NCBI GenBank assembly: GCA_021464415.1
Contig: CM038467.1
Location: forward strand, 27,149,248 to 27,213,247
Length of the DNA stretch: 64,000 nt
Direction: 5' to 3'
From: Lonicera japonica
Lineage: Eukaryota > Streptophyta > Magnoliopsida > Dipsacales > Caprifoliaceae
Both the position numbers and the translations under genes were made by a program. Position 1 is the stretch's first letter; each line of letters opens with the position of its first letter. Shown piece by piece: positions 1 to 64,000 of the stretch. A model generated the notes under the pieces. It was not told where the DNA came from. It worked only from the letters and a program-made list of their open reading frames with translations, and ran no database searches.

Positions 1-1354
1 CTAATTTCTGGGGGAAAACGGGAAAGTGATGAAAATCTTTGTGTTCCGAGATCCGATGTTTTTATTTAAAAAGTGTAAATACAAGTGACAAAACCTTTTA
101 TTTTGAAAGAGTATCCCGTATTATTTCCTCAGATAATGACGGTTTTCTCGTGTTGTGTTTACTTTTGTAAAAGTTCGGATCTATGTCGGGACTAATTTAA
201 TATGGAACTAGAACTCTTTGGGGAGAGTTATCAATCACGTCGCAGTCTATAGAGAAGACAGGATATGTTGATTCTAATTCCTAGATAAGTCGTATCAGTC
301 TGGGTTTTAAAAACAGAATTTTATTCGGACGATAACATACTTACTCTTCTGGTTTTGCAAATGGTTTTATCAGGGTCTTTTGTTTTGAAAACGGTAGACT
401 ATTTATAACTTGGCAATAAGTTTATTCAAATAAAACGTGGACAAGACGACAGAAATAAAACAAGTACACAGATAGACCTATTTTTCGAGCGCGTTAGGAA
501 TCTAGCCCAACCATGTTGCCACTTCGCTTACCAGGACGGGACAGCGCCCCGTTAGAAAAAAAACGAATTCTAAAAGTTTACAATAAAACTAACATGCGAA
601 TATCTTATTTAATTACGAGAAGAAACTTTATTTACCTTCCTGACGAAAATAATAATAAGAAAGAGAATATAATACGGCAGAGAGATCTCCGGCGATAATA
701 ATCTTCTCCTTCTTCAGATATTTCCGAGAATTCGCTTCCAGAGACGGGACACGTCGAGTGTCGGGAATAGATTCGATAATTCTTCAGAGATAAGATGATA
801 ATATAAAATGCTTGATAAAATCAGAATAAAACTCAGAATTTCTAGATTCCAGTCCCCTCCCTAACCCTTGGGGGTGTTGGCCTATTTATACTGCTCGGGG
901 AAGATTGTCGCGCGACATTTCCCCAAAAAAGGCAAGTGTCGCGCGACATATCTGTTTGTCGCGCGACAATCGGCTGAAGTGATGGGTCCTGACACTGTGA
1001 TGTGTCAGAAAGTGGTTGGTCGGGTGCAGAGAGGGATTGTCGCGCGACATAGTGGGATTGTCGCGCGACAAGCGGCTGAAGTGATGGGTCCTGACACTGT
1101 GATGTGTCAGAAAGTGGTTGGTCGGGTGCAGAGAGAGATTGTCGCGCGACATAGTGGGATTGTCGCGCGACATTCCAATGATTGTCGCGCGACAATGTGA
1201 TATGTCGTGCGACAATCCTTCATAAAAAAGGTTTGTCGCGCAACAAACCCCCCCGGGGTAGTTTCGGATGCTCGGGTGGGTCCCGGGCTCCAAAAACAGT
1301 AGTCTCGTAGGTCGTTTAGGGTTCTTGCGGGGGTCACGGATCGGGGTGTCTACA
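1..1354 (-). repeat. 3' LTR of the retrotransposon (partial, outer part missing)
   Basis: Positions 1-1354 match 17923-19276 at a constant offset of 17922 bases. The inner boundary is the dinucleotide CA of ...gtctaca at 1354. Comparison with the complete right LTR shows that 407 bp are missing beyond the window start. It carries the same palindrome cluster (906-1245), 102-bp internal duplication (969-1070 and 1071-1172) and TATA box (883-890, minus) as the right LTR. Confidence 0.93.
883..1245 (-). promoter_or_regulatory. LTR promoter: palindrome cluster plus TATA box (left copy)
   Basis: On the minus strand a TATAAATA box lies at 890-883. Upstream of it are eight perfect copies of TGTCGCGCGACA, starting at 906, 937, 957, 1038, 1059, 1140, 1161 and 1183, plus one-base variants at 1203 (tgtcgtgcgaca) and 1234 (tgtcgcgcaaca). 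The nearest palindrome ends 15 bp from the TATA box. Two 102-bp direct repeats (969-1070, 1071-1172) carry two sites each, plus a 7-bp inverted repeat (ctgacac/gtgtcag, 989-1008). Promoter function is inferred from position; the motif copies are seen directly. Confidence 0.75.
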
Positions 1355-1375
1355 GACCCTCTCGACTCAAGCTCC
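1355..1375 (-). other. Polypurine-tract-like stretch next to the 3' LTR
   Basis: Read on the minus strand, the bases just before the 3' LTR are gagtcgagagggtc, mostly purine. This is where plus-strand priming would occur. The tract is short and interrupted, so the call is weak. Confidence 0.35.
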
Positions 1376-1464
1376 TTGCTTGCAAGGAATTGAGGCGACT
1401 GGAAGAGACCATGATCCATGGCTCCCGCATGAACTCTATCGGAGTGTTTATGCAAAAAGTGCTT

Positions 1465-2240
1465 GTGAGTGCCTCCGGAGAGGGCTTCGTGTTTGGTTTT
1501 GCCTCCGGAGAGGGCTTTTGTTACCTCGTTGCCTCTTTCGAGGGCTTTGACTTGCTCCACTTGCCTCAGATGGGAGGACTACCATTGATCTTTTTTGCGC
1601 CTCAGGTGGGAGGACTACCATTGCGCCTCAGATGGGAGGACTACCATTGATCTTTTTTGCGCCTCAGGTGGGAGGACTACCATTGCGCCTCAGATGGGAG
1701 GACTACCGTTGTGCCTCTCTGGGAGGGCTTCGCCTCAGGTGGGAGGACTACCGTTTGTGCCTCTCTGGGAGGGCTTCGCCTCAGGTGGGAGGACTACCGT
1801 TGTGCCGCTCTGGGAGGGCTTCGCCTCAGGTGGGAGGACTACCGTTGTGCCTCTCTGGGAGGGCTTCGCCTCAGGTGGGAGGACTACCGTTGTGCCTCTC
1901 TGGGAGGGCTTCGCCTCAGGTGGGAGGACTACCGTTGTGCCTCTCTGGGAGGGCTTCGCCTCAGGTGGGAGGACTACCGTTTGTGCCTCTCTGGGAGGGC
2001 TTCGCCTCAGGCGGGAGGACTACCGTTGTGCCTCTCTGGGAGGGCTTCTAGATCTGAAAGAAGAAGGAAAAAATGCCTCTGGGAGGACTTTCATGAGTAA
2101 CTTTTGCCTCTGGAGAGGGCTTGTGTTTGTGAATTTGCCTCCGGAGAGGGCTTGTGTTGGTGAATGCCTCCGGAGAGGGCTTGTGTTTGTGAATTGCCTC
2201 CGGAGAGGGTTTGTGTTGGTGAATTGCCTCTCTTAGACTG
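1465..2240. repeat. Tandem repeats in the retrotransposon 3' region (about 45-bp and 30-bp units)
   Basis: A 45-46-bp unit (gcctcaggtgggaggactac followed by a gcctctctgggagggcttc half) is repeated about seven times between 1725 and 2048, with related shorter versions from 1563. It is flanked by copies of a 30-bp unit starting gcctccggagagggcttgtg at 1467-1560 and 2105-2235. The array is open in several frames, which creates spurious ORFs; no known domain is seen. Tandem arrays between pol and the 3' LTR are a known habit of Tat/Ogre elements. Confidence 0.85.
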
Positions 2241-3030
2241 CTAGAGTGAGAGAGAGTAGATTTTGCGAAGGTAAAAAGAACTTCTCAGGGTCTATTCGGG
2301 ATGTCCGTTTCCCTGTATCTTTCTGAACTTTACTCTCATGTTTTCCTCGAGTGAAGATGTTTCACTCCGAAGGCAGTTTTCGGATTTCTTTGCTCTCCGC
2401 AGAGTGATGGTCCGAGGTTTTCCAAATCATCTTTTCTGTATCGTGCTGAAAAGAAAATTTGTTTGAAAGTTCAATCTCTGATCTTTATTCTTTTCTTAGT
2501 TTTCTCTTTTGGTGGGCCCACATCGTTTTCTGTTTTTTCGATGCCCTTATTTCTCCCTCTTTTGGGAAAGACTTTTCCTGGCCCTCTCTGTTTTTGACCA
2601 GGAGTCTTTTCATCCCTTTGTCGTGATCAGGAGCCTTACTCACCCTAAAACGAAGCCCTGAGCCGTTTTTTGGCCTAGCTATCACTTTCAGTGTGGCTCT
2701 CCCTGTCACTCTACATGTCTGTTTCTCTCGCTCGCTTTGGGCGCTCATGCGGGTTTCTCCTCTTTTCTACTCTTTTAATTTTTTCTATTCCCGTCTTATC
2801 TCGCTATTTTGCTTTTTATTATTTGATGGTCTCGGTCCTTCTGTGAGATCAGAGACTACTTTTAATCGCGGCATTCTGTTTTCGCATTTTTTCGGAGAGA
2901 TGATTTGGAAGTTTTCTCTTTGAACTTTTTATCATGGGTGTGCGGTTTTTAGCAATTTTCCGAAAACTGCTTCTCCGAAGTGCCTCTGCAGAAGATAAAA
3001 TGAGACAAAGGTCAAAAAAATCAGGGAGGA
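2241..3030. other. Retrotransposon interior without recognisable gene
   Basis: Pyrimidine-rich on the plus strand, with no convincing ORF or repeat. It lies between the tandem repeats and the promoter module of the first antisense gene and may hold further control sequence. Confidence 0.5.
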
Positions 3031-3038
3031 GGGGGGAT

Positions 3039-3122
3039 TGTCGCGCGACACTTCGGTGTCTGGCTCTTTGTCGCGCGACAATGTGGCCATTTGTCGCGCG
3101 ACAAACTGACCCACTATATAAA
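3039..3122 (+). promoter_or_regulatory. Promoter module of antisense gene 1: three palindromes and a TATA box
   Basis: Three perfect copies of TGTCGCGCGACA at 3039-3050, 3069-3080 and 3092-3103 are followed 11 bp later by TATATAAA at 3115-3122. A pyrimidine-rich leader (ctctcc/ctttct runs, about 3151-3210) and the ATG at 3270 follow. The motif and layout match those of the LTR promoter and of antisense gene 2. The promoter role is inferred. Confidence 0.72.
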
Positions 3123-3269
3123 CCCCTTGCTGAGCTCATTCCACCTCATTCTCTCCTTTCTCTTTCTCTCTCTAGCTCTCTTTTTCTCTCTTTTCTTCTC
3201 TCCCAAGCGCGGAAGTTCTGCCGTGTTTTTGACTTTTCCGACCTTTTCACATATATTCTACCTATATCG

Positions 3270-6200
3270 ATGGACCCTGCTCATCTCGACCGATTGGAGG
3301 GTGACCAGGAGGAGGTCACCTTTACTGACGCTCAGGGCGTTCTTCGCTGCAGCCCTCATCACGACGACTGGGCGGACTTGGACTGGTATGATGAGGATAG
3401 GATAGACCGCGGTCGGGCGGTGGTCTATCGGGATGCTATCCGAGCTGCTCCGGTCCCGGACGTCCCGTGGCTTTTGATGGAGCCCGTTTCTCACGAGATT
3501 CGTCGTCGATCTCTGGTATGTCTTCTTTCGTGCATTTATCTGTTCTGCTTCTTGTCGTTTCCTGTATTCGTTTTAGATAATGTTAGTATGCATGTCTGAC
3601 TAGGAATAACGCCCGATTTTTAGCGAACACATACTTTTACCTGTGATACCTCTTAGTTTAGAAAATTACATAATGTACCCCCATAACTCTATAACTCTCA
3701 TAATTACACCAAAGTACCCTCAGGTTTTGGAAATTACATAATTTACCCTTATAACCCCTATAACTCTCATAATTACACCAAAGTACCCTCAGGTTTTGGA
3801 AATTACATATTTTACCCTTATAACCCCATAACTCTCATAATTACACCAAAGTACCCTCAGGTTTTGGAAATTACATAATTTACCCTTATAACCCCTATAA
3901 CTCTCATAATTACACCAAAGTACCCTCAGGTTTTGGAAATTACATAATTTACCCTTATAACCCCTATAACTCTCATAATTACACCAAAGTACCCTCAGGT
4001 TTTGGAAATTACATAATTTACCCTTATAACCCCATAACTCTCATAATTGCACCAAAGTACCCTCAGGTTTTGGAAATTACATAATTTACCCTTATAACCC
4101 CTATAACTCTCATAATTACACCAAAGTACCCTCAGGTTTTGAAAATTACATAATTTACCCTTATAACCCCTATAACTCTCATAATTACACCAAAGTACCC
4201 TCAGGTTTTGGAAATTACATAATTTACCCTTATAACCCTATAACTCTCATAATTACACCAAAGTACCCTCAGGTTTTGAAAATTACATAATTTACCCTTA
4301 TAACCCCTATAACTCTCATAATTACACCAAAGTACCCTCAGGTTTTGGAAATTACATAATTTACCCTTATAACCCCATAACTCTCATAATTACACCAAAG
4401 TACCCTCAGGTTTTGGAAATTACATAATTTATCCTTATAACCCCATAACTCTCATAATTACACCAAAGTACCCTCAGGTTTTGGAAATTACATAATTTAC
4501 CCTTATAACCCCATAACTCTCATAATTACACCAAAGTACCCTCAGGTTTTGGAAATTACATAATTTACCCTTATAACCCTATAACTCTCATAATTACACC
4601 AAAGTACCCTCAGGTTTTGAAAATTACATAATTTACCCTTATAACCCTATAACTCTCATAATTACACCAAAGTACCCTCAGGTTTTAGAAATTACATAAT
4701 TTACCCTTATAACCCTATAACTCTCATAATTACACCAAAGTACCCTCAGGTTTTGAAAATTACATAATTTACCCTTATAACCCCTATAACTCTCATAATT
4801 ACACCAAAGTACCCTCAGGTTTTGGAAATTACATAATTTACCCTTATAAGCCCTTAACTCTCATAATTACACCAAAGTACCCTCAGGTTTTGGAAATTAC
4901 ATAATTTACCCTTATAACCCCATAACTCTCATAATTACACCAAAGTACCCTCAGGTTTTGGAAATTACATAATTTACCCTTATAACCCCATAACTCTCAT
5001 AATTACACCAAAGTACCCTCAGGTTTTGGAAATTACATAATTTATCCTTATAACCCCATAACTCTCATAATTACACCAAAGTACCCTCAGGTTTTGGAAA
5101 TTACATAATTTATCCTTATAACCCCATAACTCTCATAATTACACCAAAGTACCCTCAGGTTTTGGAAATTACATAATTTACCCTTATAACCCCATAACCC
5201 TCATAATTACACCAAAGTACCCTCAGGTTTTGGAAATTACATAATTTACCCTTATAACCCCATAACCCTCATAATTACACCAAAGTACCCTCAGGTTTTG
5301 GAAATTACATAATTTACCCTTATAACCCCATACTCGTTCTTTTGTCTGCAGTGGGTTGGCTGAGGTTGGGGTTCCCCCAACACTATATCCTCGGAGTGGC
5401 GACGGGCACCGGCCCCTGTCCAGGAGTTGATCTTCGCGACTCCTTTCGGCTCCCTCTTCGACGCCCTCCCAGAGCGAGTATCTAGGGCGACAGTTTTAGT
5501 ATCGGCTCTGGCTTGCCACTGGTGGGACACCACCCATACCTTTCACTGGAGCTGGGGGGAGATGACGATGACCCCCCTCGATTTGTTTGCTTTGACCGGG
5601 ATCCCTTCAGGGGGTGTCCCCATTCAGATCGACGTCCCCTTGCGTCTGACAGCCGAGGGCATCGTTAGTTCATTAGGATGGTTTCCGGAGCGACGGAGTT
5701 CCGGTGACACGATTCCTCGGGGCGTCTTGGTTACGCGGTTAGCCACAGAGAGGGCTCGACTAGCTGCTTCAGGGGTTCCTATGACCCGTCAGGAGGCGCG
5801 CCAGTATGCCCGCGTCTTTCTTCTATTAACACTCCATGATTTATTCGAGGCTCGTGGTGGGGACACGGCTCATCTTTGGTGGTTGCCCTATCTTCGGGAC
5901 TTCAGCCTCCTGTTTGACTATGACTGGGGAGGCTTCATTCTTGCAGTCCTTTATGATGCCATGGACCAGGTCTCTCGCCATTTAGCCCTGAATCTCAAGG
6001 GCTTTTCTCTGCTGTGGGAGGTACATACTCTTGGTCTTTTCGCTTTTTAGTCCTTCACGTATTACCTGTTTGATTATTGCTGATGTTCTCTATTTTTCCT
6101 TTTCAGAGCTGGTTTGTAGCTTACACCCGCCTGGGTCGCGCCCAGGTGGATCTCCTCGTCGAGAACGAGGACCAGTTCCCTTTTCTCCGCCGATTCACTG

Positions 6201-7930
6201 CGGGGAACTACAGGGCTCCCTATGTATACCGGACTCGGGAGACCGGAGCTGCTGCTGTTCATGATCTGCGGGAGGAGCAGGTAAAATATTTTTAGTTTTC
6301 TTGTTCTTCAATAGTTAGATAAGATATATAATTTACTGAGAATAAAAAACTTGTTCTCTTTTCAGGTTGAGTGGGCCCCTTGGGGTGATCTGGGTCCTCA
6401 TCATGGGTATGGTCGTGCTCTGACCGCCTCGAGGACCAGGCGACTTATCCGGGATGAGTACGGCCTTCTCTTCTACTTGGGTGAGAGGGTCATTCGTCAG
6501 CACACGCCATCCTAGTGGCCTCGTGTTCCATTGTTCCTTCCTGTTCTGATGAGGCGGACGGGCGAGATCGACCCGGTGACGGTGCAGGCTTTGGTTGACG
6601 GACTCGGCTTCCAGACGTTCGTCGAGGAGGGAGACTATGCTATTTTTGCTGCCCGTTACCTGATGAGGGAGCCGAAGGGGACTCGGGGACGGGTCTTCTA
6701 TGAGAGGTATCGGGCATTGGGGGGTGATCCTCATTACATACGGGGACAGACCCATTTAGCTAGGGTGGTTCCGGGTCATTTGCCACCTGTCCCCGATCAG
6801 AGGGACAACATTCCGGATTCCGATGATGAGGATCCTGAGGGAGAGAGGGATGTTCCTGCTGCGGCTGAGGGCGGTGGTCGGCCAGAGGGCGAGGGAGGTG
6901 ATGCGACAGCCGTTCCGGAGCCGTCACCTCAGGCGACACCTGTGAGGGAGCAGCGTACTGAGGGTTTCGAGTTTCCGACCGGCCCTTCTGTGTCTCCGGG
7001 TGTCCTTTTTGCTGCTGCTGAGGCTGCTGTGGGGAGAGCGGGATTGTCTGAGAGGTCCTGGGAGCCCGCGGACCTCGGGGCAGATTACGAGCAGTTCGGG
7101 CGGACTCCCCCAGTTGCGGTGGCTTCTCCTTCTAGTGGGGTACCTCATCTGAGGGCGTCGGCCATAGTGGATCCTCCGGGGGTCCGTACTTACGCCACGT
7201 TGACTCCTCTTCCGGCGACTGTCATGGGTCCTCCTACCCGATCTCCAGGTTTCGGGGGTTCTTCATCCCGGCCTCCCTTGTTCCCAATCCGTGAGGAGGG
7301 CGGGTCTACTTCCGCTGGTGTTCCGGCGGGGTCGTCTATTCCGTGGGTAGATCTACCCCCACTCCCCAGGGATATTCCTTATGTTGGCGCTGGATTACGT
7401 CGATATTCCGTCCCGGAGTTTCCTCTTCCTGAGGATACTTTTGACTTTTTGGGTGGTCGCCCTGATGAGGAGGTACTTTTACTTTTTCCTTTTCTCGATA
7501 CCCTTATGTCTATCTCCATCTATTTTGACTGTGCTGATTCTCTTTCATGTCCTTTTTACAGAGAGTGAGCGTACGGGTGGCAGATCTTCGGGCTTGGTAC
7601 GCCCAGTACCTTTACAGCTGGAACCTGCTCCAGTATGTCGGTCGAGACCCTCCAGCCTATATGCGTGACTATCAGAGGGCTATCGACATCTCTTTACGGC
7701 CGGACGACCCCCTGACTTCCTCCCATGCCCGGACGGATTCTCGGAGGAGCAGTAGTCGGACTTCCAGGCGTTCCCGATCGTCGGTGATCCGTCCTACGGC
7801 ACCGGTCCAGTCCACGGGGCCTTCTCAGGCGGCGGTTCCTTCTGTTCCCAGCATCCCAGTTGTTGATCTTACCCCCGAGGAGGGCTCGGGAGATAGTGGG
7901 AGCGTGTCAAAACGCGCCCGAGTAGATTAG
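3270..7930 (+). pseudogene. Antisense gene 1: five-exon plant mobile domain (PMD) protein, probably decayed
   Basis: Proposed exons are 3270-3515, 5352-6020, 6107-6280, 6366-7472 and 7562-7930. All introns are GT-AG and in phase 0, giving about 854 codons. Exon 2 carries PMD hallmarks: the motif WDTTHTFHWSWGEMTMTPLD, then YARVFLLLTLHDLF and LPYLRDFSLLFDYDWGG. PMD proteins include Arabidopsis MAIN/MAIL1 and many transposon-borne relatives; they are nuclear and linked to silencing. The C-terminal exon has a Ser/Arg-rich stretch, a SUMO-interaction-like VVDLT before acidic residues, and a terminal KRAR. Two in-frame stops break it: TAG at 6513-6515 and, with the obvious acceptor, TGA at 5361-5363. 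The second could instead mean a misjudged splice site. It lies antisense between integrase and the 3' LTR. The PMD call is confident; the exact splicing is not. Confidence 0.72.
3650..5335. repeat. Minisatellite of 67-69 bp, about 24 copies, in intron 1 of antisense gene 1
   Basis: The unit contains accaaagtaccctcaggt, ttggaaattacataattta and cccttataacccc. It repeats almost perfectly from about 3650 to 5335 with single-base variants and small length changes. The array fills nearly all of the proposed intron 3516-5351. It is AT-rich, in sharp contrast to the GC-rich exons on each side. It is not CRISPR: there are no unique spacers and the host is a plant. Confidence 0.95.
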
Positions 7931-8244
7931 TTTTCCCTTTTCTGCATTTTAGTGTTAGTTTGGACAGATACATGTTTAGACAGATATTTAAAAACTGTTC
8001 TTTTATTGGTTTTATAAAATATCTTTATCTGTGTTTGATTATACTTTTATTCTCTGTCTGTGCAAGATATATACATATATATATAAGAGTCGGTAATTTA
8101 AAAGTCATACCTTGTAGTGTAGTGATACTTATGTTTCCTGCAAAAAAGAACAAAGTGAGAACAGAAAAGCATCCAGAAGTGATTCTTTTGGCAAAGATGA
8201 CCATTATGTATAAGGAAAAAAGTAGGGTGCCCCCCAGATGGGTT

Positions 8245-8354
8245 TGTCGCGCGACAATCCCTCCTGGTCATGGGTTTGTCGCGCGACACTTCCCCCTGAA
8301 AATGGGTTTGTCGCGCGACAAACAGGTACAGGACCCTCTTTTTTGCTATAAATA
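8245..8354 (+). promoter_or_regulatory. Promoter module of antisense gene 2: three palindromes and a TATA box
   Basis: Perfect TGTCGCGCGACA copies at 8245-8256, 8277-8288 and 8309-8320 precede TATAAATA at 8347-8354, with 26 bp between the last palindrome and the TATA box. The ATG at 8393 is 39 bp downstream of the TATA box. The layout repeats that of antisense gene 1 and the LTR. Promoter function is inferred. Confidence 0.72.
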
Positions 8355-8392
8355 CACCCATCTTCCTTCCTTCATCCCCACACCTCTCCAAA

Positions 8393-9649
8393 ATGTCTTC
8401 CTACCGTACCAACTCTGATTTTTCTTATGTTAAAGCTCGAGATGCTCTGATATCTTCTGAAAATGGTTTGAACTTTGGTGCATTCAGTCCTTTGGCGGGC
8501 TGGTGCCATCGTCCTGTAGATTTCTCCTTTCTGTTAGGTGCCTTGTATTTCTGGAGTCCTGCGGACCATCTCTTCCGTTTTGGACTAGATGAGCTCTGCC
8601 CGACCTATGAGGAGTTCTCCTGGCTGTTACGTTCTGACGTTCGTCTCCCGATGGCAGTTCCTATAGAAGGAATCGGTCCCCGCGACATGCTAATTGCTCT
8701 GTTAGCCATTCCCCAAGCGGCCTGCGATGGTTTCATTGTCGACGGGCTCCTTGACCTCCATAAAATGGTGAGGTTCTTTCATCGTTATGAAGATAGGGCC
8801 TCTTACGGCGTGGGGCGTACTGCAGCGGCCCTGATTTGCCTGGTTTCTGATATGCTGCTGGTGACGGGTTCTTCCCGTGTTGATCCGACTATCTTGAGTC
8901 TGATTTACCAGGCTAGAAATGGGGAGTCTATAGTGCCGATCATTCTTGCAGAGACCCTGAATGGTCTTGATGATGCTCAACGGGGGGCCTCGCCCTTCTT
9001 TCGGGGGAGCCCGCGTCTGCTATACATGTGGCTGCTAGAGCGCTTTCGATCGGTGGGTTTCAGCGGAGTTCGGCTCGACAATCCGACTCATTTCTTCTAT
9101 CGGCCTCTCTTTGGTGCTTTGACCATGTCTTCCTCTGATTGGACGGTGTGGTTTTCGGAGAACTTTCGGGCTATCCGGTGGAACATTCCTTGGTGGAAGC
9201 TGAGGAAGATGGTACTTAATACTGGGGGTCAGAACTACGTTCGGCTCCGCGGGCTCTGGTTTACTTCCTTTTATCTCCCTGGGCGTCTTCTTCGACAGTT
9301 TAACATTCCTCAGGAGGTTCCCCTTGGTCTGAACAACTTCTCTTCTGAGTCTAAATTTGTGACCCCACATGTTTCTTTATCGGTAGAGAGGATGTGGCGT
9401 GCTCGACTGACTTGTCAGTTCAATTATGCCCGTTTTGGTATTACCCGGCCCCTCCGGGCTGATATCATCCGCTCTTGCTGGCAATCTCTGGAAGGAGAAC
9501 TGATCGACGACCCCTTTCAAATGGAGTGGTTCCGGTTCATGGATACGGAGGCTACTGATGATAATATTGTCTTTGCATATCAGATCTTGGACGAAGCTCG
9601 GATCGATTTGGCTATTGAGGACCCAGTGTGGCCAACCCCTAGGGATTAG
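8393..9649 (+). CDS. Antisense gene 2: intact 418-residue PMD-like protein of the retrotransposon
   Basis: This is a single open exon with no internal stop. Near residues 50-80 it reads FWSPADHLFRFGLDELCPTY, then EEFSWLL. This parallels the PMD signature (W.P.THTF...GEM..TLED..LL), so it is probably a divergent member of the same fold, like the retroelement-borne DUF proteins of plants. The rest is tryptophan- and arginine-rich; no signal peptide or membrane segment is evident. It begins 39 bp after a TATA box and converges on the pol gene, which ends at 9873. A palindromic poly(A)-like aataaatttatt lies at 9735-9746. Its integrity, against a broken antisense gene 1 and integrase, may reflect recent insertion or selection. 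Molecular function is unknown; a nuclear, chromatin or anti-silencing role is speculation from family and context. Confidence 0.75.
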   Translation: MSSYRTNSDFSYVKARDALISSENGLNFGAFSPLAGWCHRPVDFSFLLGALYFWSPADHLFRFGLDELCPTYEEFSWLLRSDVRLPMAVPIEGIGPRDMLIALLAIPQAACDGFIVDGLLDLHKMVRFFHRYEDRASYGVGRTAAALICLVSDMLLVTGSSRVDPTILSLIYQARNGESIVPIILAETLNGLDDAQRGASPFFRGSPRLLYMWLLERFRSVGFSGVRLDNPTHFFYRPLFGALTMSSSDWTVWFSENFRAIRWNIPWWKLRKMVLNTGGQNYVRLRGLWFTSFYLPGRLLRQFNIPQEVPLGLNNFSSESKFVTPHVSLSVERMWRARLTCQFNYARFGITRPLRADIIRSCWQSLEGELIDDPFQMEWFRFMDTEATDDNIVFAYQILDEARIDLAIEDPVWPTPRD

Positions 9650-9872
9650 TTTCTTTCGTATTTGTTATGTCTCCTTTGTAACCTTCGGTGTTCTGAACCA
9701 CCTTTTAATAATATATGAGGGACTGCTTGTGGGAAATAAATTTATTTACAAAGTTTAAACCGGGCCTGAAGTCACTTCTCAGGTTGCCTACGTTCCCCTT
9801 TTTTATTTTTATAAAGAACAAAAAGTTTTGAGTTGGGGCTCAGGTTTACGTAGTTCTTGTTATATGCCACAC
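9650..9872. terminator. Convergent 3' region with a bidirectional poly(A)-like signal
   Basis: The two reading frames converge here. aataaatttatt at 9735-9746 reads AATAAA on both strands. It could end the antisense gene 2 transcript, but on the minus strand it would lie inside the genomic RNA. Confidence 0.4.
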
Positions 9873-12800
9873 CTACTGATAATACTTCTTCAGTCGATCC
9901 ATGTTGACTGGTGAATGTAGTAACTGCCCATCCAAATCAGTGAGTATGGCGGCACCTCCTGTATCGATTTCTTTGACGATGTACGGCCCTGTCCACTTCT
10001 GCCCGAACTTACCCCTCGGATCTCTGGCTGGTTCTCGAATTTCTTTCAATACGATATCGTTCTCATTGATACCCCGAGTCCTCACCTTCCGGTTAAATGC
10101 TCGAGCGATTCTCTTCTGATACCCCTGATGGTGGTACGTCGCTTTCAACCTCTTTTCATCTAGTAGGGCTAGCTCGTTATAACGTGCCTGGACCCACTCC
10201 AGTTCATTGACTTGATTTTCTAGTATTACCCTGAGGGAGGGGACTTCTAACTCAACAGGGAGGACTGCTTCCATCCCGTATGTAAGAGAGAACGGGGTTG
10301 CCCCGGTGGAGACCCTCTCGGTGGTGCGATATCCCCACAATGCATAAGGTAATTTTTCTGGCCAGTCTCGACAGGTGTCGGTCATCTTACTTAGGATATT
10401 CTTCAGATTTTTATTGGCGGCTTCAACTGCCCCGTTGGTTTGTGGCCTGTATGGCGAAGACCTGTGTCTGGTAATACCGTATTCTTCCATGATGGTATTA
10501 GCTTCTCCTTCGAAGTGGGTGCCGTTATCTGAGATGAACTCGTGTGGGACCCCATATCAGCAAACGATATTCCTTTTGATGAATCGGGCTACTCTTTTGG
10601 CGTCCAGGGTCTGGTAAGACTCGGCTTCTACCCATTTGGTGAAGTAGTCGATGGCCACTAGTATGAATTCATGGCCGTTGCTGGCTTTGGGCGAGATCTT
10701 CCCAATGACGTCGATTCCCCAGGTTGCGAAAGGCCAGGGAGCAGTCATGGTGTACAACTCTTTTGGAGGAAGCTTCTGGGATTTAGCATAAATTTGGCAC
10801 TTGTGACAACGGCGTACGTGATTAGCGCAGTCAGTTTGCAGAGTAGACCAAAAATAACCTTGTCTGATGATTTTGCGGGCAAGTGTATGTCCGCTCATAT
10901 GAGGTCCGCAATCGCCCCCATGTATCTGATCCATTACCCTGACTGATTCTCTTTCGGTGAGGCATTGAAGATGAGTCCCGTCGTAGTTCCTTTTATACAA
11001 TCTTCCGGCACAAAGTATGAACCCTGATGCTAATCTTCTGAGCGTGACCCGTGTTTTCTTGTCTGTTTTCTCAGGATACTGATGGTTCTTCAGCAGGTTC
11101 CAGATATCGTAAAACCAAGCGGTTGAATCCCCTTCCCCTTCATTCTCTACCTCCAAAGCCGTGCAGTGTGCTGGTTCTGCCTTCTTCTGCACCGTAAGAG
11201 TTATTTCTTCCATTCCTTCCGGGATATCGATCATAGATGCCAGGGTTGCCAGTGCGTCAGCAAAACTGTTCTGAGACCTGGGGAGATAGTAAAACTCCGT
11301 ATGTTTGAACTTTCCTGCGACATCCTCCAGTCGGGCGAGGTAAGGGACTAATTTCTCATCTCTGATCTTCCATTCTTTCAGAACCTGGTGAACCACTAAT
11401 GCTGAATCTCCGTATACCTGTATCCTCCTTATACCCCTTTGAAGAGCGATCTCTAACCCGAGTATGCAGGCTTCATATTCAGCCATGTTGTTGGTGCAGA
11501 AGAAGTCCAGTCGATATGATACCGGGGAGTGAGTTTGGTCTGGAGAGACTAACAGGATACCTATCCCGTTTCCATTCCGATTGGCGGCCCCGTCAAAGTA
11601 CAACTTCCAGTCTTCATCAACCTCGACATTCATGATGGTTTCATCTGGGAACTCGGCTTCTTCCAGCACGTCCCCCAATACTGGATTATGGGCCAGGTAA
11701 TCAGCTATGATCTTGCCTTTGACCGCCTTCTGGGTCATGTAGGTGATGTCGAATTCGAAGAGTAAAAACAGCCATTTTGCCATTCGGTTCGAGAGAGCCG
11801 GTTTCTCGAAGAGGTATTTCAACGGATCAATCCGTGATGCCAAGATGACTGAGAAGACTAGCATGTAGTGTCGTAGTTTCTGCGTTACCCAGACGAGAGC
11901 GGTACATGATTTCTCCAATGGTGTGTAGTTTATCTCAAATGGGGACAGTTTCTTGCTGAGGAAGTAGATGGCCTGCTCTTTCCGGGTATCAATCAGGTGC
12001 TGGGCTAGCATTGCTCCCGCGGCTGAATCAGTGACGGTTAGGTATAAAATTAAGGGTAGTCCGATTTGTGGTGGGGCTAAAACTGGGGGGTTGGAGAGAT
12101 ATTCTTTGATTCTATCAAAAGCTTCTTGGCACTGACCGTCCCACTCTCCTGGTGAAGATTTCCTCAGGAGCTTGAAGATGGGCTCGCAAGTCTGAGTGAG
12201 CTGAGAGATGAACCTACTGATGTACTGCAGATTACCCAAAAATCCTCGGACTTCTTTCTCGGTACGAGGTTTAGGCATTTCTTGGATAGCTTGAACCTTG
12301 GCAGGGTCTACCTCGATTCCTCTCTTACTAACAACATAACCTAGGAGTTTTCCCTTGGTCACCCCGAACACACATTTCTGCGGATTGAGTCTCATCTGGT
12401 ACTGGCGGAGCCGGTCGAAGAAGGTTCGCAGGGCTGGTATGTGACCTTCCCTCTCCTTTGATTTGATTATCATGTCGTCCACGTACACCTCTACTTCTTT
12501 GTGGATCATATCGTGGAAGATAGCGGTGGCTGCTCTTTGATAGGTTGCCCCAGCGTTCTTCAGCCCAAATGGCATAACGGTGTAGCAGTATGTTCCCCAT
12601 GGTGTGATGAATGCAGTTTTCTCCTGGTGATCCGGGTGCATTTTGATCTGGTTATACCCGGCAAAACCATCCACAAATGACTTTAGGGCGTGATTTGCAG
12701 TGTTATCTATTATCAAATCAATGTTGGGCAATGGAAAATCGTCTTTCGGACAAGCTTTGTTAAGATCCCGGTAATCCACACACATGCGGACCTTCCCATT

Positions 12801-15800
12801 TGCCTTTGGAACGGGCACAATGTTGGCTAACCATGAAGGGTAATCGATCACTCGTAAAAACCCTACACTCAGTTGTTTCATTACTTCTTCCTTTACTTTC
12901 AGGGACCATTCTGGCGTAAGTTTCCTTAACTTTTGCTTGACAGGTCTGAACTCCGGCTTGGTATGTATCTCGTGCATGACTATCTGACTGTTCAATCCTG
13001 GCATATCAGCATAAGACCAGGCGAAGACATCCACGTACTCTTTCAGAATTTGTGTGAATTCCTCTTTTTCTGCTTCACTCAGACTTGTCCCGATGCGGAC
13101 CTCCTTTCTTTCCTCTTCTGTCCCGAGGTTAATTTCAAGAGTGTCTCCTTCCTCGCTCTGTATACGCTGTTCCTCCCGTTCAGGGTGTTCGTTTAGTCTT
13201 TCTAACTCCTTATAAGCTATTACAGAATTACAAATAACAGGATAACGTAAAACAGAGTTTTCTTCATTGATAAGAGTGTTTACAGGTATAAGTTTAAAAA
13301 GTAAATCTAGGAGTGGCTCTTTCCTAGCCTTTCTTTCACTCTCACCTCTCACCCTTACGATTTCACTCTTTTCCCCTTTTCTTTGGTAGTCTGGATCAGC
13401 GTATATCAGGTGTACGGGGTCATCCCTTGGCTCGTCATCCCCTAGTGCCATGATGTCGAAGAGATCTCCGATCATTTCTTCTTCCTTATCTGTCTTGTCT
13501 TCATTTTCTTCTTTCAACCCGATTGTTAGTTTGGTGGAGAAACTGTGTTCGATGCTTTCTTTGATATATAGGTCCTCTTCATAGAAGATTTCCCATCCTG
13601 GTAGGCTCTCTCCGTCGCTGTTTCTCCAAGGTTCCTGAAAACCGCAAAAGGGGAAGTCCTCTCCTTCTTTGACAAAAAACCCGTTCAAGGAGCTGAAACT
13701 CGGATACTGATGCCCCCGACCCCCTTTTTGCTGATTGTCTTCCTCAGTGTGTTGGTACCCCAAACCTTCCCTCTCGTACCTTGCTACTGGTTCCAATGCT
13801 TGAAGTAGTCCTGGTTGTCCCATTCCCAGACCGGCTCCAGGCAAGTATTTCATCATTCTCAACATATTTGTAATCTTGGTGCTGAGACCGGGGATATTGT
13901 CAGGGGGAAGATACCTGATTGTCTGGGTGCTAAGAGTTTTCACTTGAGGCTCGTAAGAAAAGCCTCCCAACTGTATGCTCTGGCTCCCGATTCCCAAAAC
14001 TGGTAACTCCATATCCGCCAAGGTCCTTTCAGGATCTCCTTGGATGGTAATTATGTTCCCTTTAAACGGTATCTTGATCTTTTGGTGCAAGGAGGAGGGG
14101 AGTGCTCCTATGTCGTGTAGCCACGCTCTTCCCAGCAGGAGGTTAAAACTGGAGGGAATATCTATGATTTGGAAGTCGGCTGGAAAGTTTCCGGGACCAA
14201 CCATGAGATCGAGCTTCAGAGAACCTAGAACGGCCCTTCTAGTATTATCGTAGGCCCTGACAGTCACGGCGGATGGAGAAAGCTCTGAATCCAAGATACC
14301 CAGGCATCTAGCGGTCTTCAAGGGGCAGACGTTTATGGTTGACCCATTGTCGATAAGGACTTGTGGCAAAATCTTTCCTCGGGTTCGGACAGTGATATGG
14401 AGAGCCAGGCTGTGTTTCCTCCCCAATGGAGACAGATCCTCATCTGAAAATGACAGACTTCTTTGGATTGTAAGCGACCCGATCATGTTTGGCAGTTGTT
14501 CGGGTGTGGAGTCTGGTGATATCACGGCCTCGTCCAGAAGTTTGATGAAAGCGGTCCTGTGGGGTTTGGAGGCAACCAAGAGGCCCCAAATGGTGATGTG
14601 TGCCTGGGTCTTCTTCAACTGCTCAAGCACTCTATCTTCTCCCATTTCCTTAGGTGGTAGTGTTTTCTCAGCATCCGTCGGTGGTGGTTGATATACCCTT
14701 CCTGAACGGGTGATCTGTTGAATCCAAAGGGATGCCGGGTCTGATTCCTCTGAAGCTTCTGACGATTCCGGCTCTGTCGACCAACTAAAAGTCCCGGGGG
14801 AGGTTTCTGTCATACAGATTGTCTCCCTATTTTGGGATTTCCATGACTGTTTCTTCTTATTCTGGGTCCATCCTATCCCAGATTTTCCGGGATTGGTTTT
14901 GATTGCAAGCGGCTGTGAGATCCCCTGATTCGTCTTTCCTAAACCCTGCCCGGGTAGGAAGTTCATTTTGGCCATCCATTGGTCAATTATGGGATTGAGG
15001 CCCGGGGTAACTTGGGTTTTTGCTGGCAGTACAACGGGTGCCCTGTAGACTGGGTCATCTCGTATGAGCCTTACGGGGTCAAAGCCTTCTTCATCAGTGG
15101 TTAAGGCATTGATTCCTACAGGTGGAGCATGGTTAGGGAGTGGATTGTTGACAACATTGGGTCCGCCGGGTGCGGGGATGGTTCCGGCTTCAATGAGGTC
15201 TTGAATACGATGACGAAGGGCCAAACAACGCTCCGTGTCATGCCCTGCAGCTTGATGATACGCACAATTCTCATTCATTTTCCAGGTACTTGGAATAGGA
15301 TTTGGTGGAGGGCGCGGGTTGAGTGGAGTGATTAGTCCGGCCTTTCGAAGCAGCTCCAGACTTTTTACCAGTGTAGTGGGGAGGGTGCAGAAGTTTCTCC
15401 TTTTCTTGTCCTCGGTGTTTGAAGGGCCTCCTTGTGCGGGCCAATTCATCAGAGGTGGTTGTTGTGGTTGTTGAAAAGGGTTCTGTTGATAGGGGTATGA
15501 GCTTATTTGGTTCACGGCGGTAGTGGCCGTCTTTTTCCCGATGTAAGCGGCTTTCTTGGTATCGATTTCAGCTTTCTTGGCCAATTCTTCCTCTACTTGT
15601 GACCCCATACTCAACAGGGCCCTGAAGTGTGGGAATACATGCTTTCCTATGCAACTCAGTACGGCTGGAGTGAAGTTCTTCTGAATGATTTCCATCTGTT
15701 CTTCTTCATCGGGTCGTTTGGACATTTGGGAGGCCATCTCCCTCCAGCGAGTGACAAAGTCGCTGAAGCTTTCTTTCTCGCCCTGTTTGGCCATTTCCAG

Positions 15801-16763
15801 GTGTTTACGGGTAATTTCCAAATCTTCGTTGGACCCGTATTTGGTCATAAATTCCTTGACGATATCTCCCCAAGTCTGCGTGTGATGCCTTTCTAGACCA
15901 AAAAACCATCTCAGGGCGGCCCCCGTGAGAGTCATGTGAAAGGCCTGTGCTAATTCCGGCTCTCCACAATCGGACACTTGCATGGATCTGATGTAGGACT
16001 GTAGATGGGTTTTAGGGGGCGTGGTTCCAGTGAATTTGGTGATGGAAGGGAGTTTGAATCCCTGGGGTAATCTTGCTTCTGGGTATAGGGAGAAGGCATT
16101 CATGTCTGTGATCTCGTCTGCTCCTTTTATCAGGGACACCCCCTTCTGTAGGACTCTCATCTGCTCTTTCAGCTTCTTCATTTCCTCACTCTCTCTTGAC
16201 ACCTCGTCGGGCTGTTCTCGCGCTATTACCGATTCTGCATATACTGCCCGAAGTCGGTTGATGTCTGGGTATTCATTAGGGAGGGCTGCTGGGGCCGGTG
16301 GTGGAATGGGTCTTGCAGGAACTTGTGGCCATGGTTGATAGTGGGGGTCAAAGCCGGGTTGTACTTGGGGTTGCGGCCAGACTATGGGTGGCTCTTGCTG
16401 TTGGTAAGTGGGGCCTGAATCTGGGGCCCATTGGTTCTGATTGTTGGGGTCGGTTTGAACAGGACCAGCTACGATAGGGCCCGTTTGGGGTGGATTGGTT
16501 CCTTGAACTGGGGGGAGTACCTGTGAAGACTGTCCTTGGTTCGGATCACGATTCGGTGGTAGTCGATCAAACCCCGGTGGTGCAGTTCGTTCGGCTGACA
16601 ATTCTTCTATTCGGATTCGGGTACCCTGTTGCTCGTTCGTGAGATTTGCCAGATCCCTGCTGACGGTCATGAGTAAACGGTGCATTTCGGCTAGGGTTGG
16701 CTGAGCTGATGATGCCTCGGCTCGGCTCTGATCTGTCTCTCGATTCTCGCGTTCATCGGCCAT
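9873..16763 (-). pseudogene. gag-pol: Retrotransposon gag-pol polyprotein, interrupted by one nonsense codon
   Basis: Read right to left, residues 1-2068 (16763-10560) are followed by TGA at 10559-10557; the same frame then continues to 9873. Domains seen: coiled-coil/proline-rich N-terminus; gag about 250-400; a C-x2-H-x4-H-x4-C motif at 500-513; G-patch-like motifs near 601-632 and 973-1003; aspartic protease LIDNGS at 803-808; RT about 1300-1490 with YVDD 1427-1430; RNase H about 1570-1690; a second RNase H 1718-1845 (YFDGAAN, AEYEA, GDSA, FADALA); integrase zinc finger H1948/H1955/C1986/C1989 and first catalytic Asp in WGIDVIG. The other catalytic Asp (SDNGTHFE) and Glu (TNGAVEAANK) lie beyond the stop, then a GPY-type end. 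The stop sits where relatives usually have Arg; CGA to TGA by CpG deamination is likely. The two RNase H domains mark the Tat lineage. Confidence 0.93.
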
Positions 16764-17495
16764 TTCAGGTGTGCTTGGTCTTACTAGTCTTCCGGTGTGA
16801 TCACGGCCGGCCCAACCTTCCAGTCTGTTGTTGCTTCACGACTGTAGACGAAAATCACGTGGCGAAGATGAAGGAAGACTGTGATGCGACTCGATTTTTG
16901 CCAAAAGAACCACTATAAATTGCCGAGAAGAGCCTCGAATTTTAAAAAGGGTGTCGAAAAGTAAGCCGTAAAGTGGTACATCCTCTACGGCTGTTTGACA
17001 AGTGTTTTAACTCGACTCGATCTTATATGCAGCGCAGGTGTACGAACGGTTAAGGCTTCAGGCTCCCTCCTTTTTGGCAAGGCCTTGCGATATACCCCAG
17101 GGGCGGGTACGTGCAAGAATCTTTTGATATACTTCCCGGGTACGTGAGTGTTCTCGTCACTCGATATACCTCGGGGGCGTACTTGGCCAAGGAGAGTGGA
17201 AGTAAATGCTTTCGGTTTATGTTGGCCCAAGCAAGCCAACTCCCTACTCACTTATAATACTTCCGAGGGTTTGGGGTAAATTCACACTCGTAGAACCAAT
17301 GCATGATTTGTGATAGTGCGTGTGAAAAAGGTTGGGTTTACAAATATCATTATCTTGATTACGTATTTTTGAAAAATTCCCTTTTTCTAAAAAAAATGTT
17401 TCTTCTCAATCAATTAACATAAGTAGGGAAAGCAGGAAAAGCAAGTGTTCAAATAGATAAACGAAAGTCCACATATAAGAGTCTAGTTCTCTAGT
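16764..17495 (-). other. Retrotransposon 5' leader
   Basis: This is the untranslated region between the primer binding site and the polyprotein ATG at 16763. No other gene is seen. The start Met is supported by the hydrophilic ADERENRETDQ beginning and the lack of a longer conserved extension. Confidence 0.6.
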
Positions 17496-17515
17496 GATCC
17501 CCAGCAGAGTCGCCA
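17496..17515 (-). other. Primer binding site
   Basis: On the minus strand, tggcgactctgctggggatc starts one base after the 5' LTR end. The TGGCG start and the GGGGATC end fit a tRNA 3' end. It matches a plant tRNA-Asp 3' end only with about four mismatches, so the exact tRNA is not claimed. Confidence 0.7.
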
Positions 17516-17516
17516 C

Positions 17517-19276
17517 TGTGAGAATCCGCAAATGCGACCCCCGGGTCTCGTCCCCGCTCGTTGGGCGTCTGAAGCGTCGGAACGGATTTCGTTGCTCCAT
17601 TTGCTTGGAGTTGTTTGATGATTCTTATCATGTGTCCCTACGTCTATTCTAGATGCAAAGGGATTCGTTCAGAGTCGCCAGTACGTTTTACGAGAAAACG
17701 GACAAAAAGGGTTGTGTAAGGGAAAAGGCTACAGATAAGCCTTTCTTTACACATTTGTCTGCGAAACCAGGATTCTATAGGGTTCGGGAACTATATTACG
17801 GTTTGGGAAGGTGTTAAGCACCCATTCCGCCCTTTCGGTCTCTAGTGGTCTTTATATGTTTATTCTATATTGAAAAACTTGGATGCTTTTACTGACAGTC
17901 TACTACTCTTCAAATGAAAACCCTAATTTCTGGGGGAAAACGGGAAAGTGATGAAAATCTTTGTGTTCCGAGATCCGATGTTTTTATTTAAAAAGTGTAA
18001 ATACAAGTGACAAAACCTTTTATTTTGAAAGAGTATCCCGTATTATTTCCTCAGATAATGACGGTTTTCTCGTGTTGTGTTTACTTTTGTAAAAGTTCGG
18101 ATCTATGTCGGGACTAATTTAATATGGAACTAGAACTCTTTGGGGAGAGTTATCAATCACGTCGCAGTCTATAGAGAAGACAGGATATGTTGATTCTAAT
18201 TCCTAGATAAGTCGTATCAGTCTGGGTTTTGAAAACAGAATTTTATTCGGACGATAACATACTTACTCTTCTGGTTTTGCAAATGGTTTTATCAGGGTCT
18301 TTTGTTTTGAAAACGGTAGACTATTTATAACTTGGCAATAAGTTTATTCAAATAAAACGTGGACAAGACGACAGAAATAAAACAAGTACACAGATAGACC
18401 TATTTTTCGAGCGCGTTAAGAATCTAGCCCAACCATGTTGCCACTTCGCTTACCAGGACGGGACAGCGCCCCGTTAGAAAAAAAACGAATTCTAAAAGTT
18501 TACAATAAAACTAACATGCGAATATCTTATTTAATTACGAGAAGAAACTTTATTTACCTTCCTGACGAAAATAATAATAAGAAAGAGAATATAATACGGC
18601 AGAGAGATCTCCGGCGATAATAATCTTCTCCTTCTTCAGATATTTCCGAGAATTCGCTTCCAGAGACGGGACACGTCGAGTGTCAGGAATAGATTCGATA
18701 ATTCTTCAGAGATAAGATGATAATATAAAATGCTTGATAAAATCAGAATAAAACTCAGAATTTCTAGATTCCAGTCCCCTCCCTAACCCTTGGGGGTGTT
18801 GGCCTATTTATACTGCTCGGGGAAGATTGTCGCGCGACATTTCCCCAAAAAAGGCAAGTGTCGCGCGACATATCTGTTTGTCGCGCGACAATCGGCTGAA
18901 GTGATGGGTCCTGACACTGTGATGTGTCAGAAAGTGGTTGGTCGGGTGCAGAGAGGGATTGTCGCGCGACATAGTGGGATTGTCGCGCGACAAGCGGCTG
19001 AAGTGATGGGTCCTGACACTGTGATGTGTCAGAAAGTGGTTGGTCGGGTGCAGAGAGAGATTGTCGCGAGACATAGTGGGATTGTCGCGCGACATTCCAA
19101 TGATTGTCGCGCGACAATGTGATATGTCGTGCGACAATCCTTCATAAAAAAGGTTTGTCGCGCAACAAACCCCCCCGGGGTAGTTTCGGATGCTCGGGTG
19201 GGTCCCGGGCTCCAAAAATAATAGTCTCGTAGGTCGTTTAGGGTTCTTGCGGGGGTCACGGATCGGGGTGTCTACA
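17517..19276 (-). repeat. 5' LTR of the retrotransposon (complete, 1760 bp)
   Basis: On the plus strand it begins TGTGAGAATCC at 17517 and ends TGTCTACA at 19276 (TG...CA). It shares 17923-19276 with the left LTR. By-eye differences include a/g near 309 and 18231, g/a at the gcgtta site, g/a in gagtgtc, one base inside a palindrome (19062-19073, tgtcgcgagaca) and two bases near 1297-1300. The TATA box on the minus strand is at 18812-18805. The short ORFs within it are read-through of palindromes and are not believed. Confidence 0.93.
18805..19167 (-). promoter_or_regulatory. LTR promoter: palindrome cluster plus TATA box (right copy, drives the element)
   Basis: Palindromes start at 18828, 18859, 18879, 18960, 18981, 19083 and 19105 (perfect), with variants at 19062, 19125 and 19156. 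The TATA box (TATAAATA, minus strand) is at 18812-18805. Being in the 5' LTR, this is the copy expected to start the genomic RNA. Confidence 0.75.
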
Positions 19277-19588
19277 ACACTATTTTTGGTCCAGTCCGAT
19301 CGGTTCATTCAGTTTGGTTTCTGAACACCCCTATCTATATTACAATCTGGAGCTTAACTTTGTACTTAAAGTGACCACTAATTTTTGAATCACGTGGTTA
19401 GAAATAGTTGCAGCAAATCTAACGGTGGATGGATGGTTTATCTTGGCTCAATAGTTTATTTACTTTTTCTTTTTTTCTTTTTACTCTGCCACAACCCTAT
19501 TATCTGTCTCTCCACACCATTCTTTTTCTCTATAACTGTAAAATTCTCTTGTGTGTTTTTAAAATTATTTTGTCTATCTCAGTGTAGT
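19277..19588. other. Flanking DNA, no gene seen
   Basis: Unique-looking sequence with a pyrimidine-rich stretch around 19460-19530. The short ORF here has no recognisable domain. Confidence 0.4.
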
Positions 19589-19597
19589 ACTAGATGG

Positions 19598-21501
19598 AGG
19601 GCCGACTCTAGGAATTTTGGAACTCCAAGCAAAACTTAATATCGACATTGAGGCCCCATATCATTGTTTTTTTCTTCAACAAAACAATCTTAAAATCATA
19701 ATATTTAATAATTTGAAGCCAAAAAGCTCCAAAACATAGACACAATCAATTACCGAATTTTAAAAAAATAATAATAATTAAGGCAACAATTAACATAAGA
19801 TTAATAGATAAAATCTTCGAGTTTTTAATAAAAATATACAAAACTATCACATGTACTATCTATGCCAGTATTTATTTGCTTTCAATGAGTTGATTAGAGT
19901 ATAATACTGTTAAAATGTTAATAAGCTATCGACCTATCATTCCAGTATCATATGATAAGAATATTCATGTAAACGTGCAATCAAAGTATCTTGATCCTAC
20001 CTACCACCCCCTATTTTAATGCTTTCCTTATAACATAGTATTTTTCTTTCCATTGGCTGAGGATGCTAAGTTGCTAATTAACCCTCTCTTTTCCTTTGTC
20101 TAAGATGTAAGATAGTAATATATAATTTTCTTGGAGCAACAACTAACATATTTGGTTTTCATCGTGCTGATATGTGGCATTATTTATCCAATTTACGTAA
20201 TGTAATGTAGGATCAAAAACATTTCCAATTGTTGCTATGGGATGGGTTAATGTTAAGGGTGTTGCCAATGCACATAATCTAGCATTTGAGGTCCCTTATG
20301 CCTCTGGAAGGTATTGTTTGGTTGAAACCATAGCTTTCTATTCAAAACTTGTTCAGCTATTACAATTTTACTGCCTGTAACATTATGTCATCATATGATG
20401 CATTTTGCAATAAGTCCATAATTTTTTAAGTTCGAGTATTCAGATATAACTTTTGGTCATTTGTAATGTTTTAATAAGCTAAAGGTGGGTTCGAGGCGTT
20501 TTGCCGTGGAAAGGAGAAGGGTAATCCTTGAGGTAGAATTAAACGTAAGCCTTAACATAATAAAAATTTAAAATAAAAGAGTCAGAAAAATTACAGAGGA
20601 TAAAACACTAATGAATGTACCAAAAATTACATCGAGGGTATTAAATTACTACTCCCTCCGTCTCAAATTGATAGTTCCGTTTTTTTTGGGATATCTCAAA
20701 TTAACAGTTCCATTTTCCTTTTGGGGACGTAATTAATGTAACAAATCTCATAATACAAAATAAGTTGTATCCTTAGAAATCGGAATACATTTGAACTGAG
20801 TAACCTTGTTTTCGGAATTTAATTTAAAGTACTGCAGTTGATAAGCCAAACTTACCCATGTTTTCCTTGTTGAGTTTGTGTTTTATGTTATGATATAAAT
20901 CTCTGGAGTGAGACGAATATTTATCTCAGTGATCATTCATTTCATTTTTATGGGAGAAACTAAATCATAACTAAACAACTATTAAATCAACAATCAACAA
21001 ATTAGGGCTTAAATCAACAATCAATAAATATGCAAGCAATATACTCCATAACTCCATAAGTTCATAACTAAATAACTATTAAATCAACAATCAACAACTT
21101 AGGGCTTAAATCAAAGGAGTAAACTAAGTAGTTAAGTCAACCACTTAACCTTGGTAGCTTGGTGCCTTGGTCGGTGGTTGGAGGACAGAGGTGAGGACTG
21201 AGGAGCCATGGACGGTGGTCGGCGTCGTTGGGAGAGTCAGAGAGCTGGAAGCCGGAAGGGAGAAATGAACGGATAAGAGAGAAAGGGGGGATAAGTGAAA
21301 AACTTAAAACAAAAAAAAGAGAGAAAAAGGGAAAGTTAAACTCTCAAGATCTCTTTCCTTTAATTTCATTCTAATTCTCAAAGTGCCCCTTAAGTTTTAT
21401 TTTTTACAATTAGATATCTTTAATAATAAATTTTTTTGGCGCCCTCTCCCAAAATGGGGCCCTAGGCATTTGCCTAGGTTACCCCCCCTGGCCGGCCCTA
21501 A
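19598..21501. mobile_element. hAT-like non-autonomous element, 1.9 kb, with 8-9-bp target duplication
   Basis: The ends are AGGGCCGACTCTAGG at 19598 and, reversed, TAGGGCCGGCCAGG at 21501. They form an imperfect terminal inverted repeat of the AGGGCCG kind seen in hAT elements. The flanking copies actagatgg (19589-19597 and 21501-21509) are a target duplication of 8-9 bp, as expected of hAT. No transposase is seen. Inside are a Stowaway-like end at about 20651 (ctccctccgtctcaaattga) and a local duplication (aacaactattaaatcaacaa, twice between 20976 and 21100). Confidence 0.7.
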
Positions 21502-21657
21502 CTAGATGGTAGCTTTATTGGAGCTGGATAAGTGGGGGATATGTGCCGGGGGTGATGATTCTTATTTTAGAGTTTAATACTAGGGTTTTTTTTAGTTCCC
21601 CCCAAATTCTTGATACTAAATTAGACATATCCCCTAATTCACTGATCTTTTGACTTA

Positions 21658-21980
21658 GGGGGTGTTTGTTTTTTGCCTCTGAATACTTAATGAGAGAGTT
21701 TTAAGCATTTAAAGGTGCTATACGATGTTTGTATTTTAAATCATTAAGAAGTCGACGGCTATATTTTTTTAATGATTAAGCATTCAACATTAAGAGGCAT
21801 TAGTCTCGCTAAATGCTTAATGCTGAATTTAAATCATTGTTTTATACAAAAACTTAAAATTCAAAACCTCATTTAAAATAAAAAACAAACAGCATTTTTA
21901 GAATTTAGATTTAACATCTAGTACTCACTAATTAGTAATTAACATTGAGCAATCAAAGGTTAAAAAAAACAAACACACCC
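21658..21980. mobile_element. Tourist-like MITE with TTA target duplication
   Basis: Terminal inverted repeat gggggtgtttgttttttg against aaaaaacaaacacaccc at the other end, flanked by tta on both sides. The interior is AT-rich and non-coding. This suggests a PIF/Harbinger derivative. Confidence 0.6.
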
Positions 21981-22803
21981 TTAGTCCCCAACTTTTGATG
22001 TCCAACTAACTCTGTCCAAGTTTTTCCCATAATGACCATATTGCCGCCTTCTTCCTTGACGTTTCTCCTTAAAACCCTAACTCAAATATTTTCCCTCTCT
22101 AAAATTATACAATACTTTCTTTCTCTAAAACTCATTATTAAAAATAGGTACAAATTGGATGTGGAAGACCGATTCCTCTGGACCAAAACCCTAACCAAAT
22201 TAAAGATAAAAAAATTCAAATTAGAAATAGGAGAGAGAAAGCACTTTCTTCACACACAATCTCATCGGAACGGTGTAGCGGGAATCAGGAGTTGGGGAAC
22301 TGAACCCATCAGATTTGAAGGGGCTACAATGGTCAGAAACACCACCAAGGAGGCAGCTTTAACACCGAAAATTCCTTTATTACCAAATTGAAACCAGATA
22401 ATTTATTACCGAATTAAAATCATATCTTCATTTGATGAACTCTTTTAGGTCAGAATTTGATAAACTCTAACCCAAATTAAAAATCAAATCTTCAATGAAA
22501 TCGCAGTCATATTGCTAGAATTGAGTTTGGTTAGGTGAGAAGAAACAAGAACACACGAATATAGAATCGGGCAATCAATTCTTGTCACCATAATTCAAAT
22601 CCAAAATCCAAGTTTGAACCAAATATCTCAAGCTATAAACCAACATTTCAAAATTTTCAAAACTAATATATAGATTTTTGAATCAAGTGAGTTTGTCCTG
22701 AAGCCATTGTCACCGAAGGCAGAATCGAACGCAGAGTTGCCGGAAACCGCCGCTAGTTATAGGTGAAGTATGTGGGTATTATGTTTCCGTAATTGAACTA
22801 TAA
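21981..22803. other. AT-rich interval without recognised gene
   Basis: A 119-codon ORF at 22032-22391 (+) has no domain I recognise, and its Ile/Lys/Leu-rich composition looks like chance. Nothing else is supported. Confidence 0.4.
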
Positions 22804-23177
22804 GCCCCTATTTGGTTCAACTTCAGGACACCACATTTTTTAGGCCATCAAAAGTGAACTTTAATTTCACACTTTCTAAAATTCTATTCACTTTATTTTA
22901 TTTTTTCTCTAATAAATTTTTTAAAATACCATAACTTTAAATCCAAGAATTAGAATTAGATAAATATATATATATATATATATATATATTTAAAACATAC
23001 TCGCTGAGATCTATAAAATAAGATGTATTGTGACTATTTTTTGAAATTTTTTCATGAGTTTTTTTGAATTGGTTTAAAAAAACTCTAACAAAAACAAAAT
23101 TCACTTCTCAACCTAATTTCACACTTTTCAAAAGCACAACTTAAAAATTAAACTAAAAAACTCAACCAAACAGACTC
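22804..23177. mobile_element. Tourist-like MITE with TAA target duplication
   Basis: The ends GCCCCTATTTGGTTCAAC and, reversed, GAGTCTGTTTGGTTGAG are flanked by taa (22801-22803 and 23178-23180). An (AT)n run of about 30 bp lies at 22963-22990. Confidence 0.6.
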
Positions 23178-23180
23178 TAA

Positions 23181-24245
23181 GCGTTTAGAGTTATATATAT
23201 ACTATGTATTGCTCGTGCCATCCAGCACTATTAAAATAATAATATATAAAAAAAAGTTAATTATAGATAATAGTCAAATCAATGAATAGTATTTCTTTGA
23301 TTTGTATTATAAATATATATTGATTTATACACATGTATATGCACACATATTTGATATTTGCACATAGGTTTAGTCATGAAATAGAATGAGAGGGAGATAA
23401 TGAATTCACACTTTTAGAATTTGTTCTTGATACTGTTCAAATTTCAAGAGATGATTTTGAAATAGCAACTATATTTACTACAGCTTAAGGGTATTTTTAG
23501 TATTAGGAAAATGTTAACATGTGCTCTTAGCACACATGTTAAAGTTACTAAAAATGGAAATAACGAAATCTTATATGAGAATTTGTACCATATTTAATGT
23601 ACGTCGGGAGTTAATTATTTTCAAAAATGGGTAGTTAGCATGTGCTATTAGGACACACGGTAACATGATCCTTAGTGTTAAAGTAATTATGTCTTTGCTA
23701 TAATATAATATTAATTTAAAAAGTTATACTACATATATACTTCAAATATTATACACCGCTTTAGCAATACTATTACTCTAGTTCATGACAATCTTCCTCA
23801 CTTTTCAATGAAAAAGTTGAGTTTCATACCATTCCGTATTGTTTATAGTTATCAAAGGAAAAAGAATTCGAACCCATTTTTTTTTAAGAACTAACTGTGA
23901 TTTACCAACAATAGTGTTCTCTAGATGCCTACCCGAAAAAAAAGGGACTATTTATAATTCAAGTCACCCAAATAGCATGTGGTGTGCAATAAATTCATGA
24001 AAATGGGTGACTTTTTCAGCGGTCGGAATTCACGGTCTTGGTGAGCTAAATTCACGTGGTGATGAATTGACTTTTTAAATAATTGGATTCATTAAGCTGC
24101 GCTACCCTTACAAATTAATTGGATCATTAATTGTTAACTTTTTTTTAAGTATGATTATTTAATACTCTATTATCTAATTTGATGCCTCGGATTGTTTTTG
24201 AAAATTTTTAATTATGCAGGAGGCAGTACATTTTTACCCCATATT
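23181..24245. other. AT-rich intergenic DNA
   Basis: No ORF with a recognisable domain and no clear terminal repeats. A degenerate pair gtgctcttagcacacatgtt / gtgctattaggacacacggt (about 23520 and 23650) hints at old repeat debris. Confidence 0.4.
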
Positions 24246-24622
24246 AGAGCATCTCTGAGGACTGTTCAAAATTATTATATAAATTTTACATGACAAGTGA
24301 GTTTTATACAAAAAATTTATATAGACCTATTTATTCTCTACAAGCCAATATTAATACTCATGTGTAAAAAGAAGTGGTCAAATAAAAAATAACCACCTAG
24401 AAAACAAAAAACTATACATATGAGGAGAGAGAATGAGTGGATGGAGAGAGAATCCTACTTGGCTATGTAAATTGGATGTGCAAAATATATGACCATTATA
24501 AACAAGAGCTTAGTTGATATTGATTTTACACAACCATTGAAGTAACAAAAAAATTACAAAATGTGTAAATTTTACACAATGCTGAGTTGGTTATTTTTAC
24601 ATAGTTCCATTGGAGATGCTCT
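24246..24622. mobile_element. MITE of the agagcatctcc family
   Basis: It begins agagcatctctgaggactg and ends ccattggagatgctct, an inverted repeat of about 14 bp. It is AT-rich with ttttacaca motifs. Related copies are at 25936-26995, 55657-56087 and near 58800-59330. Confidence 0.55.
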
Positions 24623-24745
24623 TTCTATTATTTATATCTCTATGTATTTTAAACTAAACGGGTTACATCTGGTCTATATTTAAGTAGGTTGGATTTATGT
24701 TAGGTCAATTTCGAGTATCCGACCCATTGCCATCCTTAATCTTTA

Positions 24746-25358
24746 GGGCTCGTTTGGTTCGAGCTTTTGAGGATTTCTGGAATCCTAAATTCCATTCCGT
24801 GAAGATTATTTTGTTTGGTTGAAGTTTTAGGTAAGAATTTAGGATTCCTAGGAATCCTAAATTCCCTCATTTTGCCAAAATCTATTCCCTTATAAATTGG
24901 GAGGAATCTTGGATTCCCAATTTGAGGAATCCTTTTTTTTTGTCCAAAAAAAGTTTTTTTTTCCAGAAAATGAAAAAAAAAATCCCAAAAAATGAAAAAA
25001 AAATTCCAGAAAATTTTAAAAAATATTTTTTTCCCAGAAAGTGAAAAAAAAAACTCCAGAAAATGAAAAAATTTATTTTTTCCCATGAAAAAAAAAAATT
25101 CCCAGAAAATTAAAAATATTATTTTTTCCCCAGAAAGTGAAAAAAATATTTTTTTCCCAAAAAATGAAAAAATTTATTTTTCCCCAGAAAATGAAAAAAA
25201 AAAAATTTCCAAGTAAATGAAAAAAAAATTTGCCGAATTCATTCCTAAAACTCCAACCAAACGAGCATTAATGGAATCCAATAAAGGATGCCAGGAATAA
25301 AGGTTTCCTGGCATCTAGAATGCTAATTTCATTCCTAAAACTCGAACCAAATGAGTCC
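24746..25358. mobile_element. Tourist-like MITE with TTA target duplication, carrying a nested copy
   Basis: The ends GGGCTCGTTTGGTTCGAG and, reversed, GGACTCATTTGGTTCGAG are flanked by tta. Inside is a second inverted pair (tttgtttggttgaagtttta at about 24810; cctaaaactccaaccaaac at about 25245), so one MITE sits in another. The middle (24930-25230) is a run of ttttttcccagaaaatgaaa-like repeats. An ORF through this A/T-run region is spurious. Confidence 0.6.
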
Positions 25359-25361
25359 TTA

Positions 25362-25562
25362 GTGTGTTTGATGCACTACAGAGTCGGATAGAATTATTTA
25401 ATCTAATTTGAATATAATAAATGGGATTTGTTAATCCATCTCTTGGTGGGACAAGAAGATTTAGTGGGATAAATAAATCTCCCCGATATCCAATCCCGAC
25501 AAACATTGGGATAGGATAATCTTATCCTATTCCGCCTTCTTATCATACCTGTCCAACGCAGC
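25362..25562. mobile_element. MITE fragment shared with 59876-60090
   Basis: gtgtgtttgatgcactacag and the inner gggatttgttaatccatctc recur in reverse orientation near 59876-60090. This marks a dispersed repeat about 200 bp long. The superfamily is not assigned. Confidence 0.45.
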
Positions 25563-25935
25563 CTATATATTTATTCCTATTCTTTTAAGGGCCTTTTTTG
25601 CTTTTAGCCCCAAGAATTGAATTGTTTTGCATTTAGCCCACACATTTTTGAAATTAGTTTCTGACCCAAATTTATGGATAATCGTCTTTTCAAATTTTGA
25701 AAAATTATATAAATGTTTTTAAATTATTTTGTGTTTTTCCAAAGTTGACCTTCTGGATTTTATTAATTAAAATGAAGTCCTACAATTAAGGAATCTTAAG
25801 ATTTCAAAAACACACGTAAGATATAATCCATTTGAAAATTCAAATAATTTGGAATTTAAAATAAAAATTTAAGTCTAAGAAATTAGAGATGAGTTTTGGA
25901 ATTTAAATCAAACAAATTAGAAATAAACTTAGTTA

Positions 25936-26995
25936 GAGCATCTCCAATGGTTGTATATTTTTTGTGTAAGATCCTATGTGTAAAGGAGTTTTACACATAA
26001 ATTATACACATATTCATTTTGCTCTCCAACTGTACTCATGTGTAAAATTTACATGGATCAATGAAAATCACAAAAATAGAAGGTATCATTATATGTAATA
26101 TTCAATAGTTTTGTATGAAATTTTTTTAGACATAATTTCATAGCTACAATGGATTGTGATAGGGTTAAATACTAATTTTACCATTGGCCTACAAAAGTTA
26201 TTCAACACTTACATTCAAATTTGGAAGAAAATTCCCATCCAACACCATCCATCTCATCCAACACCACCGATCTCATCCAAGAGATATACAACCATTGGCA
26301 ATACAATAACAAATACAAGCCAATTAAAGAAAACGATAGAAGAGTCTTATACTCTCTCTTCTCGTACCCAAAAATACCGACAATTCTTATATATTCTCTC
26401 TCCTACATAGTGTATTATTCATCATATTAAAAGATTTGTAATCCTAATTCTATACTTATAAATAGAATTAGTGAAATTGTAGGGAGAAAAGTTAGTGACT
26501 TGTATTCTCATCCAAGTTGATTGCTTTTGAGCTAATACAAAGTAAGTACACACAAAATGAGGATGTACTACCGGAATAGCATAAGCACTACCAGAGGAAC
26601 TTACCTTATTAAAAAATGCCATGTGTTCATCATTGTATCGCATTTACTTTTTATTCGCCGATATTCGCTTATTGATTCTTTAATTATCTATTTTTAAATC
26701 TTGACACCATCAAATCTTATTTTGTAGATCTTGATAAGTAGATTTCAAATATATAAATTATATTAAAAATTAATTTTTAGATTTTTAGTTATGTCATTTT
26801 AAAGTTTTTATAAAAAAATAATGAGAGAAAAATATGATGTGGATATGTAAATTCAGTTTGTATTTTACACGACCCTTTTACAAAAATTATAAGTATCAAA
26901 GTTTCTTAAAAGATTGCTGAAGGCCATTTTTTTTATATAAAACTTGTAAATTTTACACAAACTAAAATTATACAAGACGGTTGGAGATGTTTTTA
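25936..26995. mobile_element. MITE of the agagcatctcc family, interrupted by a solo LTR
   Basis: It begins agagcatctccaatggttg and ends acggttggagatgttttt. The interior is enlarged by a solo LTR at 26157-26712. Confidence 0.5.
26157..26712 (-). repeat. Solo LTR related to the 61114-64000 element
   Basis: It starts tgatagggttaaatactaat and ends ttgacaccatca. Its right part (gcatttactttttattcgcc, cttattgattc) is the reverse complement of the LTR starting at 61114 and again at 63890. It is 556 bp against 764 bp there. No target duplication is evident. The short ORFs inside it are not believed. Confidence 0.7.
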
Positions 26996-27565
26996 AATCT
27001 ACTATATAGACATACTAGTTATTGTTATACACATATTTGATCTCGAAAATTGTACAAAACAATCCTATTAATATATTATGGCATGTGACATACATATTAC
27101 GTGTTTGATGTACTTTAAAAAATGCATGTGATAGATATATGAAATATTTGATTTTTTTTTAAAAAGTGCATGTGATAAACATATTAAGTGTTTGATATTT
27201 CTTTAAAAGCAAGAAGTTAGTATAACGTACTTTGTGATATGACTATGGTGTAATTCAAGTGCTTTACAATATATCTGGCAAACAAATTCTCCATGTTTCA
27301 ATTGATCTTTCAAGTGACATTATAAATATATTATATTAATGTGGGTATTTAATCATCTAGATCGATAAAGTAACTTAATTACTAATAACAACAATATTGA
27401 CGGTCGATTGATAATCGAAATACATGATTAAAAATATTTTTTTTAGGCCGTGGTATGACTAATTAATTATGTTGAAAGATCTCATACATGTATTGAAACT
27501 ACTTGGAGAGAGAATCATATGCGCTTATTATATGTAATATATACATATATATATATATATATATA
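26996..27565. other. AT-rich intergenic DNA
   Basis: No gene seen. Two similar stretches with gcatgtgataga / gcatgtgataaa and an (AT)n run at 27540-27565 are the only structure. Confidence 0.4.
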
Positions 27566-27973
27566 TGGGGAGCATTTCCCATAAGGACCTTAACTTAAGG
27601 TCCTTATTTACAGACTTGCCCTTTTGGCACACTTCTCGATGGAATTTTTTGATGAAATTTGGTGGGGATGTTCTTCATCGTGTGTAGAACATCTCCACCA
27701 AATTTCATCAAAAAATTCAACCGGAAAGTGGGTTAACTACATGATTGAAAAATATTGGACATATATATATCTATTTCTGGATCAATATTTTTTAATCCTG
27801 TAGTTAACCCACTTCCCAGTTGAATTTTTTTATGAAATTTGGTGGAGATGTTCTACACACGATGAAGAACATCCCCACCAAATTTCATCAAAAAATTCTA
27901 TCGGTAAGCGTGTCAAATGGCCAGGTCCGTAAATAAGGACCTTAAGTTAAGGTCCTTACTTGAAATTTTCCAT
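27566..27973. mobile_element. Foldback element 1: hairpins within a 400-bp palindrome
   Basis: The termini carry aaggaccttaacttaaggtc and its reverse complement, so the whole element is an inverted repeat. Each arm is itself a hairpin (gatgaaatttggtggggatg with ccaccaaatttcatc around gttcttcatcgtgtgtagaa). The centre is a third hairpin (ttaactacatgattgaaaaa / tttttaatcctgtagttaa). The terminal aaggaccttaacttaaggtcctt is also self-complementary. Flanks are (AT)n runs. Confidence 0.8.
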
Positions 27974-27984
27974 ATATATATATA

Positions 27985-28360
27985 GTCCATTACTGTTCAC
28001 GGATTGTCCGTACGGATTGGCCCATTTGGCATGCTTCCCGATGAATTTTTTTTATGAAATTTGGTGGGGATGTTCTTCATCATGTGTAGAACATCTCCAC
28101 CAAATTTAATCAAAAAATTCAACCGGGAAATGGGTTAACTACATGATTGAAAAATATTGGATTTTATATATCTATTTCTGGACCAATATTTTTCAATCAT
28201 GTAGTTAACCCTCTTTCCGGTTGAATTTTTTGATGAAATTTGGTGGAGATGTTCTACACACAATAAAGAAAACCCACACCAAATTTCATCAAAAAATTCC
28301 ATCAAAAAGCGTGCCAAATGAACCAATTCGTACGGACAATCCGTGAATAGTAATATGCAT
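27985..28360. mobile_element. Foldback element 2, sister of element 1 with different ends
   Basis: The inner body is almost the same as in foldback element 1 (gatgaaatttggtggggatg, ttaactacatgattgaaaaa), but the terminal inverted repeat is ttcacggattgtccgtacgg. It lies 12 bp from element 1. Confidence 0.8.
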
Positions 28361-29491
28361 AGGAAATTTTCTGATATATATATATATATATATATGTATG
28401 CATGTATATATATATATATATATGGGTTAGCATGCACGTGTGAAAATAACAACAAAGAACAAGCTCATAATGCATAAGGGCAGCCTAAGACAACATTGTA
28501 GTAGCTTCAGCATATTCCATAAGACAGGCCATCAATTAGCAACTAATAATTCTCCCCTTTAGCATCCTCCTCCCCTTCTTCAACCAATAATAAATCAAGA
28601 TCGAACCTCTCCTTCAACCCATAATAAATCAACCCCTCTAATTTATCCTCTTCAACAAAGTGATTGTTAATAAATTAACAACCTCTTATTTAAAAGAAGG
28701 GACATATTGTAGCCCCCAAATTTGCAAAGGATACTAAATTGATATGCATTGTAAAAGTGGTTACAAGGATAAATGACAATAATTTGCTTAAATCTAATAT
28801 AGATGAAACACACATTGTAATTGCTAAAGCGGTGCAATCCTAATAACCAAAAAAGGATAAATACATCATTTAAAATGATAAAATAATAAAAATATTAAAT
28901 TAAAATTATTAAGTCATTTAGAACAAAAACAAAAATATAGACTGTTCACTAATCATACAAATCATGTAGGTCTAAATATACAACTGATCAAAATATTGAG
29001 GCATATACTTTGCTCTTGTTTTAGAAACTTTAATTCTTAGCTCATTCTAGTGAATTTTATTTTATGGAATATTTATTATTTAAAAATTTTCTCTGAATAC
29101 AATGGGATCATGGAGTGAATCACCGGATAACAAATTAAATCGTGAATATCACTAAATAACATATTAGGTCGTATATAAATATTTTATGGCAAAAATTACT
29201 CGAGAACGGATACCAACCACCCCGTTGACAAACTTAATTAAAACGAGATTAATTGAGCTGGTACCCTTTTTAACTCCCGCCCTCTCTCTCTCTCTCCTCC
29301 GTATTCCGCAGCAGAAATGCGTGTTCAAACTTCGACTTCATTTTGAGCTCCACGGAGGTATTCATCTAGTCTCCCTCCAACAACTCAACAACCCCTTTGT
29401 TTTACTGATATATACTAAAATATTCTTCTTTAATGTAGTACTTCGACATATGTTCCGTATACTATAGAAGAGTCGCACGTTAATTTGTGCG
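28361..29491. other. Intergenic DNA and promoter side of the TIR-LRR gene
   Basis: (AT)n microsatellite at 28375-28425, then AT-rich DNA. A CT run (ctctctctctctctcctcc, about 29281-29300) lies some 200 bp before the TIR start codon and is typical of a plant leader. The 93-codon ORF at 29186-29467 has no known domain and more likely reflects 5' leader sequence. Confidence 0.45.
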
Positions 29492-32400
29492 ATGGACGTG
29501 GTTCGCTTAGGGCCGCCGGCGGGAGAATCTTCGTCCTCTAGTTCTCGTCATAAATACGACGTTTTCTTGAGTTTCATAGGCGAACAAGGCCCCGCCAAAT
29601 TTTTTACTAACAAACTCTATGCAGCTCTGATTCAAGCTGGACTTAACACATTCTTCAAAGAGGAGGTTGTTGATGATGTAGAAACGAGGGGAAGTACTGA
29701 AGTTGAGAGAGCAATTGTAGAATCTTGGGTTTCGATAGTCGTCTTCTCCGATCATTTCGCCTCGGCCTCTAACTCATCATCATCCGAATCCAAATGGTGT
29801 AGTGTTATGGAAGAGCTTGCGAAGATACTGGAATACAGGGGCACGATTTTTGAGGATTCAGTGTTGCCTGTTTACTATGGGGTTGATCCATCGCAAGTTC
29901 ATGCGAGTATTAGAAAAGCACTTTATAACTATGAGGAGGAGGAATTTGGGATCGAAAAATTGAGGAAAGCCATAACGTGGAGGGAAGCCCTGAGAGAAAC
30001 TATGGAGTTGGACTCCCGGGTCTTACTGAACCCATCTGATATGTAAGTTCTCCCCAACTAAACTCTATGGTTGTCTAAATTTTTGTTGTATGCACCATTT
30101 ATTATGCCGGTTGAGGATTCATGATTTTAATATATATATTAAGACCAAGAATCCCTATTATTTAGCTACTATGTTCGCATAAGTAATAACTATAAATGCA
30201 ACCGAGCAGTTAGGCAATATTCAAATACCTAAAAAGGCCAGCTATATCAAAGTCATTATGCTGGAGTTAAGTCGTATAGCTTCGCATTTGTTATGGCTCA
30301 GCCCTTTTATGGCAGATATCAACAAAATGATAATACTTCGTATCTTTGCTTAGGGCTTGTTGGTTCGGGTTGAAATACTTTCTGATCAGTTATGATTTTT
30401 CAAAGTTAATTTTAACTTCTTGTAAAAACCATTTTTGATTATTTTCCAACTTAAGGTGCGTTTGTTTTTTTTAACATTTGATTGCTGAATGTTAATTATT
30501 AATGTTGGGTGCTTAATGCTGAATTCAAATTTTTTTTTATTTTTTTTTTAATATTACATTATGGATTCATAACAAAAAGTTGTTTCTTATCATCAGTTTT
30601 GATACATTTGATGATGTTTCATAAATAGAAAGTAGATTGAGAATTCAAAAAAAAAAATAGCGGTGCTCTTAATTTAGTATAATTTTGTGCACTCCCACTT
30701 AGCTGGAGTTATTATAACTTGCATTTTAGACCAGACAATTTAACGGCCTTTTACACTGCCTTGTTATTTATTTTAATTTCTTTTTAAGATTTAAAATCCT
30801 ACTATATTTGGTCTTTAGGCCTACTCTAATTAATCTTTTAATTAGCAAGTAACTATAATTATAGTCTACTTTTTTTTTCTAGTTAAATTCTGATACATTA
30901 AATCATATATTTCGTCTTAAAGCAATATTAGACATTAAATCTTACTTTATTTGGTCTTTAAAGTAATCACATACTTTTTAAACTTAAAGTACTCCCAATT
31001 TCTATTAGAATTTTAATCTAAAACACTATTAATTAACATCTAAAGTCTTCTATTTATATTAGGATTCCTACAAAAGTCTCCATCTTAATTATTTGTGAAC
31101 CCACTATAATTCTCTTATGAACAATTTTTTATATTTGGACCATAAAGTACTAATTTATTTGATTAGTGTCTTGTCTATTTCAAATGCTTATTGGGGTGCT
31201 ATTCTTACTAAATTTATAGTTATCTTTTATTTGGATTAGCTTTTAAATTAACAAGTCTGGTTGTTTTGAATTCACTAGGAATTAATGAAGCTTGACTATA
31301 AGGGTGGATTTTATAAAAAATGCCATACTGTACCATTATTGATTTGTAACGAACTTGTGATATACCATACTGTGCCAAAATAATTATTATATATATATAT
31401 ATATATATATTTAATTATCAGGTTACCATGTACCAATATGCACCAAATTATACCAAACTATCATAATAATACAAATACCAATGTGTACCAAACTATACCA
31501 AATTACTAAATTAATACCAATTACCAATGTGCACCAAACTAACTCAACTAAGTTGGCCCATAATAAATCTGGGGCTTTTATTTCCAACCCAATTGAGTTG
31601 CCCCATAAAATTGGCTTGGGCCATATTAGTTGGTCACTAATTACTATTAAAGTCTCTTCATCTTATTATTTTTTTTAAAAAACAATAGGATACAATTTTG
31701 GTAATGTATCATAACCATTCCGTACCAAACGGAATTTTTAGGATACCGAACTTTGATATACCAAAATTTTGGTATAGTAATGGTACTAGATTTTGGCATA
31801 CCAAAATTTCGGTACGGTACTCACGGTACTGAGTAGAGATTTGGTATGGTTATCGTACCAAAGCCACTCCTAGCTTGATTGGGATGGGGTTTGTGTGCTA
31901 TAAATGGGGCACATCTTTGTGCTTTTGTTTTCAGTTTTGATGTTAATAGATATTTTTTGATTACTCTTTGAGTAAGTTTATTTTTGTGCATTGTGGAAAA
32001 AATTCGCCTACAGCAAATGAATAGAGTTTTTTTTTCCTTTTTTGCTATCTTTTTTTTATCCATCTGAAGGCAAAAGAGCAAAACAAAAAAACAACACCAA
32101 AAGCAGATGAATATAATCAACCTCCGAAGGAGGGCTATCAAAAATAAATTTCTATGACTAATTTTGTGTCACAAAGGATTAATATGGATTATACTTGCAT
32201 GTTAATTATTTTTTTATTCTTTCTATGTCATATAACTTTTTGTTGAATGTTATTCCTGTAAAGTATTGCAATAATATATTTTTCTTTTACTTTAATAAGT
32301 TGTTTAATCCTCCGGTTATTAATGTGGTTATTGTTTTGTATGGAATTTCAAGTTCCATGCCATAATATGTCATATGTATGTAACATAATTTAACAATAGA

Positions 32401-35400
32401 GGGTAGTTCTATTGTCACAGCAGTCTTGACCTAAGTTAAAGATATATACAATCACCCGATGCATAATTTTCTTAGGCATAATATTTTTCATATTTTATTA
32501 TCTTGTTTCGTCAAAACAATTAAACATGATATTCATATATAATTATTTTCCATTACAAGTCAATACCTTTTAGAAAAACAATTTAATTTGCATTTGAAAT
32601 TGTAATTGTAATTTTTTTTTATTCATAAAATTATTATTAATTTAATTTATAGATTTATAAGTCATCACTTACGGCGCACGTGTACTATGACTAGTATTGT
32701 TAGAAGTATGAAAAAAAGGATGACTTAATAATTACTGAGAGGGTCTATGTCAGGGTTGTGCTTTATATCTAGAGGGTCAATCTCATTACTTGTATTTGTA
32801 TTGGTTATGATTTTTTTTAATAGAAATTTTGAAATAGGTACTTCCTATGCTAACTATTTAGATTATGTCATGGTAAATGTTAGGTATGAGGGTTGAACTC
32901 ATGATATTTGAGCCGATAAACAAAGTTTTTTCCACTAAATCAACACCATTCTTAGTTATAATTTTTCTTTTCAAATTAGATGGCAAAGGAAATAGACGTG
33001 CACACGCATCGTGTCTTCCATATCTAGTATTATTATAACATAAATGATAATTAATGTAACCGTATCTAGGTTTATCTCATACAGAAAAAGCTAGTGCCAT
33101 TTGTTGTCTCAACAATGTAAATTGTTTTTAAAAATGTGTATTTTATCTTGTATTTTCGTGATTCAACTATAGAGTTTATGTTTTTGATCGTCTATAAATG
33201 GATTGCAACTGTGCAGTGAACTGAGTGTACGTAAAACTTCGTTTTTTTTAATGTTACATTATGAATTTATGATTAAGTTATTGTAGCAAAACAATAAATT
33301 GAACGAAGTAGTGAGATGATGAATAAATTGATTTGTTGCTTTGTAATTATTTATTTTAGGGGCGCAATAGGAATTGTGAATTTGTCACAGTGGACCTGTT
33401 ATGTTACAAATTAAAATTGAACCTTGCTATAAACTCTTTTAATGCGTCGATTGGGTTCAAAATAACTTCTATGAGAGGGGGTTTTCTAAATTGTTAGTTT
33501 TCAATATTTGGCACGAACACGAATTTTCAAGTCATGTCAATTCTTCTTATATCCTGTCTGTTGAAAATCCTGTACATCACTTCATTTTATGACGCTTTTT
33601 TTTTTGTTCTCTCTTGGAGAGAATTGTTAGTTTTCAATATTTGGATAATTATAGCATAAAAAGTTGTCTTGTGTGATGCACATGATCATTTTCCGTCAAC
33701 TTTAATGTCCAAAACGGACTGAGGGGAGAAAATAAAATGCGGGAGAGAGTTTAGGGGATTAATATGTGTGAGTTTTAGTTTATGCAACTTTTTTATGTAG
33801 TAGAGCTCATATTAAATAACAGTTCCCTTTCCTTTTAGAAAAGGTTCAATTGTTTATGTATTGCAATCATTTGCTTACTGCTAGCACTATAATTTGTTAC
33901 ATGTAGAATTGTAGTTATGATATGCCACCTTATTTTTACATTTCATTTTTTGATTGGAATTTCAGTTCTGAGTCAAGCTTCATTCGAGAAATTATCAGAG
34001 AGATTCAACATAATATGGAAGATCACCCCAGACCAGAAGAAAGAAAACAGGATGAGATGTGGTTTTGCAAGGAGGTCAACTTGGTGGATAGTACACTCTC
34101 GGAGCTTCCGGAAAAACCCTACTGCCCTTCTTTGGAAAAATTGTTCTTACAACAAAACTCAGATTTGGCAGCAATTCCTTTCTCATTCTTTAAGAATATG
34201 CCTGCTCTCCAAGTTCTAGATTTATCCAATACAAGCATTAAATTTTTGCCCACATCCATTTCTAGTTTGTTTATGCTCCGGGAATTGTTTATGAGAGATT
34301 GCCAACTTCTTATGGAATTACCGCCTGAAATTGGAGCGCTTAGTAATCTCCAGGTACTTGATCTTGAGGGTACCAAGCTGATCTATCTACCCAAAGAAAT
34401 TAGAATGCTCTCAAACTTGGTATGCATGAAGGTGTCCTTGTACAGATCCTCCGATAAGTACAGACAAAGTCGAGGTATTGAGGCAGTAATCCCGAGGGCA
34501 ACGTTATCCAAACTCTATTACCTCAAGGAATTGAGTATTGATGTGGATCCGGATTGTGGGTGGTGGGACATAAAGGTGGAAGTTATCATTGAAGAGTTAT
34601 GTAGGTTAAGAAAGTTGCAGACATTAAAACTGTACTTGCCAAAGCTTGAGTTGCTGCAACAATTGCTTCAAGTTACACGCGGCAGGGCAGTTAAAGGGAG
34701 CCTATCGTTGCCTTTGGTATTCCCAACGTTATCAAACTTTAGACTGATTGTTGGTCCTCATGAACAGCGTATCGTATCTTGCCTTCCGATGGACCTTCAA
34801 GTTGAGTTCGAGAAACTGGAGAAGTGCCTGAAATATGTAAACGGCGAGGGAAGCACAGATGGGATCGGGCAAGTGCTCAAATGCACCAGCGCTTTGTTCC
34901 TCGAGCGACACTGGAGTATCAAGAAGCTCTCTGTATTCAAGATTGATGAGATGGACAAGCTTAAGTTTTGCCTGTTGGTGGAATGCAACGAGATGAACGC
35001 CGTTGTGGAGGGAGCCGACTTCTATGATCAACAAGGAGATAAAAGAACTAATAGAGCCGATGGAAAACCCGCGCTCAGGTCGCTACAATACTTGGGCATT
35101 CATTACATGAAGAACTTGGAGTGCGTGTGGAGAGGGCCAGTTGTTAGTGGTTGTCTTTCTTCCCTACGAGTTTTGGACCTGCATACATGCCCCAATCTGA
35201 GTACCATCTTTAGCCCATTGCTGCTTTGTAATCTGACAAACTTAAAAGAGCTTACACTTGAAGACTGTCCCAAAGTTAAAAGTGTAATTTGTGTAGACTC
35301 TTGCAGCTATGAATTTTTACTCCCCAGTTTGGAGAAGATATCACTATTGAACTTGCCTGAATTGGTAAGCATTTTTAGTGGTGCACGCATCGCGCCAAAA

Positions 35401-35667
35401 CTAGAAAGGATGTTGGTTTATAATTGCCCGAAGCTCAAGAGTCTTTCTCCCATGGAAACATCATCTATGAAGGAGATCAAAGGCGAGAGAGAATGGTGGG
35501 AAGGATTGGAGTGGCACAAATCGGAGCAGCCCAGCAAGCAAGATATTTATTTGCTTGGTATCTTTGTACCGCTTAAAAGTGATGGTGATTTGGTGGAGGA
35601 ATTAGTAGAAGCTGAAAATCTACGGCTCAATACCTTACGGATGTTTCAGACCTATACTGAAAGGTAA
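29492..35667 (+). CDS. TIR-LRR resistance-type protein lacking NB-ARC (two exons)
   Basis: Exon 1 is 29492-30042 (donor gtaagt) and exon 2 is 33966-35667 (acceptor ttcag). The split codon joins in phase, giving 750 residues. Exon 1 is a TIR domain: KYDVFLSF at 21-28, then IGEQ instead of the usual [26 protein letters not shown] with the expected catalytic-type Glu near 107/108, and [12 protein letters not shown]. Exon 2 starts [14 protein letters not shown], like the TIR to NB-ARC linker of TNLs, then passes straight into leucine-rich repeats ([40 protein letters not shown]). No P-loop, kinase-2 or GLPL motif occurs in either exon or the 3.9-kb intron. The LRR style matches CC-NB-LRR (At4g27190-like) proteins such as the one at 52017-55010. 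Function as a signalling TIR or decoy is inference; expression is unknown. Confidence 0.72.
30550..34086. repeat. Tandem duplication, unit A (intron and start of LRR exon)
   Basis: It is collinear with 35875-42834. Shared landmarks: gtgcactcccact; a gtaccaaaatttcggtac-rich element (31300-31860 and 36640-37270); gtgctataaatgg (31898, 37316); tttatccatctgaag; tcatatgt near 32370; gggagagagtttagg; and the exon 2 start (33966 and 42698). Unit A lacks three insertions present in unit B. Confidence 0.8.
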
Positions 35668-35874
35668 TTATATTGGTACCTCAAGGTTATAATCATTTTT
35701 TGTTTTTTTTAAGGAAATTGCTACGCCCTAATGCTAAAATGCTTAATCATTAAAAAAAATAGTTGTTAATCTCTTAATAATTTAAAAAAACAAGCAGCTT
35801 ATTACATTTCCGAATGCTTAATCCCATTAAGTATTCATAGGCAAAAACAAACATTCCCTTACTCATCAAATATG
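35668..35874. other. Sequence after the TIR-LRR stop codon, with MITE debris
   Basis: Contains aatgcttaatcattaaaaaa and caaacattcc-type ends resembling the MITE at 21658. No gene. Confidence 0.4.
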
Positions 35875-37439
35875 AGATTTTATATTATATATAGATTTAT
35901 GACAAAGCTTGTTTCTTAGTGTAAGTTTTGATAAGTTTGATTATGTTTTAAAAAAAGAAATTAAGTAGATTGAGAATTCAAAAGAAAAAATAGTGGTACT
36001 CTTAATTGAGTATAAATTTTGTGCACTCCCACTGAACGGGAGTTATTATGACTTGCATTTTAGACCAGACAATTTAACGACCTATTACACCGTTTCGTTA
36101 TTTTATTTTATTTTATTTTTGTAGATTTAAAATCTTATTCTATTTGGTCTTTAGGCCTACTCTATTTAGTCTTCTAGTTAGCAAGTAACTATAATTATAC
36201 TCTACTTTTTTTTTCCAGTTAAATTATGATACATTAAATCATATATTTTGTCCTCAAGCAAATATTAGACATTAAATCTTACTTTATTTGGCCTTAAAGG
36301 AATCACATACTTTTTAAATCTCAAGTACTCCCAATTTCTATTAGAATTTTAATCTAAAACACTATTAATTAACATTTAAAGTCTTCTATTTATATTAGGA
36401 TTCTTACAAAAAAATCTCCGTTTTAATTATTTGTGAACCCGCTATAATTCTTTTACGAACAATTTTTTATATTTGGACCATAAAGTACTAAGTTATTTGA
36501 TTACTGCCTTGTTACACGAATACTTATCGGGGTGCTATTCTTACTAAATTTATGGTTATCTTCTTTTATTTGGATTAGCTTTAAGTTAACAGGTCTGGTT
36601 GTTTTGAATCAACTAGGAATTAATGAAGCATGACTTAGTGGTGGATTTTGCACTAGAAATGCCATATGAAACCGATTTGCACCGAATTTCGGTAATGGTA
36701 CGGTACAGATCGGTAATTATACTGTACCAGCGGCGTATGGTATGATACTAGTAATGATTTTCATTAGTAGTGGTATACCGTATCGTACCAAAATAATTAT
36801 ATTTATATATATATATTTAATTACTAGGTTACCATGCACCAATATGTGCCGAATTATACCAAACTACTAGAGTAATACCAATGCGTACCAAACTTAACCA
36901 AACTATCAAATTAATACCAAATACCAATTACCAATGTTCACCAAACTAAACTAAGTTGGCCCATAATTGTTGGGCCCTTCGTTTAAGGCCCATAATAGTT
37001 TAGGGCTTTAATTTCTAACCCGATTGAGGTGCCCCATAAAATTGTGTTGGGCTGTAATAGTTGGTCACTAATCACTATTAAAGTCTTTTCATCTTATTAA
37101 TTTATTTTTTAAAAAAAGGTAGGACAAAATTTTGGTAATGTACCATAAACCATACCGTGCCAAACCAAATTTTTAGTATACTGAATTTCGGTATATCAAA
37201 ATTTTGGTATGGTAATGGTACTAGATTTTGGTCTACCGAAATTTTTGCACAGTACTCAATAGAAGAGTTTTTGGTACGATAAAGCCACCGTAAGCTTGAG
37301 TAGGATAGGATTTGTGTGCTATAAATGGAGCACATATTTGTGCTTTTGTATTCACTTTTAATGTTAATAAATATTCTTCGATTGCTCTGAGTAAGTTTAT
37401 TTTTGTGCATCGTACAAAAAAATTTCCTACTAAATTATG

Positions 37440-38155
37440 TTAATTATTAAAATAATGAATTTTGTTACTTCAACTATGGGGTTGTTTGTTTGCACTACTT
37501 AAATCTGAAAACTTGGTTTCTAAGTTGTTTGTTAAAACAAAAAAATTAAGTGGCAACTTAATTTTTACTACTTAAAACTGAAAATTTTCATCAAAACTTT
37601 TAAGCGGTAAATTTGCCACTTAAAATTGAAAACTTAATTTTTAAAAGTGTAAAATACCTATTTTACCCTCTTCAAAATACACGATAAACACTCTCCTCTT
37701 CTCTCTTCTACGCAGCTCCTCTTTCTCTCTTCCATCCATACTCGCAGATCCTCTCTTGCACAGACGCAGGAGCACCAGATGCCGGAGGTACTCTAATTTC
37801 TCTCCCTTCATTCTTCTTCTTGCAATATATCTCCCTTCCTCTTTCTTCTTGCAATATCTTTAGGGCTTTTTTCTATCCTCTTTTTTTATGATTCATTTGG
37901 GTTTTTTTATTAATCATGGTTTTTAGGGCTTTGTTTATGATTCATTTGGGTGTTTTATTTTCATTTAGAATCATGTGATCTAAATAAACTAATAAGGGCA
38001 AAATTGTCATGTTAAAAAATTCAGTTTCCAAATATGTTATATTCAAACAACTAACATTTTTTTAAATACAGTTTTCAGAACTAAAAAAACAGGTTTATCA
38101 GTTTTAGTTTTTTTTTACAAATGGCAACTACGTGTATTATCTAAAATATTAAAAT
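37440..38155. mobile_element. MITE-like insertion in duplication unit B
   Basis: It begins near ggggttgtttgtttgcac and ends near cagttttagttttttttac. A relative in reverse orientation is at 57934-58326. The part 37690-38155 reappears at 42834-43280. The middle holds a pyrimidine-rich cttctctcttctacgcagct segment. Confidence 0.5.
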
Positions 38156-39550
38156 CATGTTTGTATATATCATCTTTTTTTCCTTTTTTGGATTATCATT
38201 TTTTTTTTATCCATCTGAAGACAAAAGCCCAAAACTTCACCAAAACCAAATGAATATAATCAACCTCCGAAGGAGTTCGAAGGGCTATCAAAAATAAATT
38301 TCTATGACTAGTTTTGTGTCACAAAGGATTAAAATGGATTACACTTGCATGTCAAATGACTTTTTTTTGAATATATTTCTGTAAAGTATTGCAATAATAT
38401 ATTATTCTTTTACTTTAATAAGTTGTTTAATCCTCCGGTAATTAATGTGGTTATTGTTTTGTATGGAATTTCAAGGTCCATGCCATAATATGTCATATGC
38501 ACGTAACGTAATTTAACAATAGAGGGTATTTCTTTTATCAAAACAGTCTTCACCTAAACTAAAGAAATATACAATCACCCAATATATAATTTTCTTTGGC
38601 ATAATATTTTTCATAATTTTATTATCTTGTTTCTTCAAAACAATGAAACATGATATTCATATATAATTGTTTTTCGTTGCAAGTCAATACTTTTTAGAAA
38701 AACAATTTAATTTGTATTTGAATTTGCATTTGCATCTGAAATTGTAATATATTGTAGATTTTTTATTTATAAAATTATTATTAATTTAATTTATATATTT
38801 ATAAGTCATCACGTACAACGCACATGTACTATGACTAGTATTATTAGAAGTATAAAACAAAAAAGGATGACTTAATAATTATTGAGAAGGTCTATGTCAG
38901 GGTGACGCTTTATATCTAGAGGGTTGATCCCATTACTCGCATTTGCATTAGATATGATTACTTGTACTTGCATCGGATATGATTTTTTTAATAGAGATTT
39001 TGAAATAGGTACTTCCTATACTAATTATTTAGATTATGATCATGGTAAATGTAAAGTATGAGGGTTGAACTCATGATTTTTGAGTTGATAAACAAAGTTT
39101 TTTTCCAGAGTCAACACCATTCTTAGTTATATTTTTTAATTTCAAATTAAATGATGCATGTGCAAAGCAAATAGACATATACACGCATTGTGTCCGCTTC
39201 CGTATCTAGTATTATTATAACATCAACGATAATTAATGTAGCCGTATCTAGTATTATCTTATACAGAAAAAGCTATTGTAATTTGTTACATCAATGAATT
39301 TAAAATGGTTTTAAAAATGTGTATTTTATCGTGTATTTTTATGATTCAACTATTGATCATTGAGATTTTATGTTTTTTTATTGTTGATAAATGGATTGCA
39401 ACTGAGCAGTGGCTGAGTGTAACACTTCGTTTAACTGCATGTTACATTATGATTTATTGTAGCAATACAATAAATTGAACGAAGGAGTGATATGATCAAT
39501 AAATTGACTCGTTGCTTTGTAATTATTTATTTTTGGGGGCGCCATATGAG

Positions 39551-40080
39551 TTAGGCCTGGCAATGGGTCGTGTACGGGTTGGTTTCGTGTCGGGCTGAAA
39601 TCGTGTTGGGTGAAAAGTGCCTCAACCCTTACACGACCCGTTTAATAAACGGGTGAAACATTCAAATTCATACATGACTCGTTTAAATAACGAATGATAC
39701 GATCCGGTTCGTTTAATCCGTTTAAGATAAACGGTTCGATTCGGGTCATATACGAATAACATTTAATGACCCATTAATAATTCAATTAAGTAACTAACCA
39801 CTAAAATATACTCACATAATAATTTATATATATATAAATTATATATTTGGGTTACTCAGGTTAGAAACGGTTTTACGTACACGACCCGAAATCGACTTAT
39901 ATATATTCTTACCGGGTTAAACGGGTTTTATTCGGGTTTTGCGAATGTACACAAAATCGATTAGTTAAAATAAATGGGTTTGACGGGTCAACCCGATTAT
40001 GACCCACACCTGTTAAGGGTTCACCCAAATTCGGTAAATTCGTGTCGATTTCGTGTCATGTTATAAATTGTCGGGCCTAA
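39551..40080. mobile_element. hAT-like insertion in duplication unit B
   Basis: Ends TTAGGCCTGGCAAT and, reversed, TTAGGCCCGACAAT. The interior has many acgacccgttta/aacgggt motifs. The empty site in unit A (about 33360, ggggcgcaataggaattg) shows the state before insertion. The target duplication is unclear. Confidence 0.65.
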
Positions 40081-40838
40081 TAGGAATTGTGCATTTGCAA
40101 CAGTTAACCAGTTATGTTACAATTTGAAATTTGGACCTTGTTATGAAGTCTTCTAGCGGGTGGATTGAGTTCAAAATAACTTCAACGAGGAGTTTTTTAA
40201 ATTGTCCCTATTTTAACTCCTAGTTTACGCATCCTTGTGGCAGTTCAATCTCTTCAATTCATAGTGTATTGAAGATGCTGTAGGTTAAAAAGATAACAAA
40301 AAGATAAATTATTGAAGGGGCTATTATGTACTTTTGACCACGGGCTATATACCAGCTGTGATGCCAACAAGGCTATTATGTATGATGTACTTTTGAACTA
40401 GGTTTTTTCAACTTGCGCTGAGTGGCAATTGGTATTTTTAGGTCACATTTGGACTTGACATGATATGATAAATAACAGTAAAACATGAACACGACACGTC
40501 GCGGCTTCGTGTTACTTTTTTGAAACATGAACACGACACAGTTAAACATTACACGGCACGAGACACCATTGGAAATTTTAAGTCCTAATTATAAATATGC
40601 TACAACATAAACAAATTTTTTTTTCTTTTATTTAGATACAATAGGACATGTGATTAACACAATACAACTCTAATTTAGGGTCAATTTATTGTCCAAAATG
40701 GACAGAAGGGAGAAAATAAAATACGGGAGAGAGTTTAGGAGATTAATAGGTGTGAGTTTTAGTTTAGGGGGCATTTTGAAACTGTAACAATAATTTAAGA
40801 GGCATATGGGTAGCTTATTCAAAATGCAAAGAATGCAA

Positions 40839-41800
40839 TCTATTATCTATTATTATATATATATAATAGTATTATGGAGGAAGTCTTCTTCTCTCTCTTA
40901 ATTAATGTTATCCAATTAATTATGCATTCATCTTTCTACTTCTTCATCTCAACTTTCCTCTCCTTAGTATCATAATATGTATATACATTCATTCATTTAT
41001 GCACCTTTGCATAACCTTTCATATCACTTGATTCACTTAGCACAATAATTCATTCATACACTTACAAATCCGCGAGCATGCAGCAAAAAGATTTGTTGCT
41101 TCATTCTAATTTCAAGATTCAAAGAAAGATTTTTCTTATAATTTATATATTAATTACTAACTAAATATTAGTTGACTGAGATTCATAGGATTTCTCAAAT
41201 TTAGTATGTATCATATAAAATAGTTGATGTCCAAAGTGATATGTTGGTAAAAAATTTGTAAAACAAAATTATATAAGAAAGTTTATGTTAAAACACCCAC
41301 GCATCGCGTGGGTATTAAGCTAAGTTATATAGTAAAATGGAGGAAGTATAGTGATTAATGCAATCTATATAGCAATTAATGCAATCTTTAATTACTTATT
41401 AGTGCAATATATATAGCAATTAATGCAATCTTTTAATTACTTTTATGACTATTTTGTCTTCCTTTGGTTATGATAATATATATGTACTTAATTTATCACT
41501 TATTATAATTCTATTATTTTTTCTCAACTAGGTATATTAGTTATTTTGCACTAATTCAAAAGCCTTTTTATACATATCATTTTTTTTTTATTTTATATAA
41601 TTGGGTTTGTTGGATTACTTGCTTAATTGTAATTATTTTACCTTCATATTTTTGTAGTTACATTACATAGGTATTTTTAAATGATTGTTTTTGTTTACCA
41701 TTATACAATATATTTTATATTTATGTAGTTTGAAGCATTTATATATTCTGTTAATTGAAATGCCCACGCATTGCGTGGGTTACACACTTGTTAATAGAAT
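40839..41800 (+). mobile_element. Two related Helitron-like segments in duplication unit B
   Basis: The first starts at a|TCTATTATCTATTATT (40839) and ends with the hairpin cccacgcatcgcgtggg (41295-41311) followed by CTAA at 41320-41323. The second begins with a similar atggaggaagtatag segment and carries the hairpin cccacgcattgcgtggg (about 41762-41778). A TC start, a hairpin near the end and CTRR are Helitron traits. The base after CTAA is G, not the usual T, and the second end is not a clean CTRR, so the call is tentative. Confidence 0.42.
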
Positions 41801-42697
41801 ATTTATGTCATAGATGTATGTTTATGCAACTTTTTTATTTGAAAATGAGGTAAAAGATCTTACATGATAATGTTTTTCACAAAAAACCAACGAATAATAT
41901 GTTTTAGAAATAAGGGCCTAGATATCATTATCATATTGAAATAAGGGCTTATTTATCAATTGTGTTTTAAAATAAGAGCTTTGACTAAGTGCAAACTTAA
42001 CTTTGTACAAAATTGTGTTAAGTGCAAACTTAATTTTGTACCAAATTGTGTTTTGTGCAAACTTAACTTTGCAATCAAAAAAATTTAATGCAAATTTGTT
42101 TTGCATGATGTATTTATATTTTTTGACAAGTACATTATTATGTTTCTTTCATAAAACTTTAAAACAACGTCAAATTAACACAAATATATAGTAATATTTT
42201 AGAACATAAGGAGTGCAAATTTAACTTTGCATTACTCCGAAAAAATTATTATGTGTATTTTATTAATAAATAAGTTTTGAATATGTAATTTGTTAAAATT
42301 AGTTTAAAATACCGTAAATTAAACACTTATTTATAATAATATACTAAAAAATATGTAATGCAAACTTTATTTTGCGTGTTTCCATAAAAAAATAAAATTT
42401 AAAAATCTACTGCAAAGTTAACTTTGCACTCCTTTTAGAGTTTGGTCAAATATAAGCCCTTAATTTACAAAAATATTATTCCTTAATTCTTTTGAAGAAA
42501 ACTTTTCCATATAAGTCCTATTTTTAAATATCCCGCTTTTTTTATGTAGTAGGGCACATATATAGTAACAGTTCCCTTTCCTTTTAGAAAAGTTTCAATT
42601 ATTTGCTTATTACTAGTAGTATTATTTGTTACATGTATGATTGTAGGTATGATATGCTAGCTTATTTTTACACTTCATTTTTGGATTGGAATTTCAG
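41800..42697. other. Insert remainder and second copy of the intron end
   Basis: Contains repeats of gcaaacttaactttg / gcaaacttaattttg around 41990-42110, then returns to unit A homology near 42536 (tttttttatgtagtag). No real gene; the short ORFs are chance. Confidence 0.45.
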
Positions 42698-42834
42698 TTC
42701 TGAGTCAAGCGTCATTCAAGAAGTTACTAATGAGATTCAACTTAATAAACGTCTGAAATATTTTATGGAAGAGAGCACCAGACCGGAAGAAAGAAAACAG
42801 GATGAGTTGTCATTTTGCAAGGAGATCAACTTGG
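42698..42834 (+). pseudogene. Broken second copy of the LRR exon start
   Basis: After acceptor tttcag it encodes SESSVIQEVTNEIQ, then a [20 protein letters not shown] stretch, matching exon 2 of the TIR-LRR gene and again without NB-ARC. It keeps 18 bp (KRLKYF-coding) absent from the first copy. At 42834 it jumps into sequence homologous to 37690-38155, so the LRRs are lost. Confidence 0.8.
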
Positions 42835-43280
42835 ATCCTCTTCTCTCTTCTACGCAGCTCCTCTCTCTCTCTTCCGCCCATACCTCCAGATCCTCTCTCA
42901 CACAGACGTTGGAACACCAGATGTCGGAGGTACTCTAATTTCTCTCCCTTCATTCTTCTTCTTGCAATATATCTCCCTTCCTCTTTCTTCTTGCAATATC
43001 TTTAGGGCTTTTTTATATCCTCATTTTTTTAAATTTTTTTGTGATTCATTTGGGTGTTTTATTAATCATGGTTTTCAGGACTTTGTTTATGTTTCATTGG
43101 GTGTTTTATTTTCATTTAGAATATCTAAATAAATTAGTAAGGGCAAAACTGTCATTCAAACAAATAACATTTTTTTTTAAATACAGTTTTCAGAACTAAA
43201 AAAATAGCTTTTTCAGTTTCAGTCTTTTTGTCAAACGCCAATTACGTGAATTATGTACAATATTGAAATCCCTTACAATA
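42834..43280. repeat. Copy of 37690-38155 joined to the broken LRR exon
   Basis: Shared stretches include cttctctcttctacgcagct, ggaggtactctaatttctct and ttcattcttcttcttgcaat. The junction marks a rearrangement or gene-conversion breakpoint. Confidence 0.7.
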
Positions 43281-43409
43281 TTAAATTAAAAGCTTGACTT
43301 TTAATTTATTTAGGGTGCCTTTGGGAGACCTGGATTTGATTTCGACGTTGAAATCGGATCCTTGAAATTGTTTGGGTATGATGAGTTTGGACTTACTGGG
43401 GAAGGATAT

Positions 43410-43610
43410 TAAGAGTACCAATTTTTTTGTTCATCAAATGCGGACCAATCGTATTGACGGGGTACAAATGAATATTTTTTATGAAACTTGGTAAAAATGA
43501 TCATCTCAACAAAATTTCATCTTTACCAAGTTTTATTTAAAAAATTTATTAGTTTAACCCCTCAAATTGGTTGGTCCACATTTGAGGATCAAAAAATTTG
43601 GTCCTCTTAA
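43410..43610. repeat. Short foldback related to the 27.6-kb foldbacks
   Basis: The arms are catcaaatgcggaccaat and ggttggtccacatttgagg, with an inner pair atgaaacttggtaaa / tttaccaagtttta. The layout, a hairpin within a hairpin, is as in elements 1 and 2. Confidence 0.55.
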
Positions 43611-43632
43611 GATCCTTCTCCTATAATTACTA

Positions 43633-44018
43633 TCTATATTATAAAACACAAAATTTAAGTCAATGTTCATTTTTAAATGTCTCTTAATTTAAAGGCTCAC
43701 ATCGCATATATATAGCTGGGATAATATTAATATTAGCCCTTACATGTTTCTTCTCATATTGAAATATCATATCAATACAATAAATACTCACACGCAAAAT
43801 ATACAGACACGCTATTCTTCTTATTCACTTTCTCTCTCAGTAATTCTTTAAAATGTCATAATTATAAATTTAAAAATTTAATTATAATAAAATTTAAAGT
43901 TTTAAAATCTATTAATCAATGTCTATAAAACGAGATACATAATAAACATAAAATTGTAAAAAAAATAAAAAATCGATACTAATATTTGGATATTTTATAG
44001 TGTGATTTTTCATAGCAA
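43633..44018 (+). mobile_element. Possible Helitron 5' end upstream of the MYB-like gene
   Basis: a|TCTATATTATAAAACACAAA at 43633 resembles Helitron 5' ends. AT-rich DNA then leads to the ATG at 44019. No matching 3' hairpin and CTRR were found downstream on this strand, so it could be a fragment or chance. Confidence 0.3.
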
Positions 44019-44786
44019 ATGGCCTTCGATATTCGGACTCACAATAATAATAATAACAATAACCCACAGCAAAAAATAGGGATGGGGCAGGGGATTTCTC
44101 TGCCCCCCGGTCAGTCATCGCAACTTAGCTCGGTGGAATCTAATTCCGGGGAGTTCTGCACTGGGGATGAGCAGGCGAGGACGCTGAAGAGGCTGAGGCC
44201 GGTGTGGACCCCGCAGCTGCACAAGCGGTTTGTGGATGCTGTGGCTCACCTTGGGATCAAGAATGCTGTGCCCAAGACCATAATGCAGCTCATGAATGTT
44301 GATGGGTTGACCCGTGAGAATGTTGCCAGTCATTTACAGAAGTACAGGCTTTACCTGAAGCGTATGCAGGGGATTTCGAGTGGTGGCGGTGGAGTCCCCA
44401 GAGGAATACTATCCAGCGGTGATGCAGCCACTGATCACTTGTTTGCCAGTTCTCCGGTGCCAGCACACTTCCTCCAACCTGTTCGCCACAATTCAGACCA
44501 CTTCTTGCCGTTTATGCCAGTGCCGGCACTACAGCACCACCACCACCAGCAGATGTCGGCTGCTGCTGCAGCCAGGGCCGGACATCTGCAACTACAGCCA
44601 CAGTATCGTCAGATGGGCCATTTTGGGTCGCCACCCAATGGGCAATTCGAGCATCCGTTCCTAGCAAGACAGCATTTGGGTATGCCTGTGAATAACACAG
44701 TTCCGACTTATGTGGAGGATTTGGAATCACCTAAAGAAGCCACTGGGAGGAAAGTTCTCACTCTATTTCCAACTGGGGATGATTAG
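44019..44786 (+). CDS. GARP (MYB-like) transcription factor, MYBC1/LUX-related, N-terminally short
   Basis: 255 residues. The GARP DNA-binding domain is at about 57-115: VWTPQLHKRFVDAVAHLGIK, then TIMQLMNVDGLTRENVASHL, then QKYRLYL. The downstream ATDHLFASSPVPAHFL and the terminal KVLTLFPTGDD fit Arabidopsis MYBC1-like proteins. LUX relatives share the domain and act in the clock evening complex. MYBC1-type proteins normally have about 40 more residues before the AFDI that follows Met1 here. An in-frame TAG lies two codons upstream (44013-44015), and the DNA upstream is AT-rich and unrelated. The DNA-binding part is intact. It may be a 5'-truncated duplicate, or the first exon may lie elsewhere. 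The low-complexity Asn and His/Gln runs are normal for the family. Confidence 0.8.
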   Translation: MAFDIRTHNNNNNNNPQQKIGMGQGISLPPGQSSQLSSVESNSGEFCTGDEQARTLKRLRPVWTPQLHKRFVDAVAHLGIKNAVPKTIMQLMNVDGLTRENVASHLQKYRLYLKRMQGISSGGGGVPRGILSSGDAATDHLFASSPVPAHFLQPVRHNSDHFLPFMPVPALQHHHHQQMSAAAAARAGHLQLQPQYRQMGHFGSPPNGQFEHPFLARQHLGMPVNNTVPTYVEDLESPKEATGRKVLTLFPTGDD

Positions 44787-45430
44787 TTTTGGATAATGGA
44801 GTAAATGAATGCAACTACTTGGGTGGCTCTAACTTCTTGACCAATCAAACACAATTCGCAAAGTAACCTGTTTTGTAGTCCTTGTGCGACTAGCATTGCT
44901 CTTCCTCTTCTATGAACTTCTAGGCATGGAATTAAATTGCTGGTATTTTTCTTAACCATTAGTTGGATTCTAGTGCGGATATTGGTCAAAATCACAATCT
45001 TGGTGGCATTGCTGATCAATGGTTTCCGAGTTCATGGGCAAAATGGATTTATACTAGAAGCAATTCTAGTAAGTGGTTGGTTTTTGTATCCTGGGATTAT
45101 TCTTATCCGGGCAGTAAGTTACTGGTGGTTATATTGATGGTTGACTTGATTGTAACAGTTGATGGTGCCATCCATTTTCTCCAAAAAGAGGCACTCTGTA
45201 AGTGTCCATGGCTGCTAATTTGTGCCAGTTTTCTAAGCCTTTTTTGTGTATCTCGTGTAGAGATTTAGTTGTCTTCTTGTTTAGTTTATTACTTGCTGTT
45301 GTGTAGAGAAGATTCTTAGTTTCTTGTAAATTGGATGATTTGACGGGGACGTGAACCTGATTTGGGGAAGTTTAAGAAAAAAAATGTTAAGTCTAATGTT
45401 ATTAGGAACATTGCTTTATTCTAATATTGC
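44787..45430 (+). other. 3' flank of the MYB-like gene (UTR-like)
   Basis: More balanced base composition than its surroundings and no domain-bearing ORF, which fits a retained 3' untranslated region. The sequence turns AT-rich after about 45430. Confidence 0.45.
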
Positions 45431-46139
45431 ACCATAAATATTGTTGGAAATAAAAACAAAAACTTATACAGCATATATTATGGGTAAACTATTTAAGTGT
45501 TGGACATATATTTTTGCATTTAGTGTCATATAATAGTTATTAGTTATCTCGAATTAATTTAGATAACACTTTTGTTCTTCAAAATAATGCAATGTTAGTT
45601 TTATAGCGAATAAAGTTTTTTTGATTTAATTAAATTCTATTGTGTGCCACTATACTATTTTAGATGATACCCAACCCAAAACCAATTGGTAATGAATAGA
45701 GTAACCCTTTCATCTTATATATTGTTATGTTATGATCCATTTTTCCGATGTGGTATTTTTAGTCTTAACAATTGATTATTAATCCCAAGTAATTTTACCA
45801 TTTTCCAAAACTCACTCTTCGATTTACTCAGTTTTTCTTACTTCGTGTAATATAAGTATTGCCAGTAATATACAGTTGCTTGAAACATTAAAGTTGAAGG
45901 CTTAATCAACAATTTGCGAAATTTCTATCTTTGACCTACATATTTAATGCAATGGTTATAACTTTGATCATTGGCAAAGTCAAGGTTTGATATTAAGGTA
46001 GGTGAAAAATAAATTTGATGCACAATTAAATACATTCACGACAACATAAAATAAGGTGGGCAAAGTGGAATTTTTCTTATAACTAATATAAAATAAGTTA
46101 GACAAAGTGTAAATTTTCTCCTAAATTAAAGTGGATAAA
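45431..46139. other. AT-rich intergenic DNA
   Basis: No ORF with a recognisable domain, no terminal repeats seen. Confidence 0.4.
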
Positions 46140-46149
46140 GTCTAACAAC

Positions 46150-46300
46150 TAAGTGTGACCCAGTGGTCACGATACAAAAATTAGCGATGGGTTCGACTAT
46201 GAGCTCTTTAGATCGAATTGCTAGATGCAAAAACTTTTGGTCACTAGCGGTGTGGTTGCCAGAGATGGACCAAGACCAAGGATTTTGCTCGAATGAGCAA
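46150..46300 (+). mobile_element. Possible tRNA-derived SINE
   Basis: A box-A-like tgtgacccagtgg (46154-46166) and a box-B-like ggttcgactat (46190-46200) are spaced about 35 bp apart, as in tRNA-derived promoters. The palindrome gtgacccagtggtcac overlaps box A. No clear tail or target duplication was identified. Confidence 0.3.
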
Positions 46301-47058
46301 AATGTTATATAAATGTGGTTAGGCGGGGTGGACCAAGACCAAGAATTTTAGTCGAATGAGGGTGAAACTAGTACTACAATCCCATTAAAGTCATCAAAGT
46401 TTTTGTTCTATTAAGTTCAAGCACTTCTTAAACATAAAATATATGCATCATGGGTTTTAAAATTTGACGGTATTTAAGACCATAAGCTTGTCACCATGAC
46501 CATATTACTTAATTGTCAGACCATTTTCATTTTTGCAAAACTTTTCTCCTCAAATTATATATGTGAGTAGTGTACTAATGCGGTGCATGAATAATTAATC
46601 CATTATCATATTAGGTAATAAAATCTTAAAACCCCTTTGGCCTTGCATAGGTCCACCCTTGAATGTGGTTAGCACCATAGACATAGTATATAATGTTACT
46701 AATCTATAGAAGAAGAAGGAAAAATTAAAAACTTTAGGGTGCTAGGGTACGCAACAATTCTAATAACGTTATTACACCATCTGTCACTTTTTAAGAAGCA
46801 AGGTTATCAACTCTAGAACTCATGATACGCTCAATGCGTGCGCAATTAATATTATACTTGATAATTACTGATATTATGTAAATGTTTGAAATATTTACTC
46901 TTTAAGAGTAGTGTGCTTGGCTAGTACTGCAAAGGATTGTGGGTTTACTTTTTACACCGTCTTCTTACTTGTTGATTCAAACCAACCAACTGCACTTTAA
47001 AAAGTAGCGCAGTTGATTTTCGTTATCTCTGATATCAACAATTTGTAAACACATTTTC
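46301..47058. other. AT-rich intergenic DNA
   Basis: A short direct repeat, ggaccaagaccaaggatttt and ggaccaagaccaagaatttt, lies near 46265 and 46331. No gene. Confidence 0.4.
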
Positions 47059-47139
47059 ATTGCTTATGAAGATTTTATTCATCGCTTTTAGCCTCACTTT
47101 TTCATCTATTGTGTCCAATTTCAACACGACTTTTTTCAT

Positions 47140-47480
47140 CATTGCTTATGAGAGTCGCCTCTTGCTTGCCTGGCATTTATGCAATCGCATGGGACAGGAA
47201 AGAGAACAAAATGATAGTGATTGGGAATGTAGATCTAGTGAAGTTAGTGGGGAAATTGAGCAAGGTTTGTCGCACAGAAATTCTCACTGTCGATCCAGCA
47301 AAATAGCCTGCGAAAAAGAAAGAAGAGCCTGATGCGGATATAAAGAAGAAGATTATTAAATAAGTGCATATGACGTCTAATTGGTGTGTATATTATCCCA
47401 GTATAAATTATCCCGTGACCTTCAACATGGAAGAAAATCCGAACTCGTGTTATTTGCCAACTGTATATATGGCGCCCCAT
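47140..47480 (+). pseudogene. Heavy-metal-associated (HMA/HIPP-like) protein pseudogene
   Basis: One frame reads through LPGIYAIAWDRKENKMIVIG, then NVDLVKLVGKLSKVCRTEIL, then TVDPAK. This is the second half of a plant HMA domain (typically LPGI.SI..D.KE.K.TV.G.VDP...V.KLRK). After TAG at 47304-47306 the same frame continues with a Lys/Glu-rich linker, then TAA at 47361-47363, then HMTS and EENPNSC near the end. This resembles the C-terminal Y.P.MT...EENPN.C of isoprenylated HMA proteins, but the terminal CaaX box is gone. The first half of the domain is missing. Decay is clear; the family call rests on motif memory. Confidence 0.65.
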
Positions 47481-48099
47481 CTTAGATTGATAAAAGGTTC
47501 TTCAAAACAATTTAAGATACTTGTTATGAGAATAATCGCTATATATATACATGACTAAGTGATTTTTAATGAAAGCGTGACTAATTCGGTTAAACTCCAT
47601 TTGGATTCCTTTAGCAAATCCAGATAATTTTATTCTTAATTTTCAGGATGTAGGGGCCTCTAGGTGGTTCGTGTCTTGCTGTTTTTTTTTCAATCGAGCA
47701 ATTCTGTGATTCATTCTCTTTCTTCTTCTTGCTTTTCCTATTGACGGTGAGCAGTCTTGAGGGTCAATTCCAGACCGGCTAGAGTTTATTATTTATTGAA
47801 TAGCTCATCTATTTGCTTCTGAAAAATGACTATGTTAAATCCTGGTACCTTAATGGGATGTGATACGTCTGTGCTTCTTAATTATAGATTTTGATTTCAT
47901 TAGTTATGCATTTTTTATTTTTTTTATTGCTATTGGGCTCTATTAGGACTATTTTGTTTTGTTTTTATGGGCTAATTTATAAAGCTCATTGGACTATTGG
48001 AGTGTTTCTGTTTCGGCTCTTGCTATTTTTTGAGGGGGTCAAGTCAATGTCGTCTCCCATTTCCTTATATGCCACCGAGTCTAAGCTTTTTAGATTCAA
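47481..48099. other. Intergenic DNA
   Basis: No gene seen. A 70-codon hydrophobic ORF at 47891-48103 has no recognised domain. Confidence 0.4.
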
Positions 48100-49726
48100 C
48101 TAGTTTTTGTGCACGTGCATTGCACGTGATTTTGGTATTTGAAAAATGTCATCAAGTCCATTAATAAATACAAACAGACTAAAAATTGAATAATTAGTAT
48201 AAAATAAAAATAATAATAATGAATAAATAAAACATAGTATCAAGTGTAAAATTCTTTTTTTTTACCGATCTAAAAGGCCTATAATTTTAATACGATCTAT
48301 TAAATAGCTTCATTGAAAAGTTTGTTATCAAGTTATATAGAAGTCTTATACATAACACATAATTGAACATAAATTCTAACTTATTTAATTATTTTAGCTA
48401 AGTAAAGTAAAGTTTAAATTTAAAGATAATGGGTTATAGGGACTCGCTTCGTAATGTTTTATAACTCTAAAGATAGACTCATGTTTAATAAAGGGAAGTA
48501 GTACTAATTTCATAATTTGGTTTTACAATAAGAACACTTTTCATAATATTAATTTATTTTAAGCAAAATGATAAATGTTGAAAGACAAAAATACCTTAAA
48601 CATTGCCCCCTCTCTCTCGCTCACTCATTACTGTCTCTGTCTCTCTCTCTCTGAGCCCCTAAACATTATCCTCTTTCTATGATCTCCTCACCAACAATCT
48701 CACATCTTCCACTACCACCACCCTACTCTCCAATTATATCGCCGAGAGGAGTGCCGTTCTCATCATCATCATCATCATCTTCTTCTTTTTTCTGTAGGTG
48801 TAATCATAAAATAGATATAACTTTTGATCAAACCATTGGATTAGGCTGATTTTTGGATATGTTGATCGGAAGGCAAAGTTACTATAACTTCATAAAAATC
48901 AAGACAATCAGAGGTCGTCTTGCTATCAAAATCGACCAATTTCAACAGCCCAGCAGGATTTGGAAAAAAAAATGATCGCAACTCTTTTTTTTTATGAACC
49001 CTTCGTCGATCCATATATATATATACATATAAATAAATTGAGTAGATGATGATCTCATTAATTTTGTTGTTCTTTGTTTTGTATTGGTGCTAAAACTATT
49101 TTAGCACCAATTCTGATGAAATGTGAGATATTATAATGGATTGGTGCTAAACAGATTTAGCACCAATGATGCTAAAACCATTTAGCTCCAATTCTGATGA
49201 GACGTAAGATGTTATAAAGAATGGTGCTAAACATATTTAGTACTAATTCTGATGAGGCTTGAGATGTTATAAGGAATGGTGCTAAACAGATTTAGCATCA
49301 ATTCTGATAAGACGTTAAATGTTATAAGGAATGAGTATTATTGTCTTTTTTGTAAAGTATCCTTAATTTTTGCATGTCTAATTTGTAAGTATCTTTATAA
49401 TTATGTTATTATTGGAATGAGCTCTTATGCCCAATTGCCTTTTAAATTTATTTGGAATACTAATCCTAATATAAAAATATATGGAGTTATACTCTTATAG
49501 TCTTATACTATTTTATTTAATGTAAATCTAGCTTAAAATCTTTGTTTAATTATTTTACCAAAACAAAGTAGAGTTTGAATTTATTTAAAATACTAATACT
49601 ATTATAAAAATAATTAAAAAAGAAAAATCTTAAAATCTTTTGTTTAAAATCAAGAGACATATTTGTCTTCACGAAAAAAAAGGAAAAAAACACTTAAATT
49701 ATTCGTACTTTCATATATAGTATAGA
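48100..49726 (-). mobile_element. Non-autonomous Helitron
   Basis: On the minus strand it starts A|TCTATACTATATATGAAAG (49726) and ends with hairpin cacgtgcaatgcacgtgcac, then aaaaaCTAG|T (48100). TC start, hairpin about 10 bp from CTAG, and an A/T host site are classic. It is 1.6 kb with no Rep/helicase. Inside is a tandem set of gtgctaaacagatttagcac-like units (about 49080-49300) and CT-rich and tca-repeat tracts (48600-48790). Confidence 0.78.
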
Positions 49727-50443
49727 TATATATATATTTTTTGCTATGCTTGTTATGCTTTAGCACCCTAAATTTTTGAGGGTTTTTTCTTAAAAAAAAA
49801 ATTATATATATACACACTTCACAGGGAGGCCAGCATTATAGAAAGTTGGTCTTGTTTTGTTCACTAACTGCAGGGTTGTATGGAGGCTATTTTTGCATCT
49901 TTTTATGTAGTTAGAAAGCCGAAAGCCGAAAGCCTCCTTTTTTTGTAACATAGGAATGTATTTACCATTTGGTACATTATCTCTCCCCATATTCAGTGTA
50001 GATGTATAATTTAAATGCATTTAAAATATAACCTTTGGACATTCTTTGAAATAAATCTCACTGTTTTAAAAAGATGGTCCGCTTTGAATTTGGTAAAAAG
50101 AATTTATCAAACAATGAATTTTAATCTAATCAATTGTCAAGGCAATTCATTTTCTATTGTAAGATGTATTATATGATTATGTCTCGAAAAAATAAATAGG
50201 ACTATCAATTTGAGACATACAAAAAAAAATTGGACTATCTTTTTGGAATGGAAAAAGTATCATATCTTTCTTTATGTAGTTTTTTATAACCACCTTTACT
50301 AATGTAGATTTGTTACCCCCCATTTATTTGACTTCGTACTTTTAATAAACACCCCTGATTTTAACATAGTTGATGGTAAATAACAAAAATTAGTCATTGT
50401 AGTGAGATGTGATATATTGATTATGTACTAGAAAGGAAACTAG
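49727..50443. other. Intergenic DNA with a Stowaway-like end
   Basis: No gene. At about 50195-50260, aggactatcaatttgagaca and ttggactatctttttgga resemble the end of a Stowaway-type MITE (compare 20651). Confidence 0.4.
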
Positions 50444-50810
50444 GGTGTTTTTGGTTAGTATTTTAAGTTGAGTTTTTTAGTTAAGTTTCTCGGAAGCGTG
50501 AAAGTAAGTTGAAAAGTGAATTTGATTTTTATTAGTTTTTTTCAACCAATTCAAAAAAACTCTTGAAAAAAACTCAAAAATATAGTCACAATGAAATCTT
50601 ATTTTATAGAATCTCGATGAGTAGATTTCAATTATATATATTTATTTTATCTAATTCCAATTTTTTGATTTAAAGTTATAGCGTTTTAAAAATTTTATGA
50701 GAGAAAGTAAAGTGAAGTAAAGTAAATAAATTTTGAAAAGTGTCAAGTTAAAGTTGACTTTTGAGTATAAAATAAAAACATAAATTTTAAAACATGAACC
50801 AAACATGGGC
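50444..50810. mobile_element. Tourist-like MITE, related to 22804-23177
   Basis: The ends GGTGTTTTTGGTTAG and, reversed, GCCCATGTTTGGTTC are flanked by tag and taa. The interior aaaaaactcttgaaaaaaac and the tatataaatta segment match the 22.8-kb copy. Confidence 0.55.
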
Positions 50811-51829
50811 TAAATGCTTAATTTGAGACATCTCAAAATTGAGAGCTCAAGTTTTCAATGCGTTTGTTATTTCATTTGTGCAAATGTACTAATACTATAT
50901 ATAATAAATAATTGCTTCTTTAGAAGGGCGATATACATCTCAAAGCATTGTTAGAAATTGCCCTGCAAGATGTGTCGAGTCAGAACTTAACGTTAAGTTG
51001 AAATTTATTTATTTTCAATATAAAGCATTTCAGGGAAAAAAAAATTCAAATTATCCTCATTAACCATTTGGCATTATCTTTCACTGCAATTTTATGATAA
51101 TGTTAAATAAGGTAGAAAAAATCAGAGTTCATATGACACAAAAACCTTTTTGTAGCATACAACAACAATCAACTATTGGAGTTATTGAAGATGAATAACA
51201 AAATTTCCTTCTTAGAACAAACAACAACAAATATACAGATAATATTTGTGTTCACTATAGACAATCTGCAAACAAAGACATACCAATATGATCAAATAGG
51301 AGATTATAAAAGCTGAATATCGTCTTAGTCTTATTCTTCAAGCGCCACATTGAGAACGCGCACGTTTGCCGGTAAATTGCCTGGTTTCCCTATCTGTTAG
51401 TGCCATGTGAAGCAAAGTTATATTAGATTTTTAAGAAAGTAGCTATATAGTAATTGAAATTTGCATAACACCATGCAAGGCCTCATTTGGTACGGGGTGA
51501 GATATTTTTGAACTTGCGCATTTTAGTTGAAAAAATTTCTTTCACCCAGGTGAGAAATGTTATGATCAAAACCAAAAGAGGGCCTAAAAGAAAAGAACTA
51601 AGTAGTGGCCTCCAGTTGCTTCTAAGCACAGCTGAAAATTGAACACAATAAGTCGAGAATTTCTCAAAGAAAAATACATTTATGAAATATATAAACGTTA
51701 CGTTCCTCAAATATATATATACACACATGGAGTTTCTCTCTAGAGGGCATCCTTTGATTCCTTTCTTTAACCAAGGAACATATTACCCTTTTGAGGTGAT
51801 GCATCAAATATAAATGATTTGAGTATTTT
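50811..51829. other. Downstream side of the CC-NB-LRR gene
   Basis: AT-rich, with a more GC-balanced patch at about 51320-51400 that could be a 3' exon or UTR of the gene to the right (minus strand); the splice phase did not fit cleanly. Otherwise nothing recognised. Confidence 0.35.
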
Positions 51830-51868
51830 GATGAAATTTGGTGGAGATCATCTCCACCAAATTTCATT
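51830..51868. repeat. Near-perfect 18-bp inverted repeat
   Basis: gatgaaatttggtggaga (51830-51847), a 3-base loop, then tctccaccaaatttcatt. It is the same arm sequence as in the foldbacks at 27566-28360 and lies about 150 bp past the stop codon of the CC-NB-LRR gene, in its 3' flank. Confidence 0.75.
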
Positions 51869-52016
51869 AAAAAAATTTGCAGTCAGGAAGTGAGAGATGA
51901 AATATTGATTTATGAGCCTTTTAGATGATTCCACCAAATTTCTACTATTGTAAATCAGAATATATACACAGTTGTTTAAGCATGCCTAATACTTCAATTT
52001 GCAAAGGTAGAGGAAA

Positions 52017-55010
52017 TTACCCAAGGGAGCAGACGGGCTCAAGTCTTTCCTTGACCTCGGGATCCTGCCATTTCAATGCGTCCCACCAGCTTTGTTCCGC
52101 TTGAATGGAATGCAACATCTTAGCGACATCTTTATTGAAAGGCAACTCTTTCAAATTGGGACAGCCATTTATCTGAAGCTTCTCTAAGGCAGGCCACTCA
52201 AGTGACCCGTAAGCGCAAATCCTTCTTAAATTTGGCATATCAGCCAATACCAGTGTCTCCAGATTTGGGAGGAAATCGCGATATACTGTGGCATTATTCC
52301 CTGGTTCAACAAGTAATTCTTTCATTTGGGAACATTTCTCGATTTTCAGAGTCCTCAGTTTGTATAGGCTCCCAAACGGTACGGGGAGTACCTTCCAAAT
52401 GCATTTCAATAGTGGCAACATCTTTATGTATAACTCTTCTAGGTTCGGCAGCAATGGGCTATCCACCTTATCCGCAATCGCTCTTATTTGATTGCAACCT
52501 TCAATTAGACAACCTCGGACCTTGTCCAGACTAGCATTTTCGAAATCAGATACGTACTCAACCTCAGGGTGGTTAACCAATTCAAATGCTTCAGTTTCAG
52601 CAAGCACTTTAAGAATAGTCGAGGTGCTGCCGGAGCCATTGCAATATCTCAAGTACCTGTCGTATTGGAAAAAATTTGGAATTTGAGGCAGTGTTGAGGT
52701 CGAGCATCCAATGAAAACTTGGAATGGTTTGGACATGGAGCCGAGGGTGTCTATTCTCCTAACAAAACTCGACAAAACATTGATTCTGGGAAAACCGAAG
52801 GTTGGAATACCGGCCACTAATTTTATGATGTCATCTTCGACACCACCTTCGAAGCAGAACTTAAAAGTTGTCAACTTTGTCAAGGTAGCTGCTATCTTAT
52901 CTATGACAACATTTTGCATCTCATTGCAAAGATGCTTGTACGATTTCACATCAATGATCAACTCTTCCAATGAAGAAATCTCGGATATAAAATTGCAATT
53001 ACGCAACACAATTTTAGTATCATTTCTGCAGCCAAAATTAGATAAGGACACGAGCAAACGCCTCAGTTGCAAATTCTTGAATTCCTCTGGTATTTTCTCA
53101 ACTCCGGTTCCCCGCATATCAATCACTTCAACATTTCGGAGTTCTCCTATTTCAGAAGGAAGCAGCACCAACTCAGTGCAACCATTTAAACAAAGCACCT
53201 TAAGACAGATTAGCTTCGATAGGGAGGATGGTAGTGACACGATTCTAGTAGAATCTATGTTCAAGACCCGTAGATTTTCCATATGCTCAAAGAATAAACT
53301 AGGTATTGTTCTCAAACACGGATTTTTCTGCAAAAAAAGTGTAGAAAGTATTGAACAATCCGGGCTTTCAGGTAAGGTTTGCAACTCATTGTCAACCAAA
53401 GAAATCCACTTCTTCTCTTCCCAATGTTCCGCATTTGGAGGCTCTAGCAATGATTCACCAGTTTTCACCAAATGTTTATGTTCGGTGCCACTAGCTGACA
53501 AGTTAAATAAGGCCGCTCGTCGGATCAATTTATGCATCCTAACATATTTCTTGGACACACACTCCTCGAGTAATGAAACCTTCTTAAGATCTTCCAATAC
53601 CCGAGGCCCATATGCACGCACTTGTTTAGCATCGTCAACCTTGCCATACAAATCTTCAGCAGCCCAACAATCCAATAAACAATCTATATCAATGTCACAG
53701 TCTTCTGGATATATCGCACTATGGAAAAAACAATCCTTTTGGGCACCCTTCAATTGACCCGAGCAAAAATTCAACAATTTATATAGCGCCTTCATGGCAT
53801 CATCTTGCTTTTCGGGCCACAATCTTAAGCTATTAAGTCCATCGCTCCAACTTTGAACACTGTCTCTCATTTTGAAAGCATTTGCAACGGTCTTTATCAC
53901 AAGAGGAAGGCCGCCACAGTATTTGACTATTTGGTACATAATCCGCTCAATACGTTGGTCAACTCTGCGATTCGAGTTTTGACTTACAACATTTTTGAAC
54001 ATTTTCCATGCTTCCCCGAGAGTTAACCTTTTCACCTCGATCACCCTATCCACTATCGAGTTACAAACACCATCCACCGTAGTCGTCAATACAACTTTGC
54101 TACCATTCTCGTTGTTAAGATCGATTCCAATTTGATCCAATTCAAGATCTTCCTTGACATCGTCGAGAAGTAGCAAATACTTCTTGTCCCTCAACTCTTC
54201 CCTTATCACACAAGCCACTTCACTAATATCAGTAGAGCCCTCGACGTTAAGTTTTAATCTTCGAACAAGAGCCTGTTGCAGTTGCCCCGTGCTCAAATTC
54301 TCCTCGTTTTTGTCAGTAGAAACATTCACCCACAAGACTAAATCGAAAACTTCAGCGAGTTTTTCATGATTATTCAAGTTCTGCATTATTGCCGTCTTTC
54401 CTACACCCACCAAGCCACGGACTCTAATACCTTTGACTCTGTCATTCGACAAAAAAGCCAATATATCCTCCATCGGCTTTTGCAGTGTGGAAAATTCTGT
54501 GATATCTGGGGCTTTCATCTTGACTATCGGCTCAGGCTCTTTTTCGACTAAAATGTCTGTTAACTGCGTGCCCACCTCGTAGAGCCGAAGCACAGCTGAA
54601 GTCTTAATTTCCATCTCTCTTCCCAGTGTCGAACCTTTGTCAAGCTTAAAGTTTATCTTTGATTTTCTGCATTTTTGCTTTACATACTTCTTGTTTATTT
54701 CATCCACTTCCACTTCAATCTTCCTTACCCCGTCAATCCAGCTACTATAAGTTTTTGTTCGCCTCTTTCTTGCGCTAAATCTTTTTAACATATCCTCATG
54801 ATCGTCCCTTTTTGCGCATAGTAGTTTTGTTGCTTCATTCAAATCAGCATGAATGGTCTCCAAGTCCTTTGAAGGTTTACTTTTGTCTTTCTCAGGTGCA
54901 TTGTTAGCTTGCCAGACAGTGGCAGCTGCAGCCACAACACCAGCACCTGCGGCCACGAATTCAGCCATCAACAAACTCGAGAACCTGTCGAACATAACAG
55001 AAAGCAGCAA
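52017..55010 (-). CDS. CC-NB-LRR (CNL) resistance protein, intact
   Basis: An uninterrupted 997-residue ORF. The likely true start is Met15 (54968), giving MAEFVAAGAG; the extra 14 residues look like a read-through 5' leader or splice junction. The N-terminal ~170 residues are charged and coiled-coil-like. P-loop GLVGVGKT at 199-206; RNBS-A FDLVLWVNVS; kinase-2 LLLLDDV at 279-285; RNBS-B KVVLTTT; GLPL at 367-370. The MHD position reads MHK (492-494, YVRMHKLIRRAA). The LRRs run from about 560 to the end (LPSEIGELRNVEVIDMRGTG) with the terminal WWDALKW typical of the At4g27190-like class. It is an intracellular pathogen sensor by family. The sequence upstream (57450-58650) may hold untranslated exons with a GA/CT repeat. 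The LRR style matches the LRR exon of the TIR-LRR gene. Confidence 0.9.
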   Translation of the reverse strand: MLLSVMFDRFSSLLMAEFVAAGAGVVAAAATVWQANNAPEKDKSKPSKDLETIHADLNEATKLLCAKRDDHEDMLKRFSARKRRTKTYSSWIDGVRKIEVEVDEINKKYVKQKCRKSKINFKLDKGSTLGREMEIKTSAVLRLYEVGTQLTDILVEKEPEPIVKMKAPDITEFSTLQKPMEDILAFLSNDRVKGIRVRGLVGVGKTAIMQNLNNHEKLAEVFDLVLWVNVSTDKNEENLSTGQLQQALVRRLKLNVEGSTDISEVACVIREELRDKKYLLLLDDVKEDLELDQIGIDLNNENGSKVVLTTTVDGVCNSIVDRVIEVKRLTLGEAWKMFKNVVSQNSNRRVDQRIERIMYQIVKYCGGLPLVIKTVANAFKMRDSVQSWSDGLNSLRLWPEKQDDAMKALYKLLNFCSGQLKGAQKDCFFHSAIYPEDCDIDIDCLLDCWAAEDLYGKVDDAKQVRAYGPRVLEDLKKVSLLEECVSKKYVRMHKLIRRAALFNLSASGTEHKHLVKTGESLLEPPNAEHWEEKKWISLVDNELQTLPESPDCSILSTLFLQKNPCLRTIPSLFFEHMENLRVLNIDSTRIVSLPSSLSKLICLKVLCLNGCTELVLLPSEIGELRNVEVIDMRGTGVEKIPEEFKNLQLRRLLVSLSNFGCRNDTKIVLRNCNFISEISSLEELIIDVKSYKHLCNEMQNVVIDKIAATLTKLTTFKFCFEGGVEDDIIKLVAGIPTFGFPRINVLSSFVRRIDTLGSMSKPFQVFIGCSTSTLPQIPNFFQYDRYLRYCNGSGSTSTILKVLAETEAFELVNHPEVEYVSDFENASLDKVRGCLIEGCNQIRAIADKVDSPLLPNLEELYIKMLPLLKCIWKVLPVPFGSLYKLRTLKIEKCSQMKELLVEPGNNATVYRDFLPNLETLVLADMPNLRRICAYGSLEWPALEKLQINGCPNLKELPFNKDVAKMLHSIQAEQSWWDALKWQDPEVKERLEPVCSLG

Positions 55011-55341
55011 TCAAGGAAAACTCAAATACCATTATGCAAAAGTTATTGGAAATACTAAATACCCAAGTTTAACTAACATTTATATATATATATATATATT
55101 CACATTTTTAGTAATAGAAATGTTATTACAGCATCTAGACACGCTTTTGTTTCATAATGACTTTGCATTACGTAATCCTTTGAGATACACTTGCATTATG
55201 ATACTCATGTAATCCTTTGAGAAACCCTTGCATGAAAAGGACAAAATCAAATAAATGACATGAAAAAGTAGGGGGCAAGTCTAATTTCGCATGAACAAAT
55301 GATGAAGTCAAAATTTCTTTTTCTAACAAATGATGCACTTA
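55011..55341. other. Upstream flank of the CNL gene
   Basis: Contains an (AT)n run at 55080-55100 and no recognisable gene. Confidence 0.4.
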
Positions 55342-55654
55342 GGTCTCGTTTGATTCACGGATTTGAGCACTCAGGAAAGGATCTTTCCTTTGTTTGGTAA
55401 GCACAAAGTCCAGAAACACTTTCTTGACGGAGGAGAAAGTAGGGGTAAAGTCATTCCTCTCAAAACTCATGGGATTGACTTTCCCTTGTGATTTCCTATC
55501 ATTTATTACACAAAATTTGGACAACAATACCCCTACTTAAGTACTTTCCATGTTTTACCAAACACAAGAAAAGAAATTTAACAAAAACTTTAGTTTCCCA
55601 CCTCAATGGGAAAGACAAGGGAATTAATTTTCCTTCTGTGAACCAAACGAGGCC
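55342..55654. mobile_element. Tourist-like MITE
   Basis: The ends GGTCTCGTTTGATTCACGG and, reversed, GGCCTCGTTTGGTTCACAG are flanked by tta and tag. The interior is palindromic (gggattgactttcccttg / aagacaagggaattaatttt). The small ORFs on both strands are by-products of this structure. Confidence 0.6.
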
Positions 55655-55656
55655 TA

Positions 55657-56087
55657 GAGTATCTCCAATGGTATAATCAAAATAATAATTATAATCGATT
55701 TTAACAATGTTGGCTAAAAACACTACTCCAATGGCATGACAAAATGTTAGCAACCTTTTAACCAATAACCAAATCTACTCATTTTATAATCAAAGTTAAC
55801 AACCTTCTTGAATAACTAAAATGAGAGACCCACTAATTTTATTGGGTAAATGAGAATCTTTTCAAATTTAAATCATCTTTCCCTCCTTTTTTCAAAACAA
55901 AATTCAAATTGATTAATTTGTGGCCAATCAATATAATGGACCCCACAAATTTGGTTATTGAGAAAAAATAACTATTTGGGAAGGGGGGAGAGGGGGGGCT
56001 ACATTGTTAACTTTAACAACTTACTAAATAGATAATCAAAAGTCATTTTGATTATTCAATTTTAGTTATTCCATTAGAGATGCTTTT
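55657..56087. mobile_element. MITE of the agagcatctcc family
   Basis: It begins gagtatctccaatggtataa and ends ttccattagagatgctttta. It abuts Tourist-like MITEs on both sides. Inner repeats: aataattataatcgattt / aaatagataatcaaaag. Confidence 0.55.
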
Positions 56088-56091
56088 ATAA

Positions 56092-56687
56092 GGCTCGTTT
56101 GGTTCCAGTTTTAAATCATTTTTGAAATGCTACATTCCATTCTAGATGGATTCCAATGTTTGGTTCAAGTTTTGAGCTAGGAATGCATCATTTCAGGAAT
56201 GGAGTACTCTTTCAAAGTTCTTTCTTTTAAATGGATGGGAATAGAATATTAGACTCTTTTTTATTTTCTCCTAAGATTACCTCTTAGGACCAAAATATCC
56301 CTTTTACTTATCGAGACAACTTTTTTTATTTATTTATATTCTTTTTAAATGAAAAAAAATATTTTTTTGTTATTAAACATTTTCTTTTTATTATTAAATG
56401 CATACAATGAGTTTTCACAATTCTTAATAATGAAAACTTAAATTTTTCCTTTGTAAAATTGTTAAGACTTGTCTTTTTATTTTATAAAATGAAGAATATT
56501 TTGGTAATTTACACGTATTTCACTTATATTCTCGTTTGAACCAAATATAAATAGGTAATTCAACATTATAGAAAAGAAGAATTCCTATCCAAACCAAACA
56601 TTGGCAAAGCATCCTTGATGTCAGGAGAAAGCTTTCCGAGAATTTAGGATGCCCATTCCATTTCCAAAACTTAAACCAAACCAACCC
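56092..56687. mobile_element. Tourist-like MITE related to 24746-25358
   Basis: The ends GGCTCGTTTGGTTCCAG and, reversed, GGGTTGGTTTGGTTTAAG are flanked by taa and tat. Internal pair: gctacattccattctagatg / tccttgatgtcaggag. Confidence 0.55.
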
Positions 56688-57933
56688 TATGGTAAGAGAT
56701 AGGTGACGCCAAGCAAATTGGTCAAAGGGTAACTGTTACATTTGCATATCACCAACAACAGGTTGAAATTAAGAGCCCGCAATAAATAAATAAATAAAAA
56801 ATAAAAATTGGACCGAATGACTGGTCCGACACACTTTGGCGGTCTTTGTTTAGACCACGGCATGTAACAATATAAGAAAGAAACAAAAACAAAATAAATG
56901 ATAAGTATAAAAATTTACATGATGCTATATTCTTTTAGTACAAGTGATGAAACTAGCCTACTCCTACTGGGCACAGGACAATAGCCATAAACCCGGCTTA
57001 GTGGGGGCTAAAGTACAAGCTCTTTTGATGTGCCACCACCAATTTATTCCAAACTCACTATAGCGAACCATGGTGGCTAACTTGACTAACCCAATAAAAT
57101 ACTCCATTGTCCCAAATTAAGAGACTATCCTACCACTAGAGCCATTAATCAGCTAATTGGGACTAAAGTACAAACTAAATTCTGACTTGACTCGACAAGT
57201 CAATTTCAAACACACTAACAGTGGGATTGGAACCCATGACCAACCTGGCTAGCCAAACCTGGTTTATGTACTCTCTCTTTTACCAACCACAAAATGAGAA
57301 CATAATTTTTTTTTTAGTACGAATCTCAGGAGTTGACGAACATCATCACCATAACAGGATATACCAACACTGATTTACAAATATCAGATAAACAAAATAG
57401 GTAAGTGACACTGCAAGATTAAGGAAAAGTAACAATTGCGCAAGAAATAAGCTCACCACAGTCAGAATGAAATGTTCTTGGAGCTTAAGTAGTCTTCATC
57501 TATGCATTTGGCTCCGGAATTTCACCTAGTAGGAAGCCAATTATCACCACGTTTAGCTTAATCACAAAACCAGATGTACGGAATATGAATCAATACAATG
57601 AACTAATGAAGTAGATCGTATATTAAAAGTGAACTAAGCCAATTATTCACTTAAATCTGTTGAAGATTACAATTGTTTACATTAAGTATTTACAGAAGTT
57701 AATTAGAGATTAAAACAGCAAATATAACAATAAAAAATCAATATATTTCAAAATAACTCTTTCAACTGAGTGTATCATTTTCCAATGTTTATATGTTAGA
57801 AATAGGCACGTTCAACTGTTTATGCATATCCTTTGTATTCATACAACTCCATTGAAGATAAATAAATCAAAAGGAATTTTTTCAACAGAAGCTCTATATT
57901 ATAATCTCATTACCGTAATAAAATTAGTTTAGG
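56688..57933. other. Intergenic DNA upstream of the CNL gene
   Basis: No ORF with a domain. A tRNA-box-B-like motif on the minus strand (gggttccaatcccac, about 57220-57235) suggests SINE debris. A GC-balanced patch at 57457-57530 followed (minus) by gtgagc could be an untranslated exon of the CNL gene. Confidence 0.35.
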
Positions 57934-58326
57934 TGACGTTTGATAAAACAACTAAAAACTGAAAACTAAAACTAAAAAAACTGTTTGTTCAGTTCTAAAA
58001 ACTGTATCTGAAAAAATGTTGTTTGTTTGAATATAACACATCTAAAAACTGAAAAAAATTTAACATCACAATTTTGCCTCATTAATTTATTAGATCACGT
58101 GATTCTCATTTTAAAGAGGGTAAAATAGGGTGTTTTAAATTTTCGAATTTAAGTGACTATCTTACCGCTTCAAATTTCTTATACAAATTTTCAGTTTTAA
58201 TTGGCAAACTGTTTAATAATTTTTGACAAACATACAACTTTAAAACTATTTAAATCTGAAAACTTAAAGTTTTCAAATTTAAGTGGTTGAAGTTTTCAGA
58301 TTTAAGTGGTTGAATCAAACAGCCCC
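57934..58326. mobile_element. MITE, reverse relative of 37440-38155
   Basis: It starts ggtgacgtttgataaaacaa and ends gtggttgaatcaaacagccc. It shares ctgaaaactaaaactaaaaa, gtaaaatagg and the gttttcaaatttaagtgg type repeats. Confidence 0.5.
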
Positions 58327-58571
58327 GTAGTCTCAATATTATTTACTATTTCAAAAAAAAAAGGCCGGGGAGAGAATGAAGTAAGTACCTTTGTTCATAG
58401 CAAGCCAAACAGCTTTACTATATGTTCGCGAGTGCCGATCGACCAAAGGAATTAAATTTGTTTCTAAAGAAATTGAATTTGAATTGATGATTCATCAGTA
58501 AAATCCCCTTCTTTATGCTTATATATATATAACCTCCGAAAGTTTCTAATCAAGAAAATATTTATGAGAAG

Positions 58572-58576
<5 letters not shown>

Positions 58577-58620
<44 letters not shown>
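58577..58620. repeat. (GA)n microsatellite
   Basis: About 22 ga dinucleotides. On the minus strand this is a CT run of the kind found in plant 5' leaders and may belong to an untranslated first exon of the CNL gene (gtacttac donor at about 58389). Confidence 0.9.
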
Positions 58621-58623
<3 letters not shown>

Positions 58624-58799
58624 TTCAAGTAGAAGGTTATCGGAGAAGATGAAGCTTTTTCATCTACACTTCCTGCTGAACAGTACACGGATCCCGATCC
58701 CCATTGACAAGAAGAAAAGCGATGCGGGTCCCACATCGAGAAATTATTCATTTCATTACTGATATTTTCATTATAAAAGATAGTAACAACATTTCCCAT

Positions 58800-59330
58800 T
58801 ATAAATGTGTAAATTAATTGTGCTAAAATATATAAACTAATAAAAAAATAGATATTTTGAGGATAAAAATTAATTTATACAAATATTTTACACATTTTTA
58901 TTTGTGCTTCAATAGTACACTTTAAGATTGGTGTGTAAAATTTGAATGAACCAATAATATTGTACCACATGAAATATATATATTCATATGTAATATTCAA
59001 TATTTTTTATGAATATTTTTTATTTATAATTTAATAGTTAATATGGGTATTATTTTAAAGTTTTTGATGAGTAGAATTCAAATATAAAAATATCATAATA
59101 AAATCATATTTTGATTTTTACTTATATTACATTTAATATTTTGCAAAAAGTTGGAGAGAGAAAATGATGATGTGGATGTGGATGTGTAAAATACACACCC
59201 ATTTTACACAAGTGATGATGTGGCATGTTTTAACAACACCATTGGAGCACTAAAAATTATACATATTGTGTAAATTTTACACAATCCTATGTGCCATAAT
59301 TTACACATGCCCATTGTAGATGCTCTAAGT
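58800..59330. mobile_element. MITE of the agagcatctcc family (left end uncertain)
   Basis: It ends cccattgtagatgctctaag and contains gtgtaaaatttgaatgaacc and gatgtggatgtgtaaaatac, as in the 25936-26995 copy. The left end was not fixed. Confidence 0.45.
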
Positions 59331-59333
59331 TAT

Positions 59334-59860
59334 AAGGTAAAAAACACTAAATCCTTTTAAATTATCATTTTTTGGTATTAAATTTTTCACTAAATTTTTT
59401 TTGATCTAATTGTTACTAACATTTAATCTTTCAAGTTGACAGATTTATTAAAATACTATCGAGAAAATGATTGTTATGTGCCTCTCATGTGAGCATTAAC
59501 GGACAAAAATACACCAATCTATCCATTTAAACATAAATTTGTTGAATTACCTTCATTTATTTTATAAAAACACCCGTTAATCCTCTTTCATGTTCAATTA
59601 CATAATAGATGTTTTATAAAATAGGTGAGGGTAATTCGAAAATTTTATGTTTAAATTGATAGATTGGTGTGTTTTTTTCCATTACTGCACCACATAGAAG
59701 GCACATGACAACTATCGTGTTAGTGTTTTAACAGATCTGCCAACTTTGGGGGTAAAGTGTCAATAACTGTTAGATCAGTGGGATTTAGTGTCACTTTTAG
59801 AAGATATGGGATGGTTAGTGCCAAAAAATGATAGTTTTATGGGGTTTAGTGTTTTGTACC
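59334..59860. mobile_element. Mutator-like foldback MITE with 9-bp target duplication
   Basis: ctaagttat at 59325-59333 and 59861-59869 flanks the element. The ends GGTAAAAAACACTAAATCC and, reversed, GGTACAAAACACTAAACCC start a long inverted repeat that reaches the middle (ctcatgtgagcattaacgg / ccattactgcaccacatag region). A 9-bp duplication with long inverted repeats is typical of MULE derivatives. Confidence 0.75.
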
Positions 59861-59875
59861 CTAAGTTATTTTAAG

Positions 59876-60090
59876 ACTACGTTAGATGGGTATGATAATA
59901 CGGTGGAATATTCTATGTCTGGTGTTTATTGAGATTGGATATCCGGACAAATTATTTATTCTACTAAAATTTTTTATCCTATCAACAAGGGGATTAACGA
60001 ATCTCACCCAAGAGGTGAGATTGTTTTATCCTATCGGGATGTGATTAAATAATCATATCCGACTCTTTAATCCGATGCGTCAAATACACT
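59876..60090. mobile_element. MITE fragment, reverse copy of 25362-25562
   Basis: gatgcgtcaaatacactgta, gattaacgaatctcaccc and ggatatccggacaaa are reverse complements of motifs in the earlier copy. Confidence 0.45.
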
Positions 60091-61113
60091 GTATTTTTTA
60101 TTCGTCTAATAACAAGTGAGTAACTATGTATTATTTATTTGATGACAATTGAGTATATATATATAGATCTATATATTCGATACTTATGGGCCAAGTAAAG
60201 CATTTTTAACTTTATACTCGCTTGTCATCGAATAAATGAAAAATGGAATAAAATCAAATATAAAATAGTGTGCAAATAGCGAAAGTCAAAAAGATAAAAG
60301 AAATAAACATTGCATTTAAAGGATACAGATTCATTGTGCATGCTAAAAGTATCCCGTAAAAGTGTGTATTTGAGTTTATTGAATGGAACCCAAAAATCGA
60401 AGGATTTAACTGTATTAATCTGTTGAAAACCAAACTGAAGATTGAAACTGAAACAATGATAATCGAATAAAAACTAAATATTTTTGGTTTGGGTTTGGGT
60501 TTGGGTTTGGAGTGTCCTAATGCAAAACATAACTAAATGAAACCGGATAATTGTATATATGATTCGAAAATAATATTACCTTACTATTTAAAATTTTATA
60601 TACATGTTCTATTGAGAATCCTACTCTTTAAACTATTATGAATATTGGAGTCATATCATAAATATAAGAATTATTATTTTTATCCAAAATACATAGGAGT
60701 AAACATAAAGTTATTATTTTTTTACTAAAATTAGTGTTGCCTTATAATTTATTTAATTTTAAAAAAAATATATGAAAATCGAATAAAATCGAAACGAACC
60801 TATACTAAAAAGTTTGGCTCGGGTTTGGATTTGAAAGATTTAGAAAACAAAAACGAACTTTCAAATTTGGTTTGAGTTTTGGTCTCTTAATTTTTACCCC
60901 AGCTGAAACCGAAGACACCCATATGGCATATCACTTTGAAAAAATTTATATCACAAAAGTGTAAAAACGACATTAAGCGATAAGCAATGTATCGTATAAA
61001 GGGTATTCCAATATGCTGAGTATTGTCCAAAGGATTAAGGATTTGGACAATACACCGTGTATCGTCCGAGCTTTATGGCTCATATGAAACCTAGTGTATC
61101 GCCGTATTCTCTC
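60091..61113. other. AT-rich intergenic DNA
   Basis: A (gggttt)4 run at about 60485-60508 is not the plant telomere repeat. Fragments such as aaccaaactgaagattgaaa and gctgaaaccgaagacaccc suggest an old MITE. No gene. Confidence 0.4.
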
Positions 61114-62039
61114 TGATGGTGTCAAAATCTAGAAGTAGATAATTAACCAATCAATAAGCGAATATCGGTTAGTAAAAAGTAAATGCGACGCAATGATGAA
61201 CATATGACATTTTTTAATAAGGTAAGTTCCTTCAGTAGCGCTTATGCTATTCCGGAAGTACATCCTCCTTTTGTATATGCTTGCTTTGAATTAGCTTAAA
61301 AGCAATTAACTTGGATGAGAATACAAGCTACCAACTTTTCTCTCTTCAATTTCATTAATTATATCTATAAGTATAGAATTAGGATTACAAATATTTTAAT
61401 AGGATGAATAATACAATGTATAGAATAGAGTGTGTATAAAAGTTGTTGGTATTTTTTTGGTATGGAAAGAGAGAGTATAAGACCCTCCTATATTCTTCTT
61501 TAATTGAGAGAGATTGAGATAAAGAGAGCCGTAACTTCTCTTTTCTCTTGAAAAAAGAGAGAGTATAAGACCCTTCAATCTTATTTTTGAATTGGCTTGT
61601 ATTTATATTACCAATGGCTTTGTATCTCTTGAATGAGATGGATGATGTGTTGAATGAATGAATGAGATGAGGTATTTATAGGTAAATGGAGAATGGTAAA
61701 AATGTAAATTTGATGAAAATAAGGGGCAAAAAGGTAATTTGGTAAATGTTAGTGGAGGTGAGTGGAATGGAATTTTAGTGAAGATAGTGGAGGTGAGTGG
61801 GATTTTCTTCCAAATTTTAAATGAAAGTGTTGAATTACCTTATGGGCCAATGGTAAAATTAGTATTTAACCCCATCAATTACCCCCTATCTTTTACTTTT
61901 ATACTAAAAGCTGAACATGAAGGATAAATGTCTTTGCTGAGTAAGTGGTCCGGCTCAAAGCTGAGACGTAAGAGCGAGCACTTGTCGAGGAAGATGATCA
62001 TGGGGAGAGCTTGAATAATCGATGTGTAGGGCTTTATTA

Positions 62040-62300
62040 GCCCTTGACCGTAAGTTTGTGGAGCATAGAACATTAATGTGTAAAGGTGGCTAGACTTTGA
62101 TCATTAGTCTTGGAGTTTTAGAATATCATTGTGTAAGGCTGGCTAGACGTTAATCTCGAGTCGTAGTTCAAGGAAGTTAGATCTTGAATGCTAGTCATTG
62201 AGCTAAAAACATCAATGTGTAGAGCTCGTTAGACAATAGACGCAAGTCGTAGAGCTTGGAACATTAATGTGTAAAGCTTGCTATATTTTTGGTCATAAGT
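62040..62300. repeat. Interior repeat 1 (about 60 bp, degenerate)
   Basis: Units such as acattaatgtgtaaaggtgg, atcattgtgtaaggctggct and acatcaatgtgtagagctcg recur with gctagac and taagtc/agtcgtag phrases. Confidence 0.55.
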
Positions 62301-62689
62301 ATAGGAGCTTTGGGTATTACTATAATAGTTTGGTTCTACTTGAACCCTTTCCAATTGTCTTCAAATTCTCGATTTTACTTTAGATTTGTGGAAGTTTGAT
62401 ATCTGCTGAAAATTTCTTTAATTTCCTGTTTTGGTTTGTCATACGAACTTAGAGAAAATTACATTCAATTGTAATTTTTTGGGAGCTTGTCGATTTTACC
62501 TACAATAAAGATCATTGATCATAAGAAAATGATACAACTTTAAATATATTAATACAGAGAGAAAAATCATATATGAGTTATTAAAAAGTAACTTATCTCT
62601 TCTTTTGGGTTTTACCCCATTGGGTTAACTGTAACCGGATTCTTGAATGATTATTGTCACTATTTGATTCTTCTGTTTTTCTCATGATT

Positions 62690-63170
62690 TTTCAGAGCGT
62701 AAGTGTCGGTGAGGGTTATATACTTTAAACAAGTGTTTCGGAGATATTCCACTTGAATGTTTAAAGTATGCCTATTTTTCTTAGGATTTTTCGAAGTGTA
62801 AGTGTCCTTACTAAACTGACCTTTAGTGAGGGTTTTATACTTTAAACAAGTGTTCCAAAGATATTCCACTTGAATGTTTAAAGTATGCGTGTTTTTCTTG
62901 GGACTTTCCGGAGTGTAAACGTTCTTTGTAAACCGACCTCTAGGGAGGGTTTTATACTTTAACAAGTGTTCCAGAGATATTCCATTTGAATGTTTAAAAT
63001 ATGCCTATTTTTTTCAAGGCTTTCCGAAGTATAAACGTTCTTACTAAATCGACCTCTAGCGAGGGTTTTGTATTTTAAACAAGTATTCCGGAGATATTCC
63101 ACTTGAGTTTAAAATATACATGTTTTTCTCAGGGCTTTCCGGAGTGTAAGCGTGCTATTTAGATCCTGGT
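62690..63170. repeat. Interior repeat 2 (about 115-120 bp, four to five copies)
   Basis: Each unit has gagggttttatactttaaac, aagtgttccaaagatattcc, acttgaatgtttaaagtatg and ggactttccggagtgtaa. Minus-strand ORFs through it are repeat translations. Confidence 0.75.
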
Positions 63171-63219
63171 GCGCCTACTAAACTGAGTTGGACATGGATT
63201 CACTTGCGTAGTGCTTGTG

Positions 63220-63840
63220 AATTTTCGCCTTTTTTGCTACTGGATCTTTGCTTTATATTTTCAGACCATGAGATGGTCGAATTCAAAAAAGTATTAAACT
63301 GCAAAGTTGTAATTCTTGAAATTTTCTTCAAAATGGACTCAAGAATCACATAATTTAAAATTATGAGTAAAAAGTTATGCACCCAAGAGTATTGAGTCAC
63401 TTTAGGCCCGGGGGATTTTGCCTTTTTTATTGCAGAATATTTGTATTGCAATTTCGGACCCCAAAATGGCCGAATTTGAAGGAGTGCTGAACTGGAAAAT
63501 TGTGGCTCTCAAAATTTTCTTTAAGTTTAACTATAAAATCTCATAATTTAGAATTTTAAGCACAAATTTATGCGCCCAAGAATACTGAACCACTTCAAGC
63601 CCGTGGAATTTTCGCCTTCTTTATTGCATAAAATTTGTATCGCAATTTTGGACCCCAAGATGGACGAATTTGGAAAATAGTTAAACTGGAAAGTTGTAGC
63701 TCTTGTAATTTTTTCCAAAATGAACTCTAAAATCGCATAATTTAAAGTTTTGAGCACAAAGTTATGTGCCCGAGAATATTCAGCTATTGTAAACCCGTGG
63801 GATTTGGGGCTTTTTCACCGAAAATTCACTTGTAATTTTT
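63220..63840. repeat. Interior repeat 3 (about 185 bp, over three copies)
   Basis: Each unit has ttttcgccttttttgct, tttcagaccatgagatgg, aactggaaagttgtagctct, aattttcttcaaaatg and gttatgcacccaagag. The units are about 70-80 percent alike by eye. Confidence 0.75.
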
Positions 63841-64000
63841 AAAGAACGAGAGTTTTAGAGAGCATATCGTTCCCACAGACGGAGCCAACTGATGGTGTCA
63901 AAATTTAGAAGTAGATAATTAATCAATCAATAAGCAAATATCGGTGAATAAAAAGTAAATGCGACGCAATGATGAACACGTGATATTTTTTAAATAAGGT

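Follow-up and report, generated by a model that had tools for sequence, protein, structure and literature searches.

Among described systems, the closest to the locus reported here is VANC of the VANDAL (Mutator-like) transposons of Arabidopsis, whose reader has been proven by ChIP and EMSA (PMC5735166). As in VANC/VANDAL, short words stand in non-coding arrays of the element itself and evolve by tandem repetition, related families differ in their words, and the element encodes candidate readers (PMC5735166). Unlike VANC/VANDAL, the locus belongs to an LTR retrotransposon of the Ty3/gypsy kind; its candidate readers are antisense PMD-type proteins, and its putative recognition words are palindromes that contain CpG and stand upstream of TATA boxes.

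A second point of comparison is the antisense aORF-3R of Grande (gene23), RIRE2 and Retand, near which tandem repeats also lie and for which a regulatory role has been proposed (PMC7264820, PMC11963269). Antisense TRP28 (PF04195) is given for 97% of Retand clusters (Vicient 2025, PMC11963269). The antisense proteins at this locus are PMD-type rather than TRP28, and the passages cited from the two papers report no word common to the LTR and antisense promoters of aORF-3R elements. According to both the review and the 2025 survey, it is unknown what antisense genes do in such plant LTR retrotransposons (PMC7264820, PMC11963269). PMD is described as the commonest atypical domain in a plant Gypsy survey (PMC9289625, citing Steinbauerova 2011), which, in the passages cited, reports neither operators nor co-regulation. 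In Arabidopsis, the PMD proteins MAIN and MAIL1 are described as controlling gene expression and TE silencing (PMC7156037, PMC9899485). The present locus would be like the MAIN/MAIL1/PP7L pathway in linking PMD proteins with a promoter motif and TE silencing; the motif of that pathway is the DOWN motif, CATGCAGTTT, of the MORC1 promoter (PMC7156037, PMC9899485). The route by which MAIN and MAIL1 reach their targets, including chromatin contact, is called open (PMC9899485).

A Tat-type retrotransposon with two antisense genes

The window, a stretch of 64,000 nucleotides from Lonicera japonica, contains a Tat-type Ty3/gypsy LTR retrotransposon with two antisense genes, which consists of the following parts.

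1 to 1354, minus strand: 3' LTR, U5-R at the left and U3 at the right, truncated by the window start (true left end, -405)
3270 to 7930, plus strand: antisense gene 1, encoding a PMD protein (PF10536, 8.5e-18)
3270-3515, 5352-6020, 6107-6280, 6366-7472 and 7562-7930, plus strand: exon model of gene 1
3656 to 5332: minisatellite of 24.6 copies of a 68-bp unit, within gene-1 intron 1
8393 to 9649, plus strand: antisense gene 2, encoding a 418-aa PMD/DUF7745-like protein, open in the window copy
9873 to 10490, minus strand: remaining part of the integrase (rve_3, 8.2e-5, below the curated cutoff), split from gag-pol in the window copy
10557 to 16763, minus strand: gag-pol ORF, with gag, G-patch, RT, two RNase H-type domains and the integrase zinc domain
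17517 to 19276, minus strand: 5' LTR, from the full-length LTR alignment

The LTRs were paired by the 99.56% identity of positions 1-1354 to 17923-19276; over their full lengths (1759/1760 bp) they differ by 10 mismatches and 1 gap, and the element is flanked by a 5-bp target duplication, ACACT. Two features mark it as Tat-type. The gag-pol ORF contains a second RNase H (RT_RNaseH, 2.5e-19; RVT_3, 9.2e-18), dual RNase H being described as a Tat feature (PMC9289625), and the antisense ORFs (3270-7930 and 8393-9649) sit between pol and the 3' LTR. The family to which the element belongs, hereafter family A, is large, with 4446 first-look candidates, of which 100 were scored and were all at least 97% identical.

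The product of gene 1 scored 65.1 bits against PF10536 (curated cutoff, 34.9), and is thus a PMD protein, whereas that of gene 2 (8.6e-4, 19 bits) fell below the same cutoff; P0001, P0002 and P0003 likewise lay below the PMD cutoff, and P0002 was above that of DUF7745. A Pfam scan (E<=0.1) was run on six pieces of the antisense proteins, a set that lies outside gene-1 exon 3, and within it only PMD/DUF7745 was matched. With its LTRs, and as far as these pieces go, the element is accordingly unlike a VANC/VANDAL element and, by TRP28 (PF04195), unlike Retand. No DNA-binding fold was recognized; AlphaFold modelled gene 2 with too little confidence for a fold search (mean pLDDT 39), and sequence relatives of gene 2 and of exon 2 of gene 1 were absent from the PDB.

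Gene 1 of the window copy has two in-frame stops, in exons 2 and 4; of five other copies, between 3 and 5 keep the frame of any given exon open. Compared with four diverged copies, gene-1 exon 2 gave dN/dS values of 0.03-0.09. For gene 2, values of 0.09-0.17 were obtained in 9 of the 10 pairs among five copies, the tenth pair having two changes, both silent. Judged by these ratios, both antisense proteins are under purifying selection and therefore serve the element in some way. Among young copies, dN/dS was uninformative, with few changes (exon 4, window versus L009: 1.68).

Palindrome arrays upstream of three TATA boxes

One 12-bp palindrome, TGTCGCGCGACA, is repeated at the promoters of the element. 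TATA boxes are regular-expression matches.

884 to 890, minus strand: LTR TATA box, 15 bp from the nearest palindrome
906 to 1245: 3' LTR U3 array, eight perfect TGTCGCGCGACA (starts 906, 937, 957, 1038, 1059, 1140, 1161 and 1183) and two one-mismatch copies (1203 and 1234), at spacings of 31, 20, 81, 21, 81, 21, 22, 20 and 31
3039 to 3103: gene-1 promoter array, three perfect TGTCGCGCGACA (3039, 3069 and 3092)
3115 to 3121, plus strand: gene-1 TATA box, 11 bp from the nearest palindrome
8245 to 8320: gene-2 promoter array, three perfect TGTCGCGCGACA (8245, 8277 and 8309) in a 32-bp register
8347 to 8353, plus strand: gene-2 TATA box, 26 bp from the nearest palindrome
18828 to 19167: 5' LTR array, seven perfect and three one-mismatch palindromes

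The site positions reported in the initial annotation, and its TATA gaps of 11-26 bp, were reproduced by our recount (15, 11 and 26 bp). Its statement that the window held no further copy was incorrect, as it had overlooked the 5' LTR array. Within the element, TGTCGCGCGACA clusters occur upstream of the three TATA boxes and in the matching 5' LTR, and nowhere else. At up to two mismatches, 26 sites were seen against 0.35 expected, and 26 was reached in 0 of 100 shuffles; moreover, TGTCGCGCGACA, with 21 copies, is the sole G/C-containing 12-mer palindrome present more than once in the window. Perfect TGTCGCGCGACA was found neither in the 44,723 window bases outside the element nor in the 139,350 bases taken next to 15 further LTRs. 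Trained on those non-element bases, a first-order Markov model predicts about 1.3 copies by chance for the 886-Mb assembly. A tandemly duplicated block of 102 bp (100/102 identical) inflates the number of sites in the LTR, and all three sites at gene 2 belong to one 32-bp tandem repeat. The sites hence represent three independent clusters rather than 16 independent sites.

The DOWN motif was considered as a link to MAIN/MAIL1. It is unrelated to TGTCGCGCGACA and not enriched in the window, where CATGCAGTTT had no exact match and 6 one-mismatch matches versus 4.7 expected; none of these fell in the element promoters, and one lay at 19306, just outside the 5' LTR.

Conservation of the arrays in family A

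All three arrays were present in the window copy, in five of five young copies and in four of four diverged copies, whose LTR pieces are 82-94% identical to the window LTR. The gene-1 array had 3/3 perfect sites in every diverged copy, 3/3 sites in four of the five young copies and two sites in the other (L009). In the four diverged copies, differences in the LTR affected 12/433 motif versus 114/1179 spacer positions (P = 1e-6); the corresponding counts were 0/144 versus 24/373 at the gene-1 promoter (P = 6e-4) and 0/134 versus 14/586 at the gene-2 promoter (P = 0.08). When nine diverged gene-2 promoters were compared, the counts were 3/216 and 129/1294, respectively (P = 3e-6). Among young copies, motif constancy was not significantly above that of spacers (8/2208 versus 32/5451, P = 0.29; 23 of 24 copies, L003 being left out for an empty cut due to orientation).

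At gene 2, TGTCGCGCGACA was kept in 35 of the 36 family-A copies examined, and one promoter (L079) has lost its array. Site number there turns over in register, from one to four sites in 20/20 copies; the TATA-proximal site was perfect in all 20, as well as in 8/9 further promoters having an array.

A second family with its own palindrome

The same genome harbors a second family, family B, whose gene-1 exons are 41-51% identical to those of family A and whose gene 2 is about 45% identical, as measured indirectly via P0002. At family-B gene-2 promoters, TGTCGCGCGACA was found in 0/20. Instead, all 20 carry a palindrome of their own, CCAACCGTACGGTTGG-like, upstream of the TATA box, amounting to 66 sites (at most 4 of 16 mismatches). 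These sites follow a mostly 19-bp register (35/46 spacings); the last one starts 30-31 bp before the TATA box (46 bp in one copy), which leaves 14-15 bp between the end of the 16-bp site and the TATA box in 19/20 promoters. In L077, the sole family-B copy read at all three promoters, the word also occurs within 8251 bp at just two places, the LTR U3 (2219-2385) and gene 1 (4752-4805); a distance of 87 bp separates the first listed LTR site from the TATA box, so that the two are not close. The window contains no family-B word.

Since the family-B word replaces TGTCGCGCGACA at the same places, a word appears to be private to one family and common to its promoters. Related antisense genes without TGTCGCGCGACA had been named beforehand as evidence against a common regulator; taken literally, family B is such a case, and the other palindrome found there supports the general idea. 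The parallel with VANC drawn in the initial annotation also proved apt, as the words lie in non-coding arrays and differ between related families. Among the papers searched, TGTCGCGCGACA occurs only in one on chicken PRMT4 and CCGTACGGTTGG in none. Viral contigs yielded no relatives and no paired words, and prokaryote contigs no relatives.

Interpretation

That a single factor co-controls all three promoters, as initially proposed, is well supported by inference from two observations, namely that the arrays are kept in 4/4 diverged copies and that the family-B word stands at corresponding places. As to the nature of this factor, the reading that we rate highest, at about an even chance, is a candidate system of self-recognition that works like VANC and has a PMD protein as its reader. 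The arrays would be family-specific operators of the retrotransposon, and one sequence-specific factor would read the word as a dimer at the LTR promoter (genomic RNA, gag-pol) and at those of both antisense genes. Most likely, this reader or at least its specificity-giving part would be encoded by the element as one or both PMD-type proteins, perhaps joined by a host partner, and would most likely activate or de-silence the promoters of its own family, including those of its own genes. Besides the arrays, their conservation and the family-B word, the purifying selection on both antisense proteins and the described roles of MAIN and MAIL1 count in its favor. Several points argue against self-recognition: host factors chosen per family would yield the same pattern, no DNA-binding fold was recognized, the DOWN motif associated with MAIN/MAIL1 is unrelated to TGTCGCGCGACA and not enriched, the excess of motif over spacer constancy in young copies was non-significant, the L079 array was lost, the family-B LTR site is distant from its TATA box, and the three-promoter view of family B comes from one copy.

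The main rival, possible but in our judgment doubtful, is that each family adopted a different host transcription factor for all three promoters, with the antisense proteins acting elsewhere. Plant LTRs commonly carry host-factor sites arrayed in U3, which counts in its favor. As in Tnt1, Tto1 and ONSEN, short sites are repeated in the element upstream of the TATA box of the LTR; those three reportedly use host factors through U3 sites, host stress factors being said to read their arrays, and we know of no repetition of those arrays at internal antisense promoters. Within the family-B word lie a GTAC core and CCAACC, which resemble SBP and MYB sites and count on the same side. In family A, the half-site TGTCGC fits the ARF type TGTCNN, and TGTCGC reporters are described as showing their own expression domains in roots (PMC10690724). 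However, the entire 12-mer is conserved, beyond TGTC alone, and ARF inverted repeats are described as mainly IR7/8, not zero spacing (PMC10690724). Moreover, a change of factor would be needed at three promoters together, and about 184 kb of other DNA examined contained no TGTCGCGCGACA, although a widely used host site might recur there.

Unlikely, in our view, is self-repression, in which the same element-encoded reader would limit copy number and antisense expression. A dimer bound as near to the TATA box as in family A (three promoters) and at family-B gene 2 could block the initiation complex; however, up to 5 sites at antisense promoters or 10 at the LTR are more enhancer-like, the family-B LTR array begins 87 bp away, and family A is large. 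Quite unlikely is copying without a common reader, in which template switching or conversion would have copied U3 pieces into the internal promoters, with the words of a family homogenized by concerted evolution: tandem turnover is visible in the 102-bp and 32-bp units, some spacers are alike (best shuffle P 0.003) and word-adjoining flanks resemble one another across clusters more than random DNA does, but the best of 72 spacer comparisons fails correction, the words are common to clusters and more constant than spacers, which are not shared, and every array sits upstream of a TATA box. Shared spacers, non-significant after the 72 comparisons, were consequently rejected as proof of copying from the LTR. 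The flanks give no direction of origin, being nearly as alike in flipped as in the same orientation; likeness in both orientations suggests a site slightly wider than 12 bp (T/A flanks).

A broader form of the self-recognition reading, which we hold tentatively and think somewhat more apt to be wrong than right, is that every Tat family has an operator code of its own, which its PMD proteins read. PMD, as a domain that recognizes DNA sequence-specifically or lends specificity, would then have changed its target word from one family to another; the antisense genes would act as self-regulators by which an LTR element tells its own copies from those of other families; and MAIN/MAIL1 would have arisen by domestication of such regulators. 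As the two families differ in their private words at the same promoters, they offer a direct swap test of each PMD protein against each word. If self-recognition holds, LTR retrotransposons own a VANC-like system and PMD is a DNA-targeting domain; even with host readers, the coordinated replacement of an operator at three promoters within one mobile element would provide a clear example of a rewired regulatory network.

Finally, the short spacings in the window fall into two groups, 20-23 and 30-32 bp (with ten spacings, P = 0.0004; with the seven distinct values, P = 0.009; 81-bp gaps excluded). The sites may be helically phased, but the excluded gaps and a family-B register of 19 bp that does not fit 10.5-bp turns leave this a suggestion.

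Structure and coding content of the element

The window lies on contig C5 of the source assembly G000 (C5:27149248-27213247; assembly total 886,079,548 bases), and the following element was delimited at its left end:

Window 1-19276, minus strand: LTR retrotransposon with LTRs of 1759 and 1760 bp

The two LTRs are 10 mismatches and one gap apart, and a 5-bp target duplication, ACACT, flanks the element. Its gag-pol contains two RNase H-type domains, an arrangement given as a Tat feature in PMC9289625; the lineage read from these domains would be Tat-type. G-patch domain matches were also seen within the gag-pol ORF (window 10557-16763), and the same paper places G-patch among the most frequent atypical domains of plant Gypsy elements. 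At window 10490-10557, gag-pol is interrupted before the end of integrase, and because of this split the window copy looks defective in pol.

Between pol and the 3' LTR lie two genes on the opposite strand. Gene 1 was modeled with five exons and a PMD domain (E 8.5e-18); gene 2, an uninterrupted ORF of 418 aa, matches PMD/DUF7745 weakly, under the curated cutoffs, and is itself matched at 94% by a Lonicera macranthoides protein. The window copy of gene 1 contains two in-frame stops that were not found at those positions in five other copies examined; 4 of these 5 were themselves broken at some other point in gene 1 or gene 2. Intron 1 of gene 1 consists largely of a 68-bp minisatellite of 24.6 copies (window 3656-5332). 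Another array, of 45 bp (window 1686-2048), separates the LTR from gene 1.

A palindrome shared by three promoters

As the initial annotation had claimed, the 12-bp palindrome TGTCGCGCGACA (the A word) was found upstream of three TATA boxes, those of the LTR, gene 1 and gene 2; the LTR cluster, or array, is also present in the 5' LTR, where it had been overlooked. Enrichment of the word in the window was far above chance expectation; tandem duplication raises the site counts in the LTR and at gene 2. Two LTR sites carry fixed mismatches (TGTCGTGCGACA and TGTCGCGCAACA), which look like CpG decay of the word. A second inverted repeat, CTGACAC-N6-GTGTCAG, was noted by eye at window 957-1140; it lies in a 102-bp U3 block and is duplicated with it.

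Other copies of the element's own family (family A) were chosen for reading from the matches listed, not at random. All 20 ten-kb stretches read beside LTR matches contained the LTR array, with 6-8 of its sites perfect; in 15 of them the side read held an LTR alone, and the 5 with antisense genes all had both antisense arrays, with at least two perfect sites each. Twenty further gene-2 promoters, taken along the 100 scored matches listed, contained (at ≤2 mismatches) one site in one copy, two in three, three in fifteen and four in one, at a step of 32 bp, and the TATA-proximal site was perfect in 20/20. Ten more came from a search with the distant protein P0003, in which 102 matches were scored. 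The array was present in nine, with a perfect proximal site in eight of the nine, and had been lost from the tenth (L079) through deletion. At least one perfect word was thus found at the gene-2 promoter in 35 of 36 distinct copies, window included.

Four diverged copies among the 20 further ones, with LTR pieces 82-94% identical to the window's, were read beyond the gene-2 promoter. All three arrays were kept in each, with 3/3 perfect sites at gene 1, 2-3 at gene 2 and 4-7 in the LTR. In copies L050 and L052, the U3 array has one extra site at 20-bp spacing and a single 80-bp gap, whereas the window has two 81-bp gaps; we read this difference as a rearrangement in which the word was retained. 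P0001, an L. macranthoides protein also related to gene 2, is extended at its N terminus through the promoter (LSRDT...VCRAT...FAINTP), and its protein letters alone fit two words and a TATA box at the corresponding position in that species' assembly. Copies differ by up to ~1 kb in how far gene 2 lies from the gene-1 array. Adjoining LTR pieces in opposite orientation were seen at two places on one contig (G000 C361:15638-16455 and 65890-66723).

Constraint on the word and on the antisense proteins

When the four diverged copies were aligned with the window (57 motif bases in gaps omitted), 12 of 433 word positions differed in the LTR versus 114 of 1179 in the spacer; the corresponding values were 0/144 versus 24/373 at the gene-1 promoter, and 0/134 versus 14/586 at the gene-2 promoter (not significant, P 0.08). 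Nine diverged gene-2 promoters (L048 plus eight of the ten P0003-derived ones, omitting L079, which has no array, and L083, which belongs to the young type) differed at 3/216 word and 129/1294 spacer positions. The P values are too small, because the copies are related. The word, despite being CpG-rich, was less changed than the spacer in every comparison of diverged copies; among young copies no significant word-versus-spacer difference was found.

For gene 1, dN/dS between the window and the four diverged copies was 0.03-0.09 in exon 2 and 0.16-0.23 in exon 4. For gene 2, five copies, including one with a stop (L056), gave 0.09-0.17 in 9 of 10 pairs. Both proteins are evidently maintained.

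A related family with its own palindrome

A search of the same genome with P0002, a database protein 44-45% identical to gene 2, revealed a second large family (family B), ~70% identical to P0002. This search gave 4114 first-look candidates, of which 101 were scored, and 600 bp upstream were read in 20 of the 101, again not a random choice. The A word was absent at ≤2 mismatches from all 20 of these 600-bp regions; each contained 2-5 copies of a different palindrome, near CCAACCGTACGGTTGG (the B word). At ≤4 mismatches the B word totaled 66 sites, with 19 bp accounting for 35 of 46 spacings, and in 19 of the 20 copies the TATA box followed the start of the final site by 30-31 bp (46 bp in L068). 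The B word had no match in the initial 350 bases of these 20 regions (7000 bases in total) and none in the window at ≤3 mismatches. Between the two families, gene-1 exons 1, 2 and 4 are 41-51% identical across the aligned parts.

In L077, the only family-B copy read further, the B word was found at ≤3 mismatches at two more places and at no other place in 8251 bp:

L077 2219-2385: B-word sites, within an LTR-like stretch at ~1287-2671
L077 2125-2131, minus strand: TATA box of this LTR-like stretch, 87 bp from the nearest listed B-word site
L077 4752-4805: B-word sites, 26 bp before the TATA box at 4832, upstream of the gene-1 orthologue

The LTR ends were set by eye, and a short match to the end of the LTR in the window backs them; in this one copy the LTR array is not near the TATA box. 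An inverted gag-pol fragment, ~76% identical to the window's gag-pol, adjoins the family-B 3' LTR (L077:48-1249), an arrangement that we take for a nested or rearranged insertion.

Candidate readers of the palindromes

Families A and B follow one plan with different words. One word is common to all three promoters in all 10 family-A copies followed to that extent and in the single such copy of family B, a pattern that one reader co-evolving with its operators would be expected to leave. The VANC proteins of VANDAL transposons provide a proven precedent (PMC5735166); here, binding is inferred. The two PMD-type proteins of gene 1 and gene 2 would be the candidate readers, since they are kept by selection, their genes occur in each such copy, and other members of the PMD family are known to act in TE silencing and gene activation (PMC7156037 and PMC9899485). 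Alternatively, one host factor per family might read the word, to which we assign roughly a one-third chance; that the reader is encoded by the element itself has about an even chance.

Beside the element, TIR-like and NB-LRR/LRR-like resistance-gene reading frames (window 29468-55010) and a GARP/MYB-like frame (window 44016-44786) were observed, all named by eye.
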